DNA from: Streptomyces sp. TRM68416
Lineage (GTDB): Bacteria; Actinomycetota; Actinomycetes; Streptomycetales; Streptomycetaceae
Direction: 5' to 3'
DNA length: 64,000 bases
NCBI RefSeq assembly: GCF_014596915.1
Contig: NZ_JACVWU010000004.1
Span: forward strand, 62,001-126,000
The notes under the pieces are model-generated. The model saw nothing but the letters and a program-made list of their open reading frames with translations. It was not told where the DNA came from and did no database searches. Below are positions 1 to 64,000 of this stretch, in pieces. Both the position numbers and the translations under genes were made by a program. Each line of letters starts with the position of its first letter. Position 1 is the stretch's first letter.

Positions 1-1
1 C

Positions 2-142
2 AGCCTGTGGGTGGTGCCGTTCGGGGCGTCCGGGGTGCCCGGCTCGCCCCACCACCGCGACCAACTGCCCCTGTGGACCCGGGGAGACCTCGTCCCCGTG
101 GAGACCGATTTCGACCGTCTGGAGAAGGAGACCGATGTCTGA
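2..142 (+). CDS. Penicillin acylase family protein, C-terminal end (partial)
   Basis: This reading frame is open from the left edge and ends at TGA 140-142. The visible 46 residues include FGASGVPGSPHHRDQ followed by LPLWTRGDLVPV. That resembles the C-terminal end of penicillin amidase/acylase (Ntn hydrolase) proteins, where a G-x-SG...SPH-x-x-DQ...W-x-x-G block precedes the terminus. The stop overlaps the start of the next gene (ATG 135), so the two are probably translationally coupled. Substrate cannot be judged from this fragment. Co-occurrence with a siderophore-type acyltransferase suggests, by inference only, that it trims or hydrolyses an acylated siderophore or peptide precursor. Confidence 0.6.
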   Translation, partial: SLWVVPFGASGVPGSPHHRDQLPLWTRGDLVPVETDFDRLEKETDV

Positions 143-776
143 GCCCCGCCCGGCGGTGCACGAGCAGACGGTCGAGGGCCACGGCACCGTGCGTGTCCTG
201 CCCCTCGACCCGTCCGCCGACGCCGATGTCGTCCACAGGTGGGTCAGCGAGGAACGCGCCGCCTTCTGGGGCATGAACGGCCTCACCCGCGACCAGGTGG
301 CCGACATCTACGCCCACCTGGACACCCTCGACACCCACCACGCCTTCCTGGTCCACCGCGACGGCGTCCCGGCCGCCCTGCTCCAGACCTACGCGCCCGA
401 GGCCGACCGGGTCAGCGAGTGCTACGACGTCCGTCCCGGCGACATCGGCGTCCACCTGCTGCTCGCGCCGCCCGGCCCGGAGGGCGCCCGCCCCGGCTGG
501 ACGTCCGGACTCCTCGCCTCCGTCACGGCGTACGTCCTGCTCGGCCTCGACCGGCAGCGGATCGTCGTCGACCCCGACGTGCGCAACACGAAGGCCGTCG
601 CCCGCTTCCTGAAGCAGGGCTTCGAGCCCGGCCCGGTCGTCACCCTCCCCGAAATCGACCTCCCGGACGTCTACTTGCCCGAGAAGAAGGCCCAACTCGC
701 CTTCCTCACACGCGAGACGGCGTTCGGCGGGAGGGGCGCCGGGGGACGGACTCCGCGGTCGGCCCCCACCCGGTAG
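135..776 (+). CDS. GNAT acyltransferase of the IucB/RhbD/MbtK siderophore type
   Basis: A 213-residue protein that fits the GNAT family acylating hydroxylamine groups of siderophore precursors. Recognisable landmarks are H-R-W-V near residue 35, the FWGM motif near residue 47, a DHHA-like LDTHHAFLV segment near residue 72, and RPGDIGVHLLLAPP near residue 98. Toward the C-terminus R-I-V-V-D-P-D-V-R-N-x-K-A matches the acetyl-CoA-binding helix region of this family. It starts inside the preceding penicillin-acylase-like gene (ATG 135, upstream stop 140-142), implying coupling. The acyl donor and acceptor cannot be deduced. A general GNAT role is very likely; the siderophore role is inferred from motif similarity. 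Confidence 0.7.
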   Translation: MSEPRPAVHEQTVEGHGTVRVLPLDPSADADVVHRWVSEERAAFWGMNGLTRDQVADIYAHLDTLDTHHAFLVHRDGVPAALLQTYAPEADRVSECYDVRPGDIGVHLLLAPPGPEGARPGWTSGLLASVTAYVLLGLDRQRIVVDPDVRNTKAVARFLKQGFEPGPVVTLPEIDLPDVYLPEKKAQLAFLTRETAFGGRGAGGRTPRSAPTR

Positions 777-786
777 CCTCCTCGGC

Positions 787-1302
787 GTGACCCCGGACGA
801 ACTCGTCGCGCTCCCCCACGCTCGGCTTCGCTCGCGCGGGGGGACCCCCATCGGCCTGGAGCCCCTGCCGAGAGAGGGCGGACGGTTCCGCCGTACCTGG
901 GCGGGCCCCGAGCGCTCGGACGGCCGGCCCGCCGGGTCCGCCATAGTCGCCCTGCTCACCGCCGAGCCGGGCGACTACTCGGCGCTGCACCGCCTCCCGA
1001 GCGACGAGATCTGGCACTTCTACCTGGGCGACCCGCTGCGGATGCTGCTCCTGGCCCCGGACGGCACCTCCCGTACGGCCGTGCTGGGACCGGACATAAG
1101 GAGCGGCCAGCACCTCCAGTTCACGGTCCCCGCCGGCACCTGGATGGGCGCGACCGTCGTGACGGGCGGCTCGTGGAGCTTCTTCGGCTGCACGATGGCC
1201 CCCGGATTCACCTACGAGGACTACGAACACGGCGACGCGGAGCACCTGACCGCCCGCTACCCGCACGAGGCCGCCCGGATCATGGAACTGTGCCGACCGT
1301 GA
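787..1302 (+). CDS. Cupin family protein (DUF985/YML079-like) with an inserted repeat
   Basis: 171 residues of the DUF985 cupin type: L-x-L-x-P-L-P-R-E-G-G-R-F-R-R-T-W at the start, SAIVALLT, DEIWHFYLGDP (the usual metal/ligand-facing WH-x-x-x-G block), then PAGTWMGA, the FFGCTMAPGFTYEDYE block and the C-terminal L-T-A-R-Y-P. Residues 10-22 (PHARLRSRGGTPI) interrupt the usual ELVxxLGLEPLPREGG beginning. They are encoded by a short GC-rich inverted repeat at 811-852 that keeps the frame. The gene overlaps the downstream SDR gene by 4 bp (GTGA). Function of the family is not firmly established; sugar-epimerase-like and ligand-binding roles have been proposed. Confidence 0.85.
   Translation: MTPDELVALPHARLRSRGGTPIGLEPLPREGGRFRRTWAGPERSDGRPAGSAIVALLTAEPGDYSALHRLPSDEIWHFYLGDPLRMLLLAPDGTSRTAVLGPDIRSGQHLQFTVPAGTWMGATVVTGGSWSFFGCTMAPGFTYEDYEHGDAEHLTARYPHEAARIMELCRP
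811..852. repeat. Short GC-rich palindromic element inserted in frame in the cupin gene
   Basis: The DNA reads CCCCCACGCTCGG then CTTCGCTCGCGC then GGGGGGACCCCC, so a C-tract pairs with a G-tract around a CTCGG/CGAG core. It accounts for exactly 39 nt (13 codons) absent from normal members of this cupin family. From general familiarity, near-identical short palindromes are scattered through Streptomyces genomes. Here it sits inside a conserved N-terminal motif without breaking the frame. Confidence 0.65.
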
Positions 1303-2070
1303 GCCTGCTGGAGGGCCAGGTCGCGCTGATCACGGGAGCCGGCGGCGGCATCGGCCGCGGCATCGCCCTGCGCTTCGCCGAACAGGGCGCGGCGGTCGCC
1401 CTCCTCCCCCAGAGGGGGTACCCCCAGCCGTACGGCAGTGGAGGCGGCGCGCGAAGTGGCGGCCGACATCGGCAACGCGGTGGTCCTGCAAGGCGACCTG
1501 ACCGTGGAGGAGGACTGCCACCGGATCGTGCGCGAGGCCGCCGACTGGGGCGGCGGCCGGTTGACCGCCCTGGTCAACAACGCGGGCGTACAGCCGGTGC
1601 GGGAACTGCCCGGCATGACGGCGGCCGAGTGGCGGGCGGTGCTGGACGCCAACCTGACGAGCGTGTTCGCCTGCACCCAGGCGGCGGCGGAGGTCATGCG
1701 GGCGCAGGGCGGCGGCGGCTCGATCACGCACATCGCCTCCGTCGAGGCGCGGCAGCCGGCCCCCGCGCACGCCCACTACGCTTCCTCCAAGGCGGCCGTG
1801 GTGATGCACGCCCGCGCTGCGGCCCTGGAGTACGGCCGCCACGGCATCCGCGTCAACACGGTCTCGCCCGGACTCGTCGCACGCGAGGGGCTGGAGGAGG
1901 CGTGGCCGGAGGGGGTGCGCAGGTGGCGGACGGCCGCCCCCGCGGGCAGACTCGGCCGACCGGAGGACGTGGGCGACGCCTGCGTGTTCCTGGCCTCCCC
2001 GCTGGCCTCCTGGATCACCGGCCACGACCTGGTGGTGGACGGCGGGGTCTCGGCACACCCCACGTGGTGA
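1299..2070 (+). pseudogene. Short-chain dehydrogenase/reductase, frame broken by a palindromic insertion
   Basis: The N-terminal part (GTG 1299, frame ending near 1400) gives SLLEGQVALITGAGGGIGRG, the TGxxxGxG cofactor-binding motif. The rest continues in a different frame from about 1426: SRTAVEAAREVAADIG, the NNAGVQ motif, an S...Y-A-S-S-K catalytic region (YASSKAA), and GHDLVVDGGVSAHPTW at the end. The join falls exactly at a palindromic tract, 1401-1428, containing GGGGGTACCCCC. Without that tract the two halves would make a normal SDR of about 250 residues. The simplest reading is insertion of a small repeat of non-triplet net length. A homopolymer sequencing error in the G/C runs is the alternative. 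The start overlaps the cupin stop by 4 bp. Confidence 0.75.
1401..1428. repeat. GGGGGTACCCCC palindrome at the SDR frameshift
   Basis: CTCCCCCAGAGGGGGTACCC runs into a further CC at this point: a perfect 12-bp palindrome (1414-1425) preceded by a C-tract that can also pair with the G-tract. The coding frame changes across it. It belongs to the same class of short palindromes as the element at 811-852, one gene upstream. Confidence 0.6.
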
Positions 2071-2134
2071 GCGCCGTACACCTTTCGTACGTACGTAACC
2101 GCGTGGCCGGACAGCGGGAAGACGGAGAGACGAC

Positions 2135-3949
2135 GTGGGGCGAAGGCGCGGACTTCAAGGGCTGGTGCTGCTGGGAGCCGTGCTGGTGCTGCTCCTCCTC
2201 GGCGGCGCGGGGCCGGCGTCCGCGCACGCGGCCCTCCGCGGCACCGACCCCGAGGACGGAACCGTCCTCAAGTCGGCCCCCCGCCTGCTCACTCTGACCT
2301 TCACCGAGTCCGTCGGCCTACTGGACGACTCCGTCCGCATCCTGCGCCCCGACGGCCGCCGACTGAGCGTGGACGACGCACGGCACGCGCCGGAGGGCGA
2401 CGCCACCGCCCGCGTCACCCTGCCCCGCGGTCTTGAACAGGGCACGTACACGGTGGCCTGGCGCGTGGTGTCGGCGGACAGCCACCCCGTCTCGGGCGCC
2501 TTCACCTTCTCGGTGGGCAAACCGTCCCCGGCCCCGGCCGCCCCCGACCTGCGCACCGAGGACCCGGCGACCGCCGCCCTGCACAAGATCGCCCGCTATC
2601 TGGCGTACCTCGGGGCGGCCCTCCTCATCGGCACCGCGGCCTTCGTGGCGCTGTGCCGCCCACCGGACACCACCGCCCTGCGCACCCTGCTCCTGGCGGG
2701 CTGGTGGACCCTGTTCGTGACCACGCTCGCCCTGCTGGTGCTCCGCGCCCCGTACGAGACCGGCGAGGGCCCGGCGGCAGCCCTCGACCCGTCGTCCCTC
2801 ACCCGCACCCTGGCCACCCGCCCCGGCCTGGCCCTGCTGGCCCGCCTGGCCCTGCTCCTGGGGGCCGCCGCATACCTCGTACGACAGCACCGGGCCGCCG
2901 CGGATCCGGTACGACAGCACCGGCCGCACCGCGACCTGGTCGGCGCCGCCCTGGCCATCGGCCTCGCCCTGACCTGGGCGGCCGCGGAGCACGCCTCCGC
3001 CGGGATCCAGGTGCCGGTGGCGATGACGTCCTCGGTGCTGCACCTGCTGGCGACGACGGTGTGGCTGGGCGGCCTGACGGCCCTGCTCGTACTCCTGTTC
3101 CGGTCGCCGGTCCCGCTCCCCGGGCACACGGTCGTCCGCTTCTCCCGACTGGCCTTCGCCTCGGTGACCGTCCTGGTCGTCACCGGCGTCTACCAGTCCT
3201 GGCGAGGCCTCGGCTCCTGGAACGCCCTCACGGACACGACGTACGGCAGGCTCCTGGTCCTCAAACTGGCGGCCGTGGCCCTGCTGTTGGCGGCGGCCGG
3301 CCTGTCACGGCGCTGGACGGCACGGGCGGCGGGACTGCGACCGGCGGCGGCGCGGGAGAAGACACGGATCCCGGCCTTGGCAGGCGCTCAGCGGCCCGCC
3401 GCGCCCGATGACCCGTCCCCCGCGCCCGAAGGTCCGTCCCCCGCCCCCGAGCAGCCGCTCCCGCCGCCCCCCGACGCCCGTGTTCTGCGTCGCTCGGTGC
3501 TGGCCGAAGTCGTTGTCGGAGTGGCGGTGCTGGTGATCACGACCGTACTGACGGGCACGCTGCCGGGCCGGGCGGAGGCCGAGGCGGCGCAGCAGCCTCA
3601 GCCGACCAGCGGCACCTCCGTCACCACGGTCCCGTTCGACGTCGGCACCCCGGGCGGCACCGGCAAGGTCCAGATCACCCTGGACCCCGGCCGGATCGGC
3701 GAGAACTCGGTACAGGCCGTGGTCTACGGCGCCGACGGCGGCTTCTCCACGGTCCCCGAACTGCGCGTGAGCTTCACTCTCCCGTCCGAGGACATCGGCC
3801 CCCTGGACGCGAACCTGACCGACCGCGGCGGCTACTGGGCGACCAGCGACGTCAACCTCCCCCTCCCCGGCACCTGGACGATGAAGGTGACGGTGCGGGT
3901 CTCCGAGGTGGACCAGGTGAGCGAGTCGGTGTCCGTACAGGTGCGTTAG
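2135..3949 (+). CDS. CopC-CopD fusion copper-handling membrane protein with C-terminal YtkA/FixH-like domain
   Basis: 604 residues. A signal peptide (residues 1-31, ending AGPASA) exposes an N-terminal His (HAALRGTDPEDG), the copper ligand expected of CopC. The CopC beta-barrel follows to about residue 130, with SADSHPVSGAF carrying a second conserved His. Residues about 150-480 hold a multi-helix CopD domain. A Pro-rich loop of PSPAPE-type repeats near residues 420-455 separates the last CopD helix from an extracytoplasmic YtkA/FixH-like beta domain (about 500-604). GTG start 2135 has GGAGAG upstream. It converges on the copper-linked DUF4396 gene. Proposed role: periplasm-facing copper binding and import or delivery. 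A DNA duplication encodes two VRQHR copies in a loop near residues 250-265. Confidence 0.88.
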   Translation: MGRRRGLQGLVLLGAVLVLLLLGGAGPASAHAALRGTDPEDGTVLKSAPRLLTLTFTESVGLLDDSVRILRPDGRRLSVDDARHAPEGDATARVTLPRGLEQGTYTVAWRVVSADSHPVSGAFTFSVGKPSPAPAAPDLRTEDPATAALHKIARYLAYLGAALLIGTAAFVALCRPPDTTALRTLLLAGWWTLFVTTLALLVLRAPYETGEGPAAALDPSSLTRTLATRPGLALLARLALLLGAAAYLVRQHRAAADPVRQHRPHRDLVGAALAIGLALTWAAAEHASAGIQVPVAMTSSVLHLLATTVWLGGLTALLVLLFRSPVPLPGHTVVRFSRLAFASVTVLVVTGVYQSWRGLGSWNALTDTTYGRLLVLKLAAVALLLAAAGLSRRWTARAAGLRPAAAREKTRIPALAGAQRPAAPDDPSPAPEGPSPAPEQPLPPPPDARVLRRSVLAEVVVGVAVLVITTVLTGTLPGRAEAEAAQQPQPTSGTSVTTVPFDVGTPGGTGKVQITLDPGRIGENSVQAVVYGADGGFSTVPELRVSFTLPSEDIGPLDANLTDRGGYWATSDVNLPLPGTWTMKVTVRVSEVDQVSESVSVQVR

Positions 3950-3971
3950 TACGCGCATCCGCTGTCCGCCG

Positions 3972-4493
3972 TCAGTGGTAGGCGTGGACGACCGCGTGGC
4001 CCTTGCCCCGGCCGATCATCCACTTGTTCACCGGGGTGGTGACCACGAACGCCACCGCGAAGCCACCCAGCAGCGCCGACCAGAACAGCCCGTCCGAGAG
4101 GTGGGCGTCCATGGCGCCCGGCGTGAGCGCGATGATCGTGTTGTCGACCAGTTCCATCACGGCGATCGAGACGGTGTCGGCGGCGAGCGCCACCTTGATC
4201 GCGGACTTCAGGTCAAGCCCGCCCCGGCGCACCGCGAACAGCGTGAACGAGTACCCGAACACGAACGCCAGCGTGATCGCCAGCGCCATCGTCTGTACGT
4301 TCCCCCACATCAGCGCCGTACCGATCACCATGCCGAGGATCTCGCCGATCGCACACCCGGTGAGGCAGTGCAGCGTGGCCTTGGCGGCCATGGACCAGGA
4401 GGCACCGTGCCCGGAGTGCCCGTGTTCGGCGTGGTCGCTGCTGTGGTGGGCGTGTTCGTGGTGAGCCCGGTGAGCGCTGTGATCCATGGCCAT
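3972..4493 (-). CDS. His-rich DUF4396 integral membrane protein
   Basis: 173 residues from ATG 4493, preceded by GGGGAA. The N-terminus (residues 3-32) is packed with His (DHSAHRAHHEHAHHSSDHAEHG), a likely metal-binding tail. Four hydrophobic helices follow, with the conserved HCLTGCAIGEILGM motif of DUF4396 near residue 45. The tail also ends in His (HAVVHAYH). The promoter region carries a palindrome matching the G/C-tract operators of CsoR copper sensors (4550-4568), and the gene converges on copCD. Function is unproven; copper sequestration or transport is inferred from the His tail, the operator and the neighbour. Confidence 0.85.
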   Translation of the reverse strand: MAMDHSAHRAHHEHAHHSSDHAEHGHSGHGASWSMAAKATLHCLTGCAIGEILGMVIGTALMWGNVQTMALAITLAFVFGYSFTLFAVRRGGLDLKSAIKVALAADTVSIAVMELVDNTIIALTPGAMDAHLSDGLFWSALLGGFAVAFVVTTPVNKWMIGRGKGHAVVHAYH

Positions 4494-4549
4494 GTCCCCA
4501 TTCCCCTGTGGGTGCGGCCCGCGTTCCCGGGCCTCACGGTCGTGAACGC

Positions 4550-4568
4550 TATACCCCCCGGGGGTATT
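4550..4568. promoter_or_regulatory. CsoR-type copper operator upstream of the DUF4396 gene
   Basis: TATACCCCCCGGGGGTATT is an almost perfect dyad: ATAC arms around a C6/G5 tract. Known CsoR operators of Streptomyces have the pattern ATACCCC...GGGGTAT. It lies about 57 bp upstream of the ATG at 4493, a promoter-proximal position suited to copper-relieved repression. Confidence 0.65.
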
Positions 4569-4685
4569 CCGCAATGGATCTCGCCCAGGACGGAGCCGCA
4601 CCGGGCGGACACGACGGCGCGGGGCCGTGACCGGTCCCCCGTACCGGTCGCGGCCCCGCTGGTGCGGAGTCTGGTCGTCGGCGGA

Positions 4686-5168
4686 TCAGCAGCAGCCGCC
4701 CGCGGGAACGGCCGCCCCGGCCTTGTCGGTGGCTTCGTCGGTGGCTTCGTCGGCGGCCGTGTCGGTGCAGCAGGTGCTGTCCGGCTGCTTGGTGAGGGTG
4801 TCGGCGTCGGCCTTGACGACGTACACCTCCCAGGGTTCCCGGCCGGGACCGTGCACCCAGACCTTGTCCTGGAGGGCGTAGCAACAGGTGGTGTCGTTCT
4901 CCTCCGTCGTGGCCAGACCGGCCTCGCCCAGGCGGGCGGTGGCGGCATGGACGGCCTCGGTGGTCTCCACCTCGACGCCGAGGTGGTCCATGCGGGTGTC
5001 CTCGTCCGCCGCGCCTTCGATCAGGACGAGCTTGAGCGGGGGCTCGGTGATGGCGAAGTTGGCGTAGCCGTCGCGGAGTTTGGCGGGCTCGGTGCCGAAG
5101 AGCTTGGTGTAGAAGGCGATGGACGCGTCCAGATCCGGTACGCGGAGGGCGAGTTGTACGCGGGACAT
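4686..5168 (-). CDS. arsI: ArsI/CadI-type VOC family metalloenzyme
   Basis: 160 residues. A glyoxalase/VOC fold begins MSRVQLALRVPDLDASIAFY and contains HLGVEVET (conserved His near residue 65) and E-N-D-T-T-C-C-Y-A, the vicinal Cys pair that binds trivalent organoarsenicals in ArsI C-As lyases and Cd in CadI. WEVYVV supplies the conserved Glu. The C-terminal 30 residues are Ala/Asp-rich and end with further Cys (STCC, GGCC), often seen in ars proteins. It follows the ArsO-like gene on the same strand with a 27-bp gap and a good GGAGG ribosome site. Role: demethylation of organoarsenicals, or metal binding. Confidence 0.8.
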   Translation of the reverse strand: MSRVQLALRVPDLDASIAFYTKLFGTEPAKLRDGYANFAITEPPLKLVLIEGAADEDTRMDHLGVEVETTEAVHAATARLGEAGLATTEENDTTCCYALQDKVWVHGPGREPWEVYVVKADADTLTKQPDSTCCTDTAADEATDEATDKAGAAVPAGGCC

Positions 5169-5195
5169 GGTGAACCTCCTTGAGGGGTACGGCGG

Positions 5196-6557
5196 TCAGC
5201 AGCCGCCGGTGGTGGTGGTCGGGGTGCCGAGCTGAACGGTGGCCGGGGATGCGCAGCAGCCGCCGCCCTCGGTGCCCTGGGTGGCGTCGGGTTCTTCCAG
5301 GAGGCCGCCGCCGCTGCACACCCCGGTCTCCGGCAGGGTCAGTTCGACTCGCTCGGCGGCCTCCCGGTCTCCGGCGAGCGCCGCGGCGATGGAACGGACC
5401 TGCTCGTAGCCGGTGAGCGCGAGGAACGTGGGCGCACGGCCGTAGGACTTCATGCCGACCAGGTAGACGCCCTGTTCGGGGTGGGACAGCTCGGTGACAC
5501 CGTGCGGGTAGACGGTGCCGCAGGAGTGGACGTTGGGGTCGATGAGCGGGGCCAGCGCGGTCGGCGCCTGAAGGCGCTCGTCGAGGTCGAGGCGGACCTC
5601 GGAGAGGAAGGAGAGGTCCGGGCGGAGGCCGGTCAGGACGATGACCTCGTCGACCGGGTCCAGACGGCGGCCGTCCTCCGCGACGAGTACGAGCCGGTCG
5701 CCGTCCCGCTCCACGGCCCGGGTGCGGAAGCCGGTGGCCGCGCTGGCGTGGCCGTTCTCGACGGCGGCCTTCGCGGCCAGGCCCAGGGCGCCGCGGGCGG
5801 GCAGCTGGTCGGCCTCGCCGCCGCCGTACGTGTTCGCGCCGATGCCGCTGCGCAGGACCCATGCCACGTGCGTGCCGGGCTCGTCCTCGGCCAGGTCGGC
5901 GAGGTGGGCGAGCGCGGTGAAGGCGGAGGCGCCGGAGCCGATGACGGCGGTGCGCTTGCCCGCGTAACGGGCGCGGACGGACGCGTCTGTGAGGTCGGGG
6001 ACGCGGTAGGAGACGCGGTCGGCCGCCGCCCTCTCGCCGAGGGCGGGCAGGCCGTCGGCGCCCATCGGGCTCGGGACGGACCAGGTGCCGGAGGCGTCGA
6101 CGACGGCGCGGGCGCTGATCCGCTCCTCACTCCCGTCGGCCAGCTCGATGTGCACGGTGAAGGGCTGCTCCTCGCGGTCGGCGTCGACGATCCGGTCGCG
6201 TCCTGCGCGGGCGACGCCGGTGACGGTGGTGCCGTAGCGGACCCGTTCGCCGAGGGCGTCGGCGAGCGGCTGGAGGTAGCGCTCGGCCCAGTCGCCGCCG
6301 GTCGGGTAGGTCGCGCCGTCGGGGCGGACCCAGCCGGTGGGGGCGAGGAGCTTCTCGGCCGCCGCGTCGGTGACCTCGGCCCAGGGGGAGAACAGGCGGA
6401 CGTGCGACCAGTCGCGTACGGCCGTGGCGGCGGTGGGGCCGGCCTCCAGCACCAGTGGTTCCAGGCCGCGCTCGACAAGGCGGGCGGCGGCGGCCAGGCC
6501 GACGGGGCCGGCTCCGATGACCACGACGGGCAGCTGGTCGGTGGTGGGCGCGCTCAC
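5196..6557 (-). CDS. arsO: ArsO-like FAD-dependent monooxygenase
   Basis: 453 residues from GTG 6557 (AGGGGAG five bases upstream); the longer open frame upstream has no ribosome site. VVVIGAGPVGLAAA is the FAD Rossmann motif (residues 10-23) and AVIGSGASA near residue 210 is the NADP Rossmann motif. In between are SPWAEV and YPTGGDW blocks of the flavin monooxygenase type. The C-terminus carries GVCSGGG, GGGCCAS and a final GGC, an unusually Cys-rich tail shared with arsenic-cluster proteins. It is followed by arsI and preceded by three ArsR-type operator copies. Streptomyces ars islands commonly pair such a protein with a thioredoxin system; none is visible here. Confidence 0.75.
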   Translation of the reverse strand: MSAPTTDQLPVVVIGAGPVGLAAAARLVERGLEPLVLEAGPTAATAVRDWSHVRLFSPWAEVTDAAAEKLLAPTGWVRPDGATYPTGGDWAERYLQPLADALGERVRYGTTVTGVARAGRDRIVDADREEQPFTVHIELADGSEERISARAVVDASGTWSVPSPMGADGLPALGERAAADRVSYRVPDLTDASVRARYAGKRTAVIGSGASAFTALAHLADLAEDEPGTHVAWVLRSGIGANTYGGGEADQLPARGALGLAAKAAVENGHASAATGFRTRAVERDGDRLVLVAEDGRRLDPVDEVIVLTGLRPDLSFLSEVRLDLDERLQAPTALAPLIDPNVHSCGTVYPHGVTELSHPEQGVYLVGMKSYGRAPTFLALTGYEQVRSIAAALAGDREAAERVELTLPETGVCSGGGLLEEPDATQGTEGGGCCASPATVQLGTPTTTTGGC

Positions 6558-6573
6558 GGTTACTCCCCTTTGA

Positions 6574-6639
6574 TTCGACGTTTGTCGATGGCTTGCGCCG
6601 TCAGCATGGCACCTGATTCGATGTGCGTCAACATAGATG
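6574..6639. promoter_or_regulatory. ArsR-type operators in the arsO promoter
   Basis: Two related sites sit in the arsO promoter. Site 6617-6639 contains GTCAACATAGATG preceded by TTCGATGTGC. It matches the site in front of the divergent arsR (7068-7090) at 20 of 23 positions. Site 6574-6590 (TTCGACGTTTGTCGATG) is a shorter relative close to the GTG start. Both arsO and the arsR at 7092 are therefore probably controlled by one regulator. Confidence 0.65.
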
Positions 6640-6664
6640 CTTTTCGAAATAGTGGAGCCGTCGC

Positions 6665-7006
6665 CTACCTGCCGCGCTGTGCCGATCGCCTGTCCCGGGT
6701 CGGCGCGGGGCGCCCCATGACGACATCGGCCGCCGAGGGGAAGGCGTCGACGCACTCCGCGTTGAGCCGGTACCAGCGGGCCGCGCCCTCCCGTTCGACC
6801 AGCACGAAGCCCACCTCCGCCAAGCCCTTGAGGTGGTGCGAGACCGTCGACTGGCCCACTTCCACGGCCTCGACGATCTGGCCCACGGTCATGGGCCCGT
6901 CGCTGCGCGCCAGCAGCGTCATGATCTGAATGCGCGTGGCGTCCGCCAGCGCCTTGAACCAGCTCGCGTACTTCTCGGCCTCGGAACGCTCCAGATACTC
7001 ATTCAT
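6665..7006 (-). CDS. ArsR-family winged-helix regulator (no CxC metal motif)
   Basis: 113 residues from ATG 7006. A standard ArsR wHTH: WFKALADATRIQIMTLLA, then MTVGQIVEAVEVGQSTVSHHLKGLAEVGFV and a RWYRL wing. The usual alpha-3 ELCVCDL motif is replaced by PMTVGQIV, so it does not sense arsenite through that site. The only Cys is in NAECVDAF. Upstream is a perfect inverted repeat (ATCGAC, 4-nt spacer, GTCGAT at 7012-7027), probably its own operator, distinct from the TCAACATAGATG operators. It lies divergent from the Cys-containing ArsR at 7092 and upstream of arsO. Confidence 0.85.
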   Translation of the reverse strand: MNEYLERSEAEKYASWFKALADATRIQIMTLLARSDGPMTVGQIVEAVEVGQSTVSHHLKGLAEVGFVLVEREGAARWYRLNAECVDAFPSAADVVMGRPAPTRDRRSAQRGR

Positions 7007-7011
7007 CGATA

Positions 7012-7027
7012 ATCGACGATAGTCGAT
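7012..7027. promoter_or_regulatory. Inverted-repeat operator at the minus-strand arsR start
   Basis: ATCGAC-GATA-GTCGAT is a perfect 6-bp dyad lying 6 bp upstream of ATG 7006. Its position fits autorepression of the regulator at 6665-7006. Confidence 0.5.
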
Positions 7028-7067
7028 GATTGGCCGGAGGGGCACCCCTTCGACCCTCGTCCGTTGG

Positions 7068-7090
7068 TTCGACGTATGTCAACATAGATG
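7068..7090. promoter_or_regulatory. ArsR-type operator touching the start codon of arsR
   Basis: TTCGACGTATGTC followed by AACATAGATG. It ends one base before the ATG at 7092 and is near-identical to 6617-6639. No Shine-Dalgarno fits between it and the start codon, so the mRNA of the downstream gene is likely leaderless and the operator lies across the transcription start. Confidence 0.6.
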
Positions 7091-7091
7091 T

Positions 7092-7460
7092 ATGTCAAAT
7101 ACGAAGGTGCTGCCGCTGCTGGAACCCGAGGCCGCCGACGTCGGGGTGCCGTGCTGCCCTCCGCTCACCGAGCGGCCGCTGACCGCCGACGAGGCCGAGA
7201 GGACGGCCCGGATGTTCAAGGCGCTCGGCGATCCGGTGCGGCTGCGGCTCTTCTCCGCGGTCGCCTCGCACGAGGGCGGCGAGGCATGCGTCTGCGACAT
7301 CTCCGACGTCGGCGTGTCCCAGCCGACGGTCTCCCACCATCTGAAGAAGCTCAAGGAGGCCGGCCTGCTCACCTCCGAGCGGCGCGGCACGTGGGTGTAC
7401 TACCGCGTGGAGCCGTCGGTGACCGCGGCGATGGGACGGATGCTCAGCTCCCTGGGCTGA
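7092..7460 (+). CDS. arsR: ArsR-family arsenite-responsive repressor
   Basis: 122 residues. MFKALGDPVRLRLFSAVA leads to EACVCDISDVGVSQPTVSHH, the classical alpha-3 CxC As(III)/Sb(III) sensor motif. HLKKLKEAGLLTSERRGTWVYYR completes the winged helix. An extra Cys pair sits in the N-terminal arm (VPCCPP, residues 20-21), a possible third ligand. ATG 7092 follows its operator directly with no ribosome site, suggesting leaderless translation. It is divergent from the arsR/arsO/arsI side and probably represses both directions. Confidence 0.88.
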   Translation: MSNTKVLPLLEPEAADVGVPCCPPLTERPLTADEAERTARMFKALGDPVRLRLFSAVASHEGGEACVCDISDVGVSQPTVSHHLKKLKEAGLLTSERRGTWVYYRVEPSVTAAMGRMLSSLG

Positions 7461-7471
7461 ACCCGCCCCCC

Positions 7472-9139
7472 TCAGCCGGAGGGCCGGTCGCAGGTGACGT
7501 CCTTGGCCGGCAGGCGGCCGGTGGCCAGGTAGGTGTTGACCGCCTTGTCGGCACAGGAACTGCCGTAGACGCCGTACACGGCGTGCTGGTCCGCGCCGCG
7601 CAGGGTGACCAGGCGGGAGGAGGGCCACATGCGGCGCACCGTCTGCGCGTTCCGGTAGATGCTGCGCGGGTCGCCGGTGGCGTTGACGAGCAGGGCCGGA
7701 AGGTCGCCGCGGACCGTGGTCGGGCGTTCGCGCGGCGGGTCCCAGAACGCGCACGGATTGATGTTGTTGGTGACGGGACCGAACAACGGGTCCTTCGCGC
7801 GGGCACGTTGGACGTCGCGCCAGTACACCTCGGGGGAGCGCGGCGCGGACACGTCCCCGCACAGGATCGCCGTCTGCACGCTGCCGTACGCGGAGTCGGA
7901 GCCGTCCAGCAGGAAGCCGAGCGTTTCGGCCAGCCACGGCGAGGGGGTGACCGTGCGCCCGCCGACGGCGCGACGCATGTCCCTCACGGCCCGCGCGAGA
8001 TCGGCGTAAGCGGCGTCGTTGTCCTGCGAGAGGCCGCTGAAGACGACGACGGGCACCACGTGCTCGTCCACCCGGTGGCCGCCGATCGGCAGGGGCGTGC
8101 GTCCGGCGGCCGCCTGGACGCCGTCCACGGCCGCCAGCACCTCGCCGGGGGTGCGGCCCAGACCGTAGGCGGTGTGGCGGGCGGCCGCCCAGGCGGCCCA
8201 GCCCTTGAGGGCGTGCCGGTTGGCCGGTTCCGTGCCGCGCAGCAGCCGGGGGTTGTAGCGGCCGGGATCGACGAGGCCGTCCAGCACGACCCGGTCGGTG
8301 CGGCGGGGGAACATCGTGGCGTACACCTGGCCGAGGTAGGTGCCGTACGAGTATCCGAGGTAGGAGATCCTGGGCTCGCCGAGCGCGGCGCGGACGACGT
8401 CCATGTCGCGTGCGGTGTTCCGGGTCGTGACGTACGGCAGGACATCGCCCTGGTGCGTCCGGCAGCGACCGGCGAGTTCCTCGGCCAGGGCCACCATGCG
8501 GTCGAACCCCGCACGGTCGGACCCCGCGCCGCGTACGAAGGAGCCGGTCGGCCAGCGGCAGTCCAGCGGTGTGCTGCGGCCGACGAAACGGGGGTCGACG
8601 CCCACCACGTCGTAGCGCTCACCGACCTGCTTCATCGCCGTGCGCACCCACGGCGGGTCGCCGATCGACTGCCCGCCGGGGCCACCGCCGTTGAGCAGCA
8701 GCGCGCCCACGCGGCGGGCCGTGTCGGTGGCTCGGATCCGCGAGATCGCGACGGTGATCGTGCGGCCGTCCGGCTCGGCGTAGTTCAACGGCACGGTGAC
8801 GTCGGCGCACTGGGCGTCCGCCTGCTGGAGTTCCTTGCCGGTCTCGTCGTCGGGTCCGAGCAGGCAGCTCTTCCAGTCGAGGTGCTGCCGGTGGTAGCGG
8901 GCGAGGGGGTCCGCGGCGGCATGGGCCGGTTCGGCCGCCGCCGTGGGCGCGACGGTGGCGGTGAGCGCCCCGGCCAGGCACAGGGCGGCGATGGACAGGG
9001 GAGGCCGACGCCGACGCCGACCGGCTGTGGCCGGGCGCCCGCTACGGGCCGAGGGGGCGGGGGACGACACCGTACGGGACGGAGTGCCGGGAGAAGGCGG
9101 GGAGTCGGGGAAACCGGGGGAGGACGGCGAGCCGGTCAT
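7472..9139 (-). CDS. Secreted alpha/beta hydrolase, tripeptidyl-aminopeptidase family
   Basis: 555 residues from ATG 9139 (AAAGGAC upstream). A long Ser/Pro-rich start precedes RRRRRPPLSIAALCLAGALT...AAAEPAHA, a twin-basic secretion signal. The mature part begins YHRQHLDWKSC. LLLNGGGPGGQS is the oxyanion-side block and ISYLGYSYGTYLG gives the nucleophile Ser. The C-terminal PALLVNATGDPRS block supplies the acid and GADQHAVYG supplies the His. This is the SlpD/SlpE/Tap type of extracellular aminopeptidase. The start overlaps the stop of the upstream serine hydrolase (ATGA). Substrate specificity is not predictable. Confidence 0.88.
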   Translation of the reverse strand: MTGSPSSPGFPDSPPSPGTPSRTVSSPAPSARSGRPATAGRRRRRPPLSIAALCLAGALTATVAPTAAAEPAHAAADPLARYHRQHLDWKSCLLGPDDETGKELQQADAQCADVTVPLNYAEPDGRTITVAISRIRATDTARRVGALLLNGGGPGGQSIGDPPWVRTAMKQVGERYDVVGVDPRFVGRSTPLDCRWPTGSFVRGAGSDRAGFDRMVALAEELAGRCRTHQGDVLPYVTTRNTARDMDVVRAALGEPRISYLGYSYGTYLGQVYATMFPRRTDRVVLDGLVDPGRYNPRLLRGTEPANRHALKGWAAWAAARHTAYGLGRTPGEVLAAVDGVQAAAGRTPLPIGGHRVDEHVVPVVVFSGLSQDNDAAYADLARAVRDMRRAVGGRTVTPSPWLAETLGFLLDGSDSAYGSVQTAILCGDVSAPRSPEVYWRDVQRARAKDPLFGPVTNNINPCAFWDPPRERPTTVRGDLPALLVNATGDPRSIYRNAQTVRRMWPSSRLVTLRGADQHAVYGVYGSSCADKAVNTYLATGRLPAKDVTCDRPSG

Positions 9140-10344
9140 GCGGAAGTCCTTTCGGGAGACCTGCCCTCGCAGAGGGACGTGTCGACGAGGTCCAGGAAGT
9201 CGAGTTCGGCCTGGAGCGTGGCGGGCACCTCGTTCAGGGCGACGGCGACGCTCCGGCCGTCGGTGCTCACGGCGACCAGCGCGCGGTGACCGCCGGGCAC
9301 CGTGCCGCCGTGCCCCCACCACGTCCCGCCGCAGGACAGCGGTGTCGAGATCAGGCCCAGCCCGTAGCGGGCGCCCGGCCACAGCCGGTCGGCGTCGGCC
9401 TCCACCGTCCGTCGCATCTCGGCCAGTTGGGCCAGGGGCAGCAGGCGGCCGTCGAACAGGGCGGCGGCGAACCGCGTCAGGTCGCCGGGCGAGGAGACCA
9501 GGGCGCCGCCGACCCCGCCGAAGGTCATGTTCCAGGCGGTGCCGTCGACGCGCCGGCCGTCGCCGTCGCGGAAGTAGCTGCGGGAGTGAGGGCCTCGGAC
9601 GCGGGTGTCGTCGCCGGGCCAGTAGGTGTCGTGCAGCCCGAGGGGCTCGATGATGCGGCGGGTGATCTCCGCCTCGGGGGTACGGCCGGTGACCTCGCGG
9701 ACGAGCAGGCCGAGGACGAGGTAGTTGGTGGTGGCGTAGTGCCATGTGCCCTGCGGGCGCGACAGTTCGAGCGCACGCCTGACGAGGTCGCGCGGCTCGA
9801 AGTGGCGGTACCGCAGCCGCTCGGGATGCTCCCATTCGGGGGCTTCGAGATAGTCGGGCAGTCCACTGGTGTGCTGCAGGAGCTGTCGCACGGTGATCAG
9901 GCGGCCGTCGTGGCCGTGCCCGTGGATCAGGCCGGGCAGATAGCGGTCGACGGGGGCTTCCAGCGAGAGGCGCCGCTCGGCGACGAGTTGGAGGACGAGC
10001 GCCGCGGTGAACGTCTTGGTCACGCTGCCGACGCGGAGCCGGTCGACGGTGTCCATCGGGCGTCCGGTGCGCAGATCAGCCGTTCCGGCGGTTTCGGCCA
10101 GGCGTCGGCAGGGCTCGTCCGCGGCGGGATCGCTCACCAGCACCGCGGCCCCGGTGATGCCGTCGCGGTCGGTGAGGACGCGCAGCGCCTGGCGGGTCCT
10201 CTCGTGCGTGCCGCAGTCGCCGCCGGAGCGTGAGCCCGGCACGTGCGCGGCCGCCGCCGGGACGGTGGCCAACACGGTGGCCACCACCAGGGCCGCGAGG
10301 CCGATGCGCCTGCCGGTCCCCGAAGTCGGTGAGAAGGTTGGCAT
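9136..10344 (-). CDS. Secreted serine hydrolase, D-Ala-D-Ala carboxypeptidase/class C beta-lactamase fold
   Basis: 402 residues. The signal peptide GRRIGLAALVVATVLATVPAA ends around residue 33. GSVTKTFTAAL holds the S-x-x-K nucleophile pair near residue 110. HYATTNYLVLG carries the Y-x-N motif and WWGHGGTVPG is the third (HxG) motif. This fits R61-like DD-peptidases and esterases of the beta-lactamase family. It is first in a two-gene operon with the tripeptidyl aminopeptidase. Cell-wall peptide or ester hydrolysis are both possible. Confidence 0.88.
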   Translation of the reverse strand: MPTFSPTSGTGRRIGLAALVVATVLATVPAAAAHVPGSRSGGDCGTHERTRQALRVLTDRDGITGAAVLVSDPAADEPCRRLAETAGTADLRTGRPMDTVDRLRVGSVTKTFTAALVLQLVAERRLSLEAPVDRYLPGLIHGHGHDGRLITVRQLLQHTSGLPDYLEAPEWEHPERLRYRHFEPRDLVRRALELSRPQGTWHYATTNYLVLGLLVREVTGRTPEAEITRRIIEPLGLHDTYWPGDDTRVRGPHSRSYFRDGDGRRVDGTAWNMTFGGVGGALVSSPGDLTRFAAALFDGRLLPLAQLAEMRRTVEADADRLWPGARYGLGLISTPLSCGGTWWGHGGTVPGGHRALVAVSTDGRSVAVALNEVPATLQAELDFLDLVDTSLCEGRSPERTSA

Positions 10345-10668
10345 GCCACACGACGGTAGGCACGGGCGGCCCCGTGATCACTCCGGCAGGCATGTGCTTC
10401 GGAGCTGAGGCCGGCCCGAGCGGAGAGCCGGGTGCGGTCCCCCTGGACGGCCTGTGCGGTCTGCTGGTACGGGCGGGCCGGTGCGGCGGCACACGGATGG
10501 CGGAGTGTGGTCTATTTCAACTATCTCCGTCCCGGTAGCCTCACCCGTAGCCAGTAGCGCACCATCCCCCCACCCCCAGGTGTGCGTGCCGACGTGGACG
10601 ACACCCGCCATCCCTGCCCCCTGGCAGCCGGGTGACCTGCGCCGTTCGCCGCCTCCAGGAGGATCACG
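10345..10668. other. Divergent intergenic region (324 bp)
   Basis: Lies between two divergent secreted-protein genes and must hold both promoters. I see no coding signal or strong dyad. AGGAGGATCACG just before GTG 10669 is the ribosome site of the downstream gene. Confidence 0.5.
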
Positions 10669-11805
10669 GTGAAAGTTCGCACCAGAAGCTCGGCTGTCAT
10701 CGGCGCCCTCTGCCTCGTCGCCTCCCTCGCTCTGACCACGGCCTCCGCCGACGAGTCCGGTGCCCCACGCCCGGCGGCGGAGGTCGTCCTGAACCACGTG
10801 GCCGCGGCCCAGAGTCCGTCCGCGGGCACCGCCGGCCCCGGTGGCACGGTATGGATCGCCGAACGTGCCGGAAAAGTAAGGGTCTTGGACGATGCGGGGC
10901 TCGGCGCTCCCGTCCTCGACATCTCCGGCGAGACCACCACCGACGGCGAACGCGGCCTGCTGGGCATCGCGTTCGACAAGGACTTCGCGCACTTCTACAT
11001 CTCGTTCACGAACCGCCAAGGCACCAGCACCGTGGACGAGTTCGCCGTGCGGGACGGCGAGATCCAGCCGGACACCCGGCGCACCGTCCTCACCCAGACA
11101 CAGCCCTACGCCAACCACAACGGCGGCGACATCGCGTTCGGCCCCGACGGCTACCTCTACATCGCGTTCGGCGACGGCGGCTCGGCCGGTGACCCGCACG
11201 GCAACGGGCAGAACCTCGGCACGCTGCTCGGCAAGCTCCTGCGGATCGACCCGAGCGGCGGCGAACCGTACGCGATCCCGCCGGACAACCCGTTCGTGGA
11301 CGACCCGAACGCCAAGGACGAGATCTGGGCGTACGGGCTGCGCAATCCGTGGCGCTTCTCCTTCGACGCGGGCACGGGCGACCTGCTGATCGGGGACGTC
11401 GGCCAGAGCGCCTGGGAGGAGATCGACTGGGCCCCGGCGGCAAGCAAGGGCGGCGAGAACTACGGCTGGTCCCGGATGGAGGGCAACCATCCCTTCCGGG
11501 GCGGCACGGAGCCCGCGAACCACGTACCGCCCGTCCACGAGTACGACCGCAGCGGGCCCGGCTGCTCGGTGACCGGCGGATACGTCTACCGGGGCGAGGC
11601 CATCCCGGACCTCAAGGGGCAGTACGTGTTCAGCGACTTCTGCGACGGCACCGTCCGCGCTCTGCGGTTGGACAACGGCGAGGTGACCGGTGTGAGCGAC
11701 CTCGGAGTCGACGGCGGTCGGGTCGTCTCGTTCGTGCAGAGCGGCGACGGCGAGCTGTACGTGCTCAACCTGGCAGGCGGTGTCTTCCGCATCGACCCGG
11801 CCTGA
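10669..11805 (+). CDS. Secreted PQQ-type sorbosone/glucose dehydrogenase-like beta-propeller (HIPL/YliI family)
   Basis: 378 residues from GTG 10669 with an AGGAGG site. The signal peptide is residues 1-27. Propeller motifs of the GSDH family are present: GERGLLGIAFDKDF, PYANHNGGDIAFGPDGYLYI, FGDGGSAGDP, LLGKLLRID, EIWAYGLRNPWRFSFD, DLLIGDVGQSAWEEI, GGENYGWSRMEG, VTGGYVYRG and GQYVFSDFCDGTV. The conserved His in ANHNGGD and the DVGQ loop are retained. Family members oxidise aldose sugars with PQQ. Whether this strain supplies PQQ is not visible here. Confidence 0.9.
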   Translation: MKVRTRSSAVIGALCLVASLALTTASADESGAPRPAAEVVLNHVAAAQSPSAGTAGPGGTVWIAERAGKVRVLDDAGLGAPVLDISGETTTDGERGLLGIAFDKDFAHFYISFTNRQGTSTVDEFAVRDGEIQPDTRRTVLTQTQPYANHNGGDIAFGPDGYLYIAFGDGGSAGDPHGNGQNLGTLLGKLLRIDPSGGEPYAIPPDNPFVDDPNAKDEIWAYGLRNPWRFSFDAGTGDLLIGDVGQSAWEEIDWAPAASKGGENYGWSRMEGNHPFRGGTEPANHVPPVHEYDRSGPGCSVTGGYVYRGEAIPDLKGQYVFSDFCDGTVRALRLDNGEVTGVSDLGVDGGRVVSFVQSGDGELYVLNLAGGVFRIDPA

Positions 11806-11951
11806 CGGGAGCTTCGGCCGCCTCGACCACCTGGTGATCCGTGTCCGCATCGCCGAACCGGAGGCCGGGGCGGCCACCACCCGGCCGACAACCCCGGCGC
11901 CGCGGTGCCGTCCGCGCCGGGCGAGACTCTCCTGATGAGGCAGACGGCACG

Positions 11952-13082
11952 TCACACCGGGTCGGTCGATCGAGCCCGTCCGGGATCCTCGGGGCCCGTC
12001 GGCCGAGAGCCGTAGAACGCCAGGTGGCGTTCCGCGGCGGCGGCCCAGGTGTGGCGGGCGGCGAGCCGCCGGCCCCTCGCCCGCCGCGCGGGGGTGCCGT
12101 CGGTGAGCGCGGCGCCGAGCGCGGCGGCCAGGTCCTGGTGGGTGGTCGCGAAACGGGCGGCGCCGTCGAACACCTCGCGCAGTACGGGCAGATCGCGTAC
12201 GACCAGCGGAACTCCCGCGGCCAGTGCCTCCATCGCGGCGAGTCCGAAGCCTTCCTTGACGGAGGGGAAGGCGAACGCGGAGGCCGCGGCCACCAGGGGC
12301 GGCAGCTCGTCCTCGGCGACCTGCCCCAACACGACCGGTTCGACGCCGAGTTCGGCCGCGCGCGCCTCCCAGCGGGCCCGGTAGTCGCGGTAGTCGAAGA
12401 GGGTCTCGCCGCCCGCGACCACCAGCCGTACGTCCGGGTGTGCGGAGCGCAGCAGGGCGTACGCCTCCAGCAGGTCCAGCGAGCCCTTGCGCGGCTCGAT
12501 GCCGCCGACGGTGAGGACGTAACGGCCCAGCCGGGACTGCCAGTTGGCGCGGGCGGCCGGATCGGTGGTGGCGAAACGGTCGTAGGCCACCCCGTTGGGG
12601 ATGACGGCCGCCTCGATGCCCCAGCCGTCGGCCAGTTCCGCGGCGACGGCCGCCGACACGCAGATGTGCGCGAACGGCTCGACGAGGGCCCGCTCGTGGC
12701 AGGCGGCCAGTTCGGGGGTGGTGAAGTGGTCGATGTGGTGGACCGTGCGGACGCAGCGGCCACCGACCGCGTTGGCGCTGATGCAGTCCTGGGCGTGGAC
12801 GACGTCGTACGCCGCCGCGAAGGGCTCGAAAGCCTCGCCCAGGACGGCGATGGAGCGCAGGATCCGTTCGCCGACGGACTCCTCCGGCGGGCCGTCCGGG
12901 AACGGCACGATCCGCAGCCGTACGGCGGGGTCGACCGGCCGGAAGAAGCCCGCGTCGCCGCCGCGGCCCAGCGTCCACACGGTGACGTCCTGCCCGGTCG
13001 CGGCGAGCGCCTCGGCGAGGGCGAGGGTGTGGACGACGCCGCCGCGCGGCTTGGTGGAGTAGCTCAGCAGAGCGATCTTCAC
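11952..13082 (-). CDS. MSMEG_0565-family glycosyltransferase (Nit1C cluster)
   Basis: 376 residues, GT-B fold of the GT4 type. The N-terminus MKIALLSYSTKPRGGVVHTLALAEALAATG is diagnostic of this family. VHAQDCISANA, RTVHHIDHF, YVLTVGGIEPRKGS (nucleotide-sugar domain) and FPSVKEGFGLAAMEALAAGVPLV (E-x7-E acceptor/donor block) follow. It is the last gene of the cluster, and its ATG overlaps the stop of the nitrilase-like gene upstream. The sugar and acceptor are unknown. In other bacteria this family occurs almost only beside the Nit1C nitrilase, so a cluster-specific product is inferred. Confidence 0.9.
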   Translation of the reverse strand: MKIALLSYSTKPRGGVVHTLALAEALAATGQDVTVWTLGRGGDAGFFRPVDPAVRLRIVPFPDGPPEESVGERILRSIAVLGEAFEPFAAAYDVVHAQDCISANAVGGRCVRTVHHIDHFTTPELAACHERALVEPFAHICVSAAVAAELADGWGIEAAVIPNGVAYDRFATTDPAARANWQSRLGRYVLTVGGIEPRKGSLDLLEAYALLRSAHPDVRLVVAGGETLFDYRDYRARWEARAAELGVEPVVLGQVAEDELPPLVAAASAFAFPSVKEGFGLAAMEALAAGVPLVVRDLPVLREVFDGAARFATTHQDLAAALGAALTDGTPARRARGRRLAARHTWAAAAERHLAFYGSRPTGPEDPGRARSTDPV

Positions 13083-13915
13083 GGGCGGTCCTCCCGGTAG
13101 GCGCCGGGCCGGCGCTCGTCGAGGTGGCGCAGGATGCGGCGGGCGCGGTCGATCTCCTCGGCGACGTCGATCTCGGCGACCGCCAGGCCGGCCTTGGACC
13201 AGGTGCGGGCGAGGATGTCACCGCCCGGGCCGACCACCTTGGACTGGCCGAGGAACCGCATGCCGCCCATGGCGCCGGTCTGGTTGGAGGAGGCGAGGAC
13301 GACCTGGTTCTCGGCGGCGCGCGCCTGGTCGTACAGGTCGAACAGCTTGGCCTGGCGGTCCTGGGCCATGCGCGGGGCGCGGTTGGTGATGGAGGTGGGC
13401 CAGGCGGAGAGGCAGGCGAGGATCTCGGCGCCGTCCAGGGCCAGTGAGCGGGCCGACTCCGGGAAGGTCTTGTCGTAGTCGATGAGCATGCCGATGCGGC
13501 CGACGGGGGTGTCGAAGGCGTCGAAGCGGTCACCGGGCGCGTAGGCGGCGACCTCGCCGGCCGGCAGGTGGACCTTGCGGTGGCGGCCGAGGACACCGTC
13601 GCCGCTGACGCAGACCGCGGCGTTGTAGCGCTCGTCGCCGCCGTCCTCGCAGTAGCCGAGGCAGACCACCATCTCGGCGGCCAGGCGGGCGACCCGGAGG
13701 ATCAGCGGGTCGTCCGGCTTCAGGGCCGGCGGCAGGGCCTCGGGGTCGGGGTGGCGCAGGTCGGCGAGGTAGCCGCCGAGCGCGGCGTCGGGCAGGACCA
13801 GCAGACCGGCGCCGGAGGCGCGCGCGTCGTCGATGAGCTTGGCGATGCGGGCCAGGTCGAACTCCAGGTCGCGGCCGAAGTGGGCGGCCGCGGCCGCGAT
13901 CCGGATCGTGCTCAT
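13079..13915 (-). CDS. Nitrilase-superfamily pseudoenzyme (Glu and Cys of the triad replaced by Asp)
   Basis: 278 residues, clearly homologous over its whole length to the adjacent nitrilase (13912-14763). The Lys of the Glu-Lys-Cys triad is kept (K114 in GRHRKVHLP). The Glu site reads LPDAALGGYL (D43) where the neighbour has LPEACLGGYL. The nucleophile site reads GMLIDYDKTFPES (D146) where the neighbour has GMMICYDKAFPES. The codon is GAC, two substitutions away from TGC. The frame and fold motifs (FDTPVGRIGM, NQTGAMGG, KVVGPGGDIL) are intact, so this is a maintained pseudoenzyme rather than a decayed gene. It overlaps both neighbours by 4 bp. It may be a structural subunit of a hetero-oligomeric nitrilase spiral. 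Confidence 0.88.
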   Translation of the reverse strand: MSTIRIAAAAAHFGRDLEFDLARIAKLIDDARASGAGLLVLPDAALGGYLADLRHPDPEALPPALKPDDPLILRVARLAAEMVVCLGYCEDGGDERYNAAVCVSGDGVLGRHRKVHLPAGEVAAYAPGDRFDAFDTPVGRIGMLIDYDKTFPESARSLALDGAEILACLSAWPTSITNRAPRMAQDRQAKLFDLYDQARAAENQVVLASSNQTGAMGGMRFLGQSKVVGPGGDILARTWSKAGLAVAEIDVAEEIDRARRILRHLDERRPGAYREDRP

Positions 13916-14763
13916 GCGCTGACTGCTCCCGTGGGTACGTCGTAGGTTTCGGGGCGCCGGTCGCGCAGGTGCCCCATCGACCGGCGGGCGGTTTCCAGGG
14001 CCTGTGCGACGTCGAGTTCGGCGACGGCGATGCCGGCCGGGACGCCGGTGCCGGCGAGGATCTCGCCGCCGGGGTCGACGACCTTGGCGCTGCCGACGAA
14101 GCGTAGCGACCCGAACGTGCCCGCCTGGTTGGCCGACAGCCACACGATCTGGTTCTCCAGCGCGCGGGCCCGGTCGAACAGGTCGAAGCGGCGCTTCCAG
14201 CGGTCCTCTTCGAGACTGGCGGCCGCGTTCGTCCGGGACCCCGGCCACGCGGAGACACAGACCCCGATCTCGGCGCCGTCGAGCGCGAGCGCGCGGGCGG
14301 ACTCCGGGAACGCCTTGTCGTAGCAGATCATCATGCCGATCCGGCCGACCGGCGTGTCGAAGGCGTGGAAGCGGTCCCCGGAGGCGTAGCTGGCGTCCTC
14401 GCCCAGCGGCTGGTGGACCTTGCGGTGGTTGCCGAGGACGCCGTCGCCGGTGACACAGACGACGCTGTTGTAGCGGGCCTCCCCGGCCGCTTCGCAGTAT
14501 CCGGCGACCACCGTCATCTCCCCTGCCAGCAAGGCCAGTCGGCGGATCTCGGGGCCGTCGAGGGCGAGCGCGGGCGGGCCCTCGTCGAGCTCGGCGCCGT
14601 CGTCGAGGCTGAGCAGATACCCGCCCAGGCACGCCTCGGGCAGCGCCAGCAGGCGTACGCCCTCCTCCCGGGCTTCCTTGATCAGCCGTTCGGCGATCTG
14701 GAAGTCCTCCTCCAGGTCGCGGCCGAACTCGGCGGCGACGGCGGCCATGCGCAGGGTGGTCAT
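13912..14763 (-). CDS. Nit6803/NitC-type nitrilase (Nit1C cluster)
   Basis: 283 residues with a complete triad: E43 (LPEACLGGYL), K115 (GNHRKVHQP) and C147 (GMMICYDKAFPES). The family hydrolyses nitriles to acids plus ammonia. The NitC protein of the Nit1C cluster in Pseudomonas fluorescens has been linked to growth on cyanide as nitrogen source, which is the best functional lead. ATG 14763 overlaps the upstream GNAT/AIR-synthase stop, and its own stop overlaps the pseudo-nitrilase start (ATGA both times), so stoichiometric production of both nitrilases is expected. Confidence 0.92.
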   Translation of the reverse strand: MTTLRMAAVAAEFGRDLEEDFQIAERLIKEAREEGVRLLALPEACLGGYLLSLDDGAELDEGPPALALDGPEIRRLALLAGEMTVVAGYCEAAGEARYNSVVCVTGDGVLGNHRKVHQPLGEDASYASGDRFHAFDTPVGRIGMMICYDKAFPESARALALDGAEIGVCVSAWPGSRTNAAASLEEDRWKRRFDLFDRARALENQIVWLSANQAGTFGSLRFVGSAKVVDPGGEILAGTGVPAGIAVAELDVAQALETARRSMGHLRDRRPETYDVPTGAVSA

Positions 14764-16199
14764 GCGGTCCCCATTCCGGTCACGGTGGACATGACCGCTT
14801 CGGTGATCTCTCCGTCGGGCCAGCGCAGCCCGACGCCTTCTCCTTCGGTGAGCTCCCCGCACACCGCACCCGTGGCGGGTCCGGCGGGCAGGGGCGGTGC
14901 GCCCGGTGCGTCGGCCGTGAGCATCGCGAAGCCCGGGAAACAGGTGAACCAGTCGCCCACGGTCGCGTCCGCCGGCCGGGGCACGGCGGCCACGTCGAGC
15001 ACCGCACGGCAGCCGCTCGCCTCGGCGAGCATGCCGAGGGTGCCGGCGATGCCCGCCATCGACACGTCCTTGGCGGCGGCGGGCCGCGCGGCGGCCACCG
15101 CGCCGGTCATCGTGCGCAGTTCGTCCGTACGGCGGTGGCTGGTCGAGTCCCACTGGCGGCCCCGGTAGCCCGGGCGCCAGCTTCCGCCGAGGTCGGCGGT
15201 GAGCCGTACGGCGTGCCCGGGGCGGCCGCCGCCACCGGGCACCGGCCGGTCCGTGCGGCCGAGCGCGGTCACCGACAGGGCGGCCGGGACGCCGAGTTGG
15301 GTGTGCCCGCCGAGCACCGGGATGCCGTATGCCCGTGCCGCCCGGGTCAGTCCGGCCAGGACGCGGGCGGCGTGCGCGGCGTCGCGGGCGCCCACCGCGT
15401 CCAGCAGCCCGAGCGGTGCGGCGCCCATCGCCGCGAGGTCGCCCGCGTTCACGAGGACCGCGCACCAGCCCGCCCACTCGGGGTCCCGTTCGACCATGGA
15501 CGGCACGATCGCGTCGCACGCGGCGATCACGTCGGTGCCGGGGACGGGGGCGCCGTCGTCACCGACGAAGCCCGGCGGCGGGGCCAGCGCGGTCAGGAGC
15601 GGTCCGAGGGGGGACTTCGTGGCCGCCGCGAGGGCGGCGATCCGGCCGATCGGCCAGCGCATCAGGACGTGCGGCACGCCCGCGACCGTCGTGTCCCGCA
15701 CCCGCTGCCAGCCGAGGCGCCGGAACAGCACCTCGTTGCGCGCCTGGACGGTCGCGTCGAAGCGCAGGGCCCCCTCCGCCTCGGCGCGGGCGCAGGCGGC
15801 CCGGACGAGTGCCGCGCCGATGCCGTGCGGGCCGCGGGCCCGGCGGGCGACGACCAGGCGCCCGCCCTGCCACCAGCCGAGGTCGGGGCCGTCGTCGACG
15901 GGGCCGAGGCGCACCCCGCCGACCACGGTGCCCTCCGGATCCTTCGCGACCAGGACGACGGTCCGGGAGTCGGTGTCCCGGTCGTCCAGGTCGTGCTGGG
16001 CGAAGAGCCCCTGCTCCTGGACGAACGCGGCACGGCGCAGCTCCCGGTAGGCGGCCACGTCCGCCGTGCCGTCCGCCTCCTCGATGCGGAAGGCGGGCCG
16101 GCGGGCGAGCGTGCTGCGGTCGCCCAGCAGGGCCAGGATGTCCTGCGGACCGTCCACGGCCGGCCCGGCCACGGAACCGTCGAGGTGCACGGCGCTCAC
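14760..16199 (-). CDS. MSMEG_0567/sll0786-type N-acetyltransferase fused to an AIR-synthase-like domain
   Basis: 479 residues from GTG 16199, which overlaps the radical-SAM stop. Residues about 30-165 are a GNAT domain: YRELRRAAFVQEQGLF, VVGGVRLGP, RGPHGIGAALVRAAC (acetyl-CoA loop) and RFDATVQARNEVLFRRLGW. Residues about 215-470 resemble PurM/AIR synthase: D-A-I-V-P, GWCAVLVNAGDLAAMGAAPLGLLDAV, IPVLGGHTQLG and KDVSMAGIAGTLGMLAEAS. In cyanobacteria these are two proteins (sll0786, sll0787); here they are one chain, which shows they work on the same intermediate. Chemistry is unknown; ATP-dependent activation plus acyl transfer is inferred. Confidence 0.9.
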   Translation of the reverse strand: MSAVHLDGSVAGPAVDGPQDILALLGDRSTLARRPAFRIEEADGTADVAAYRELRRAAFVQEQGLFAQHDLDDRDTDSRTVVLVAKDPEGTVVGGVRLGPVDDGPDLGWWQGGRLVVARRARGPHGIGAALVRAACARAEAEGALRFDATVQARNEVLFRRLGWQRVRDTTVAGVPHVLMRWPIGRIAALAAATKSPLGPLLTALAPPPGFVGDDGAPVPGTDVIAACDAIVPSMVERDPEWAGWCAVLVNAGDLAAMGAAPLGLLDAVGARDAAHAARVLAGLTRAARAYGIPVLGGHTQLGVPAALSVTALGRTDRPVPGGGGRPGHAVRLTADLGGSWRPGYRGRQWDSTSHRRTDELRTMTGAVAAARPAAAKDVSMAGIAGTLGMLAEASGCRAVLDVAAVPRPADATVGDWFTCFPGFAMLTADAPGAPPLPAGPATGAVCGELTEGEGVGLRWPDGEITEAVMSTVTGMGTA

Positions 16200-17287
16200 C
16201 CGCCCGCCGCCCGGAGCACACTGCACGCCCCGCAGGCCGCGCAGCCGGCCTTCTGGTCGGCGCCGCTCATCCCGGCGGCGCGCAGCTTCGCCGCGACGCC
16301 CTCCGTGACGTACGTCAGGAGTTCCGCGCGGGGTGCCCCGACGCCGTCGCGGGCGGCGAGGGTGCCGCCCATCGGCCGGAACGGGACGACGAACGGGTAC
16401 ACCCCCCGGTCGATCAACCTGCCCGCGCCCGCGATGAGTTCGTCCGGATCCTCACCGAGACCGACCAGGAGGTAGGTGGAGACCCGGTTGGGTCCGAAGA
16501 CGCGCACCGCCTCGTCCCACGCGGCCTCGTACTCGGCCAGCGGGACCGTCGACTTGCCGGGCATCCAGCGCCGGCGCACCTCGTCGTCGAGGGACTCGAC
16601 GTGGATGCCGATGGCGGTGGCCCCGGCGTCGTGCAGGGCGCGGATCCAGGCCAGGTCGCCGGGCGGTTCGCACTGCACCTGGATCGGCAACCGGGGCACG
16701 GCCGACAGCACCGCCCGCACCGACCGCACCAGGTTGCGGGCGCCGCGGTCGGGTCCGGTGGTGGTGCCGGTGGTCATCACCATCTGCCGCACACCGTCGA
16801 GCCGTACGGCGGCCTCGGCGACCTCGGCGAGCTGCGCCGGGGTCTTCGCGGCCACGGTGGCGCCCGAGCGCAGGGACTCCTCGATGGTGCAGAAGCGGCA
16901 GCGGTCGGACTCGCCGTAGCGGATGCAGGTCTGTACGACGGTGGTGGCCAGGACGTCGGAGCCGTGCAGGCGGGCGATCTGCTCGTAGCGGATGCCGTCG
17001 GCGGTGGTCAGGTCGTAGAACTTCGGGCGGCGTACGGGGGTGTAGGTGAGGCCGGTGTCCTCGTCGCCGAGCCACACCTTGCCGTCCCGCACGGAGTAGG
17101 GACTGCGGGGGTTGCGGGGGAGCGCGGCGTTGGCACCGTCGACGAGGACGTGTCCGTCGTCGCTGGGCCCCGCGCCGTCCGGCCGCCGCACGGGCGCGTC
17201 CGACGCGACGCCGCGCAGGGCGAGTTCGGCGCGGGTCATGATCCGCACGTCCACCGCCGTACCGCTGTCACCGGTGCCAACGCTCAC
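16196..17287 (-). CDS. MSMEG_0568-family radical SAM protein (Nit1C cluster)
   Basis: 363 residues from GTG 17287. The [4Fe-4S] ligands are C121, C130 and C133 (TCIRYGESDRCRFC), a C-x8-C-x2-C spacing instead of the usual C-x3-C-x2-C and characteristic of this family. MVMTTGTTTGPDRG, QVQCEPPGDLAWI, GIHVESLDD and YLLVGLGEDPDE form the TIM barrel. The C-terminal CAACGACSVL may bind a second cluster. It follows the Sll0783-family gene by 9 bp. The reaction is not established. Confidence 0.92.
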   Translation of the reverse strand: MSVGTGDSGTAVDVRIMTRAELALRGVASDAPVRRPDGAGPSDDGHVLVDGANAALPRNPRSPYSVRDGKVWLGDEDTGLTYTPVRRPKFYDLTTADGIRYEQIARLHGSDVLATTVVQTCIRYGESDRCRFCTIEESLRSGATVAAKTPAQLAEVAEAAVRLDGVRQMVMTTGTTTGPDRGARNLVRSVRAVLSAVPRLPIQVQCEPPGDLAWIRALHDAGATAIGIHVESLDDEVRRRWMPGKSTVPLAEYEAAWDEAVRVFGPNRVSTYLLVGLGEDPDELIAGAGRLIDRGVYPFVVPFRPMGGTLAARDGVGAPRAELLTYVTEGVAAKLRAAGMSGADQKAGCAACGACSVLRAAGG

Positions 17288-17296
17288 GTCGTACTC

Positions 17297-17827
17297 CTAC
17301 AGCTGGTAGGTGGAGTTGATGATGGCGCCCTTGCGCGCGTAGTGGATCAGCGCGTCCTGGACGTCCAGGGGGTGGGTGGGGATGACGCCCTCGATGAGGT
17401 CCTCCTCGCGGGCGCCGTGCAGGGACAGGCCGAAGCGGCAGCAGTAGACCTTGCCGCCCTCGGCGATGAACGTCTTGAGCTGGTTGTTGATGTTGTGCTC
17501 GCCGGGGAAGGCGGAGTTGCCGACGGTCGGGAAACCGCGGGTGGCGAGGCAGTTGAGGGAGCCGGGGCCGTAGAAGTAGATCGCGGTCTCGAAGCCCTTG
17601 CGCAGGGCGCGGGTGGCCTGGAGGACGGCGACGAAGGAGACCGAGGACTCGTGGGCGATGCCGTGGACGAGGGTGAAGTAGGTCTCGCCGTCCTCGGCCC
17701 GGTAGTCGGGGAAGACCTTGGTGGAGCCGTAGATGCTGGTGCCCTCGGGGAGCGAGGGGTGCGGGATCTCGTCGAGGGACTTCTGCTCGACGTCGGAGAG
17801 TTCGGCGGTGACGACGGATTCGGACAT
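17297..17827 (-). CDS. MSMEG_0572/Sll0783-family nitrogen-starvation protein
   Basis: 176 residues. LPEGTSIYGSTKVFPDYRAEDGETYFTLVHGIAHESSVSF and GPGSLNCLATRGFPTVGNSAFPGEHNINNQ are hallmark blocks. The chain is rich in conserved His, Cys and Asp (for example VYCCRFGLSLHG), suggesting a bound cofactor or metal. Sll0783 in cyanobacteria is induced on nitrogen starvation. A GGAGA site precedes ATG 17827. Biochemical role unknown. Confidence 0.92.
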   Translation of the reverse strand: MSESVVTAELSDVEQKSLDEIPHPSLPEGTSIYGSTKVFPDYRAEDGETYFTLVHGIAHESSVSFVAVLQATRALRKGFETAIYFYGPGSLNCLATRGFPTVGNSAFPGEHNINNQLKTFIAEGGKVYCCRFGLSLHGAREEDLIEGVIPTHPLDVQDALIHYARKGAIINSTYQL

Positions 17828-17867
17828 GGCTGTCTCCTTGTGCGTACGGGAGTTGGGGGTCGGGGTC

Positions 17868-17897
17868 GGTCAGTCGTAGAGCGGTCAGTCGTAGAGC
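17868..17897. repeat. 15-bp tandem duplication over the amidohydrolase stop codon
   Basis: GGTCAGTCGTAGAGC occurs twice head to tail. The duplicated unit contains the last codons and TGA of the amidohydrolase gene, so an in-frame copy of the stop follows the first. It has no coding effect but marks a recent slippage event. Confidence 0.85.
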
Positions 17898-18700
17898 GCG
17901 GCGAACGTGTCCCGGAAGACCAGGTCGCCGAGTTGGCCGCCGCCGGTGGCTTCGGCGAGGCGGGCGTACTCGCCGGTGAAGTCGCCCCACGGCTGGTCGC
18001 TGGCGAAGAGCACCCGGTCGTGGCCGATGCCGCGGCGCTCGATCTCCTGGGCCAGCCAGCGGGGAGTGAAGCCGATGGCCCAGGAGAGATCGGTGTAGAC
18101 GCGCTTGCCGGCGCCGATCCAGTCGAAGAAGCGGGAGCCGACGAGCTTGATGTGGCCGCTCATCCCGCCGCCGAAGTGCACGAGATGGACGGGCACGCGG
18201 TCGGCGTACCAGTCGACGAGATGGCCGACCTCGTCGATGTCGGAGGCGGCGCCGGGGGAGGTGTGCACATGGACGACGAGGCCGTGCCGGGCGGCCTCGG
18301 CGAAGATGCGGTCCAGTTGGGGGCGGCAGGCGGGGTCCGTGGGGCGGCCGCCCAGCAGGAAGCTCAGCTTGAGGGCCTTGACCCCGGGTTCGCCCGCCAA
18401 CCGGAGGGCTTCTTCCGTGCGTTGGGCGTCCTCCGGGCGCGGGGAGACCCACAGTCCGGCGCGGATCCGGTCGTCGCTCTGCGCGGCCTCCAGTGCCAGC
18501 TCGTTGAAGGAGAAGGCGATCGCCGGGTCCGGGACGCCGTAGTTGGGGATGACCAGGGCCCGTTCGGTGCCCTCCGCGTCCAGGTCGGCGATGAGCTGCT
18601 TGACGGTGGCGCGGGCGGTGGTGTCGGGGTTGACGGGCGGGCCGCCGTAGAAGGGGTAGGCGGGCAGGACGCCGATGTGGCGGTGTGCGTCGTGGACCAT
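17885..18700 (-). CDS. Amidohydrolase-2 family protein of the Nit1C cluster (MSMEG_0571-like)
   Basis: 271 residues from ATG 18700. The TIM-barrel metal site is visible: DAHRHIG at the N-terminus (H-x-H variant), VVHVHTSPGAASDID (HxH), VHLVHFGGGMSG and FASDQPWGDFTGEY (terminal Asp). ALKLSFLLGGRP corresponds to the strand before the metal His. Amidohydrolase-2 proteins are hydrolases or decarboxylases acting on C-N or C-C bonds. The gene has three consecutive in-frame ATGs (18742, 18721, 18700), each with a GAGGAA ribosome site in a 21-bp tandem repeat, so N-terminal extensions of 7 or 14 residues (RLRNHTM units) may be made. Position between flavoprotein and Sll0783 genes matches other Nit1C loci. 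Confidence 0.88.
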   Translation of the reverse strand: MVHDAHRHIGVLPAYPFYGGPPVNPDTTARATVKQLIADLDAEGTERALVIPNYGVPDPAIAFSFNELALEAAQSDDRIRAGLWVSPRPEDAQRTEEALRLAGEPGVKALKLSFLLGGRPTDPACRPQLDRIFAEAARHGLVVHVHTSPGAASDIDEVGHLVDWYADRVPVHLVHFGGGMSGHIKLVGSRFFDWIGAGKRVYTDLSWAIGFTPRWLAQEIERRGIGHDRVLFASDQPWGDFTGEYARLAEATGGGQLGDLVFRDTFAALYD

Positions 18701-18760
18701 GGTGTGGTTCCTCAACGGCATGGTGTGGTTCCTCAGCCGCATGGTGTGGTTCCTCAGCCG
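18698..18760. repeat. Three tandem copies of a ribosome-binding site plus start codon
   Basis: Three 21-bp units (18698-18718, 18719-18739, 18740-18760). Read on the minus strand, each contains TGAGGAACCACACCATG: Shine-Dalgarno GAGGAA with an 8-nt gap to ATG. Units 2 and 3 are identical and unit 1 differs only in its outer bases. Because the period is divisible by three, all starts are in one frame and all three ribosome sites can feed the amidohydrolase. The TGA of the upstream flavoprotein lies in the first unit met by ribosomes. Confidence 0.9.
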
Positions 18761-20109
18761 ATCGGGAGGGCGGAGGCGAGTTCGCTGGGGGCGCCGGTGA
18801 GCGTGCCGCACACGTCGGCCAGGCGGCGCGAGGCGTCGATGTGGTCGGCGAGGAACTCGGCGTCCCGGCCCACCGCCTCGAAGCGGCCCGAGCCCCACGA
18901 GTACTGCCAGGGCAGACCCAGGAAGTGCAGGCCGGGTGTGCTGGTGGCGCCGCGCCAGTGCATCGGGTAGCCGCGGCCGTCGAAGACGGGTGCCTCGATC
19001 CACCGGTGGTCGCGCCGGAAGCCGGTCGACCAGACCACCGAGGTGATACCGGCGGCCGCCAGGTCCAGTTCGCGGGGCTGCTCGTTCGGCTCCCACACGG
19101 GGACGTACCGGGGCTCGGCCGGGGCGTCGATGCCGTGCGCGGCGATGTGGGCGTCGATGGCGTCCTTGATGCCCTCGGCGACGGCGTCGGCGTGGTCCAG
19201 GTTCACCTTCAGGTCGTCGGCGAACTCCAGGCCCGTACCGGAGATTCCGGTGAGCCGCCCGTACAGCCGCATGCCGTCGCGGGCGAAGGCGCGCAGGTCG
19301 ATGTCGCGGCCGCCGTCGCGGCCGGTGACGTAGTGGTTGACCCGCATGCGCACGGCGCCGGCGTCGTCGAACTCGTCGATGGACTTGTCGTAGTGGCCCA
19401 TGTCGTCGAGCCAGGCCACGCAGTCGCGGCCGCGGTAGAAGCGGGCCACCCGAGGGGCGCTGCCGACGGCCAGGTGCACCCGGCGCCCGGCGAGGTGGAG
19501 GTCCTCGGCGATCTGGCAGCCGGACTGGCCGGTGCCGACCACGAGGACGGCGCCCTCGGGGAGTTGGCCGGGGCTGCGGTAGCGGGAGGAGTGGACCTGG
19601 GTGATGTTGTCGGGCAGTCGCTGGGCCATCGGCGGGACGGACGGCGTGTGGTAGGGGCCGGTGGCGACCACCACCTGCTCGGCGGTGAAGTCCCCGGCGG
19701 TGGTGGAGAGTTCGAAGACCCCGCTCGGCGAGCGCCGCAGCCGGGTGACCGTCACGCCCTCCACCAGTGGCGGCCGGAAGAAGGAGACGTAGTCCTCCAG
19801 GTACCGGACGATCTCGTCACGGACCATGAACCCGTCCGGATCGTCGCCCTGGTACGGGTAACCGGGCAGCCTGCACTGCCAGTTGGGGGTCACCAGGCAG
19901 AAGGAGTCCCAGCGCCGCTCACGCCACTCGTGGCCGACCCGGTTCGCCTCGACGACGACGTGCTCGACACCACGCCGACCGAGGCAGTAACTCATCGAGA
20001 GCCCCGCCTGACCGCCGCCGATCACGACCACCGGGATCGGGGCACCTCCCCTGCCCGTCAGGCTGCGAGGGAGGCCACCGGCCGGCCGTATCGCCGGAGC
20101 CGAGCTCAC
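18754..20109 (-). CDS. MSMEG_0569-family flavin-dependent oxidoreductase (Nit1C cluster)
   Basis: 451 residues from GTG 20109. PVVVIGGGQAGLSMSYCL is the FAD site (from about residue 26). WDSFCLVTPNWQCRLPGYPY, VVATGPYHTPSVP and VLVVGTGQSGCQIAEDL (NADPH site) identify a class-B-like flavin monooxygenase. SVVWSTGFRRDHRWIE and GLPWQYSWGSGRFEAV are family-typical. An oxygen-dependent step would fit cyanide or nitrile metabolism. The first 25 residues contain GGLPRSLTGRGGAP, encoded by a short inverted repeat (20047-20076) not expected in the family. Confidence 0.92.
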   Translation of the reverse strand: MSSAPAIRPAGGLPRSLTGRGGAPIPVVVIGGGQAGLSMSYCLGRRGVEHVVVEANRVGHEWRERRWDSFCLVTPNWQCRLPGYPYQGDDPDGFMVRDEIVRYLEDYVSFFRPPLVEGVTVTRLRRSPSGVFELSTTAGDFTAEQVVVATGPYHTPSVPPMAQRLPDNITQVHSSRYRSPGQLPEGAVLVVGTGQSGCQIAEDLHLAGRRVHLAVGSAPRVARFYRGRDCVAWLDDMGHYDKSIDEFDDAGAVRMRVNHYVTGRDGGRDIDLRAFARDGMRLYGRLTGISGTGLEFADDLKVNLDHADAVAEGIKDAIDAHIAAHGIDAPAEPRYVPVWEPNEQPRELDLAAAGITSVVWSTGFRRDHRWIEAPVFDGRGYPMHWRGATSTPGLHFLGLPWQYSWGSGRFEAVGRDAEFLADHIDASRRLADVCGTLTGAPSELASALPIG

Positions 20110-20411
20110 CGTGTGCTCCCGTCGGCGCCGGTCAGGGATTCGACCGTGACCTTGGCATCGCTGACGGCGGCGTACGCGGCGGCGGTCCGCTCGATCTGCG
20201 CGAGTTGGTCGGCGGCACCGGTACAGAAGAAGCCGAACTTCTCCTTCACGCGCTCCCCGGCGGTACCGAGTGCCGTACGGCTGCGCTCGACGAAATCCGC
20301 GAGCGCGTACTGGCCACCGGGGACGAAATAGTCCTCGACCACCGTGGAGGGGGAATAGCAGCGCTGTGTCACGCCATCGGGCCAGCGCACGTGAAAATAC
20401 ATCTCGGGCAT
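20106..20411 (-). CDS. MSMEG_0570-family nitrogen-starvation response protein
   Basis: 101 residues from ATG 20411, chosen because GGAGG sits at proper distance; an upstream ATG (20423) has none. MPEMYFHVRWPDGVTQRCYSPSTVVEDYF is diagnostic, followed by FGFFCTGAADQL. It is the first gene of the cluster and overlaps the flavoprotein by 4 bp. Small soluble protein, function unknown. The cluster promoter must lie in 20412-20592. Confidence 0.9.
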   Translation of the reverse strand: MPEMYFHVRWPDGVTQRCYSPSTVVEDYFVPGGQYALADFVERSRTALGTAGERVKEKFGFFCTGAADQLAQIERTAAAYAAVSDAKVTVESLTGADGSTR

Positions 20412-20592
20412 GACATCCTCCATGCCGGGCGTCGAGGTCTTGACACCTCGCCGCTGTCCGTGGAGAACAACTCCAGCCCTCAGCGATTTCCGAACGAAGT
20501 CATCCGGAATAAAGGGGAGTTACCAGCACCTCACGCCGACGGGGCGCGCATGCCGCGCCCAGGGGTGAGATCCCCGAACGAGTCGAGCCCGG

Positions 20593-20964
20593 TCAGCCGC
20601 GCGAGGGCTCGGCCACCTCGACCACGTCGAAGCCTTCGCGGCGCATCCGTTCACTCCCCCAGGCGCCGAGCGGCCCGAGCGCCTGATTGAGCGTGCGTCC
20701 GTGCTCGGTCAGGGAGTACTCCACCCGCGGCGGCACCTGGGCGTAGACCTCCCGGTGCACGAGTCCGTCCTCCTCCATCTCACGCAGGTGCTGGGTCAGC
20801 ATCTTCTCGCTCACTCCCGGCAGAGCGCGACGGAGTTCGGCGAAGCGGCGCACCCGATGGGCGTCGAGTTCCCAGAGGATCAGCCCCTTCCACTTGCCGC
20901 TCACCACGTCGAGCGCAGCGTCGATGCCGCAGATATAAGGCCCGCACCTCGGCGCTTTGGCCAT
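20593..20964 (-). CDS. HxlR-family transcriptional regulator
   Basis: 123 residues from ATG 20964. CGIDAALDVVSGKWKGLILWEL is the HxlR signature with a leading Cys (C12) that in related proteins senses electrophiles or redox state. FAELRRALPGVSEKMLTQHLREMEEDGLVHREVY is the winged helix. It is divergent from the NADPH-dependent reductase at 21048, and the 83-bp gap carries two inverted repeats, so it likely represses both. Confidence 0.9.
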   Translation of the reverse strand: MAKAPRCGPYICGIDAALDVVSGKWKGLILWELDAHRVRRFAELRRALPGVSEKMLTQHLREMEEDGLVHREVYAQVPPRVEYSLTEHGRTLNQALGPLGAWGSERMRREGFDVVEVAEPSRG

Positions 20965-20974
20965 CGTCGACCCC

Positions 20975-21014
20975 CTTACTAAAAGGTAAGTACCGCAGAA
21001 ATTAGTGGGTACTT
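20975..21014. promoter_or_regulatory. Two inverted repeats between the divergent HxlR regulator and the reductase
   Basis: CTTAC-N6-GTAAG (20975-20990) lies 10 bp upstream of the regulator start. AAGTACC...GGTACTT (20988-20994 and 21008-21014) overlaps it toward the reductase. These A/T-rich dyads stand out against GC-rich flanks and are the expected place for HxlR operators. Confidence 0.55.
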
Positions 21015-21047
21015 CCGAGAGTAGCGGCACTCTCCGAGCATGGAGGG

Positions 21048-21956
21048 GTGAACGAAACACAGCACCCCACCACCAGGCGAGACAGCTCCGTCACCGTGAT
21101 CGGGCTCGGCCCGATGGGCCAGGCGATGACTCGCACCCTCCTCACCGCCGGCCACCCGGTCACCGTCTGGAACCGCACCGCCGGCCGAGCAGATGGCCTC
21201 GTCGCCGCCGGAGCGACGCGGGCGGCGACACCCGGCGAGGCGGTCGAGGCCAGCGACCTCGTGATCCTCAGCCTCACCGACTACCAGGCGATGTACGACA
21301 TCCTCGACAGCGCGACCGCATCACTCGCCGGCCGGACGCTGGTCAACCTCAGCTCGGACACGCCCGACCGCACACGCAAGGCAGCAGCCTGGGCGGCGGG
21401 CCACGGCGCCGCCTTCCTCACCGGCGGTGTCATGGTCCCGGCGCCGATGGTCGGTACCGAAGAGGCATACGTCTACTACAGCGGCCCCGACGAAGTGATG
21501 GAGAACCACCGGGCCGCGTTGGCCCCACTCGGCACACCGAAGTATCTGGGCGCGGATCCGGGCCTCGCCCAGATGATGTACCAGGCCCAGCTCGCGGTGT
21601 TCCTCACCACCCTGTCCGCACTGATGCACGCCACCGCGATGCTGGGCGCCACCGGCATGACGGCCAAGGAAGCACTGCCGGAGCTGCTCTCCTCCGCCGA
21701 CTCGATCAGCGCCATCCTGAGCGCCGGCGAAGAGGCTCCCGGCGCCGCGCTGGACGCCGGTGAGCATCCCGGCGACCTCAGCACGGTCACCATGATGGGT
21801 GCGACGTCCGATCACATCGTCGAGACCAGCAGATCACTCGGCCTCGACCTCGCTCTCCCCCTGGCCGTGCAGGCCCACTACCGGCGCGCGATCGAGAACG
21901 GCCACGGCAGCGACAACTGGACCCGCATCATCGACAGCATCCGGGACCCGGACTGA
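21048..21956 (+). CDS. NADPH-dependent imine-reductase-like (6PGDH-fold) oxidoreductase
   Basis: 302 residues. SVTVIGLGPMGQAMTRTLLTAGHPVTVWNRTAGRAD is the NADP Rossmann site (R near residue 43 for the 2'-phosphate). NLSSDTPDRTRKAAAWA and FLTGGVMVPAPMVGTEEAYVYYSG belong to the imine reductase/beta-hydroxyacid dehydrogenase group. The all-helical domain starts GLAQMMYQAQLAVFLTTLSALMHA. The GTG at 21048 has GGAGG almost abutting it; no better start is obvious. Divergent from an HxlR regulator that probably controls it. The natural substrate cannot be told from sequence. Confidence 0.82.
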   Translation: MNETQHPTTRRDSSVTVIGLGPMGQAMTRTLLTAGHPVTVWNRTAGRADGLVAAGATRAATPGEAVEASDLVILSLTDYQAMYDILDSATASLAGRTLVNLSSDTPDRTRKAAAWAAGHGAAFLTGGVMVPAPMVGTEEAYVYYSGPDEVMENHRAALAPLGTPKYLGADPGLAQMMYQAQLAVFLTTLSALMHATAMLGATGMTAKEALPELLSSADSISAILSAGEEAPGAALDAGEHPGDLSTVTMMGATSDHIVETSRSLGLDLALPLAVQAHYRRAIENGHGSDNWTRIIDSIRDPD

Positions 21957-22002
21957 CCCATGAGGACGGAACAGGCCTGTCGGCTGCAGTGCCCGTGTCC
22001 GC

Positions 22003-22641
22003 TCACGCGTACGCCGACGGCCCTTGCGGGCTGCCCGGGGTGCCCGGCGGTCCGCCCGCGGTGCGTGCCCTGCGGCCACGGGTCGTGAAACGGTAGAGCG
22101 CGACGAGCATCGTGGGTGTGGTGACCAGCGCGAACCCGCCGAACGGCAGCACCAGCAGGAGGATTGCGAGCACCGCGACGGCAATGAGTACTCCGCGCGC
22201 CGGGTCGCTGCCCACGACGAAGACCGCGGAGTCCGACTCCGGGGCGGGAAAGCCCCGCCCGGGCACCAGCCGCGCGTCGTGGACCTGCTCCGGTCGGCAC
22301 TCCGTGCCGTCGGGGAGCTCGATCACCATCTGGTCGCGGGGCGGCGCGACGCGGCGACCGGACTGTTCCGTCCCGCCGGCAGGCACGAACCGCCCGACGC
22401 AGTACTTCTTGTTCGACTTGGGATGCGTCCGCTCCTGGATCACGACCACCGAGCCTTCGACACCGCCCTCGCCCCGCGCTGCCCTGGCCCGCTCGGAGGC
22501 CTGGTCGACCGCGAGCACGGCCGTCCACACGGCGATTGCGCTGACGGCAGCACAGACCAGCCAGACCGTCAGGACGATCACCACGGACATCCCACTGTCC
22601 AACTGACCGGACGAACCTCGGCTCCGGCCCAGCTCCCTCAT
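22003..22641 (-). CDS. Hypothetical two-helix membrane protein
   Basis: 212 residues from ATG 22641. Transmembrane helices occupy about residues 16-42 (VVIVLTVWLVCAAVSAIAVW) and 150-180 (GVLIAVAVLAILLLVLPFGGF). A soluble extracytoplasmic segment lies between, containing GSVVVIQERTHPKSNKKYCVGRF, reminiscent of DUF3592-type loops. The C-terminus is Arg/Gly/Pro-rich. I do not recognise a specific family. It converges on the preceding reductase gene. Confidence 0.7.
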   Translation of the reverse strand: MRELGRSRGSSGQLDSGMSVVIVLTVWLVCAAVSAIAVWTAVLAVDQASERARAARGEGGVEGSVVVIQERTHPKSNKKYCVGRFVPAGGTEQSGRRVAPPRDQMVIELPDGTECRPEQVHDARLVPGRGFPAPESDSAVFVVGSDPARGVLIAVAVLAILLLVLPFGGFALVTTPTMLVALYRFTTRGRRARTAGGPPGTPGSPQGPSAYA

Positions 22642-22827
22642 GCCGCGCAACGTCCCCCCTCACGTGTGCGTGTCCCGCGCAGACTATCGCCCGAGCCGCG
22701 CACGGGGTGGTGGGGCCGATCTTGTCCGGGGTCGTACGGCCGGGCAGGCTGCCCGCCACAGCCTCGGTCATGGAGCTCGGCGATCAGCCCGTGCTCGCGT
22801 CAGCGGCGGAAGAGAGCATGGGCACCC

Positions 22828-23073
22828 GGGATCATCGACACGCAGCCGGTACGGCCGCCGCGACCGCGTCGGCCTCTTCTCGCGGCTACGACGGCGGGAA
22901 GAAGGTGCCCGCGCGAACGCGGCACATCGTGACCGACTGCCTCGACCTGCTCCTGGTCTCCGTGGTCACCGACGCTATGAGCGCAAGGCCGAGCATTTCC
23001 TGGCCTTCATCGCGATCGCCTGCAGCCGACTTCTCAGTGCACGCAGAGGGCACGCCGCCCCCAAGTCGGGCTA
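22828..23073 (+). pseudogene. IS5-family transposase remnant
   Basis: Three scraps of an IS5-type DDE transposase in three successive frames. GIIDTQPVR (from 22828) is the conserved region around the first Asp. RGYDGGKKVPARTRHIVTDCLDLLLVSVV (from about 22882) is the second block. RRYERKAEHFLAFIAIACSRL (from about 22967) is the extreme C-terminus. The central catalytic region is deleted. Clearly dead. It sits just outside the left edge of the tRNA-Gly island. Confidence 0.7.
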
Positions 23074-23083
23074 GAAAACAAAC

Positions 23084-23161
23084 AACCCCCGGGCCAATGA
23101 CCTGGGGGTTCGAAGTGGAGCGGGTGACGAGAATCGAACTCGCGCTCTCAGCTTGGGAAGC
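23084..23161. repeat. Distal attachment-site copy: terminator plus 3' half of tRNA-Gly
   Basis: 23116-23161 is identical over 46 nt to the 3' part (CCA end to anticodon stem) of the intact tRNA-Gly at 44379-44424, in the same orientation. It is preceded by a terminator hairpin (23084-23110, AACCCCC/GGGGGTT). Upstream sequence (GAGGGCACGC, CTAG, AACAAACAA) also matches that before the intact tRNA. Beyond 23161 homology stops, as expected for an att junction. It marks the left limit of the 21-kb island. Confidence 0.85.
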
Positions 23162-23236
23162 GACGGCGCTCGGGTGGCCGGATGGCCGTTGCCGATGGTC
23201 GTGGCTTCCTCGGAAACGTCGATGCCTGCCGTTGGT

Positions 23237-23659
23237 TCATTTGCCGGCTTGGGGGCCGTACCACTGGAGCGCCTGACCAGTGACGGTGGCGATGCACTCG
23301 AAGTCCCGGTCACGGTGCAGCAGCGTCAGTCCCTGCAACTCGGCCGTGGCGGCCACCACGAGGTCGACGGCTCCGGCGCTGCGGTGCTGTCCGCGCTGGG
23401 TGAGGACCTCCTGGACCCGCCAGGCGCGGTCGTAGGCGCGATCGTCGACCGGCACCCAGCCGAAGAGCAGGCGCATGTCTTCGATGCCTTGTGCCCGGTC
23501 GGCGGGGGAACGCGCGCTGTAGAAGAATTCCAACTCGGTGATGGGACAGGTGGCGATGAGCCCGGCGGCGGCTGCCTGGTCCCAGCCGTACTGCTCGGCG
23601 TCGCCGCGCAGCATACGGGCGAGCGCGCTGGTGTCGATCAGGTATTGCGCGGCATTCAC
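23237..23659 (-). CDS. vapC: VapC-type PIN-domain RNase toxin
   Basis: 140 residues from GTG 23659, overlapping the antitoxin stop. Acidic PIN residues are present: YLIDTSALARML (first Asp), ITELEFFYSAR (Glu), SAGAVDLVVAATAEL (Asp) and LLHRDRDFECIA (last Asp). Such toxins cleave tRNA or rRNA. It is the first cargo inside the left att copy. Confidence 0.9.
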   Translation of the reverse strand: MNAAQYLIDTSALARMLRGDAEQYGWDQAAAAGLIATCPITELEFFYSARSPADRAQGIEDMRLLFGWVPVDDRAYDRAWRVQEVLTQRGQHRSAGAVDLVVAATAELQGLTLLHRDRDFECIATVTGQALQWYGPQAGK

Positions 23660-23871
23660 CGGCGGTAGTTCCCCTTGTCCTCGAAGAGGTCGAGGTCGAA
23701 GGCACCCTCTTCCGCCGAAGCCCGCAGCCGTGCGAGCGCCAGCGCTCGCCGCCGGTTCTCCAACACCTCGCGCAGGGCGGTGTTCACCGTCTCCTTCTTG
23801 GTCCTCGTACCGAGGGCCTTGGCCACGTCCGCAACCAGCTGGTCGTCGAGGTCGATCACGGTCCGGCTCAT
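23656..23871 (-). CDS. vapB: VapB-type antitoxin
   Basis: 71 residues from ATG 23871, with GGAGG seven bases upstream. MSRTVIDLDDQLVADVAKALGTRTKKETVNTALREVLE is the ribbon-helix-helix DNA-binding part. The C-terminal LRASAEEGAFDLDLFEDKGNYRR is the toxin-neutralising tail typical of VapB partners of PIN toxins. An A/T-rich stretch with GATAT...ATATC arms upstream (about 23889-23915) is the likely autoregulatory operator. Confidence 0.88.
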   Translation of the reverse strand: MSRTVIDLDDQLVADVAKALGTRTKKETVNTALREVLENRRRALALARLRASAEEGAFDLDLFEDKGNYRR

Positions 23872-24164
23872 CGACTGCACCTCCATGGATATCAAGAATG
23901 CCATCGATTATATCTTCGCCTATGCGTGGGCGAGCCGACGGGAAGCGGTGGTCGAGCCCCCGTAGGCCCGGTCGCGGCCGCTGGAAGGTCATGTCGAGCG
24001 CGCGTATCGCGTCCCCACATTTCCGGCGGGACCGCCCCGGGCCGTGCTTGTCCGGCGCTAGAGTGCCGCCGTGCATTGAGTGTGTGGCACGTCACACCGG
24101 GGTGGCCGGCAGAGGACGAGGGGTGGCCTCCCATGTGTGGCGTGCGCCAAAGGGGTGGGGGGTT

Positions 24165-26204
24165 ATGTACGAGTTGATCAAGGGTGCCAACGTAGGTCTG
24201 GCGGCCCTCAGTGAAAGCGTCGACTCCGTGATCGTGAGTCTGGACTGGACCAGCCCGACGGGTGAGGGCGACGCGGATGTCTCCGTTCTGCTGCTGGGCG
24301 CAAACGGAAAGGTGCGCAGCGACGCCGACTTCTACTTCTACAACAATCCGGTCGCCTCGGACGGGAGCGTGCAGCTTCTGGGCAAGACACCCACGGGGAG
24401 CGGCAACAAGGACCGGATCGGCTTCGACCTGACCGCGATCCCGGATGACATCGATCGGATCGTGGTGTCCGCGAGCCGGTACGGCGGAGCCCACTTCGGG
24501 GAACTGGACGATCTGCAGCTGACGTTGGCCGACGGCTCCGGCGAGAGTCTGCTCCGATTCGTGATCGAGGAGGCCGGCCCGGTGAGCGCCTTCATCTTCG
24601 GTGAGCTCTACCGGCGCGGCGGAGAGTGGAAGCTACGGGCCGTCGGACAGGGCTACGACGCCGGACTGGCGGGCCTGGCAACGGACTTCGGCGTCGACAT
24701 CGATGACGACGAGGCTGTCGAGGAGGCGCTGGACGACGCGGTCGGCGAAGCGCAGACGGATACGACCGGCCCCAAGCCCGCCGCCGATGGCGAACCGCAA
24801 GCGATCCTGCAGGCCATCCCCGCGCCCCGGCAACCCGAGGCAGACGCCGAACCGAGGAAGCCGCGCGCACGGCCCCGCACCGCAAGGAAGAAGGTCACCC
24901 TGCCCAAGGTCGTCAAGAAGTCCTTGGCGGAGAACGAGTCCTGGAAGGGAGCCAGGCTCTTTCCGGTCTCCGCGCTCAAGAGCGACCGGGACCGAGAAAT
25001 GCGGGCCACCTCGGTGCTGTTGTCGGTGATGACGCAGATCCCGGAGTTCGGCCGGAGACTCACCGCCGCGTTCGGAGCGCCCGCGGGCCGCATGGAGACG
25101 TTCATCGAGGTCTCACTGCCGCATGGCGACAGCCCACGACGCCCTGACGGTGTGATCCGCGTCGAGCGGGCCGGCAAACTGTGGACGGCGCTGGTGGAGA
25201 CCAAAACGAACGGGAACGCCCTCAAGGCCGAACAGGTGCAGGCGTACATGGACATCGCCGCACGCCGTGGCTACGAGGCGGTCATCACCCTGTCGAACGA
25301 CGTCGCGCTGGAAGGCAGCCCGCTGGTCGACGTCAGGATCGACGGACGGCGCAAGCACAAGGTGGCTCTCTGGCATCTGTCCTGGGCCGAAGTGGCCCAT
25401 CAGGCCCAGATGCTGATCCGGCACGAGGGTGTGGGCAACATGGCACACGCCTGGCTGCTCCAGGAGCTGCTGCATTACCTCCAGCACGAGAACTCCGGTT
25501 GCCATGGCTTCCAGAACATGGGTGCGGCCTGGGTCCCCGTGCGCAACGGAATCGACGACGAAACCCTGTGCCAGGGAGATCCACGGGCTCTTGAGGTGGT
25601 GGAGAGCTGGGAGCGGCTCGTCCGCCAGGTCTGTCTCAGGCTCGGCGGCGAACTCGGGAACAAGGTGCTGCCCGTCCAGCGCGCGAAGCGCGGAACCGAC
25701 CCTGGGGCCCGCCGAACCCGCCTTGCCGACCAGCTCTGCCTCGAAGGGAGACTCCAGGCCGAGCTGCGCATCGAGGGCACACCCGGCGTTCTCGCGATCA
25801 CAGCAGACCTTCGTACGGGCAAACTCCGCACCTCCATCCAGATTCCAACGCCCGAGCAGGGCTATCCCCTCACCTGGGCCAAACAGCTCGTCCGACGCCT
25901 TGCGGAGGCACCCGCCGACCTCCACGTCGAGACGCTGGTGGAGGGCGAGGCAGGAGGCCCACGGGGCACACTGGAACGGCTGCGCCCGGAGCCGGCGGAC
26001 ATGCTGCCGAAAAACGGCACACAGATCACCGGTTTCCGTCTGTCTCTCTTCAAGGGCATGGGCAGCAGCCGTGGCAACGCCGAGTCCGGCTTCATCCGCA
26101 GTGTCGATGAAGCCGTGCACCGGTTCTACGCCACAGTGGTGGCTCACCTGGATCGCCCGGGACCTCGACGGGCACAGTCCGCAGAACGATCGGCCACGGT
26201 TTGA
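24165..26204 (+). CDS. TerD-domain protein fused to a PD-(D/E)XK nuclease-like domain
   Basis: 679 residues. Residues 1-185 are a TerD domain: IKGANVGLAALSESVDSVIVSLDW, DADVSVLLLGANGKVRSDADFYFYNNP and IDRIVVSAS. The Ca-binding acidic loop and FGELYRRGGEWKLRAVGQGY end are intact. An acidic/Pro-rich linker (190-255) leads to KKVTLPKVVKKSLAENESWKGARLFP. Then comes a restriction-like core in which D328 (RRPDGVI), E345 and K347 (LVETKTNG) form a D-x16-E-x-K signature, followed by KAEQVQAYMDIAARRGYEAVITLSND. The rest (about 370-660) is unassigned and contains WHLSWAEV. ATG 24165 has AGGGG upstream. TerD proteins respond to tellurite, DNA damage or phage stress; the fusion suggests a stress-gated nuclease. 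Confidence 0.82.
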   Translation: MYELIKGANVGLAALSESVDSVIVSLDWTSPTGEGDADVSVLLLGANGKVRSDADFYFYNNPVASDGSVQLLGKTPTGSGNKDRIGFDLTAIPDDIDRIVVSASRYGGAHFGELDDLQLTLADGSGESLLRFVIEEAGPVSAFIFGELYRRGGEWKLRAVGQGYDAGLAGLATDFGVDIDDDEAVEEALDDAVGEAQTDTTGPKPAADGEPQAILQAIPAPRQPEADAEPRKPRARPRTARKKVTLPKVVKKSLAENESWKGARLFPVSALKSDRDREMRATSVLLSVMTQIPEFGRRLTAAFGAPAGRMETFIEVSLPHGDSPRRPDGVIRVERAGKLWTALVETKTNGNALKAEQVQAYMDIAARRGYEAVITLSNDVALEGSPLVDVRIDGRRKHKVALWHLSWAEVAHQAQMLIRHEGVGNMAHAWLLQELLHYLQHENSGCHGFQNMGAAWVPVRNGIDDETLCQGDPRALEVVESWERLVRQVCLRLGGELGNKVLPVQRAKRGTDPGARRTRLADQLCLEGRLQAELRIEGTPGVLAITADLRTGKLRTSIQIPTPEQGYPLTWAKQLVRRLAEAPADLHVETLVEGEAGGPRGTLERLRPEPADMLPKNGTQITGFRLSLFKGMGSSRGNAESGFIRSVDEAVHRFYATVVAHLDRPGPRRAQSAERSATV

Positions 26205-26890
26205 CGCAGACTTGGGGCACGGGGCGGCCGTCCTGATCAAGAGCACGGTGATATCCGTCCCGTAGCCCCCGGAGGAGCGCCGCTGATCTATCGGCTCTCC
26301 GGCGACGAGCGGCAGAGCAAGCGAGTGCCGGACTGGACGCTATACACCCAGACAACAAACCGGTGTTGACCGTGATTGCCCGCCCTTACAGGCACGCGCC
26401 CGTCCTCCTCGACCGCGCACACCGGATCGTCATCGCGCAGGAGGCATACGACTTTCCCCGGGGCGAACTCCCCCTAACCAGCGCCGCTGGGGGCACGGCG
26501 ACCGGCTTGACGTCGCGCAGCGCCCTGCTCATCCGCTTCCTCGACCAGCTCCATCACTGTCTGAAGACCCGGCAGCAGTTCGACGAGCAGCGCGCCTGCA
26601 CACCGCTGGCCGGGAGGTCCTGCAGGCGGGGCGGCCGATGTTCACCGCGGTGACCGTGGCGCCGTCGAGTCCGCCCTCGGCTTCTCCTCAGAAAAGCCTC
26701 AGAGTTCCACCAAGCCACGACGCGGAGGGGGAGCGACGATCGAACGGTCCCGGTCCGTCCGGCCCTGGGGCCGAGTCGGAGCGACACGCGTCGGCAGGTC
26801 CGGTGCCGACGCCAGAGCGTTGTCAGTCCGCTCAGTGCCTCCGGCCGTACCGATCGGCGCAACAAACAGATACCGAGATACGGAGGCGCC
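26205..26890. other. Gene-poor stretch (686 bp)
   Basis: No frame has a convincing start, ribosome site and codon bias together. The best plus-strand candidate (26363-26653) shows no recognisable motifs beyond a PYRHAP segment. It may hold decayed coding sequence and the promoter of the CoA ligase. A GGAGGCGCC site directly precedes GTG 26891. Confidence 0.5.
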
Positions 26891-28471
26891 GTGATCTTCA
26901 GGAGCAAGTACCCGGATGTCGCCGTCGTCGATCGTCCTGTCCATGAGTGGGTGCTCGGTGAAGCCTCGGGGCGCGGTGCCCGGCCGGCCATGGTGGACGT
27001 GTCCAGTGGGCGAACGGTGACGTACGGCGAACTGGCCGCGCTGGTCCGCAGGCTCGCGGCGGGCCTCGCCGCCGAGGGGATCGCCAAGGGGGACGTGGTC
27101 GCGCTGCACTCGCCGAACACCGTCCTGTTCCCCGTGGTCCTCTACGCGGTCACCGCCGCGGGCGGCACGGTGACCACACTGTCGCCGCTGGCCACGCCCA
27201 CCGAGATCGCCAAGCAGCTGATCGATGCCGAAGCGCGGCTGATGGTGAGCGTGTCGCCGCTGGTCGAGACGGCGCGGGCCGCGGTCGAGCTGGTCCGGCG
27301 GCAGACGGGCAGGGACATGGAGATCCTGGTCTGTGACAGTGCGGACGGTCATCGATCGGTGCTCGCGTTGCTGAACGACGGACCCGTGCCGCCGTTCTCC
27401 ACCGATCCGGCCGTGGACGTCGCCGTGCTGCCCTATTCGAGTGGCACCACGGGCGTACCCAAGGGCGTGATGCTGACCCACCGTAACCTGTGCACCAATC
27501 TCGAACAGCTGAACAGGCTGCATCGGGTCGACGAGAACGACCGTGTCATCGCGATCCTGCCCTTCTTCCACGTCTTCGGTCTGACCGCTCTGGTCAACAA
27601 TGCGCTGCACCGTGGCGCGACCGTGTACGTCCACGCCCGGTTCGATCTCGACGCGTTCCTGACCAGCCTGGAGCGCGACCGCATCACCCACGCCTACGTC
27701 GCCCCGCCGGTGATGCTCGCGCTGGCCAAGCACCCCGCGGTCGGGAGACTGGACCTGTCGCACCTGCGGCGCGTCATCTGCGCGGCGGCGCCGCTCGACG
27801 CCGGACTGCAGGCGGCGGTGGCCGACCGGCTGGGCGTGGAGGTCGGGCAGGCGTACGGCATGACCGAGCTGTCCCCGGCCTCACACATCCATGCCGACGG
27901 CAACCGGGACGAGCCCGTCGCGTGCGTGGGTCATCTGCTCCCGTCGACGCAGGCACGTCTGGTCGATTCCGCCACCGGTCAGGACGTGGCGGAGGGCGAG
28001 CCGGGCGAGGTGTGGATCCGAGGGCCGCAGGTCATGAAGGGCTACTTCGGACGGCCGGAGGACACCGACGCGACCGTCGATGCCGACGGCTGGCTGCACA
28101 CCGGTGACGTCGGCCGGGTCGACGAGGACGGGAACTGGTTCATCGTCGACCGGGTCAAGGAACTCATCAAGTACAAGGGCTATCAGGTGGCGCCGGCCGA
28201 GCTCGAAGCCATCCTGGTGCGGCATCCCGGTATCGCCGACGCGGCCGTGATCGGCGTCAGTGACGAGGAGGGCAACGAGATACCCAAGGCGTTCGTGGTG
28301 CCCATGACCGGGGTGCCGATATCCGCCGCCGAGGTGATGGCCCACGTCGAGGGCGAGGTCGCCCCGTACAAGAGGATCCGCCGGGTCGAGTTCATCGAGG
28401 CCGTACCGAAGGCGGCCTCCGGGAAGATCCTGCGGCGCCGACTGCGGGAGCGGGAGCGGGCGCGTTCCTGA
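26891..28471 (+). CDS. 4-coumarate:CoA-ligase-like acyl-CoA synthetase
   Basis: 526 residues of the ANL superfamily. YSSGTTGVPKGVMLTHRN is the phosphate-binding P-loop (about residue 185). ILPFFHVFGLT, GQAYGMTELSP (adenine site), GWLHTGDVGRVDEDG (A8 hinge) and PKAASGKILRRRLR (catalytic Lys) are all intact. It activates an aromatic or fatty carboxylate as adenylate and then CoA thioester; the substrate is not predictable. GTG start 26891 with GGAGG. It stands upstream of a winged-helix/hydrolase gene in the same direction (88-bp gap) and may be regulated with it. Confidence 0.93.
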   Translation: MIFRSKYPDVAVVDRPVHEWVLGEASGRGARPAMVDVSSGRTVTYGELAALVRRLAAGLAAEGIAKGDVVALHSPNTVLFPVVLYAVTAAGGTVTTLSPLATPTEIAKQLIDAEARLMVSVSPLVETARAAVELVRRQTGRDMEILVCDSADGHRSVLALLNDGPVPPFSTDPAVDVAVLPYSSGTTGVPKGVMLTHRNLCTNLEQLNRLHRVDENDRVIAILPFFHVFGLTALVNNALHRGATVYVHARFDLDAFLTSLERDRITHAYVAPPVMLALAKHPAVGRLDLSHLRRVICAAAPLDAGLQAAVADRLGVEVGQAYGMTELSPASHIHADGNRDEPVACVGHLLPSTQARLVDSATGQDVAEGEPGEVWIRGPQVMKGYFGRPEDTDATVDADGWLHTGDVGRVDEDGNWFIVDRVKELIKYKGYQVAPAELEAILVRHPGIADAAVIGVSDEEGNEIPKAFVVPMTGVPISAAEVMAHVEGEVAPYKRIRRVEFIEAVPKAASGKILRRRLRERERARS

Positions 28472-28559
28472 GCGGTGCCCGAGTTCGCGGGCCCGACGCT
28501 CGGGGGATGGGGCGGGAACCCAACTCCCCGGGTATGAATGGACGTTGTAAAGTTTTCGT

Positions 28560-29780
28560 GTGGACAGCGCGGTGTACCGATTCGGGCAGTACGCGTTGGA
28601 TGCGGACCGCCGCCGACTCAGCCATGACGGGCAGCGGGTCGATGTCGAGCCCCAGGCGCTGGAACTCCTGTGCCACCTGGTCGAGCACCGCGGCCGCGTG
28701 GTGCCGGAAGACGAGCTGTGCGACAGGGTGGGGCACGGGCACGCGGTCAGCGGGGCCGCACTCGCCGCCGTACTACGGACGGCCCGTCTCGCGATCGGTG
28801 ACAGCGACACACGACAGCGGCTGATTCGTGCCGTGCGCCCACACGGCTATCGGTTCGTCGCGCAGACGACGGTGGTCTCCACCGCCCCGGCCGCCCCTCT
28901 CCCGGCCCTCGGGGGCCCGGCAGAGGCGGACGCGGACCACGAGGTCATCCGTTTCTGCCGGTCCGCCGACGGCACCCGCATCGCCTACGCGCTCACCGGC
29001 AAGGGTCCGCCCCTGGTGAAGACCGCCAACTGGCTGACCCACCTCGACCTCGACCGGACCAACCCGATGTGGACGCACTGGTTCGACGGTCTCACCCGCG
29101 GCCGGCAGCTCATCCGCTACGACGAGCGGGGCTGCGGCCTCTCCTCGTGGGACATGGGCAGCTTCACGCTCGACGACCTGGTCGCCGACCTCGATGCCGT
29201 GGCCGATGCCGTCGGCCTCGACCGCTTCCCTCTGCTCGGAGTGTCACAGGGCGGCGCGGTGGCGGTCGCCTACGCCGCGCTTCGCCCCGAACGGGTCAGT
29301 CATCTGATCCTCACCTCCGCCTATGCCCGTGGGCAGTTGACCCGTGCGGGCAGCAACGCCGAGCGCGATGCCGCCGAGGTCGACCTCGACATCGCCCGCG
29401 CCGGATGGCGTTCGCAGGACAGCAGCAGCAGCTTCCTGCGCTACTTCGCCTCCCAGTTCCTCGCCGACGCCACTCCTGCGGAGTGGGACGCGTTCGCCGC
29501 GTACCAGCGGCAGACGACCTCGCCCGCCAACGGCCTGCGCTTCCTGGAGGAGTTCACCCGCATCGACGTCTCGGGCGTCGCTCACGAGGTGACCTGCCCC
29601 ACGCTGATCATCCACTCCCGCGACGACGCGCGAGCCCCCGTCGCGCAGGCCCTGGAACTGGCCACGCTCATCCCCGACAGCCGGCTGGTTCTGCTCGAAG
29701 GCCGCAACCACCTGTTCACCGCCGACGACCCGGCCTGGCCCACCTTCCTCACCCACCTCTACAACTTCCTCTCCGAGTAG
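28560..29780 (+). CDS. Winged-helix DNA-binding domain fused to an alpha/beta hydrolase (copy 1)
   Basis: 406 residues. Residues 5-100 form an OmpR/PhoB-type winged helix: YRFGQYALDADRRRL, VDVEPQALELLCHLVEHRGRVV and DTRQRLIRAVRPHGYRFV. Residues about 125-405 are an alpha/beta hydrolase: RFCRSADGTRIAYALTGKGP, LIRYDERGCGLSSWD, PLLGVSQGGAVAVAYA (nucleophile Ser in G-x-S-x-G), CPTLIIHSRDD (Asp) and GRNHLFTADDP (His). A single-chain regulator that may hydrolyse or bind its own ligand. Start GTG 28560; no clear ribosome site precedes it (AT-rich GTTGTAAAGTTTTC). A close paralogue lies inverted at 31083-32315. Confidence 0.85.
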   Translation: MDSAVYRFGQYALDADRRRLSHDGQRVDVEPQALELLCHLVEHRGRVVPEDELCDRVGHGHAVSGAALAAVLRTARLAIGDSDTRQRLIRAVRPHGYRFVAQTTVVSTAPAAPLPALGGPAEADADHEVIRFCRSADGTRIAYALTGKGPPLVKTANWLTHLDLDRTNPMWTHWFDGLTRGRQLIRYDERGCGLSSWDMGSFTLDDLVADLDAVADAVGLDRFPLLGVSQGGAVAVAYAALRPERVSHLILTSAYARGQLTRAGSNAERDAAEVDLDIARAGWRSQDSSSSFLRYFASQFLADATPAEWDAFAAYQRQTTSPANGLRFLEEFTRIDVSGVAHEVTCPTLIIHSRDDARAPVAQALELATLIPDSRLVLLEGRNHLFTADDPAWPTFLTHLYNFLSE

Positions 29781-30106
29781 TCCGCCCCGGCAGACGGAAC
29801 GACTGCGACGACGGGAGGGCCCCGCGGGGCACGGTGCACAGCCGTGGCGGCCGGGCAAACGCACCTGCGCTGCCACAGCCGATGCGGCTTGGCCGTGGCG
29901 GCACCGGGAGGACATGAGCGACGGGCGAGGGCCCACCGGCACAGCCTCGGCCGGTGGACCCGCGACGGCTGACAGGAGTAGACGCACCTCGTGTGTCCTG
30001 GTTCCCCCGTGTTGTTCTGACCGGACGTCCGTGAAGTCGTCAGCCGACTTCACGCACGTCGACGGTCCCGTCGGGCCACCCGCCGGCCTGCGGAAACGGT
30101 GTACGA
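29781..30106. other. Intergenic region between convergent genes (326 bp)
   Basis: Separates the convergent hydrolase fusion and the small secreted-protein gene. No coding frame stands out. GAAGTCGTCAGCCGACTTC (30032-30050) is a perfect dyad with 8-bp arms around CAG and could terminate transcription. Confidence 0.5.
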
Positions 30107-30571
30107 CTAGCCGATGACGATGTCGCAGTCGGCCGTCCCGCGGGCGGCGATGGTGGCGAAGTCCGCCTGGACGAAGGGGTCGTACGCCGCCGCGGTGAGG
30201 GTGCGGGTCGACTTGCGGGGCACCCACTTCTTGCCCGTCGAGTGCCTGACGTCCGACGCGTCCCACGACAGGTCACAGACCCAGTGGACGTTGCGGCCCG
30301 CGGGCCGCGGGTTGGTCGCGTTCGCGTCGATCCTCCAGTTGCCGTCCGCGTTCACGGTGAACGTGATGTTCCCCCGCACCTTGTGGCTGCTGTCGCTCGT
30401 CTTGAACTGGACGGACATGCCGTCCGCCGCGACGTGCTTGGTGGTGGCGTTGGCGTGTGCGGGAACCGTTCCCAGCAGCAGGGAGCCCAGCCCCGCCCCC
30501 GTCGCGATCAGCAGCGCCAGCCCCCGCCGAGTCCGGGCCTGACCGGACGTCCTGGTGTTGTCGAGTCGCAT
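30107..30571 (-). CDS. Small secreted protein of unknown function
   Basis: 154 residues. A signal peptide runs through RRGLALLIATGAGLGSLLLGTVPAHA. The mature part is a compact beta-rich domain with ITFTVNADGNWRIDANATNPRPAGRNVHWVCDLSWD and a second Cys in TADCDIVIG, probably one disulfide. No known family is recognised. GAAGGAC lies upstream of ATG 30571. It sits between the two inverted winged-helix/hydrolase genes, whose ligand or target it might concern (inference only). Confidence 0.75.
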   Translation of the reverse strand: MRLDNTRTSGQARTRRGLALLIATGAGLGSLLLGTVPAHANATTKHVAADGMSVQFKTSDSSHKVRGNITFTVNADGNWRIDANATNPRPAGRNVHWVCDLSWDASDVRHSTGKKWVPRKSTRTLTAAAYDPFVQADFATIAARGTADCDIVIG

Positions 30572-31048
30572 CTTCGTGTCCTTCTCTCGCGTTGTCCTGC
30601 GTCTGAGGTGAGTGCCGGCCTGGGAGAGATGCCTTCACGACTGCCCCTCCGCCCGGCACAGTTCAAGCATCGGGCTCGTCGACGGCCAAGACTTGGTGGA
30701 CGTCTGAGGCTCGCATGAGGGCGGGCTGAGGAAGGGCTGAGGGGCTGGCGCTCAGTCGGTGAGCCGGGTTGACGGGGAGCGGGTGCGTTCGCCGGGACCG
30801 GTGGACCGGACGCAGACGGCGGCGTGCGAGGCCGGCGAAATGAGGCCCACGGGCTGGTCGGCACATGGTGCCGCAGCCGTCCGCAGGTTGCCGACAGCCT
30901 GCCCGGGGAATCGAGCCGGGTAACTCCGGGGGCCTCCGGGGGCGGCCCACGTACGGCGCGGGCAGACTCGAAAGACGCCGTCATCGAGGAAGAACACGGC
31001 CGCCGATCCCACGGCCCGCAGATGGCCGATCGGTCCCCCAGCCCCGCG
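30572..31048. other. Intergenic region (477 bp)
   Basis: Contains the promoter of the small secreted-protein gene at its left end. I see no coding frame with acceptable codon bias, no tRNA and no strong dyads until the terminator at 31049. Confidence 0.45.
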
Positions 31049-31076
31049 ACTCCTCAGCTCTCGGCTGCTGAGGAGT
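31049..31076 (-). terminator. Terminator of the inverted winged-helix/hydrolase gene
   Basis: ACTCCTCAGC and GCTGAGGAGT form a perfect 10-bp stem with an 8-nt loop, 6 bp past the stop codon of the minus-strand gene at 31083. Confidence 0.7.
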
Positions 31077-31082
31077 GGTGGC

Positions 31083-32315
31083 TCACTCGGTCAGGAAGGC
31101 ATCGACGTGCGACAGGAACTCGTCCCAGGCCGGTTCGTGCTCGGTGAGCAGATGACTGCGGCTCTTGAGCAGGACCAGTCGGCTGTCGGGAATGAGCGCG
31201 GCCAGTTCATTGGCCTGGGAGACCGGTACCCGCTCGTCGTCGCGGGAGTGGAGGATCAGCGTCGGACAGACCACCCTGTGGGCGATGTCGGACACGTCGA
31301 TCCGGGCGAACTCCTCAAGGAATCGAACCCCGTTGGACGGCGAGGTCGTGCGCCGCTGAAAGGCGCTGAACTCGTCCCAGTTCTCCGGTGTGTCATCGGG
31401 CAGGAACTGGGAGGCGAAGACCCGCAGAAACCGGGGGTCCTGATGCATCCATCCCACCCGGGCCACATCCAGGTCGAGGGCCGCATCGGCGTCTTCGGCC
31501 TCGCTTCGGGCCCGGACCTGCCGCCCCCGGGCGTAGGCCCCGGCGAGGATCAGCCGGCTGACCCGCTCCGGATGGCGTACGGCATAGGCCACCGCCACCG
31601 CGCCGCCCTGCGACACCCCGAGCAGAGGGAACCTGTCGAGCCTCACGGCCTCGACCACGGTCTCCAGATCGTCGACCCAGTCCTCGAACGTGAAGCGCGG
31701 CACCACCCAGTCGGAGAGGCCGCACCCGCGCTCGTCGTAGCGGATCAGCCGGTGGTTTCGGGCGAGCCCGCGCAGCCAGTGCGACCACACCGGAGTCGTC
31801 CACTCCAGGTCGAGATGGGACATCCAGTTGGCCGCCTTGAGCAGGGGCGGGCCCGAGCCGACGGCGGCATAGGCGATGCGCGTGCCGTCACCGGCCCTGC
31901 AGAACCGGATGGTCTGACGGTCGGCACCGCTCGGCCCGTCGGCTGTCGTCCCGACGACTCCGGTTCCCCGGTCGGTACTCGCGGGCGTGGCGTCACCGAC
32001 GGTTGTCACCGGCGCCACGAACTGACAGCCCCGCCGGTGCACGGTACGGATCAGCTGCTGTCGGCTGCCGGTGTCGCCCACGGCCAGACGCGCAGTCCGC
32101 AGCGCCGTGGTGAGGGCGGCCTCGCTCACGAAGCGGTCACCCCACACCTCGTCGAGCAACTCGCTCTTCGGAACCACCCGGTCCCGGTGCTGGACCAGGT
32201 GGCACAGCAGGTCCAGGGCCCGGGGCTCGACGTGGACCGGCTCGCCGGTCCGACGGAGCTGCCGCCGAGAGAGATCCAGCTCGAACTCTCCGAAGCGATA
32301 CTTGTCCCCCTTCAC
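31083..32315 (-). CDS. Winged-helix DNA-binding domain fused to an alpha/beta hydrolase (copy 2)
   Basis: 410 residues from GTG 32315, chosen because it aligns with the first residue of the paralogue at 28560; an in-frame GTG at 32351 would add 12 residues. Winged helix: YRFGEFELDLSRRQLRRTGEPVHVEPRALDLLCHLVQHRDRVV...LIRTVHRRGCQFV. Hydrolase: RFCRAGDGTRIAYAAVGSGPP, LIRYDERGCGLSDW, PLLGVSQGGAVAVAYA (Ser), CPTLILHSRDDERVP (Asp) and SRSHLLTEHEP (His). The two copies match closely throughout and lie in opposite orientation around the small secreted-protein gene, suggesting duplication within the island. Confidence 0.85.
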   Translation of the reverse strand: MKGDKYRFGEFELDLSRRQLRRTGEPVHVEPRALDLLCHLVQHRDRVVPKSELLDEVWGDRFVSEAALTTALRTARLAVGDTGSRQQLIRTVHRRGCQFVAPVTTVGDATPASTDRGTGVVGTTADGPSGADRQTIRFCRAGDGTRIAYAAVGSGPPLLKAANWMSHLDLEWTTPVWSHWLRGLARNHRLIRYDERGCGLSDWVVPRFTFEDWVDDLETVVEAVRLDRFPLLGVSQGGAVAVAYAVRHPERVSRLILAGAYARGRQVRARSEAEDADAALDLDVARVGWMHQDPRFLRVFASQFLPDDTPENWDEFSAFQRRTTSPSNGVRFLEEFARIDVSDIAHRVVCPTLILHSRDDERVPVSQANELAALIPDSRLVLLKSRSHLLTEHEPAWDEFLSHVDAFLTE

Positions 32316-32584
32316 CTTCGCAGCGTACAACTCCTGTCTGTAGGCGTACACATGAGCGATATTCGGGTATGTCCGTCATGGTGGTCGCGCAGGTCCGAGC
32401 CGTTGCAGGTAGCGGATTCGTGCCTGGTGCGGGGTCAGGTATCCGATGGCCGAACGGATCCGGTCGGTCCCGGTTGCAACATTGCACGATCCATCCGAAT
32501 ACGTCCTGCCGGGCTTGCGCCGAAACATGAGCCGGCCCGCCCGACACTCTGCCGGATGTCCAACTAGGCCAAAGGTGGCCGGAA

Positions 32585-32770
32585 TTGGTCCGAGGTGTGT
32601 TGCGGGACGGCCAGCGGGTTGGATGTGACGATGCGTCCCGCGCCACCATCGCCACCCAACTCCTCAACGCACGCGAGCCGTTAACCCTAAACGACCTGCA
32701 GCAACGGCTCGGCCACAAACTCTCCTTCGTCCCGCTCACCCATCTCCGGGGCACCATCGCGCCTCAGAAG
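32585..32770 (+). pseudogene. Tyrosine-recombinase (integrase) C-terminal remnant
   Basis: The frame encodes SRATIATQLLNAREPLTLNDLQQRLGHKLSFVPLTH, which matches the C-terminal catalytic region of tyrosine recombinases: the R-H-x-x-A-T-x-L-L-N-A...LGH pattern, with the first RH degenerated to RAT. Neither the N-terminal domains nor the catalytic Tyr follow, so this is a fragment. It supports integrase-mediated origin of this part of the island. The rest of 32352-32882 shows nothing recognisable. Confidence 0.6.
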
Positions 32771-32882
32771 GAATCACCCACGGAATGGCACCCCTCCGGC
32801 AATAGGTGCCCGGGGCGCCTACGACCACGTGGCGCGAGGCAACGCGTTCGTAAGTGGATCCGATCCCCCCAAGCGGCCGACC

Positions 32883-33371
32883 CTACGAGAGTTCCTTACG
32901 CATCAACGTGCACATCGTTTCGTAGCGGCGCACCGATCCGTCCGGAGCTTGCTCGTCCCACGAGTCAGGCTGACGGTCGTATGCGACATAGCCCAGTCGT
33001 TCGTACAGCGCCCGAGCCCGGGGGTTGTTCTCCTCCACGCCGAGCTCGGCCTGCCGCAGGCCGCGGTTCCTGATCCGAAGCTCCGCGGCTGCGACAAGGA
33101 AGGTGCCGATCCCGCACGACCGCAAGGCCGGATGGACTGCCAGCTGCCACAGAGTGCCAACACCCTCCTTGGCCCGGTAGTCGACGCCACCCTTCGCAAC
33201 GGGAATGTCCGTCGCAGGGCAGACCGCAAGGTAGTCGACCTCGCCGAGCCGGGCACGCTCCAACTGCGTCGCGACGCCGGCCAAGTGGAGTTCGGACCCC
33301 GCCCACCCGCACGACACGAGGTCCGCGTGCACGAAATCGCGTGCCGACAGATTCAACACAACGTTGGTCAT
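32883..33371 (-). CDS. GNAT family N-acetyltransferase
   Basis: 162 residues from ATG 33371, with GGAGG eight bases upstream. VGTLWQLAVHPALRSCGIGTFLVAAAELRIRNRGLRQAELGVEENNPRARALYERLGYV carries the Q/R-x-x-G-x-G/A acetyl-CoA loop (RSCGIGT) and the N-x-x-A-x-x-L-Y helix. Substrate unknown. It lies directly inside an att copy (33560-33638), so it was the terminal gene of one inserted element. Confidence 0.88.
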   Translation of the reverse strand: MTNVVLNLSARDFVHADLVSCGWAGSELHLAGVATQLERARLGEVDYLAVCPATDIPVAKGGVDYRAKEGVGTLWQLAVHPALRSCGIGTFLVAAAELRIRNRGLRQAELGVEENNPRARALYERLGYVAYDRQPDSWDEQAPDGSVRRYETMCTLMRKELS

Positions 33372-33559
33372 CTTCACCGCCTCCGACCAGCCAGCATCCA
33401 TACCGGTCACACGGGACGCAACGCCGTTTCCTCCCTCCCCCGACAGCCCACCAGAACGGTCGCAATGCTGTCTCGATTCCCAACAACATGCCCCGGGGCG
33501 GCCGCAAAGCCTTCTGCCACGAATCTGGCACGCGGCGAGTGATCACCGCACACAGCAAC

Positions 33560-33638
33560 AGGCCCGGGTCTCTGACCTGGGCCTTCTTCATGGAGCCGGT
33601 GACGACAATCGAACTCGCACTCTCAGCTTTGGAAGCTG
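33560..33638. repeat. Internal attachment-site copy (diverged): terminator plus tRNA-Gly 3' half
   Basis: A terminator hairpin (AGGCCCGGGTC / GACCTGGGCCT, 33560-33585) is followed at 33591-33636 by the tRNA 3' half with a few substitutions (GGAGCCGGTGACGACAATCG, then GAACTCGCACTCTCAGCTTT). Orientation is the same as the intact tRNA. Confidence 0.8.
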
Positions 33639-33800
33639 CGGGCATTTCCGGCCGGTTCGGGCGCTGACCTGCGCGAACACTCACGGTGAGGCCTTGCCGG
33701 GCCAGACCGCTTTCACCGTGGTTCCCCGCTGTTCCCCGCTGGATCTGGTGCGGTTGTGGTGCGGCGCGTTCCGGTCTCGTCAACACCGATCCCTGCGCCC
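33639..33800. repeat. Sequence that repeatedly follows the att copies
   Basis: CTGACCTGCGCGAAC and, further on, GCTTTCACCGTGGTTCCCCG with CTGGTGCGGTTGTGGTGCGG also occur after the decayed att copy at 36575. CTGACCTGC and CGTGGTTCCCCGC recur after 34780. These look like conserved element ends (former integrase 3'/attP flank) brought in by related elements. Confidence 0.6.
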
Positions 33801-33954
33801 TCCGGGCGAACGCCAGGAGGGCGTTCCGCCTCGTGACCTACGCGGGCGGGCCAGACCCCCGGCGGCTCCTGCCCGAGTCTGCCCAGCGTGCACCCCGAGC
33901 GTCGGTTCCGGGCAGGTCGACCACCGCAGCGAGGTTAACTCTTGCATTAACATT

Positions 33955-34338
33955 GTGGCCGCGGCTCAATGGGAAGTGGTTCTCGTCGGGGAGGTCGCGG
34001 CGTGGTTCGAGGCACTGGCCGAAGAGGACTGGGACAGCTCTGAACAGGTAGAAGACGCCATCGACATGTTGGCGGCAACGGGCCCGACGCTCGGCCGTCC
34101 GCTGGTAGACCGGATCAAGGGTGCTGAGAACCATCACCTGAAGGAGCTGAGGCCGGGATCATCCGGGGGCAGTGAGATCCGCATCCTCTTCGCCTTCGAT
34201 CCGGTGCGCCGGGCAGTCCTGCTGGTAGCCGGCGACAAAGCTGGAAACTGGCAGCGCTGGTACGACATCAACATTCCGCTCGCTGAGGAGCGGTACCAGG
34301 CACATCTGGCTGATCTTGAAACCAGGGAGTACGAATGA
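33955..34338 (+). CDS. higB: HigB/RelE-like type II toxin (Gp49 family)
   Basis: 127 residues from GTG 33955. WFEALAEEDWDSSEQVEDAIDMLAATGPTLGRPLVDRIKGAENHHLKELRP is the Gp49/HigB-like fold. SEIRILFAFDPVRRAVLLVAGDKAGNW holds the conserved R-I-L-F-A-F-D strand and Lys. No ribosome site precedes the start; AT-rich GTTAACTCTTGCATTAACAT sits immediately upstream and probably combines operator and promoter of a leaderless transcript. Overlaps the antitoxin start (ATGA). Confidence 0.88.
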   Translation: MAAAQWEVVLVGEVAAWFEALAEEDWDSSEQVEDAIDMLAATGPTLGRPLVDRIKGAENHHLKELRPGSSGGSEIRILFAFDPVRRAVLLVAGDKAGNWQRWYDINIPLAEERYQAHLADLETREYE

Positions 34339-34673
34339 GCACCGTGAGCTGGGAGGAGACCAAGCGCAAGGCGCGCGAGCGGCGTGCGGCCTCGGGGTTG
34401 CCGGTGCGGTCGCATCAGGAGAAGCAAGCGGCCATGGACCGGTTGACCGCCGAAGTGCGCGCTCACAAGCTTGCGGAGGTCAGGCGCGAACAGGCGTTGA
34501 CTCAGCGCCAAGTGGCCGCGTCAATGGGGGTCTCGGCACCTCGGGTATCCGCCATCGAGCACGGTGAGCTGGATCGCGCGGAGGTCGCGACTCTCCGGGC
34601 CTACGTGGAAGCGCTCGGCGGTCGACTGCGCGTAGTCGCAGACTTCGGGGACGCGGAGTACACCGTCGCCTGA
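34335..34673 (+). CDS. higA: HigA-type antitoxin with XRE helix-turn-helix
   Basis: 112 residues. KLAEVRREQALTQRQVAASMGVSAPRVSAIEHGELDRAEVATLRAYVEALGGRLRVVADFGD is an XRE helix-turn-helix as in antitoxins placed downstream of HigB/Gp49 toxins. The N-terminal 45 residues are charged and helical. Translationally coupled to higB. The pair is the only cargo between two att copies. Confidence 0.88.
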   Translation: MSTVSWEETKRKARERRAASGLPVRSHQEKQAAMDRLTAEVRAHKLAEVRREQALTQRQVAASMGVSAPRVSAIEHGELDRAEVATLRAYVEALGGRLRVVADFGDAEYTVA

Positions 34674-34702
34674 CGCGCGTGCCAAAGCTCTCGTCAATCA
34701 GC

Positions 34703-34780
34703 AAGGCCCAGGTCTTTGACCTGGGCCTTCTTCGCGGAGCGGGTGACGAGAATCGAACTCGCGCTCTCAGCTTGGGAAGC
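34703..34780. repeat. Internal attachment-site copy: perfect terminator plus tRNA-Gly 3' half
   Basis: The terminator AAGGCCCAGGT / ACCTGGGCCTT (34703-34729, perfect 11-bp stem) precedes 34736-34780. That segment is identical to the tRNA from GGAGCGGGTGACGAG to the anticodon stem (45 nt). Homology to the tRNA ends at 34780 exactly as at 23161. Confidence 0.88.
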
Positions 34781-35017
34781 GTGGGTTCTTTGGTGGCAGT
34801 TGCTGCACTGACCTGCGGTGGAGCGGTGTCTGAGCTTGGGGCGCCTCCCTGGCCAGTCCCCGCCATTCCCCGTGGTTCCCCGCACGATCTGGCACGCGTA
34901 TGGCACGGCCTCTCTGCCCACGACCTCGATGATCTGGCTGTAGAGGCCTTAGCCGCGCTGGGGAAAACCAGTTCGAGGACGTCGTCACTCGTAGGCCGCG
35001 GGTACGAATTCATCAGA
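34781..35017. other. Non-coding att flank
   Basis: Contains CTGACCTGC and CGTGGTTCCCCGC blocks related to those after the other att copies, plus CTGGCACGCGTATGGCAC. No gene. abiV ends at 35018. Confidence 0.5.
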
Positions 35018-35710
35018 CTACTGGCCGTCCTCTTCAGCCCCCGGGTTGAGCGTTTCCGAGGCTGCTGCCCAGTCTTCAGGGTGCGAGACCGGCAGGAGCC
35101 GAAATTGCTGCTGGTGCGTGCTGTCATACGGTGTGACGGCATTGGACTTCATTCGAGTGTGGTCGCGGATGAGCAGCATCTCGATCACACGCGCAGCGGT
35201 CTGCAGGTCCTCTGCCGTCGTGCCGGTTGGAATGGCCGTAGGAGACAGGAGGGCACCGTTCGTATCGCGGTCAACGTAGAAACCTCGCTGTTTGGCAAGG
35301 TTGGCCTCGCCAGCTGCAACTGCGGCCTCCTCCTGCCGTTTTCTGTGGGCTTCCTCCCACGCTGCGTAGTCAGATCCCAGATCGGGCATGGCGCTGTAGT
35401 CACCCCAGAACTCATCGAGTTCGTCGCCGAAAACGATGGCTTGAAGGTACTTCTTCGTGTGGCTTCGTCCGTGCTGCGCCAGCGCATCCACCGTGCGAGA
35501 CGTTTCATCTTCTTGGTTCCAGGCGTCTTGGAAGGCGTCGTAGATCCAGAGCGCTTTACCGAGCTCCTCCTGCGCCAGGACGGTGAGGGATCGTGCCCGC
35601 CCGTAGGACCTTGCGGACAGCAGGGTGTGCGCGTCGGTGATCAGTGAAGAGGCGTTGTCCATCAGCGCTTTCCAGAACTCGCGCGCCTGCACCGGGCTCA
35701 TTTCGACCAT
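35018..35710 (-). CDS. AbiV family abortive-infection protein
   Basis: 230 residues from ATG 35710; an ATG at 35701 is an alternative. ALMDNASSLITDAHTLLSARSYGRARSLTVLAQEELGKALWIYDAF is the AbiV signature, with the A-x-x-EELGKA motif preceded by SYGRA. HTKKYLQAIVF supplies another conserved His region. AbiV proteins stop phage multiplication, in Lactococcus by interfering with translation of phage late functions. The C-terminal half (VIEMLLIRDHTRMKSNAVTPYDS) is less conserved. It is first inside the att copy at 34703. Confidence 0.85.
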   Translation of the reverse strand: MVEMSPVQAREFWKALMDNASSLITDAHTLLSARSYGRARSLTVLAQEELGKALWIYDAFQDAWNQEDETSRTVDALAQHGRSHTKKYLQAIVFGDELDEFWGDYSAMPDLGSDYAAWEEAHRKRQEEAAVAAGEANLAKQRGFYVDRDTNGALLSPTAIPTGTTAEDLQTAARVIEMLLIRDHTRMKSNAVTPYDSTHQQQFRLLPVSHPEDWAAASETLNPGAEEDGQ

Positions 35711-36118
35711 CACCTCAGTGTGCCCTGCCTTCCCATCCGGCCCCATGGCATCGGGCCACGCTGATATCGAAGCCCGTGAAGCCCCGCGCCACGCTGATGC
35801 ACAGGTGCGGCACCGCATCAAGGAGAGAGACGGGCACCCCTTGCCCGTGACCTGCGGCTTCGCTAACCGAGCTGGAGGCCACGAATGTGCGTTTCGGCCC
35901 TCTTGGGGACCGTGGCTGACCCCTGAATCTGGCACGACTGTGGCACGGGCCGATCGTACGTCAGGTGCGTGCCTCCCCCCAGGCATCGGTCAGTGAACGT
36001 CATTGGGTTGCATCACGGCCTGGGACGCCACCGCGACGCACGCCGACTTACGCTGTCGACAGCGAGCGGCGCGCCACGGACGGGGTAGTTCCGCCCAACA
36101 GATGGGCAAAGAGCCCCC
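35711..36118. other. Intergenic region (408 bp)
   Basis: Divergent promoter space between abiV and the small membrane protein. It includes CTGGCACGACTGTGGCACG (35932-35950), another echo of the att-flank motif. No coding frame with proper start and bias is seen. Confidence 0.45.
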
Positions 36119-36529
36119 ATGGGGGAATCAGCTGACGGGACACACGAGGACCAGGCAGCGGACAACCGGCTGTGGCAGCACTGCCTCCACGAAGACAATG
36201 TGCGCTACCAGCAAGGGAACCTGTTCCTGGTAGCTCAGTCCCTCTTGGCCGTGGCCTACGGCACCATCCTGACCGCTGGTGATACAAACCTACCCTCAGC
36301 GCGCGTGATTGCAGCGTTCGGAATCGCATTCACGCTGACCTGGCTGTATGTCGGGCATCGCCACTTCCGGTACTTCCGAGCGATCCAGCGCCTCGCAACT
36401 GCGAGGTTCGCTGAGTACGCAGAGACATTGACGTGCCGGCCGCCGTGTTGGAGCTCACTACCACTGATTGTCTACGCACTACCCTCATTTGCCGCCCTGA
36501 TGTGGCTAATCTTGCTGGTGATCACATAG
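36119..36529 (+). CDS. Small membrane protein of unknown function
   Basis: 136 residues. An acidic cytoplasmic start (residues 1-35, NRLWQHCLHEDNVRYQQGNLFLVAQ) leads to three likely helices: about 35-52 (LFLVAQSLLAVAYGTILTAG), 60-78 (VIAAFGIAFTLTWLYVG) and 112-136 (LIVYALPSFAALMWLILLVIT). The layout resembles short 2-3 helix proteins accompanying conflict effectors, but I recognise no defined family. Start 36119 lies in a CCCCCATGGGGG palindrome without a clear ribosome site. Its neighbour is abiV (divergent). Confidence 0.65.
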   Translation: MGESADGTHEDQAADNRLWQHCLHEDNVRYQQGNLFLVAQSLLAVAYGTILTAGDTNLPSARVIAAFGIAFTLTWLYVGHRHFRYFRAIQRLATARFAEYAETLTCRPPCWSSLPLIVYALPSFAALMWLILLVIT

Positions 36530-36574
36530 GCGGTAGTGCGCTGACTCTTGGTTTGGTTCTCAGTGCTGCCGCCA

Positions 36575-36740
36575 TCAGCTTGCGAAGCTGCGGACATCGA
36601 TGGCCTGTTATAGGGGCTGACCTGCTCGAACGGCCGGTTCGCCGCCTCTGCGGGCTCGGCTGCTTTCACCGTGGTTCCCCGCTCGTTCTGGTGCGCTTGT
36701 GGTGCGGTCAGTGTCGGCGTGGGGCTCTACGAACCGGCGC
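36575..36740. repeat. Decayed attachment-site copy
   Basis: ATCAGCTTGCGAAGCTGCGG then, 20-odd bases on, CTGACCTGCTCGAAC and GCTTTCACCGTGGTTCCCCG parallel 33620-33770 block by block. The tRNA acceptor end and terminator are no longer recognisable. This suggests a fourth, older insertion junction. Confidence 0.5.
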
Positions 36741-36753
36741 GTCTGCAAGCGCC

Positions 36754-37216
36754 TCAGAGGTGTTGCTTGGCCGCTCTGACCAGTCGGCTGATGTCGTCCC
36801 GGGTCCGCACCCTGGCATCGTCGAGTTCGGTTCTGCTGTCTGTCTTGGACAACGTCGTAACGTCTGCCAACAGGTCCTCCGCGGACCGGCTCAGCGTCTC
36901 GTCACCGGTGAGCATCTGCACCCGGAACAGTGCCTCTTGGGCATTGGAGCGTAGGTCGTAGGCGCGGATCCGCACCGTGGGGGTCCTCCGGTGGGGGCTG
37001 TTCGTGCTCGCAGAACCAGAGGTGAACCAGGCAGCGGCGGTAGTTGACCAACGCGCCGGCGTAGGCAGAGTAGGCATCGAGTCGTTCCTGCCGGAGCTTT
37101 TCGCGGCGGGTGAACTGGTGGCTTCTGTCGGCGGTGCGCTGCTGGAACGCAAGGGTGATCCCCGAACCAAGCAGCGTGCCCAGGACGGCTATGCCGCTGG
37201 CGATGATGGTCTCCAC
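36754..37216 (-). pseudogene. Membrane-anchored helical protein, single frameshift
   Basis: The N-terminal part (ATG 37216) reads METIIASGIAVLGTLLGSGITLAFQQRTADRSHQFTRREKLRQERLDAYSAYAGALVNYRR, one membrane helix plus a charged helix typical of a common Streptomyces hypothetical family. The remainder continues in another frame as RIRAYDLRSNAQEALFRVQMLTGDETLSRSAEDLLADVTTL...ISRLVRAAKQHL. The shift lies near 36975-36995 in CGTGGGGGTCCTCCGGTGGGGG, a G-rich tract prone to indels. Either a recent pseudogene or a sequencing error; both halves keep good codon usage. Confidence 0.7.
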
Positions 37217-37270
37217 ATCCCAAGCCGATCACGTCTCGCCGTCCGCCGCGGGCCGTAACCCAACTCCGAT

Positions 37271-37297
37271 ACCAACACGCTTTCCAACTGTGTTGGT
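37271..37297. terminator. Hairpin between island genes
   Basis: ACCAACAC and GTGTTGGT form an 8-bp stem with an 11-nt loop. It could terminate transcription from the right or shield the frameshifted gene from read-through. Confidence 0.4.
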
Positions 37298-37440
37298 GGG
37301 GTCCTGGGCGTCGTTCGGGGCCGTTCACCTGGGTTCATCGGCGGTTGGCCACTGGCGTGGGGACGGCTCCGAGTCTCGCCTGAACGACCGCGAACGAGGC
37401 TGAATGAGACGGAAACTGAGACGGCTCGCGGCGCGAAGCG

Positions 37441-37692
37441 TCACTCGATGATCTCGGACCGTTCTCGAACCTGGTCGTCCAGCTTGCCTTCCTCCAGGTC
37501 GCTCAGCGCGGCTGCATATCCGGCCATGACCGCCTCGTGTACGACGTCGTGGAGGTCTACGGGGATCATGTCGAAGATGCCGGAGCAGACGTTCGCGGCT
37601 GCGTCGTACGCGGGTCGGTAGTGCGTGTCACGGATGCCGGCGCCCAAGTGGCTGACGAGACTGCGTAGCTCTTCCTTGTGGTCATCGCTCAC
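37441..37692 (-). CDS. Small hypothetical protein
   Basis: 83 residues from GTG 37692: acidic and helical, with LRSLVSHLGAGIRDTHYRPAYDAAANVCSGIFDMIPVDLHDVVHEAVMAGYAAALSDLEEGKLDDQVRERSEIIE. No family is recognised. It lies divergent from the HEPN-STAND gene with a 167-bp gap and may share regulation with it. Coding status is supported by length without stops and codon bias only. Confidence 0.55.
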   Translation of the reverse strand: MSDDHKEELRSLVSHLGAGIRDTHYRPAYDAAANVCSGIFDMIPVDLHDVVHEAVMAGYAAALSDLEEGKLDDQVRERSEIIE

Positions 37693-37859
37693 GTCGACGT
37701 CACTACCCTCGCGCCTTGGTCGAGAACCGCACACCGGTGCACTGGGCGTGCCCCCCATGCGCTCTGCGTGCCGCAAGCGCCTGCCCTTCCTGCGACGACT
37801 CGCCTGACACGGCGTCATTCTTCACCTAGCCTTAAGGTCGATAAGGCTGAGGGGGTCCC

Positions 37860-40553
37860 TTGCTTCACACTCGCATGACGCGTGCACGGCTTTACGTACT
37901 CGTGGACTCGTTCGAATCTGACGTACGGCAAATGATTCTTCGGTTCATCCTCGACCACATGGGTGAGACCGAGGCTCTGGGTGACAGCTACGCGCGTGCA
38001 GCTGAACGCCGTCACGCTGACGCCAGCGACGACGAGCTATCCATTGTCGAATACCTCGACATGCGTGAAGCGTACGACATCCTGAACCGTCATCGGGAAG
38101 CACTCCCTGTGGAGCTTGCCCGGGAATTGCGTCTCGGCACGCCAAGGATGGACACCCTAGTACCGATTCGCAACCGCGTCATGCACGGACGTCCTCTGCA
38201 AGCTGGTGACGCAGAGAAGGCGGTAAGTGCATGTCGAGAATTCAAGAGCCGATTTTGGCCGACAATGCGCGACACCTTGGACAGGTTGAGTGCTGAACCG
38301 GAGTGGGAGCCAGCGTTTAACGGCGTAGATCGGCGCTACTCTGACCGGATTCTCCACAACCTTCCGCCGTTCGATTACGACGATACCGGCCTTATTGGAA
38401 GGTCTCAGTCGTGTAATGCCATCGTGAAACACCTCTTGAGGCGCCGTGAGCCAATGATCACTATCACGGGGGAAGGTGGAATCGGCAAGACGGCGCTCGC
38501 TTCCGATGTGGCTTATTCACTCCTTGATAATCCGGATTCGCCTTACGAATGCATTCTTTGGACGTCTTTGAAGACCGAGCGGCTAACGGCTAACGGAGTC
38601 GTCGAGATTGCGGGCGCAGTGCGCGATATTACAGGCGCAACTCAGAGCTTGGGTAAGGTCCTAGCAGACGACTTCAAGGGTGGCGCTGAAGAGCTGGCCG
38701 AAGCTCTGCAAGGAATTGAGACACTACTCATCATCGACAATCTCGAAACCGTCAGCGGTAGCGAGATCGTGACGCTGTATGAAACGCTCCCAGATAACGT
38801 CACGTATCTCATGACTAGCAGGATCGGCGTGGGACAAATTGAGCGCCGTATCCCTCTTCCTCCTTTGGAGAAGAAAGACGCGCAGACGCTTTTTCGTTCG
38901 TTTGCTAGAGTGCGCGGGGGGCGGGCGGAATTCTTGGCAAGCCTGAAGCAGGAAACTGTTGAGCAGATCGTCACTCGGCTTCGCTTCAGCCCTTTGGCTA
39001 TTCGATGGTACGTCCTTTCCGTTGAATCTGGGCGGGAACCTCATCCCACTTTGACCGATCAGGACGAGTTGATCGACTTCTGCGTCCGGTCGGTATTTGA
39101 CGCCCTGAGTGAAACACCCAAAGCTATCCTGTCTGTCCTCTATGCTCTCGATCGATCTTCGACATTCGACGAACTGGCAGTCCTGACCGACTCCCCAATC
39201 GATGCCTTGAATCTAGCGGTCAAGGAACTGAGTGCGGGTTCGCTCGTGAGTCAGAAACCCGACCCCACTGACGAGTTGATCTCGCGAGTTCAGATAACTG
39301 AAGCGGCTCAACACTTCCTGCGTCGAGTCGCGCCGCCGCCAAAAGCGGACATCAGTAGGACACTGCTACGAGAGCAAGAATTTAAACGCTCAGAGGAGCA
39401 GCGTCGTGCCGACGAGAGCAAGCGTCAACTCGCCCCCAACGTTGTCAGGATTCGTTCGCCGCATGATGAGCCCACGGCGCATCTTCTGCGGCTCGCCTTG
39501 GCGCAATCACGCGCAGGGTCGATCGAGCGTGCTCAGAGTTACCTGACGCGAGCCCGGGCGCTGAATCCAGAGTTCTGGGAGGTTGATCGTGTGGAAGCCT
39601 TCATCCTTTCCCAGAATGATCAGATCGACCAGGCTAGCTCCCTTTACCGCTCGGCCCTGCGTAAAGCTGACGATGCCGGTAAGGCCGTCATTTCCTACTA
39701 CTTTGCGGGGCATCTTGCTGGCCGCGGTCACGACGTGGATGCCGCTCTACCTTTGGCCAAGTCGGCGCATGAGCACTTTCAGACCGCTGACACCGCCCAG
39801 TTGCTGGGAAAAATCAATCTGTGGGCCCGCAATTACGAAGAGTCCCAGGTTCACCTTGAGTGGGCCCTAGAAAACATGACTGGTCGAGGGCGACTCCGAC
39901 TGATTATCCTGACCAGTCTGGTCGACTCTTGGCGCCGGTGGTCTGAGTCGCTACTTGAAGATGATCGACGGCCCGTAGAAGCCGCCCATAAGGCGTCAGC
40001 AGGGTTCTCTCAGGGCATCAAGGAACTCGACTCGGGGGCATGGGATCAACGACTAGCTGAAATGCTTCTTGAGAGTGCGAATGCTTTCCTGCGGTCGATT
40101 GGCGAGCTCGGATTGTTCCCTCCAAATTTCGAGAATGATGCAGTCCGTATCCTGAAGGGAGTGAAGCGTCATGCTGTCCTTTTTGAGCGCTGCGCTGCAT
40201 GGCGTCATTTCCCCGGGCGGGTTGGCAGGTTGTATCGCCTGGCGGGCATCAGTGAGGAAGTCTCAAGCCTTTGTGAAAACTTGGTAAATGTGGCCAAGCC
40301 GAAACAAGGCGGCAGTTCGGATGTGTCGCCCCGAGGGATCGTCAAGGCCTGGCGCGGAACGTACGGTTTCATCTCGCATCCCGACTATCCCAGCGATGTC
40401 TTCTTCCCTGGAGCGGCAGTACAAGAAGGGCACGGCGTGAAATGGGACTCTCTTAACCCTGTCGGCATGCACGTCGTTTTTGAAGTCGACGAGCATGGCA
40501 AAGGCGACCGTCCGCGCGCCAACTACGTATCGCCCATCTCCGTAGACGAGTAG
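37860..40553 (+). CDS. HEPN-like/STAND NTPase with TPR region and C-terminal cold-shock domain
   Basis: 897 residues of an unusual architecture. Residues 1-150 are all-helical with LVPIRNRVMHG, an R104-x4-H109 motif as in HEPN RNases. A STAND/NB-ARC ATPase follows: MITITGEGGIGKTAL (P-loop 204-211), TLLIIDNLE (Walker B, D293), YLMTSRIG (sensor) and RFSPLAIRWYVL (G/S-x-P motif), then a winged-helix-like region to about 480. Residues about 520-720 contain TPR-like helices (LALAQSRAGSIERAQSYLTRARALNPEFWEVDRVEA). Residues about 825-893 are a cold-shock fold: RGIVKAWRGTYGFISHPDYPSDVFFPGAA...VVFEVDEHGKGDRPRANYV. Expected mode: the TPR/CSD senses a nucleic acid or protein, the NTPase oligomerises, the HEPN cleaves RNA. 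Codon usage is less GC-biased than flanking host genes. Confidence 0.85.
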   Translation: MLHTRMTRARLYVLVDSFESDVRQMILRFILDHMGETEALGDSYARAAERRHADASDDELSIVEYLDMREAYDILNRHREALPVELARELRLGTPRMDTLVPIRNRVMHGRPLQAGDAEKAVSACREFKSRFWPTMRDTLDRLSAEPEWEPAFNGVDRRYSDRILHNLPPFDYDDTGLIGRSQSCNAIVKHLLRRREPMITITGEGGIGKTALASDVAYSLLDNPDSPYECILWTSLKTERLTANGVVEIAGAVRDITGATQSLGKVLADDFKGGAEELAEALQGIETLLIIDNLETVSGSEIVTLYETLPDNVTYLMTSRIGVGQIERRIPLPPLEKKDAQTLFRSFARVRGGRAEFLASLKQETVEQIVTRLRFSPLAIRWYVLSVESGREPHPTLTDQDELIDFCVRSVFDALSETPKAILSVLYALDRSSTFDELAVLTDSPIDALNLAVKELSAGSLVSQKPDPTDELISRVQITEAAQHFLRRVAPPPKADISRTLLREQEFKRSEEQRRADESKRQLAPNVVRIRSPHDEPTAHLLRLALAQSRAGSIERAQSYLTRARALNPEFWEVDRVEAFILSQNDQIDQASSLYRSALRKADDAGKAVISYYFAGHLAGRGHDVDAALPLAKSAHEHFQTADTAQLLGKINLWARNYEESQVHLEWALENMTGRGRLRLIILTSLVDSWRRWSESLLEDDRRPVEAAHKASAGFSQGIKELDSGAWDQRLAEMLLESANAFLRSIGELGLFPPNFENDAVRILKGVKRHAVLFERCAAWRHFPGRVGRLYRLAGISEEVSSLCENLVNVAKPKQGGSSDVSPRGIVKAWRGTYGFISHPDYPSDVFFPGAAVQEGHGVKWDSLNPVGMHVVFEVDEHGKGDRPRANYVSPISVDE

Positions 40554-41047
40554 GCCATTAGAGCGAGGTCGGCGGAGCGGCTTTGGGGTGGCGCTGCTTT
40601 GGCGCGAGTGATCATGTCCCCGTAAGCTTGCGGCGCGTCGGGCAGTCTGTGGACCTGCCCGGTAAAGCACGAGGTTGGGGCCATGATCTTCGAGGCTCGC
40701 GCCAAAGTGGCTCCGTAAAGCCGTGGAGCCGACCGCCCCAGCCACGACGTAACCCCTTCTCTGGCATCAGGTGGCTGATTGCTGTGTGCGCGGCACGGGC
40801 GCCGGCCGGGCTGGAGCGGGACGAAGGCAGGAGCGCAGGCCCGGCCGGGGGCCGGGCCGCGCGCGGGGAGCGGAGCGAGCCGCCTTGAACCCGTAGAGAA
40901 AGTTGTAACTCAGTCGGATGCGGATAGCGGCGGCCTCCCCCGGTGCGGGGAGACGAGCGACCTGGTTAGATCCCGACCCACTTGAGATCGAACGTCGATA
41001 GCCTGTCAGCCACACTGGTGAAAGTGCGGGGCAAGAGGGGGCTGCCT
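40554..41047. other. Non-coding region with strong GC hairpins (494 bp)
   Basis: No convincing reading frame. 40838-40858 is a perfect 9-bp stem with a GGG loop (GGCCCGGCC / GGCCGGGCC), embedded in GGGCTGGAGCGGGACGAAGG and GGGGAGCGGAGCGAGC purine-rich repeats (40798-40884). It may be a terminator complex, a structured RNA, or the promoter/leader of the EACC1-caspase operon. AAGAGGGGG at 41032-41040 is that operon's ribosome site. Confidence 0.5.
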
Positions 41048-41425
41048 GTGCGGGTGCGTCTGAGTTTCCAAGGTGTGGACATGCCGGAGGAGGAGCTGCG
41101 GTCGCTTCACCAGTGGCTGCTGGCGGATCCGTCCGCCCGCCGCTGTGCGCGGCCGCGTCTTGACTCCTCGCGTTCTTTGCCACCTGGAGCGCAGGGAGAC
41201 GTGATCGACCTCGTCTCGCTGATCGTCGGCAGCGGTTTCAGCGCTGCATCTCTGGCCGTGTCCCTGGCTGGTTGGCGGGCTACCCGTCCGCAGAATCCGA
41301 CGGTCACTCTGGACCGCCCGGACGGGGGCAGCATCACCATCTCGGCGTCCTCGCCCGATGAAGTGCGGCGTTTCATCGAGGAACTGAGCGCAGACGCGGT
41401 GGACGGCGATGACCACTCCGCCTGA
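41048..41425 (+). CDS. EACC1 (effector-associated constant component 1) protein
   Basis: 125 residues from GTG 41048 (GAGGGGG six bases upstream). ELRSLHQWLLADPSARR, GDVIDLVSLIVGSGFSAASLAVSLAGWRATRPQNPTVTLDRPDGGSITISASSPDEVRRFIEEL gives the standard EACC1 layout: an N-terminal helix-turn, one transmembrane helix (about residues 60-82) and a C-terminal beta-strand domain. EACC1 is a constant partner of caspase-like and other effectors in actinobacterial NTP-dependent conflict systems. It overlaps the caspase gene by 17 bp, so the two are co-translated. Probably anchors or holds the effector at the membrane. Confidence 0.82.
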   Translation: MRVRLSFQGVDMPEEELRSLHQWLLADPSARRCARPRLDSSRSLPPGAQGDVIDLVSLIVGSGFSAASLAVSLAGWRATRPQNPTVTLDRPDGGSITISASSPDEVRRFIEELSADAVDGDDHSA

Positions 41426-43211
41426 CCCATCTGCATCACGAGCCGTCTTCATCGGTGCCGGCAGCTACGAGACGCTTGACGACTTACCAGCCGCGGAGCG
41501 TAGCGCCCAGGCCCTCGCCACACTCTTCACTCAACCACATACCTGGGCCCTGCCAGCCGACCATTGTCGGGTAGTGATCAATCCTCAGACCCCTCGTCAA
41601 CTGTCTAAACCCGTGGCCGATGCGGCGCAGGACGCTACAGACGCGCTGATTGTCTACTACGTGGGTCACGGACTCATCGAGTCGCGTACCGGCCAACTGT
41701 GCCTCGCGGTGGGTGACAGCGATCGAGCATCGGTGCACGACACAGCGGCGCCATTCGAATGGATTCGGCGCTCGATCGAGCACAGCCCCGCAGTTCGCAA
41801 GATCATCATCGTTGACTGCTGTTACAGCGCCCGGGCCTTCGGTGTGCAGGCTGCCGAGGTTGTCCTGGAGGTGGAGGGCACCTATCTGCTAGCTGCGTCC
41901 GCCGAGAATTCGGTTGCTCTCGCCCCTCCCGGAGAGCAGTACACGGCGTTCACGGGAGAACTGATCAGGCTCATAGACGATGGGGTCCTCGATGGTGGTG
42001 AATTCCTCGACCTGGACACGATCTACAGGAAGCTACGCCTAGAACTCAGCATCAAGGCCAGGCCGGAGCCGCATAGGCTGTGCCGCAACCACCTCGGCGG
42101 TGTTGCCTTCGTGCGCAACACAGCCTACGAGCCTCCGTCGGCACCGCGGTCCGACTGGAGGTCATGGAGCGCCGCCCAGCCAGCCGGTGGGGCCGCGGCG
42201 GGACCCACTGAGTCTGAGCCCTACGTCCGTCTCGCGAGTCTTCGCAGCCTGCTTGACCAACTGATCCAGCAGGTCTCACCTACGCACAGCCTCGCTGACA
42301 CGCTTCAGGCCATCACCGATGGAGTGGTGGCGGGCTTGGGCTATGAGTTGGTAGCCCTCAACCTAGTCCGGCCGGACGGAGACTTGGTCGTCGCAGCTTT
42401 GGCTGGCAACGCCGCGGCAGAAGCTCTAATGACGGGCAGGGTCGGTTCCCGGGCCGCATGGGAGCGCCGCCTTTCCATGGGGGAAGCGTGGGGGACGTTG
42501 CGGTTCATCCCGCACACGGAAGGGTGGGTGCTCGACAGCGACGACGTGCCTCAGTGGAAATCTGAAGGGCCCGAACCACAACACAGCAATGGATGGCACC
42601 CTGATGACCGCCTGTTCGCTCCCATGTACTCCGCTGGTGGCAAGGATTTCGGAGACCTCGTCGGTGTTATATCGGTGGACCAGCCGCCCAACGGTCGTCG
42701 CCCGGGTGCATGGGGGCGCGAGGCGCTGCAGGTGTACGCAGCTCACGCCGCGGTTGCGATCAGTAACGCCCGGCTGAGAGCGAACATGCAGCGTGCGCTT
42801 GTCCGCCTCGAACGGGAGCAGCAAGCGCTGCGCGCGAGCGAGGAGTCCTTCCGGCAGGCCTTTGAATACGCGCCGTCAGGCATGGCGATCGCAGAAATGG
42901 GCGGTGATCAGCACGGAAGGATTCTGCGTACGAATGATGCACTGTGCCGGATGCTGGGAAGACCTGCTGCCGACATGCGCCGGTACTCCTTTTCTGACCT
43001 AGTCCATCCCGAGGACGTCGGCACCCTCCTGCGCACGTCCGCCGAAGGTGGCAGAGCGGAGGTGAGGCTTTGCCGCAGGGACCGCACGTATGTGCTGGTG
43101 TCGATGCGCAACAGCGTCGTCGCTGACAGTGCTTCCGGACCGCGGTTCCTACTGGTGCATATCCAAGACCTAGAGGGACCCTCAACGCGCCCTGTCAGTG
43201 ACCAGCACTGA
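41409..43211 (+). CDS. Caspase-like protease with GAF and PAS sensor domains
   Basis: 600 residues. Residues 1-240 are a caspase/peptidase C14 domain: RAVFIGAGSYETLDDLPAAERSA, ALIVYYVGHGLIE (catalytic H87), KIIIVDCCYSARAF (D-C-C, nucleophile C138) and YLLAASAEN. Residues about 270-460 are GAF-like (LDQLIQQVSPTHSLADTLQAITDGVVAGLGYELVALNLV...GVISVDQP...VYAAHAAVAISNARL). A coiled linker (VRLEREQQALRASEESF) joins a PAS domain (480-595: AFEYAPSGMAIAEMGGDQHGRILRTNDALCRMLG, VHPEDV). The sensory domains imply ligand- or redox-triggered proteolysis leading to dormancy or death. A PAS domain C-terminal to a caspase is unusual. Confidence 0.88.
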   Translation: MTTPPDPSASRAVFIGAGSYETLDDLPAAERSAQALATLFTQPHTWALPADHCRVVINPQTPRQLSKPVADAAQDATDALIVYYVGHGLIESRTGQLCLAVGDSDRASVHDTAAPFEWIRRSIEHSPAVRKIIIVDCCYSARAFGVQAAEVVLEVEGTYLLAASAENSVALAPPGEQYTAFTGELIRLIDDGVLDGGEFLDLDTIYRKLRLELSIKARPEPHRLCRNHLGGVAFVRNTAYEPPSAPRSDWRSWSAAQPAGGAAAGPTESEPYVRLASLRSLLDQLIQQVSPTHSLADTLQAITDGVVAGLGYELVALNLVRPDGDLVVAALAGNAAAEALMTGRVGSRAAWERRLSMGEAWGTLRFIPHTEGWVLDSDDVPQWKSEGPEPQHSNGWHPDDRLFAPMYSAGGKDFGDLVGVISVDQPPNGRRPGAWGREALQVYAAHAAVAISNARLRANMQRALVRLEREQQALRASEESFRQAFEYAPSGMAIAEMGGDQHGRILRTNDALCRMLGRPAADMRRYSFSDLVHPEDVGTLLRTSAEGGRAEVRLCRRDRTYVLVSMRNSVVADSASGPRFLLVHIQDLEGPSTRPVSDQH

Positions 43212-43325
43212 TGCGAGCTGACTGATAGGGCGCGGACACAGACTCTGAAGGTGTGTGTCACACCCAAACGTAGGGCTTGAAGTGGTGTGCGCAGGCAGGG
43301 AGTTCCATGCCTTGGCGGTGGGCTA

Positions 43326-44135
43326 GGGTCTGTTGTGAAAGTGCTGGTCACAGCCACTCGTTGATGGCTGCGACCAGCATGGTCGCTTCGTAGCGGACGG
43401 CGAGTTTGTCGTACCGAGTGGCCACGGCCCGATGGCGCTTGAGTCGGTTGATCCCGCATTCGACCGCGTGCCGCTGCTTGTAGTCGTCCTTGTCGAACTT
43501 CGGCGGCCGTCCGCCGCGCGAGCCGCGCTTGAGGCGGTTGCGGACCCGGTCCGCCGGAACCGGGATGGTGGCTTTGATCCCGCGTCTGCGCAGGTAGGAG
43601 CGGTTGCTGCGGGAGTCGTACGCCTTGTCGGCCCGGACCCGGTCCGGACACCTGCGGGGCCTGCCGAGCCCCAGCCTCGGCACTCGGATGGCTTCCAGGA
43701 CCGGCACGACGAAGATCCCGCCGGGCGGCTCCTTCTGGAGGTCCCCTTTTTTGCCGCTCCGGCGGCGTGCTGGTGGGCCCGGCAGACGGTGGAGTCGACG
43801 TTGACCTCCCAGGTAATCAGGCCCTTCGCGTCCGCCTCGGCCTGGAGCTGCGTGAGGATCCGCGCCCAGGTGCCATCCCGCTGCCAGCGCCGGAACAGGT
43901 CATAGACCCGGTCCCACGACCCATACCGTTCGGGCACGTCCCGCCACGGAGCACCGGTCCGGGTCCGCCACCGTATGCCGTCTATCAGCTGCCGCCGCGT
44001 CCACACCTGCGGCCGGCCCGGCTTGATGCCCGTCGGCAGCAGAGGCTCAAGCCGGGCCCACTGGCCGTTCGTCAGATCCCCACGTCCCACAGGACGTGAT
44101 CATCACCGAACAAGATCCACTTTCGCAACGGACCC
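43326..44135. mobile_element. IS5-family insertion sequence
   Basis: Imperfect 18-bp terminal repeats: left GGGTCTGTTGTGAAAGTG (43326-43343); right, read inward, GGGTCCGTTGCGAAAGTG (44118-44135). CTAG at both outer edges (43323-43326 and 44135-44138) may be the target duplication, partly overlapping the repeat ends. Length is about 810 bp, with one transposase spanning nearly all of it. Inserted between the caspase gene and tRNA-Gly inside the island. Confidence 0.82.
43348..44090 (-). CDS. IS5-family transposase made by -1 ribosomal frameshifting
   Basis: The first frame starts at GTG 44090: [52 protein letters not shown], then [21 protein letters not shown] (first catalytic Asp). At AAAAAAG (43747-43753) a -1 slip enters the second frame, which continues [49 protein letters not shown] (second Asp) and [22 protein letters not shown] (Glu), ending at 43348. 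The slippery heptamer and intact DDE residues indicate a functional programmed frameshift, as in other IS5-group elements. Confidence 0.85.
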
Positions 44136-44346
44136 TAGTGGCTAGGCCAATCATCGCTTTGCGTAAGCGACTTCAAGCAGTTGGCAGCAGCGAGTGGCGC
44201 AGGTCACAGAAATGCGTCTCGCCATTCGGGATGACTGCGCGTCACGTCTGCCGCCTCTGCCTCTTGAGGCCCTCTTGTGTGCCGCATTGCCTCGACTTAG
44301 GGCACACGGAGGGCACGCGACCCTCGAATTGGTCTAGACAACAAAC

Positions 44347-44373
44347 AAACCCCATGCTAATGGCCTAGGGTTT
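44347..44373 (-). terminator. Terminator downstream of tRNA-Gly
   Basis: AAACCC and GGGTTT arms around a 15-nt loop, 6 bp past the CCA end of the tRNA. It corresponds in position to the hairpins in the other att copies, showing that the duplicated att unit includes the terminator. Confidence 0.6.
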
Positions 44374-44378
44374 CATTC

Positions 44379-44452
44379 TGGAGCGGGTGACGAGAATCGA
44401 ACTCGCGCTCTCAGCTTGGGAAGCTGATGTTCTACCATTAAACTACACCCGC
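44379..44452 (-). tRNA. tRNA-Gly (anticodon CCC), insertion site of the island
   Basis: The cloverleaf is complete on the minus strand: acceptor GCGGGTG (5' end at 44452) pairs with CACCCGC, followed by discriminator T and encoded CCA (44379-44381). The D arm lies in TAGTTTAATGGTAGAAC. The anticodon arm TCAGC-TTCCCAA-GCTGA gives anticodon CCC. The T arm contains GAGTTCGATTCTC. Its 3' half is the sequence repeated at 23.1, 33.6 and 34.7 kb, so it is the attB of the inserted elements, all of which lie on its 3' side. Confidence 0.95.
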
Positions 44453-44723
44453 GTAAGACGCCGACCGAGTCGGTGTCGAATGCTCGCTCACTCTACCTCA
44501 TGGCAGACCCCCGGCGCTCAGGCCGCGGGGTCTGACTGGTTTTCAGGGGCGGGATGCGGCTGCGGGGCGCCGGAGTTGGGGCGTACGGTGGGGGCCTTGG
44601 AGAGGGGTCGGGCGGGGTCGGAGTGCCGCCTGGAGGGCCGTCCCTTCCATCCCGTAATGTGGCTTTTGTCGTCAGGTAAGCAGCAGCCAGGCGAGGCTCT
44701 TGGGGAAGGGACTCTAGGACTTG

Positions 44724-44882
44724 ATGGAGCGCACCGTCGTCCGTTGTGCCGATGGGCACGTGTTCAGCACCGCTTCGTTCCCGATGCAGCAGGCCGACCG
44801 GCTCGGCCCCGGCCGGCTCGTGCGGTGTCCGCGATGTGCCCGGCTCCGCAGCGCGGTGCCGGTCGCCATGCAGAAGCGGTAG
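44724..44882 (+). CDS. Small conserved Cys-motif protein
   Basis: 52 residues: MERTVVRCADGHVFSTASFP, then PGRLVRCPRCARLRSAVPV. C8 plus H12, and C-P-R-C, would form a small zinc knuckle. Start ATG 44724, upstream of dcd in the same direction (103-bp gap). It resembles a small protein I associate with Streptomyces chromosomes; function unknown. Confidence 0.65.
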   Translation: MERTVVRCADGHVFSTASFPMQQADRLGPGRLVRCPRCARLRSAVPVAMQKR

Positions 44883-44985
44883 CGGGGCAGCAGGGCAGCA
44901 AGACAGCACGTCAGCAGTACAGCGGTAGCGAAGGCGCGCGGCTTCCGATTGTGGTCGGTCCGCGCGCCTTGCGTATCCTCGGGGC

Positions 44986-45561
44986 GTGCTTCTCTCAGAC
45001 AAGGACATCCGGGCCGAGATCGACGCCGGGCGGGTGCGGATCGATCCCTACGACGAATCCATGGTGCAGCCGTCCAGCATCGACGTGCGGCTGGACCGGT
45101 ACTTCCGGGTGTTCGAGAACCACCGGTACCCGCACATCGACCCGTCGATCGAGCAGGCCGACCTGACGCGGCTGGTGGAGCCGGAGGGCGACGAGCCCTT
45201 CATCCTCCACCCCGGTGAGTTCGTCCTCGCCTCGACGTACGAGGTCATCTCCCTGCCCGACGATCTCGCCTCGCGCCTCGAGGGCAAGAGCTCGCTCGGG
45301 CGGCTCGGGCTTGTCACCCACTCCACCGCCGGGTTCATCGACCCCGGTTTCTCCGGGCACGTGACGCTGGAGCTCAGCAATCTCGCCACGCTGCCCATCA
45401 AGCTGTGGCCGGGCATGAAGATCGGGCAGCTGTGCATGTTCCGGCTCAGCTCGCCCGCCGAGTTCCCCTACGGCAGCGAGCGGTACGGCTCCCGGTACCA
45501 GGGGCAGCGCGGGCCCACCGCCTCCCGCTCCTTCCTCAACTTCCATCGGACCCAGGTGTGA
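44986..45561 (+). CDS. dcd: dCTP deaminase
   Basis: 191 residues from GTG 44986. Begins [55 protein letters not shown] holds the nucleotide-binding Ser/Arg, [19 protein letters not shown] the catalytic Glu region and GQLCMFRL...YGSRYQGQ the C-terminal lid. Converts dCTP to dUTP (or dUMP in bifunctional forms) for dTTP synthesis. Immediately followed by the phosphoribosyltransferase gene. Confidence 0.96.
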
Positions 45562-45572
45562 GTGGCGCGGGC

Positions 45573-46082
45573 ATGAGTGACGTACGCGAGAACCTGACCT
45601 ACGAGCGGTTCGGCACCGCCGTCCGTGAGCTCGCCCAGACCATCGCCGACGACGGCTACGAGCCCGACATCGTGCTCTCCATCGCCCGCGGCGGGGTCTT
45701 CGTCGCCGGCGGGCTCGCCTACGCCCTCGACTGCAAGAACATCCACCTCGTGAACGTGGAGTTCTACACGGGCGTCGGCACCACCCTCGAAATGCCCGTC
45801 ATGCTCGCGCCCGTCCCCAACGCCATCGACTTCTCCGACAAGAAGGTCCTGATCACCGACGACGTCGCCGACACCGGCAAGACGCTCAAGCTGGTGCACG
45901 ACTTCTGCCTCGACCACGTCGCCGAGGTCCGCTCCGCCGTGATCTACGAGAAGTCGCACTCGCTGGTGAAGTGCGAGTACGTGTGGAAGCGCACCGATGA
46001 CTGGATCAACTTCCCGTGGAGCGTGCTGCCTCCGGTGAGCAAGTCGGGTGAGGCGCCCAAGGAGAACAAGGAAGCGCTCTGA
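45573..46082 (+). CDS. Phosphoribosyltransferase (PRT type I fold)
   Basis: 169 residues from ATG 45573; a GTG at 45558 overlapping the dcd stop is an alternative start. PDIVLSIARGGVFVAGGLAYAL precedes KKVLITDDVADTGKTLKLVHDF, the PRPP-binding motif (D-D-V-A-D-T-G-K-T). VWKRTDDWINFPWSV is typical of the xanthine/hypoxanthine-PRT-like group. Probably a purine salvage enzyme or regulator; base specificity not assigned. Confidence 0.9.
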   Translation: MSDVRENLTYERFGTAVRELAQTIADDGYEPDIVLSIARGGVFVAGGLAYALDCKNIHLVNVEFYTGVGTTLEMPVMLAPVPNAIDFSDKKVLITDDVADTGKTLKLVHDFCLDHVAEVRSAVIYEKSHSLVKCEYVWKRTDDWINFPWSVLPPVSKSGEAPKENKEAL

Positions 46083-46128
46083 GTCCCGCGCGCGTGTTCC
46101 AGAGGCCTCCGTACCGCCGGATCGGGTG

Positions 46129-46437
46129 ATGTCCCGGTCGGTGGGCGCGTACACCGCCGATCCCTGTCCCCGGTGCCTGGTCGAGCAGGTCCGGCCGGGG
46201 CGTCGGCTGTCCGCGGCCGGGCGTGATGCCGTCGGCTACCTGTGCGCGCGATGCGGGCATGCGTGGTCCCGCCCGGTCGAGGACGACCTGGAGGTGGACG
46301 ACGTCGTCAGGGCGGACCTCGACGACAGGACGCTCTACGGAACCGTTCGGCAGGTGGATGGGGAGCGGGTTCAGGTGCGGGGTACGGGTGGCGGGTCGTT
46401 GGTGTGGGTGGAGCGGTGGCGGGTCGTCCTCTACTGA
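46129..46437 (+). CDS. Small zinc-ribbon protein
   Basis: 102 residues from ATG 46129. DPCPRC...YLCARCGHAW forms a four-Cys zinc ribbon. The acidic remainder VEDDLEVDDVVRADLDDRTLYGTVRQVDGERVQVRGTGGGSLVWVERWRVV is a small beta domain. Unknown function. It follows the phosphoribosyltransferase by 46 bp and is read the same way. Confidence 0.65.
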   Translation: MSRSVGAYTADPCPRCLVEQVRPGRRLSAAGRDAVGYLCARCGHAWSRPVEDDLEVDDVVRADLDDRTLYGTVRQVDGERVQVRGTGGGSLVWVERWRVVLY

Positions 46438-46485
46438 AAGAAGGGGCTCCCGGTGCTGGAGGAAGGGTTCCCGGTACTGAAAGAA

Positions 46486-46514
46486 GGGGCTCCCGGCCGC
46501 GTGCCGGGAGCCCC
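46486..46514. terminator. Bidirectional terminator
   Basis: GGGGCTCCCGGC and GCCGGGAGCCCC form a perfect 12-bp stem with a 5-nt loop, followed by TTCT. It separates the plus-strand dcd group from the minus-strand Yip1 gene. Just upstream, CTGAAAGAAGGGGCTCCCGG occurs twice (46435-46454 and 46477-46496), so an extra copy of the left arm is present. Confidence 0.85.
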
Positions 46515-46549
46515 TTCTCGTAGGCCTTCTTGTCCGCCTCAAGCCGTCG

Positions 46550-47440
46550 TCAGAACGTGCCCAGCTTCAGGATGGACAGCAGGGCGATCAGTTGGATTGC
46601 CGAGGCGCCGAGGGCCTTCGGCCACGGGAGGTCGTGGGAGCGGCTGACCATCGTGGTCAGGAGGGCGCCCGCGGCGACCCAGGTGGCCCAGCCCAGGATC
46701 TGGACGAAGGAGGCGTCGCCGCCGAAGAACATCGCGACGACCAGGCGGGGCGCGTCGGTCAGGGACATGATCAGCATGGAGAGGCCGACCGTCGGCTGCC
46801 AGGCGCCGTTGCCGCCGAGCTGGCGGGCCAGGGTGTGGGTGACGACGCCCAGCACGAAGAACGACAGCACCATGGCGACGGCCGTGGTCAGCACGATCGG
46901 CACCGCGTTCGACAGGGTCGCGTTGATCGCGTCCTCGCGGGCCGCGTCGAAGCCGAAGACCGCGAGCAGGCCGTAGAGGAACGTCACGATCAGGGCCGGG
47001 CCCCACATCGTGTAGTCCCGCATCCGGAGGAAGGTCTGGGCGGGGGAGACGATGATCCCCTTCAGCAGTTCCTTCCAGTGCAGGCGGGGGCCCACCGGGG
47101 CGGCCGGGGCCGCGCCCGCCTGGTAGGTCTGGCCCTGGTTGTAGGGGTCGTCGTGGACGGAGAACGCCTGGGTGTGGCCAGGGTTGTTCGCCGCGTACGG
47201 GTCGTGCCCGCCGCCGCCCGGCCCCTGCGGGTACTGCTGCGCGCCGCCGTCACCGAAGTACTCCGGCTCGCCGTGACCGCCGTAGCCACCCCCGTGGCCG
47301 CCGCCCTGGCCGCCGTACGGCTGCTGCGGCGGCGGAGGGTAGCCGTACGACGGTGCCTGCTGCCCGTACGGAGGTTGTTGCGGTCGCGCTTGCGGGGCCC
47401 GGTTGTCCCGGCCGCCGCGTCCGATCCTGAATCCAGCCAC
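46550..47440 (-). CDS. Yip1 family membrane protein
   Basis: 296 residues from GTG 47440. The first 120 residues are a disordered Gly/Pro/Tyr/Gln-rich tail (PPYGQQAPSYGYPPPPQQPYGGQGG pattern). HWKELLKGIIVSPAQTFLRMRDYTMWGPALIVTFLYGLL opens the five-helix Yip1 domain, with AVPIVLTTAVAMVLSFFVLGVVTHTLARQLGG following. Bacterial Yip1 proteins are uncharacterised; a scaffold or trafficking-like role is speculative. Confidence 0.85.
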   Translation of the reverse strand: MAGFRIGRGGRDNRAPQARPQQPPYGQQAPSYGYPPPPQQPYGGQGGGHGGGYGGHGEPEYFGDGGAQQYPQGPGGGGHDPYAANNPGHTQAFSVHDDPYNQGQTYQAGAAPAAPVGPRLHWKELLKGIIVSPAQTFLRMRDYTMWGPALIVTFLYGLLAVFGFDAAREDAINATLSNAVPIVLTTAVAMVLSFFVLGVVTHTLARQLGGNGAWQPTVGLSMLIMSLTDAPRLVVAMFFGGDASFVQILGWATWVAAGALLTTMVSRSHDLPWPKALGASAIQLIALLSILKLGTF

Positions 47441-47576
47441 GTCTTCGAACGTACCTGGTCCCGGAGAGTGACGTGCCGGGCCCGGCGGTCCGGGCCCGGC
47501 TTTGCGGCCGAGCTGTGACATCCCCTAAGGGATTCCCAAGGGGGGATTGGGGGTTGGGCCAGGGGATACGGCCGTG

Positions 47577-49010
47577 TCAGCGCTGCATTTCCTGGCCCAG
47601 TCGGCCCGCCTTGGACACGCCCACCGACCCCGGACCGAAGACGACCGCGTTCGACGTGGTCACCCCGGACGCCGTACCGCGCAGCGAGGTGACGCTGCCG
47701 TCCGCTTCGTTCTCCCCGTCGGCGCCCACGGACAGGTCGGCCCTGCCGTCGCCGTTGAGGTCGGACAGGCGGACCGCCGAGCCGAAGCGGTCGGCGGTCT
47801 CGGCACCGCCGGGTACGCCGGAGGTGTTCTGGTTGATCGCCTGGGCGCCGGTGGACGCCAGACCGGACGCCGAGCCGCGCAGCACGGTGACGCTGCCCGC
47901 CAGCCGGATGCTGCCGAGGTCCTCGTAGATCGCGCCGACGGCCAGGTCCGCGTATCCGTCGCCGTTGACGTCGCCGAGGGAGAGCGAGTGGCCGAACCAG
48001 TCGGAGGGCTCGTCCGCGCCCGGCACTCCGGGGCTGTCCTGGGTGACGGTCTGGTGGGCGGAGGTACGGACGCCGTCGGCGCTGCCGAGCCAGAGGCTGA
48101 CCGAGCCGCCGTCGCCCTCGCGGACCGTGCCCGGGGAGGCCGAGGTGACCACGTCGGCGTAGCCGTCGCGGTTGACGTCGCCGACGGCCGCCAGCTCCCA
48201 GGCCTCGCTCCTGAGGAACGTCTGGAAGGCCAGGGTGGACGGCGAACCGAGGTACACCAGCGTGCCGTCGTCGTACCCGCCCGACTCCGGGTGGTACTGG
48301 CCGCTGATCACCAGGTCGGCCGTGCCGTCGCCGTCGACGTCCCCGGCGGCGAGGTTCTGGGCGCCGTAGATGCCGTTGCCGGCGTAGAGGTCGGTGGCGA
48401 GTTCGTAGCGGGACGCGGCGCCGGAGGTCTTGGAGAATCCGCCGCGGTGGATCCAGACGTCCTTGCCGGTGCTGCCGACGGCGAGGTCGGCGTCGCCGTC
48501 CCCGTCGAAGTCGGCGACGGCGAGGGACTGGCCGTACTCGTCGTGGGCCGAGCGTGCCGGGTCGGGGACGTTCTGGCCGCCGGACAGGCCGGACTTCGAG
48601 CCCCAGACGATGGTGGCCATGCCGCCGTCCTTGTCGCCGCTGACGTCCTCCTTCTCGACGCCGACGACGAGGTCGGCGTACCCGTCGTTGTTGAGGTCGC
48701 CCGAGGCCACGGCCCTGCCGAAGCGGTCGTCCTTCTCCGCGCTGCCGGGGATGCCGGCGGTGTTCTGGGTGAGGACGGTGCGCCGGGAGGCACTGATGCC
48801 GGACGCGGAGCCGTAGTTCACGACCACCGCGCCCGCGTAGGCGGCGCTGCCCACCTTCGCGTAGGGCGCGGTGGTCACCAGGTCGCGGTAGCCGTCGCCG
48901 TTGAAGTCGTCCGCGAGCCCCGACGGCGCGGCGGAGGCGGCGGTGGCGGGCAGGGCGGTGAGGAGGCCGGTGACGAGGGTGGCGGCCAGGACGAGCGTGC
49001 GCTTGCGCAA
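47577..49010 (-). CDS. Secreted FG-GAP beta-propeller protein (copy 1, TTG start)
   Basis: 477 residues from TTG 49010, the only start with a ribosome site (GGAG, seven bases upstream) in front of a clear signal peptide RKRTLVLAATLVTGLLTALPATA. Seven FG-GAP repeats carry Ca-binding loops such as DFNGDGYRD, DLNNDGYAD, DFDGDGDAD, DVDGDGTAD, DVNRDGYAD, DVNGDGYAD and DLNGDGRAD, alternating with NTAGIPG/NTSGVPG-type turns. An integrin-alpha-like extracellular propeller; binding partner unknown. Tandem paralogue at 49087-50559. Confidence 0.9.
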   Translation of the reverse strand: MRKRTLVLAATLVTGLLTALPATAASAAPSGLADDFNGDGYRDLVTTAPYAKVGSAAYAGAVVVNYGSASGISASRRTVLTQNTAGIPGSAEKDDRFGRAVASGDLNNDGYADLVVGVEKEDVSGDKDGGMATIVWGSKSGLSGGQNVPDPARSAHDEYGQSLAVADFDGDGDADLAVGSTGKDVWIHRGGFSKTSGAASRYELATDLYAGNGIYGAQNLAAGDVDGDGTADLVISGQYHPESGGYDDGTLVYLGSPSTLAFQTFLRSEAWELAAVGDVNRDGYADVVTSASPGTVREGDGGSVSLWLGSADGVRTSAHQTVTQDSPGVPGADEPSDWFGHSLSLGDVNGDGYADLAVGAIYEDLGSIRLAGSVTVLRGSASGLASTGAQAINQNTSGVPGGAETADRFGSAVRLSDLNGDGRADLSVGADGENEADGSVTSLRGTASGVTTSNAVVFGPGSVGVSKAGRLGQEMQR

Positions 49011-49086
49011 GACGGGGCTCCAGACGAAGGGGGACCGCCGGGCCCGTGGGTGCGGGCCCGGCGGCGTACGGCGGTGCTGCGGCTGG

Positions 49087-50559
49087 TCAGTCGGCGAAGT
49101 TCGCACCGAACCAGGGCGATCCGGTCGTGGAGACGCCGGACTTGCTCGGGGAGATGGCCCGCGCACCGCTGGTGGTGATCTTCGTGCCGTTGGACGGCAG
49201 GTAGGTGACGGCGCCGTTGCCGGCGTTCTCGCCGGAGCCGATGGCCAGGTCGGCCTTGCCGTCGCCGGTGAGGTCGTCGAGCTTGACGTCCATGCCGAAG
49301 AAATCGCCGTCCTCGTTGGCGCCGGGCACACCGGCTGTGTTCTGGGAGTAGAACTGGGCGCCGGAGGAGGTGTTCAGGCCGCTCGCGCTGCCGTAGAGGA
49401 TGGTGACCGCGCCGGCGTCCACGGCGTCGCCGAGGTTCTCGCCCGCGACACCGACGACGAGGTCCTGGTAGCCGTCGCCGTTGATGTCGCCGAGGTCGAG
49501 GTCGTAGCCGAAGTAGTCGTTGCCCTCGGCGGTGCCGGGGACGTTGCCGGTGTTCTGGGTGATGCCGGTGGCCGAGCCGGGGCCGTCGGCGGTGCCGTAG
49601 GTCACCCAGACCTTGCCGCCCTTGGCGGCGTCCGGGATCGCGGTGCCGTCACTGGTGGTGGCGTTCCAGTGGGCGCCGCTGACGATGTCGCCGAAGCCGT
49701 CGTTGTCGATGTCGCCGATGGCGGTGATCACGCCGGGCTTGAGCGTCCGGGTGGAGCCGGTGTCCAGGCCGGAGGCGGTGCCGGGGATGAAGTAGTTCTT
49801 GTTCCAGCCGTACTCGGTCCCCTCCTCGTAGCCATCGACGACCAGGTCGGTGCGGCCGTCGCCGCTGACGTCGCCGGCGGTCAGGTTCAGCGGGCCGCCG
49901 GCGTCCGTGCCCTGGATCGGGGGCGTGATGGTGTAGCGGCCGCCCGGGGTGCCGCCGGTGGTGAAGCCGCCCTTGTAGACGTACACGGTGGAGTTGCTGC
50001 TGCCGACGGCCAGGTCGGCCTTGCCGTCGCCGTCGAAGTCGCCGGCGGCGAGGTTCTTGCCCCAGTAGTCGTGCGAGGAACGGGCCGGGTCGGGGACGCT
50101 GACACCCTTGCCGGTGATGCCGGAGGCCGAGCCCCACAGGATGGCCAGCATGCCGCCGTTCTTGTCGCCGCGGACCTCCTCGCTCATGGAGCCGACGGCG
50201 ATGTCGTCGTAGCCGTCGCCGTTGAAGTCGGCGAAGGCGGTGTCGTAGCCGAAGCGGTCGCCGGCCTCGGCGGTGCCGGGGACGCCGGTGGTGTTCTGGC
50301 TGATGACGGAGCGCTTGGCGGTGGAGATGCCGGTGGCGGAGCCGTAGAGGACGACGAGCTGGCCGGCGGCCTTCCGGCCGTTCACGTAGGCGCCGTCCGC
50401 GGAGAAGGCGATGTCGCCGATGCCGTCGCCGTTGAAGTCGGCCTTCGCGACGGTGGTGGAGTCCGCGGCCGTCGCGGTCGTCGTGGTGAACGTGAGCAGA
50501 CCGCCCGTCAGCGTGGCGGCCGTGGCCGTGGCGAGGGTGAGTCTGAGCGTCTTGTGCAT
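49087..50559 (-). CDS. Secreted FG-GAP beta-propeller protein (copy 2)
   Basis: 490 residues from ATG 50559, with GCAGGAG upstream. Signal peptide KTLRLTLATATAATLTGGLLTFTTTTATA. FG-GAP repeats include DFNGDGIGD, DFNGDGYDD, DFDGDGKAD, DVSGDGRTD, DIDNDGFGD, DINGDGYQD and DLTGDGKAD. It shares VPDPARSSHD-type segments with the downstream copy, so the two arose by tandem duplication. A 76-bp gap separates them, so they are probably one operon. Confidence 0.92.
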   Translation of the reverse strand: MHKTLRLTLATATAATLTGGLLTFTTTTATAADSTTVAKADFNGDGIGDIAFSADGAYVNGRKAAGQLVVLYGSATGISTAKRSVISQNTTGVPGTAEAGDRFGYDTAFADFNGDGYDDIAVGSMSEEVRGDKNGGMLAILWGSASGITGKGVSVPDPARSSHDYWGKNLAAGDFDGDGKADLAVGSSNSTVYVYKGGFTTGGTPGGRYTITPPIQGTDAGGPLNLTAGDVSGDGRTDLVVDGYEEGTEYGWNKNYFIPGTASGLDTGSTRTLKPGVITAIGDIDNDGFGDIVSGAHWNATTSDGTAIPDAAKGGKVWVTYGTADGPGSATGITQNTGNVPGTAEGNDYFGYDLDLGDINGDGYQDLVVGVAGENLGDAVDAGAVTILYGSASGLNTSSGAQFYSQNTAGVPGANEDGDFFGMDVKLDDLTGDGKADLAIGSGENAGNGAVTYLPSNGTKITTSGARAISPSKSGVSTTGSPWFGANFAD

Positions 50560-50793
50560 GCGGATTTCTCCTGCTGCGTACGGGGATGCCTGGCGGGGGC
50601 ATCCGCAGCCGTCGGGGTCACGGGTGGGGGGGTGGCCGTGTTGTCCGGGAGTTGTTCCGGAGTTCACGTTCCGGTCGGCGATCAAGGAGACCCGTGGTGG
50701 CAGCGGAGGGTTGTACGTGTGTTCGGTAACGTTTTGAGCTACCGGCGGCCCAGGGAGGCGGCCGTCGACGCCGACGTTCGCCGGGACCTTGCT

Positions 50794-51072
50794 CTAGCGG
50801 TACGGCCGCTGCTGCGGCTGCCCGTACGTCCGGCCGTCCGCGGCCTGCGCCTGGAGCTGCTCGGCCTGCTCCTCGGCGATCTTCTGCTCCGCGCCGCAGA
50901 AGGTGCACTGCGTCGCGTACTTCGTCGAGACCGGGAACAACGGCACGAAGAACAGCGTGAACTTGGTGACGCGCTTGCGGAGCGTGTGCGCGGCGGGGTT
51001 GCCGCAGCTTGCGCACACGAGGGTGAGTATCGCGAGCTGGTGGAGGTAGCCCTTGGTGCCGAAGATGATCAT
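50794..51072 (-). CDS. Zinc-ribbon membrane-associated small protein
   Basis: 92 residues: MIIFGTKGYLHQLAILTLVCASCGNPAAHTLRKRVTKFTLFFVPLFPVSTKYATQCTFCGAEQKI. CASCG and CTFCG make a zinc ribbon around one hydrophobic segment (FTLFFVPLFPV). The Gln-rich tail is disordered. Its start overlaps the stop of the GntR gene (4 bp), indicating coupling. Confidence 0.85.
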   Translation of the reverse strand: MIIFGTKGYLHQLAILTLVCASCGNPAAHTLRKRVTKFTLFFVPLFPVSTKYATQCTFCGAEQKIAEEQAEQLQAQAADGRTYGQPQQRPYR

Positions 51073-51356
51073 TCCGGGGCCTTCCGGGTTGGGGCGGCGG
51101 ACGGGGCGATGCCGGGCTCGGTTTCCTGCGGGCGCTTGGCTACGAAGGAGCCGAGGCCGGGTTCCGTATAGGTCAGGCCTTCTTCGCGCAGGGCCCGCAG
51201 CACTTTGTACGCCGTTGCGTTGGCGATCCCGAACTCCGCCGTGAGCTGCACGACGGACGGCACCCTGGTGCGCGGTGCGTACGTGCCGTCCGCGATGCGG
51301 CGCCGGATGATTTCGGCGACCTGGCGCCAGCGGGGGATGTCAGGGGCGAATTCCAT
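51069..51356 (-). CDS. Short GntR-family regulator (DNA-binding domain only)
   Basis: 95 residues. PRWRQVAEIIRRRIADGTYAPRTRVPSVVQLTAEFGIANATAYKVLRALREEGLTYTEPGLGSFV is a complete GntR winged helix. The ligand-binding domain is missing, leaving only a Pro-rich tail of 25 residues. Likely autoregulates the pair with the zinc-ribbon gene or responds to a protein partner. Confidence 0.88.
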   Translation of the reverse strand: MEFAPDIPRWRQVAEIIRRRIADGTYAPRTRVPSVVQLTAEFGIANATAYKVLRALREEGLTYTEPGLGSFVAKRPQETEPGIAPSAAPTRKAPE

Positions 51357-51519
51357 CACCACACCATCATCCGCATGCCTGTACATCTGTGCGATGCAGA
51401 GAAATCCTGGAACCCCTAGAATGCCTAGATTTCCTTCGCTACGGTATGGGTACGACAGACCCCCGCGACGGTTGCAGCCGTCCGGGGGCGTGGCCACCAG
51501 CCGAATCGGAGCTGATGAC

Positions 51520-51819
51520 ATGACCGACCTTATCCGCCGCCTCGCTACCTGGGTGGGCCTCCTGCTCTTCCCGCCCCCGCGGAAGCCCGTACCGTACGCC
51601 GAACCCCCGGCCGCCCCCTGGCCGCTCCACCCCTGCCCCCTCCCGGCCCACCGCAGCCCCTACGGCCTGGACACCCCCCTCGACGCCACCGCCACAAGAG
51701 CCGTCCGCCCGTACCTCACCGCCCACGAACAGCGGCAACGCCGACGGGAGTTGGCGCTCGCCGCCCTCGGTCAGGACATGCCCGGCCCCTGCTGGATCCA
51801 CGGGCTGGAGGTCGCGTGA
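51520..51819 (+). CDS. Hypothetical actinobacterial protein
   Basis: 99 residues from ATG 51520 (GGAGCTGATGAC upstream). MTDLIRRLATWVGLLLFPPPRKPVPY has a short hydrophobic stretch, then a Pro-rich linker and a C-terminal helix YLTAHEQRQRRRELALAALGQDMPGPCWIHGLEVA. Overlaps the next gene by 4 bp (GTGA). Such pairs beside short GntR regulators are common in Streptomyces; function unknown. Confidence 0.7.
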   Translation: MTDLIRRLATWVGLLLFPPPRKPVPYAEPPAAPWPLHPCPLPAHRSPYGLDTPLDATATRAVRPYLTAHEQRQRRRELALAALGQDMPGPCWIHGLEVA

Positions 51820-52097
51820 CGGATCACCCGCCCCGGCTCCTCCCCTGGACCGGCACCGAGGGCAAGCCCTGCTACCTGATCACCGACGACCACGACGGCC
51901 CGGTCTCCCGGCTGGCCGACATCGCCGAGTCCGTCCAGCTCGGCGCGGGCGGGCAACTCGTCGCCCACGCCCGCGAGATCCTCCCGGACGCCCCGCCCGG
52001 CGAACTCCGCTTCCTCGCCGAGTGCCTCACGCAAGCCCTCGATGACGTACTGAGGGTCGCGCAGAGCCGGGGGCGGCGGCTGGAGGGGTTGGAATGA
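51816..52097 (+). CDS. Hypothetical protein, coupled to the preceding gene
   Basis: 93 residues from GTG 51816: PRLLPWTGTEGKPCYLITDDHDGPVSRLADIAESVQLGAGGQLVAHAREIL, ending with a helix LRFLAECLTQALDDVLRVAQSRG. A compact alpha/beta protein without recognisable catalytic motif. Same operon as 51520-51819. Confidence 0.72.
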   Translation: MTDHPPRLLPWTGTEGKPCYLITDDHDGPVSRLADIAESVQLGAGGQLVAHAREILPDAPPGELRFLAECLTQALDDVLRVAQSRGRRLEGLE

Positions 52098-52138
52098 ACG
52101 GCCTCTACGTCCGTGGCTGCGTTGCTAGCGTTGCAGCC

Positions 52139-52414
52139 ATGGAGATGAAGACGGTCACGATCAGGCTCCGCGCTGATGAGCTGGATGCCATCCGCCGACG
52201 TGCGGAAGCGCAGGGCAAGAGTCTTCAGGCGCACATGCACGACACGCTGCTCGCGGAGTCGAAGGAGGCGGACCGGCTGTTGCGCCGGTCGGTGCGGGAG
52301 GGCGTGGAGCGGTACGCCGAGGCGTTCGCCGAGGCCGACCGGGAGAACGACGCCCGGCTGGCCCGCCAGCGTGAGGCGGCGCGCGGTTTCGAGCGGGAGC
52401 CCGGCGAGTGGTGA
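52139..52414 (+). CDS. Ribbon-helix-helix antitoxin-like protein
   Basis: 91 residues from ATG 52139. MKTVTIRLRADELDAIRRRAEAQGKSLQAHMHDTLLAES is a ribbon-helix-helix fold; the rest is a charged helix rich in Glu/Arg (EADRENDARLARQREAARGFE), typical of an antitoxin tail. Overlaps the Doc-like gene (GTGA). Confidence 0.82.
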   Translation: MEMKTVTIRLRADELDAIRRRAEAQGKSLQAHMHDTLLAESKEADRLLRRSVREGVERYAEAFAEADRENDARLARQREAARGFEREPGEW

Positions 52415-52791
52415 CCCCCATCGACCTGCCCCAACTGCTGGCCGTCGCCGAGACGTTGCCGCGTGACCCCCAGGTCGACGACCTGGGGGTCCTGACCTGC
52501 GCATGTGACCGGATGACGGCCGTGGCGCTGGAGCGCGAGGTCTATCCCACGCTCCGCTACAAGGCGGCGGCGCTGCTGGAGCAACTGGCGCGCCACGATG
52601 CGCTGGAGCACAGCAACTACCGGTTCGCGTGGCTGGCCGTCCGCGAGTTCGCCCGCCTGAACGGCTACCGCCTGGAAGCGGAGCCCAAGGAGGCACTGGC
52701 CCTCGTGCTCGGCGTCCGCGCCTACGAGGTCGAGCTGCCGGAAGTCGCCCGCACCCTCTCCTCCTGGTGGGTCCCCGTCGACCCGGAGTGA
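52411..52791 (+). CDS. Doc/Fic-like toxin with degenerate Fic motif
   Basis: 126 residues from GTG 52411. LDPQVDD-type start (RDPQVDDLGVLTCACDRM), YPTLRYKAAALLEQLARHDALEHSNYRFAWLAVREFARLNG. The last part aligns with Doc N-H-A-L-V-D-G-N-K-R-x-A-W, but the catalytic His position is Asp, the D-G pair is H-S, and only N and R remain. AMPylation or phosphorylation activity is therefore doubtful. Streptomyces genomes carry such Fic-related toxin components; mode of action not established. Confidence 0.72.
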   Translation: MTPIDLPQLLAVAETLPRDPQVDDLGVLTCACDRMTAVALEREVYPTLRYKAAALLEQLARHDALEHSNYRFAWLAVREFARLNGYRLEAEPKEALALVLGVRAYEVELPEVARTLSSWWVPVDPE

Positions 52792-52805
52792 GCGAGCGGA
52801 CATGA

Positions 52806-52844
52806 CGACGCCCCCTGCCCATACGCATGGAACAGGGGGCGTCG
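52806..52844. terminator. Terminator between the Doc-like and Fe-S oxidoreductase genes
   Basis: CGACGCCCCCTG and CAGGGGGCGTCG make a perfect 12-bp stem with a 15-nt loop, between convergent genes, so it can serve both. Confidence 0.8.
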
Positions 52845-52870
52845 AAACCGCCGTAGAAGAGGCGTAGGAG

Positions 52871-55138
52871 TTACTTCACCGGCTCCGGCTCCGGCTCGTT
52901 CTCCGACTCCGCCGCGTCCTCCGGGTCGACCGGGGTCTTCACCGACTCCAGGAGGAGTTGGGCGACGTCGACGACCTGGATGGACTCCTTGGCCTGGCCG
53001 TCGTTCTTCTTGCCGTTCACGGAGTCCGTGAGCATGACGAGGCAGAACGGGCAGGCCGTCGAGACGATGTCGGGGTTGAGGGAGAGGGCCTCGTCGACGC
53101 GCTCGTTGTTGATGCGCTTGCCGATCCGCTCCTCCATCCACATCCGCGCGCCACCGGCGCCGCAGCAGAAGCCGCGCTCCTTGTGGCGGTGCATCTCCTG
53201 CTGGCGCAGGCCCGGGACGGCGGTCATGATCTCGCGCGGCGGGGTGTAGATCTTGTTGTGCCGGCCCAGGTAGCAGGGGTCGTGGTACGTGATGATGCCC
53301 TCGACCGGGGTCACCGGGGTCAGCTTGCCCTCGTCCACCAGGTGCTGGAGCAGCTGGGTGTGGTGGATGACCTCGTAGTCGCCGCCGAGCTGCGGGTACT
53401 CGTTGCCGAGGGTGTTGAGGCAGTGCGGGCAGGTGGCGACGATCTTCTTGGAAGACTTCGGCTTCTTCGTCTCCGGGTCCTCGTCGTCCTCGCCGAACGC
53501 CATGTTCAGCGCGGCCACGTTCTCCATGCCCAGCTCCTGGAACAACGGTTCGTTGCCCAGACGCCGCGCCGAGTCACCCGTGCACTTCTCGTCGCCGCCC
53601 ATGATCGCGAACTTGACGCCCGCCATGTGCAGCAGCTCCGCGAAGGCCTTGGTGGTCTTCTTGGCGCGGTCTTCGAGGGCGCCGGCGCAGCCGACCCAGT
53701 AGAGGTACTCGACCTCGGACAGGTCCTCGATGTCCTTGCCGACCACCGGCACCTCGAAGTCGACTTCCTTCGTCCACTCCAGGCGCTGCTTCTTGGCCAG
53801 GCCCCAGGGGTTGCCCTTCTTCTCCAGGTTCTTGAGCATCGTGCCCGCCTCGGACGGGAACGCGGACTCGATCATGACCTGGTAGCGACGCATGTCGACG
53901 ATGTGGTCGATGTGCTCGATGTCGACGGGGCACTGCTCGACGCAGGCGCCGCAGGTGGTGCAGGACCACAGGACGTCCGGGTCGATGACGCCGTTCTCCT
54001 CGGCGGTGCCGATCAGCGGGCGCTCGGCCTCGGCGAGGGCGGCGGCGGGGACGCCCGCCAGCTGCTCCTCGCTCGCCTTCTCCTCGCCCTCCATCGTCTT
54101 GCCGCCGCCGGCCAGCAGGTAGGGGGCCTTGGCGTGCGCGTGGTCGCGCAGGGACATGATCAGGAGCTTGGGGGAGAGCGGCTTGCCCGTGTTCCAGGCG
54201 GGGCACTGCGACTGGCAGCGGCCGCACTCGGTGCAGGTGGAGAAGTCGAGGATGCCCTTCCAGGAGAACTGCTCGACCTGGGAGACGCCGAAGACGTCGT
54301 CCTCGCCGGGGTCGGTGAAGTCGATCGGCTTGCCGCCCGAGGTCATCGGCAGCAGGGCGCCGAGCGAGCTGGCGCCGTCGGCGTTGCGCTTGAACCAGAT
54401 GTTCGGGAAGCCGAGGAAGCGGTGCCAGGCCACACCCATGTCGGTCTTCAGGGAGACCGTGATCATCCAGATGAAGGAGGCCGCGATCTTCACGCCGGCG
54501 AAGAGGTAGGTGAGGTTCTGGAGGGTGGAGAGGTCCAGGCCCTGCAGCGCCGAGACGACCGGGTACGAGATGAAGAACGACGCCTCGTAGCCGTCGACGT
54601 GGTGCTGGGCGCCCTCCAGGGCGTGCAGCATGAAGATGCAGACGCCGACGATGAGGATGATCGTCTCGACGAAGTACGCCTGGCCGGTGTTGGAGCCGGC
54701 GAAGCGCGACTTGCGGTCCGCCTTGCCGGGCCGGGACAGCTGCCGGATGACGACCAGCGTCAGGATGCCGAGCACCGTCATCGTGCCGATGAACTCGACG
54801 AACATGTTGTACGGCGCCCAGTCACCGATGACCGGCAGGATCCAGTCGGCCTGGAAGAGCTGGCCGACGGCGTTCACGATGGTCAGCAGCAGCGTGTAGA
54901 AGCCGATCGCCACGAACCAGTGCGCGATGCCGACGATGCCCCAGCGGTTCATCCTGGTGTGGCCGAGGAATTCCTTGGCCAGGGTGATGGTGCGCAGCAC
55001 GGGGTCGTTGGTCCGCGCTCCGGCCGGGAGGGGCTGGCCGAGCATCACGAAGCGGAAGATCTGAAGGACGGCACGGCCGAACAGGGCGACGCCGACCGCC
55101 ATCAGGACCATCGACACGATGATCGCGGCGAGTTGCAT
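52871..55138 (-). CDS. Membrane-bound Fe-S oxidoreductase (HdrDE/GlpC-like, two CCG domains)
   Basis: 755 residues. Five or six transmembrane helices in residues 1-230 with His-containing helices (heme b or quinone site, as in HdrE/NarI). Two [4Fe-4S] motifs follow: CTECGRCQSQCP near residue 300 and CTTCGACVEQCP near 388. Two CCG domains come next: YWVGCAGALEDRAKK...CTGDSARRLG and TYHDPCYLGRHN...CCGAGGARMW. The tail is acidic. It likely moves electrons between a soluble donor and the menaquinone pool. A single long gene in Actinobacteria replaces separate subunits elsewhere. Located upstream of the MraY-like gene, divergent. Confidence 0.9.
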   Translation of the reverse strand: MQLAAIIVSMVLMAVGVALFGRAVLQIFRFVMLGQPLPAGARTNDPVLRTITLAKEFLGHTRMNRWGIVGIAHWFVAIGFYTLLLTIVNAVGQLFQADWILPVIGDWAPYNMFVEFIGTMTVLGILTLVVIRQLSRPGKADRKSRFAGSNTGQAYFVETIILIVGVCIFMLHALEGAQHHVDGYEASFFISYPVVSALQGLDLSTLQNLTYLFAGVKIAASFIWMITVSLKTDMGVAWHRFLGFPNIWFKRNADGASSLGALLPMTSGGKPIDFTDPGEDDVFGVSQVEQFSWKGILDFSTCTECGRCQSQCPAWNTGKPLSPKLLIMSLRDHAHAKAPYLLAGGGKTMEGEEKASEEQLAGVPAAALAEAERPLIGTAEENGVIDPDVLWSCTTCGACVEQCPVDIEHIDHIVDMRRYQVMIESAFPSEAGTMLKNLEKKGNPWGLAKKQRLEWTKEVDFEVPVVGKDIEDLSEVEYLYWVGCAGALEDRAKKTTKAFAELLHMAGVKFAIMGGDEKCTGDSARRLGNEPLFQELGMENVAALNMAFGEDDEDPETKKPKSSKKIVATCPHCLNTLGNEYPQLGGDYEVIHHTQLLQHLVDEGKLTPVTPVEGIITYHDPCYLGRHNKIYTPPREIMTAVPGLRQQEMHRHKERGFCCGAGGARMWMEERIGKRINNERVDEALSLNPDIVSTACPFCLVMLTDSVNGKKNDGQAKESIQVVDVAQLLLESVKTPVDPEDAAESENEPEPEPVK

Positions 55139-55362
55139 TTCGGGGCTCCTCGGGCCTGCGAGGGGTTCTGCGAGGTGGCCTCTGGTTCGGTGAGGCGCTA
55201 CTCGACATTACTAAGCGGTAACTTATGCAGTCCGTCTGAGACTACCCGTATCTCCCTCCGCACTGTAGCCAGGCGCGGGGTGATCTGAGTCGCTGAGGGT
55301 TGCCTTAAGGGCTGAACGTGTTATTGCCACGAAATTGGTACATTTGCGCCTACTTTAGACCC

Positions 55363-56370
55363 GTGCTCTACGGGATCGCCGCGGCCAGTGCCGCTCTCCT
55401 CCTCTCCGCCCTCCTCGCCGCGCTGCTGCGCGCGCCCGCCCTGCGCCTGGGCTTCGTCGACCGCCGCCGCCAGCGTCCCGTGCCGCTGTCCGGCGGCACG
55501 GCCGTCGTCCTCGCCACCTGCCTGGTGGCCGCCGCCGGTGAGTGGACCGGCGCCGCGCCGCTCGGCACGGGCATCGGCCGGCTGGTCGTCGCGGGCGCGG
55601 CCGTGGCCGCCCTCGGACTGCTCGCCGACCGGCACCGGCTCAGGCCGCGGCTGCTGTTCGGCGGTACGGCCGTGGCGGCGGCCTGTGTGATGCCCTACGA
55701 GGAGACCGGCGTCGTCGGCGGGGTGCTGGCGGCCGGGTGGGTCGCCTTCGTCGCCCTCGCCTTCCGGGCGCTCGACCACGCGGACGCCCTGGTGGGCACG
55801 GTCGGGCTGGTGACCGCCTTCGGGGTGGCGGCCCTCGCGGCGGCGGAGGTGCTGGACGGGCTCGCGGTGCTGCTGAGCGTGCTGGCCGCCGCGCTGACCG
55901 GGTTCCTGATGCTCAACTGGCATCCCGCGCGCGTGGGGCTCGGTGCGGGAGGGTCGCTGTTCGCCGGGTTCGTGCTCGCCTCGGCCGCCGTGCTCACCCG
56001 TACCGGGCACGAGCCGGCCTCCAGCGCGGGCGTGCTGTTCGCGCTCACGGCCGTCGCGAGCGCCGACGTGGTGCTCGTGCTCGTGGCGCGGCGGCTGAGC
56101 GGGCGGCGGGGGCCGGACCATCTCGCGCACCGCCTGCGGCGGCTCGGCCTGACCCCGCAGGGCGCCACCGTCGTCCTCGGTGCGGGCGCCGTCGGCGGGG
56201 TACTCGTCGCCGTGCTCGTGCATCTGGGGCGGATCGGCGCCACGGGGGTGCTGTGGGTGGCCGGGGGCGCCCTGGTCGCCGTACTCCTGCTCCTGCGGGT
56301 GAAGCCGCATGGGGTGCGGCCTTTGCCGTCTTCGCAGGTCAGAGGGCAGTTGCGTGTAAGGAACGGATAA
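55363..56370 (+). CDS. MraY/WecA-like membrane protein lacking catalytic aspartates
   Basis: 335 residues from GTG 55363; no ribosome site, possibly leaderless. Nine to eleven helices. Family landmarks are recognisable: FVDRRRQRPVPLSGGTAVVL near residue 31, GLLADRHRLRPRLL near 85, ALDHADALVGTVG near 150 and GFLMLNWHPARVGLGAGGSLFAGFVLA near 190. The usual D-D pair is A-D (A88), the N-x-x-N/D-x-x-D-G site is changed, and the G-D-x-G-S Asp is Ala. It therefore probably cannot transfer phospho-sugars to undecaprenyl phosphate. May be a binding or regulatory relative. Confidence 0.75.
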   Translation: MLYGIAAASAALLLSALLAALLRAPALRLGFVDRRRQRPVPLSGGTAVVLATCLVAAAGEWTGAAPLGTGIGRLVVAGAAVAALGLLADRHRLRPRLLFGGTAVAAACVMPYEETGVVGGVLAAGWVAFVALAFRALDHADALVGTVGLVTAFGVAALAAAEVLDGLAVLLSVLAAALTGFLMLNWHPARVGLGAGGSLFAGFVLASAAVLTRTGHEPASSAGVLFALTAVASADVVLVLVARRLSGRRGPDHLAHRLRRLGLTPQGATVVLGAGAVGGVLVAVLVHLGRIGATGVLWVAGGALVAVLLLLRVKPHGVRPLPSSQVRGQLRVRNG

Positions 56371-56372
56371 GA

Positions 56373-58962
<2,590 letters not shown>

Positions 58963-58998
58963 AGGCACAGGGACTGACCGGAAGGAGGGACGTCGGGG

Positions 58999-60183
58999 AT
59001 GAGCACCAAGGACTTCATCGAGAAGGACTACTACAAGGTTCTCGGCGTCCCCAAGGACGCCACCGAGGCCGAGATCAAGAAGGCGTACCGGAAGCTCGCC
59101 CGCGAGTTCCACCCGGACGCCAACAAGGGCAACGCCAAGGCCGAGGAGCGCTTCAAGGAGATCTCCGAGGCGAACGACGTGCTGGGCGACCCCAAGAAGC
59201 GCAAGGAGTACGACGAGGCCCGCTCCCTCTTCGGCAACGGCGGGTTCCGTCCGGGGCCGGGCGGCGGCGCGGGCGGCGGCTCCTTCAACTTCGACCTGGG
59301 CGACCTCTTCGGGGGCGGCGCCCAGGGCCAGGGCGGAACCGGCGGCTTCGGCGGCGGCATCGGAGACGTCTTCGGGGGCCTGTTCAACCGCGGCGGCTCC
59401 GGCACCACGCGGGTGCAGCCGCGGCGCGGCCAGGACATCGACACCGAGGTCACCCTCAGCTTCACCGAAGCCATCGAGGGGGCCACGGTCCCGCTGCGGA
59501 TGTCCTCGCAGGCACCGTGCAAGGCCTGTTCGGGCACCGGCGACAAGAACGGCAACCCGCGGGTCTGCCCGACCTGCGTCGGCACCGGCCAGGTGGCGCG
59601 CGGCTCCGGCGGCGGCTTCTCGCTCACCGACCCCTGCCCGGACTGCAAGGGCCGCGGGCTGATCGCGGAGGACCCCTGCGAGATCTGCAAGGGCAGCGGC
59701 CGCGCGAAGTCCTCCCGGACCATGCAGGTCCGCATCCCGGCCGGGGTCTCGGACAACCAGCGCATCCGGCTGCGCGGCAAGGGCGCACCCGGCGAGCGGG
59801 GCGGCCAGGCCGGCGACCTGTACGTCACGGTGCACGTGGACAGCCACCCGGTGTTCGGCCGCAAGGACGACAACCTCACGGTGACCGTCCCGGTGACGTT
59901 CGCGGAGGCGGCCCTCGGCGGTGAGGTGCGGGTCCCGACCCTCGGCGGCCCGCCGGTCACCCTGAAGCTGCCGCCGGGCACGCCCAACGGCCGCACCATG
60001 CGGGCGCGGGGCAAGGGCGCGGTCCGCAAGGACGGCACCCGCGGCGACCTGCTGGTCACCGTGGAGGTGAGTGTTCCGAAGGACCTGACGGGGAAGGCTC
60101 GTGACGCGCTGCAGGCGTACCGCGAGGCGACCGCGGGCGAGGACCCGCGGGCGGAGCTGTTCCAGGCCGCGAAGGGAGCATGA
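58999..60183 (+). CDS. dnaJ: Co-chaperone DnaJ
   Basis: 394 residues. J domain YYKVLGVPKDATEAEIKKAYRKLAREFHPDANKG with HPD at about residue 36. Gly/Phe-rich region (70-140). Four zinc motifs: CKACSGTG, CPTCVGTG, CPDCKGRG and CEICKGSG. Then the C-terminal substrate domain with GLGGEVRVPT-like ALGGEVRVPTLGG. Stimulates DnaK ATPase. The start follows grpE by 36 bp with GGAAGGAGG; the stop overlaps hspR (ATGA). Confidence 0.98.
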   Translation: MSTKDFIEKDYYKVLGVPKDATEAEIKKAYRKLAREFHPDANKGNAKAEERFKEISEANDVLGDPKKRKEYDEARSLFGNGGFRPGPGGGAGGGSFNFDLGDLFGGGAQGQGGTGGFGGGIGDVFGGLFNRGGSGTTRVQPRRGQDIDTEVTLSFTEAIEGATVPLRMSSQAPCKACSGTGDKNGNPRVCPTCVGTGQVARGSGGGFSLTDPCPDCKGRGLIAEDPCEICKGSGRAKSSRTMQVRIPAGVSDNQRIRLRGKGAPGERGGQAGDLYVTVHVDSHPVFGRKDDNLTVTVPVTFAEAALGGEVRVPTLGGPPVTLKLPPGTPNGRTMRARGKGAVRKDGTRGDLLVTVEVSVPKDLTGKARDALQAYREATAGEDPRAELFQAAKGA

Positions 60184-60635
60184 CAGAGATGGACGGTCGT
60201 CGACGCAATCCGTATGAACTGACCGAGGAAACCCCGGTCTACGTCATTTCGGTGGCGGCCCAGCTCTCCGGCCTGCACCCGCAGACCCTGCGCCAGTACG
60301 ACCGCCTGGGCCTGGTCTCCCCGGACCGCACCGCCGGCCGGGGCCGCCGCTACTCGGCCCGCGACATCGAACTGCTCCGCCAGGTGCAGCAGTTGTCGCA
60401 GGACGAGGGCATCAACCTCGCCGGCATCAAGCGCATCATCGAGCTGGAGAACCAGGTCGCCGCCCTGCAGTCCCGCGTCGCGGAACTCCAGTCGGCCCTG
60501 GACGGCGCGGCGGCCGCCATGCAGCAGCGCGAGGCGGCCGTCCACGCCTCCTACCGCCGCGACCTGGTCCCGTACCAGGAGGTCCAGCAGACCAGCGCGC
60601 TGGTGGTGTGGCGGCCGAAGAAGGCGAAGGACTAG
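60180..60635 (+). CDS. hspR: Heat-shock repressor HspR (MerR family)
   Basis: 151 residues. VYVISVAAQLSGLHPQTLRQYDRLGLVSPDRTAGRGRRYSARDIELLRQVQQLSQDEGINLAGIKRIIELE is the MerR-type DNA-binding domain. A coiled coil follows, and the tail VVWRPKKAKD matches HspR proteins. Binds the HAIR sites at 56373-56445, closing a feedback loop on its own operon. Confidence 0.97.
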   Translation: MTEMDGRRRNPYELTEETPVYVISVAAQLSGLHPQTLRQYDRLGLVSPDRTAGRGRRYSARDIELLRQVQQLSQDEGINLAGIKRIIELENQVAALQSRVAELQSALDGAAAAMQQREAAVHASYRRDLVPYQEVQQTSALVVWRPKKAKD

Positions 60636-60669
60636 GCCCTGGCCGACAGGCACGCGCCGATACGTGAAA

Positions 60670-60695
60670 GGGGCCCGGAGGACTCTCCGGGCCCC
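60670..60695 (+). terminator. Terminator of the dnaK operon
   Basis: GGGGCCCGGAG and CTCCGGGCCCC form a perfect 11-bp stem with a 4-nt loop, 34 bp past the hspR stop, followed by TTCC. Confidence 0.85.
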
Positions 60696-61055
60696 TTCCG
60701 GCGTGCTACGGCGTGGCGACCGCCCGGTCATCCGCCGGCCGGGACTCCGTGCCGTCCTGACTGGGTTCATTCGATCCTCTGAGCGATGCGGGGGCAGCCG
60801 TGCGAGAGCTGTCGTGATCCTGGCTCGCCAGGAAGGGGGTTGGTTGTACGGATCTCGCCACCGCGCTGCGTCAGCGGGGCGTGGAGGGTCCGTAAAGGGT
60901 GCTTGTAGGCGATTCCGCCAGGCCTTCACAGGCCAAGCGGAGCGTGGTGTTGCGGACTCGTTAAGTGATTCCGCTTGACGGTGGGGGGCGCCGCCGCGTT
61001 GGCTTTTCAGTCACCTGGGTTGCAAAGCTGCGCCCGCGTCCGGAAGGCACCAGAA
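60696..61055. other. Intergenic region upstream of the sugar-binding lipoprotein (360 bp)
   Basis: No gene seen. It must carry the promoter of the transporter component. GGAAGG at 61041-61046 is its ribosome site. Confidence 0.45.
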
Positions 61056-62171
61056 GTGAGCTCCCCAATGCGTCGTATCGCCATATGCGTGGCCGCGTCC
61101 TCGATGGCCCTCTCGCTCTCCGCCTGCGGGGCGCTGGGTGTGACGGGGGACAGCGCCGATGCGAGCCCGACGAAGGGCAACGACATCACGGTGGGGCTGC
61201 TGCTGCCGGAGAAGGCGAACACCAGGTACGACAAGTTCGACCACCCGATCATCGCGAAGAAGGTCACCGAGCTCACCGACAAGCAGGGCAAGGTCGTCTA
61301 CGCCAACGCGGACGCCGACGCGAGCGAGCAGAGTCGGCAGATGCAGAAGATGATCAGCGACCAGGTCGACGTCATCCTGCTGGACGCGGTGGACTCCAAC
61401 GCCATCGCGAGCGACGTGCAGAAGGCCAAGGACGCCGGCATTCCGGTCATCGCCTACGACCGTCTCGCCGAGGGGCCGATCGACGCGTACATCTCCTTCG
61501 ACAACGAGCTCGTCGGCGAGGTGCAGGGCCGCTCCCTGCTGGAGGCCCTCGGCGGTGACGTCGACACCTCCACCAAGATCGTCATGATGAACGGCTCGCC
61601 CACCGACCCGAACGCCAAGCAGTTCAAGGCGGGCGCGCTGAGCGAGCTCAACGGCCAGCTGACCATCGCCAAGTCCTTCGACACCAAGGACTGGAAGCCG
61701 GAGAACGCCCAGGCCAACATGGTCGAGGCGATCAACGAGATCGGCGTCAACAACATCGCGGCCGTCTACTCCGCCAACGACGGCATGGCCGGCGGCATCA
61801 TCAAGGCCCTGGAGGCCGCGGGTGTCACCGAACTGCCGCCGATCACCGGCCAGGACGCCGAACTGGACGCCGTGCAGCGGATCATCACGGGCGAGCAGTA
61901 CATGAGCGTCTACAAGTCGTACATCGAGGAGGCCGAGGCCGCCGCGGAGATGGCCGTGGCCAAGGTCCAGGGCAAGAACCTCAAGTTCGACTCCCTCACC
62001 GCGGACCGCGTCGACAGCCCCACCGACAAGGACATCCCGGCCCAGCTCGTCCCCGTGGTCGCCCTGACGGCGGAGAACATCAGGGAGACCGTCATCAACG
62101 ACGGCATCTACAAGCTGTCCGAGATCTGCACGCCGAAGCTCAAGGAAGAGTGCAACGCCGCCGGGCTGTAG
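61056..62171 (+). CDS. Sugar ABC transporter substrate-binding lipoprotein (ChvE/XylF type)
   Basis: 371 residues from GTG 61056, which is nine bases after GGAAGG; an ATG at 61068 would shorten it by four. The lipobox LSLSACGA lies near residue 24. DITVGLLLPEKANTRYDKFDHPII, VYANADADASEQSRQMQKMISDQVDVILLDAVDSNAI, GIPVIAYDRLAEG and AAVYSANDGMAGGIIKALEAAG are periplasmic-binding-protein-1 motifs as in xylose-binding proteins. No permease or ATPase genes follow in the next 1.8 kb, and a terminator comes directly after, so it is an orphan or works with components elsewhere. Confidence 0.92.
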   Translation: MSSPMRRIAICVAASSMALSLSACGALGVTGDSADASPTKGNDITVGLLLPEKANTRYDKFDHPIIAKKVTELTDKQGKVVYANADADASEQSRQMQKMISDQVDVILLDAVDSNAIASDVQKAKDAGIPVIAYDRLAEGPIDAYISFDNELVGEVQGRSLLEALGGDVDTSTKIVMMNGSPTDPNAKQFKAGALSELNGQLTIAKSFDTKDWKPENAQANMVEAINEIGVNNIAAVYSANDGMAGGIIKALEAAGVTELPPITGQDAELDAVQRIITGEQYMSVYKSYIEEAEAAAEMAVAKVQGKNLKFDSLTADRVDSPTDKDIPAQLVPVVALTAENIRETVINDGIYKLSEICTPKLKEECNAAGL

Positions 62172-62191
62172 CAGGCGCGGAAGAAGGCCGA

Positions 62192-62219
62192 GAAGGGGGA
62201 GCCCACGGGCTCCCCCTTC
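62192..62219 (+). terminator. Terminator after the sugar-binding lipoprotein
   Basis: GAAGGGGGAGCCC and GGGCTCCCCCTTC form a perfect 13-bp stem with a 2-nt spacer (so a slightly open loop), 21 bp past the stop. Confidence 0.88.
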
Positions 62220-62419
62220 GGTGCGTTCCGTCCGGGACGTGCTCGGAGCGGGTCGTGTTGCCCGTGGGGCACGGGCCTCAGCTTGCTGAAATGCCGTGGG
62301 CGGAGGTGGCGACATAAGGGGACACGGCGTGGCTTATCGGCGTGCCCGGGCGGCCGAGGCGTGTTGCGGACCACGCGCTGTCCGCGCATAGTTGCGCTGC
62401 GAGACGCTGAAACCGGGGG

Positions 62420-63454
62420 GTGAAATGGGCGATGGCCGGGCACGGGACGGATGGGCATCCACACGGTGCTGACCGACTGTGCGAGGCCGGGGATCGGGTG
62501 TATTCCCGGGCCGTACGGCGCGGCCGGCTGCCGCGCGCGGACGCGGAGGCGGTGCCCTGCCTGCTGGAGCTGGCGCTGCTGCACCCGGACCCCGACGACA
62601 TGGCCTGGCTGGTCCCCACCTCCCCGCAGGAGGTCATGACACGGCTGCTGCGGGGGGTGTACGACGAGGTCAGCGCGAGCCAGCGGCGGATGGGCTCGGC
62701 GGTCGCGGCCTTCGAGTGGTACGCCGGTCTCGGCGCGCAGCCGCGGCAGGCCGCCGTGGAGGGCACGGCGATCCGGGTGCTGGACGGTCTCTCCCGGATC
62801 CAGGCCGCCATGGACGAGGCGACCGAGGCGTGCCGGACGGAGGTGCTGACCGTGCAGCCGGGCGGCATCCGCCCCGAGCACGAGCTGTCCGAGGGACTGC
62901 ACCGGGCGATGGCGCTGCGCGCCCGCGGGGTGCGGATGCGCGACCTGTACACCCATGTGGCCCGGCACGGGCAGGGGCTGCTCAACTACCTGGAGCTGAT
63001 GGGCGACACGGTCGAGGCGCGGACGCTGGACGAGGTGATCGACCGGCTGATCCTCTTCGACCGTACGGTGGCCTTCATCCCGGCGAACGCGGACCGCACC
63101 CTCGCCCTGGAGCTGCGCCACCCCGCGCTGGTGCACTACCTGGTCACGGTCTTCGAACGGCTGTGGCGTCTCGCGATCCCGCTGACCGCGCCGCTGCCCG
63201 ACACGGGCATCGAGGGCATCTCCCACCGCGAGCGCTCGATCGCCGCGCTGCTGGCGGAGGGCCACCAGGACGCGGTGATCGCGGAGCGGCTCGGGATAAG
63301 CGTCCGTACGTGCCGGGCGCACATCGCCCGCCTGTCGGAGACGCTGGGCGCGGCCAGCCGCACCCAACTGGGCGTCCGTATCGCCCAGGTCGGCCTCGAC
63401 GGGCCGCCCCACTCGCTCACCCTGCCTGGTCAAGAACCCCGGACTGTCCGATGA
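62420..63454 (+). CDS. LuxR-family regulator with orphan N-terminal domain
   Basis: 344 residues from GTG 62420. The C-terminal helix-turn-helix reads ISHRERSIAALLAEGHQDAVIAERLGISVRTCRAHIARLSETLGAASRTQLGVRIAQ. The N-terminal 260 residues are helical: LCEAGDRVYSRAVRRGRLPRADAEAVPCLLELALLHPDPDD, a coiled segment around the conserved G-G-x-R-P (QPGGIRPEHE), and ARTLDEVIDRLILFDRTVAFIPANADRTLALELRHPALVHYLV. This resembles the TrmB-like plus LuxR layout common in Streptomyces. No kinase partner is seen. The 3' end overlaps its minus-strand paralogue by 38 bp. Confidence 0.85.
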   Translation: MKWAMAGHGTDGHPHGADRLCEAGDRVYSRAVRRGRLPRADAEAVPCLLELALLHPDPDDMAWLVPTSPQEVMTRLLRGVYDEVSASQRRMGSAVAAFEWYAGLGAQPRQAAVEGTAIRVLDGLSRIQAAMDEATEACRTEVLTVQPGGIRPEHELSEGLHRAMALRARGVRMRDLYTHVARHGQGLLNYLELMGDTVEARTLDEVIDRLILFDRTVAFIPANADRTLALELRHPALVHYLVTVFERLWRLAIPLTAPLPDTGIEGISHRERSIAALLAEGHQDAVIAERLGISVRTCRAHIARLSETLGAASRTQLGVRIAQVGLDGPPHSLTLPGQEPRTVR

Positions 63455-64000
63455 GGTAGCCGAGTTGGGCGCGGCTCTCGCTGCCGAGGGTGGCGGCGAG
63501 CTTGGCGATGTGGACGCGGGCGGTGCGGACGTTCATGCCGAGGCGGTCGGCGATGACGGCGTCGGTGTGGCCTTCGACGAGGAGGCGGGCGATGGCGCGC
63601 TGGCGGGGGGTGATGCCGTTGAGGGTGGGCTGCTGGACGGCTTCGGGGTACATGGGGGTGGCCAGGTGCCACAGGCGGTCGAAGGTCGTGGCGAAGTAGG
63701 AGATCAGGGCGGGGTGGCGGATCTCCAGAGCGTTGGTGCGGTCCTTGTCGGCGGGGATGAAGGCGACCGTGCGGTCCACGACGATGAGCCGGTCGATGAC
63801 CTCGTTCAGGGTGCGGGCCTCGACGTCGCCCGTCAGGTCCTCGTAGCGGGCCATGACCTGGGGGGAGTGGCGCAGGGTGTGCGGGTAGAGGGCGCGGATG
63901 CGGCCGCCGCGGTCGAGGAGGTCCTGGTCGCGTTCCATGGCCGCGAGGTGCGTCTCGGGGCTGGCCTGGGCGCCGTAGCTGGTGTGCGGCTGGATGGAGA
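63417..64000 (-). CDS. LuxR-family regulator, paralogue of the convergent gene (partial)
   Basis: The minus-strand frame is open to the right edge, so the start lies outside the window; the visible part is about 194 residues. SIQPHTSYGAQASPETHLAAMERDQDLLDRGGRIRALYPHTLRHSPQVMARYEDL precedes ARTLNEVIDRLIVVDRTVAFIPADKDRTNALEIRHPALISYFATTFDRLWHLA, which closely matches the convergent protein. The helix-turn-helix is ITPRQRAIARLLVEGHTDAVIADRLGMNVRTARVHIAKLAATLGSESRAQLGYLIGQSG. The two genes are convergent and overlap at their 3' ends. Confidence 0.85.
   Translation of the reverse strand, partial: SIQPHTSYGAQASPETHLAAMERDQDLLDRGGRIRALYPHTLRHSPQVMARYEDLTGDVEARTLNEVIDRLIVVDRTVAFIPADKDRTNALEIRHPALISYFATTFDRLWHLATPMYPEAVQQPTLNGITPRQRAIARLLVEGHTDAVIADRLGMNVRTARVHIAKLAATLGSESRAQLGYLIGQSGVLDQAG

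Follow-up and report, generated by a model that had tools for sequence, protein, structure and literature searches.

A Streptomyces HEPN-STAND-TPR protein ending in a cold-shock domain belongs to a widespread, island-borne family with a candidate role in anti-phage defence

Introduction

Bacterial proteins that join a HEPN domain to a STAND NTPase and a cold-shock-like fold were described in silico by Anantharaman et al. 2013 (PMC3710099). The accessible text of that survey lists Swt1-like HEPN domains fused to "STAND-ATPase, TPR, S1" as well as HEPN-STAND proteins of bacteria that carry a cold-shock-like OB fold at the C-terminus, and it names Npun_F6454, MED222_16016, Desac_1927 and gi 229028907 as examples. 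Like the protein studied here, these have an N-terminal HEPN domain, a STAND NTPase, TPR and a C-terminal OB-fold RNA-binding domain, and their HEPN motif is called "mostly active". We compared them with our gene by description, from which we infer kinship of the sequences. Because it is listed in the 2013 survey, the HEPN-STAND-TPR-cold-shock domain (CSD) architecture is not new, and the statement of an earlier sequence-only reading of this DNA, which knew of no described system with a CSD at the sensor end, has to be withdrawn. Subscription papers aside, we found no experiments on this architecture in the literature searched.

A related arrangement is the TIR-STAND-TPR protein of the P4 satellite hotspot, for which SIR2 and nuclease swaps are described (Rousset et al. 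2022, PMC9122126). It shares with our protein an N-terminal effector, a central STAND module, a C-terminal TPR region and carriage as mobile-element cargo. However, it has TIR in place of HEPN, and the accessible text names neither a HEPN swap nor a CSD. A Pfam scan of our protein found no TIR; its N-terminus is HEPN. CoCoNuT type IV restriction systems bring CSD-like OB folds and HEPN RNases together within one system, and type III-A has both according to the accessible text (PMC11090510). They resemble our protein in this co-occurrence and in predicted RNA targeting, but they are multi-gene systems with an McrB-like GTPase and coiled coils, and their CSD and HEPN sit on separate proteins. 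Neither our protein nor any of the 10 ORFs scanned around it matched an McrB-like GTPase or an McrC partner.

A CSD is also employed against phage by one class of retrons, whose effectors are given as cold-shock proteins in the accessible text of PMC13405049. No reverse transcriptase gene was found among the 10 neighbouring ORFs scanned. Retrons with CSD effectors require a reverse transcriptase and msDNA, and we know of none with STAND or HEPN in the same chain. The bacterial NLRs Avs and bNACHT share with our protein the combination of STAND switch, effector and sensor arm; their effectors and sensor arms are different ones, and the ligands of Avs are phage proteins. Finally, the accessible text of Kaur et al. 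2020 (PMC7159879) counts cold-shock domains among those that bind RNA in other conflict systems; it also describes the EACC1-caspase pair, the kind that adjoins our gene.

Here we describe one such gene in a 64,000-nucleotide stretch of DNA from Streptomyces sp. TRM68416 (the window). Beyond the 2013 description we add the extent of the family, the near-universal HEPN motif, losses of the CSD, the lack of a recurring partner, the island context and a prophage slot.

Results

Domain layout of the window protein

The gene and the parts of its product are as follows.

37860..40553, + strand: HEPN-STAND-TPR-CSD gene, 897 aa from a TTG start (alternative start ATG 37875, 892 aa)
37875..38309, + strand: HEPN domain, residues 6-150
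38169..38186, + strand: HEPN motif R104-N-R-V-M-H109, predicted catalytic; R and H invariant in 60 and in 38 aligned members
38385..39329, + strand: STAND/NB-ARC NTPase with its helical part, residues 176-490
38469..38492, + strand: P-loop (Walker A) GEGGIGKT, residues 204-211; G204, G206, G207, G209, K210 and T211 invariant in the 60-row alignment
38721..38738, + strand: Walker B strand, last residue D293 (D293-N-L-E); D293 and N294 invariant in the 60-row alignment
39450..40295, + strand: TPR-like helical repeats, residues 531-812
40329..40535, + strand: CSD, residues 824-892

The sequence-only reading had the open reading frame, strand and length exactly. By eye, a Shine-Dalgarno-like GAGGGGG lies 4 nt 5' of TTG 37860, and ATG 37875 (Met6) is equivalent to the start in several homologues.

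That reading had also proposed an R-x4-H HEPN-like N-terminus, a full STAND NTPase, TPR-like repeats and a C-terminal cold-shock fold, and all four are borne out. In a Pfam scan of the window protein, NB-ARC at 183-382 (E 1.7e-7) and TPR_19 at 552-605 scored above the cut-off, the former identifying the NB-ARC fold that goes with the P-loop and D293. Matches to HEPN_Swt1 stayed below the cut-off both with the whole protein (E 0.11) and with the HEPN part alone (E 0.0081); at E<=0.1 this Pfam model matched 28/38 members. An AlphaFold2 model of the HEPN part alone is a helical bundle with the HEPN fold (pLDDT 93.1). Foldseek with this model gave no significant match, and a HEPN profile found none among PDB sequences (single match, E 3.9). 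The PADLOC model PDC-M34B, whose name presumably stands for a phage-defence candidate, matches the HEPN part at 1.7e-4 in the window protein and 5.9e-10 in an E. coli relative.

The C-terminal domain of the single protein falls below the Pfam cut-off for CSD (residues 825-890, E 0.0048, 17.2 against 27 bits). In the AlphaFold2 model it forms a five-stranded OB fold, with strands at 825-831, 835-840, 843-850, 871-876 and 886-892. A profile of the family CSD matched the solved CSDs of UNR/CSDE1 at 1.8e-8 and 1.1e-7, and also YB-1 and CspA. We found the RNP1/RNP2 aromatic face, as we take these positions to be, at Y/F835 (60/60 rows of the 60-row alignment), F837 (60/60), F848 (59/60) and F849 (59/60). 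The core RNP aromatics are among the most conserved CSD positions; W831 is found in 37/60 rows, and the RNP2 histidine is proline in the window protein (H in 34/60 rows, P in 25/60). These constant aromatics would fit generic single-strand binding. The PADLOC model CSD_V, which we assume denotes retron type V, matches the CSDs of two other family loci (L076 and L033) at 3e-5 to 4e-5. Thus a HEPN domain, a STAND NTPase, TPR and a CSD are confirmed in a single chain.

Extent and spread of the family

Of 7,995 candidates scored against the window protein, 283 were homologues at E<=1e-3, and a profile built on 12 distant members gave 941 matches at E<=1e-20 among 7,997 scored. Among the matches listed, those at 89-91% are from Streptomyces. 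In an alignment of 60 of the 64 dereplicated full-length proteins (the late starters P0048, P0049, P0066 and P0069 being excluded), R104, H109, G204, K210, T211, D293, G826, F837 and F874 are invariant. R104 and H109 are likewise invariant in a 38-row HEPN alignment, from which L015 and L035, with odd or missing N-termini, were excluded.

The HEPN motif was present in 116/121 set 1 proteins among the matches listed. The five without it lack the N-terminal part: three begin within the motif, one begins downstream of it, and the fifth, P0079, is named partial and has an unlike start. In set 2, the best 120 of the 941 matches, a looser pattern found the motif in 120/120. Walker A GxxxxGK[TS] occurs in all 121, 40 and 120 proteins of the three sets (among the matches listed); a strict P-loop pattern missed 3/40 and 6/120, and all nine of these carry GxxxxGKT. 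The number of homologues, the invariant key residues and the motif counts rule out chance or artefact as the source of the domain pattern. Judged by sequence, the family is large, spans several phyla and has a nearly universal HEPN motif. Members ending in a CSD come from Actinomycetota, Chloroflexota, Planctomycetota, Pseudomonadota (gamma and alpha) and Bacillota, and by eye from Verrucomicrobiota.

The distribution is patchy. At E<=1e-60 the family was found in 5/295 genomes of the same genus, including the genome of the window, which holds a single full-length copy; of the four other positives, one shows 67% identity and the remaining three about 30%. E. coli relatives occur in at least 13/5,426 genomes, a lower bound obtained with one Shewanella DNA query. 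A tblastn search of INPHARED phage genomes found no phage-borne copies. Three distinct loci of the family were found in IMG/VR viral contigs, and 11 plasmid records matched, 4 of them over 69-70% of the query.

Presence and loss of the cold-shock domain

We mapped CSD status onto a tree built from the HEPN-STAND core of 40 members: 29 rows have a CSD and 11 do not. Status was assigned with the family profile for 27 rows and by eye for L034 and L076 (L076 also by Pfam, E 1.1e-4). The tree omits L020 and L035 (truncated) and L040 and L043 (not of the family), is rooted at the midpoint and contains four long rows of unsure placement. The CSD pattern amounts to 3 changes on this tree, which would be compatible with an ancestral CSD lost three times or with one gain and two losses. 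The branches without a CSD are a gammaproteobacterial/Desulfovibrio branch, a Nocardia/Prescottella/Microbacterium branch and one Melainabacteria row, and these relatives retain the HEPN motif, STAND and TPR.

No separate cold-shock gene was found next to the CSD-less relatives among ORFs of >=70 aa at E<=0.01. Since this limit would miss ordinary CspA-size genes, we repeated the search with the family CSD profile on 2,245 stop-to-stop frames of >=45 aa from 12 CSD-less loci (E<=1), and again found none. Two relatives have a tandem pair of cold-shock-like stretches at the C-terminus (L018 residues 822-941, L021 residues 828-965).

We then compared divergence along the chain. For the 25 relatives in the 35-45% identity band, mean identity to the query was 0.49 for HEPN, 0.58 for the NBD, 0.42 for the N-terminal TPR, 0.22 for the C-terminal TPR and 0.32 for the CSD. 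TPR residues 691-812 are the most divergent stretch in three of the four identity bands; among the 3 relatives of the closest band the order is reversed, with 0.55 for the CSD and 0.60 for the C-terminal TPR. The C-terminal TPRs and the CSD are thus the fastest-diverging parts of the protein, and such a variable C-terminal arm would be consistent with a sensor role.

Neighbouring genes

An all-against-all comparison of ORFs from 39 loci and the window did not support a conserved operon partner: apart from the gene itself and ORFs antisense to it, the most widespread cluster was present in 6 loci. Flanks of up to 10 kb were compared, several contigs being short (L018 and L024 under 5 kb).

The surroundings of the gene in the window hold several other elements. 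An AbiV-type HEPN gene (Pfam HEPN_AbiV, 1.5e-40) lies at 35018-35860 (-) in the same segment. Directly downstream, at 40982-43211 (+), is a two-gene conflict system of EACC1 and a caspase-GAF-PAS protein; the EACC1 ORF begins 429 bp past the gene on the same strand. A pair of a Gp49-family toxin, which we take to be HigB-like, and an HTH antitoxin lies at about 34036-34673 (+) between two tRNA-Gly repeats, in a segment of about 1.1 kb (33591-34736). An IS4/5-type transposase (DUF4096) at 43323-44090 (-) adjoins tRNA-Gly. Further off, positions 28626-32250 hold an inverted repeat of about 1.1 kb and 74% identity that joins ORFs 28560-29780 (+) and 31083-32351 (-), the latter encoding a winged-HTH and alpha/beta-hydrolase protein.

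The tRNA-Gly segment

The segment that holds the gene has a tRNA gene at one border and a repeat of that tRNA's 3' end at the other; additional copies lie further out.

44379..44452, - strand: intact tRNA-Gly(CCC), right border of the gene-bearing segment
34736..34780, + strand: att-like left border of that segment; repeats 45 bp from the 3' end of tRNA-Gly(CCC) with 100% identity
33591..33638, + strand: additional partial tRNA-Gly copy, 91.7% over 48 bp
23116..23161, + strand: outermost partial tRNA-Gly copy that we see in the window, matching over 46 bp at 100%

By eye, a hairpin-like sequence stands beside each tRNA-end copy in the window and beside most of those in relatives. Together, the tRNA copies and hairpins form the pattern expected of successive integrations. 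The same tRNA was inspected in 10 other genomes of the genus: 8 have strong partial copies, one (G020) a weak copy and one (G006) none, and the arrays in those 8 genomes carry other cargo. The base composition of the gene is unusual, with a GC3 of 0.61 against 0.88 (21048-21956), 0.88 (22003-22650) and 0.86 (45405-46082) in three nearby genes; elsewhere in the region, ORFs have values between these or higher. A scan of ten window ORFs turned up no integrase.

Partial tRNA repeats were found at 5/43 family loci (5/8 of the tRNAs found) and at 1/20 control regions (1/8 tRNAs), the 20 controls being drawn from five genomes of the same genus. This excess over controls is suggestive rather than decisive. 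The homologue L001 lies at the same tRNA-Gly, and L002, L003 and L032 lie at tRNA-Val, tRNA-Ser and tRNA-Thr; in these four loci, as in the window, the gene sits between the tRNA and the repeat. In L004 it is just outside, and L005, L011 and L031 have a tRNA and no repeat. The tRNA 3' end faces the family gene in all 8 cases and in the window.

Of the 13 E. coli genomes matched, 3 were examined, and in all 3 the relative, which has no CSD, occupies the same place at a prophage end.

13863-16190 in L143, L144 and L145: CSD-less E. coli relative, flanked by intE and icd

Such prophage-end slots often house superinfection-exclusion genes. The family gene is thus island cargo. The tRNA-Gly array as a whole could not be identified as dedicated to defence: at E<=1e-10, 69 PADLOC families were matched by 124 array genes and 72 by 124 controls, which is no enrichment. 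Of 136 array genes called, 10 of the array-less G006 and 2 crossing a seam had been dropped, and the controls were drawn from 297; the comparison is crude because it counts families and not the number of proteins matched. The array cargo is mixed and includes a pSAM2-type RepSA.

Discussion

The best-supported reading of these data is a defence role for the gene as a STAND protein with a predicted HEPN RNase. We put at roughly 0.6 the probability that it encodes a single-gene, NLR-like anti-phage sensor, in which the predicted activities of HEPN RNase, STAND switch, TPR and CSD bring about abortive infection by RNA cutting. By analogy with Apaf-1 and plant NLRs, the NB-ARC module would likely be held closed at rest by the TPR arm. 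The TPR/CSD arm probably binds a ligand made in infection; this may be a phage protein recognised by the variable face of the TPRs, ssRNA or ssDNA at the CSD aromatics, or both. ATP-driven oligomerisation would then pair the HEPN domains as the dimers that HEPN RNases require, and the paired R104/H109 sites would cut host or phage RNA, leading to dormancy or death.

Which part of the arm reads the infection is a more tentative matter. It is possible, no more strongly put than that, that the CSD is the actual sensor. Similarly doubtful is the fuller proposal that the cold-shock tip of the TPR arm binds ssRNA or ssDNA exposed in phage infection, opens the STAND switch and pairs the RNA-cutting HEPN domains, and that the branches without the tip have swapped to a protein trigger. 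A further possibility, which we hold at the same low level, is that the same STAND-HEPN abortive-infection machine is triggered by a phage protein on the TPR face and that the CSD serves only to supply the HEPN sites with RNA substrate or to tether the complex to RNA or ribosomes. Eleven of the 40 tree members lack a CSD, and the C-terminal TPRs diverge faster in three of four identity bands, so sensing could fall to the TPRs, with the CSD acting as a clamp on substrate or RNA. The intact HEPN motif, STAND and TPR of the CSD-less relatives, the position of the greatest divergence at TPR 691-812 in three of four bands and the conservation in the CSD of generic RNP aromatics only all favour this arrangement, and TPRs are proposed as the sensor in the accessible text on the P4-hotspot TIR-STAND-TPR protein (PMC9122126). 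However, the CSD diverges nearly as fast as the TPR, and faster in the closest band, and it is kept in 29 of the 40 tree members. It also stands at the C-terminal end of the chain, where STAND proteins usually have their sensor.

Other explanations would take the gene out of this scheme. CSDs are classic cold-shock RNA chaperones, and some relatives are named "LuxR family transcriptional regulator, glucitol operon activator", so that the protein might instead bind RNA as a host regulator in cold or translation stress and play no part in defence; its patchy presence (5/295 and at least 13/5,426 genomes), deviant codon use, tRNA bracket and prophage-end site, and the lack of widely recurring neighbours, make this improbable. 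Slightly less probable still is a HEPN domain that is catalytically dead and works as a scaffold for RNA binding or dimerisation: the accessible text of PMC3710099 gives some Swt1-family HEPN domains as inactive, but both motif residues are invariant in the 60- and 38-sequence alignments. We consider it very unlikely that the gene forms one system with the EACC1-caspase pair or with AbiV. They share a segment, and the EACC1 ORF follows closely on the same strand, but no such neighbour recurs among the 39 loci, and the accessible text of PMC7159879 treats EACC1-caspase as a separate system of two genes. The anti-phage sensor reading is thus the one that we prefer.

A widespread single-gene family in which a likely RNase effector is combined with a tip that binds RNA would give a simple counterpart, in bacteria, of innate immunity that senses nucleic acids. 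To our knowledge, the bacterial NLR-like sensors of known ligand read phage proteins. Since the family has both tip-less members in E. coli and tip-bearing members in actinobacteria, a comparison of the two forms is feasible, and proteins with and without the tip can be set side by side directly in laboratory hosts.
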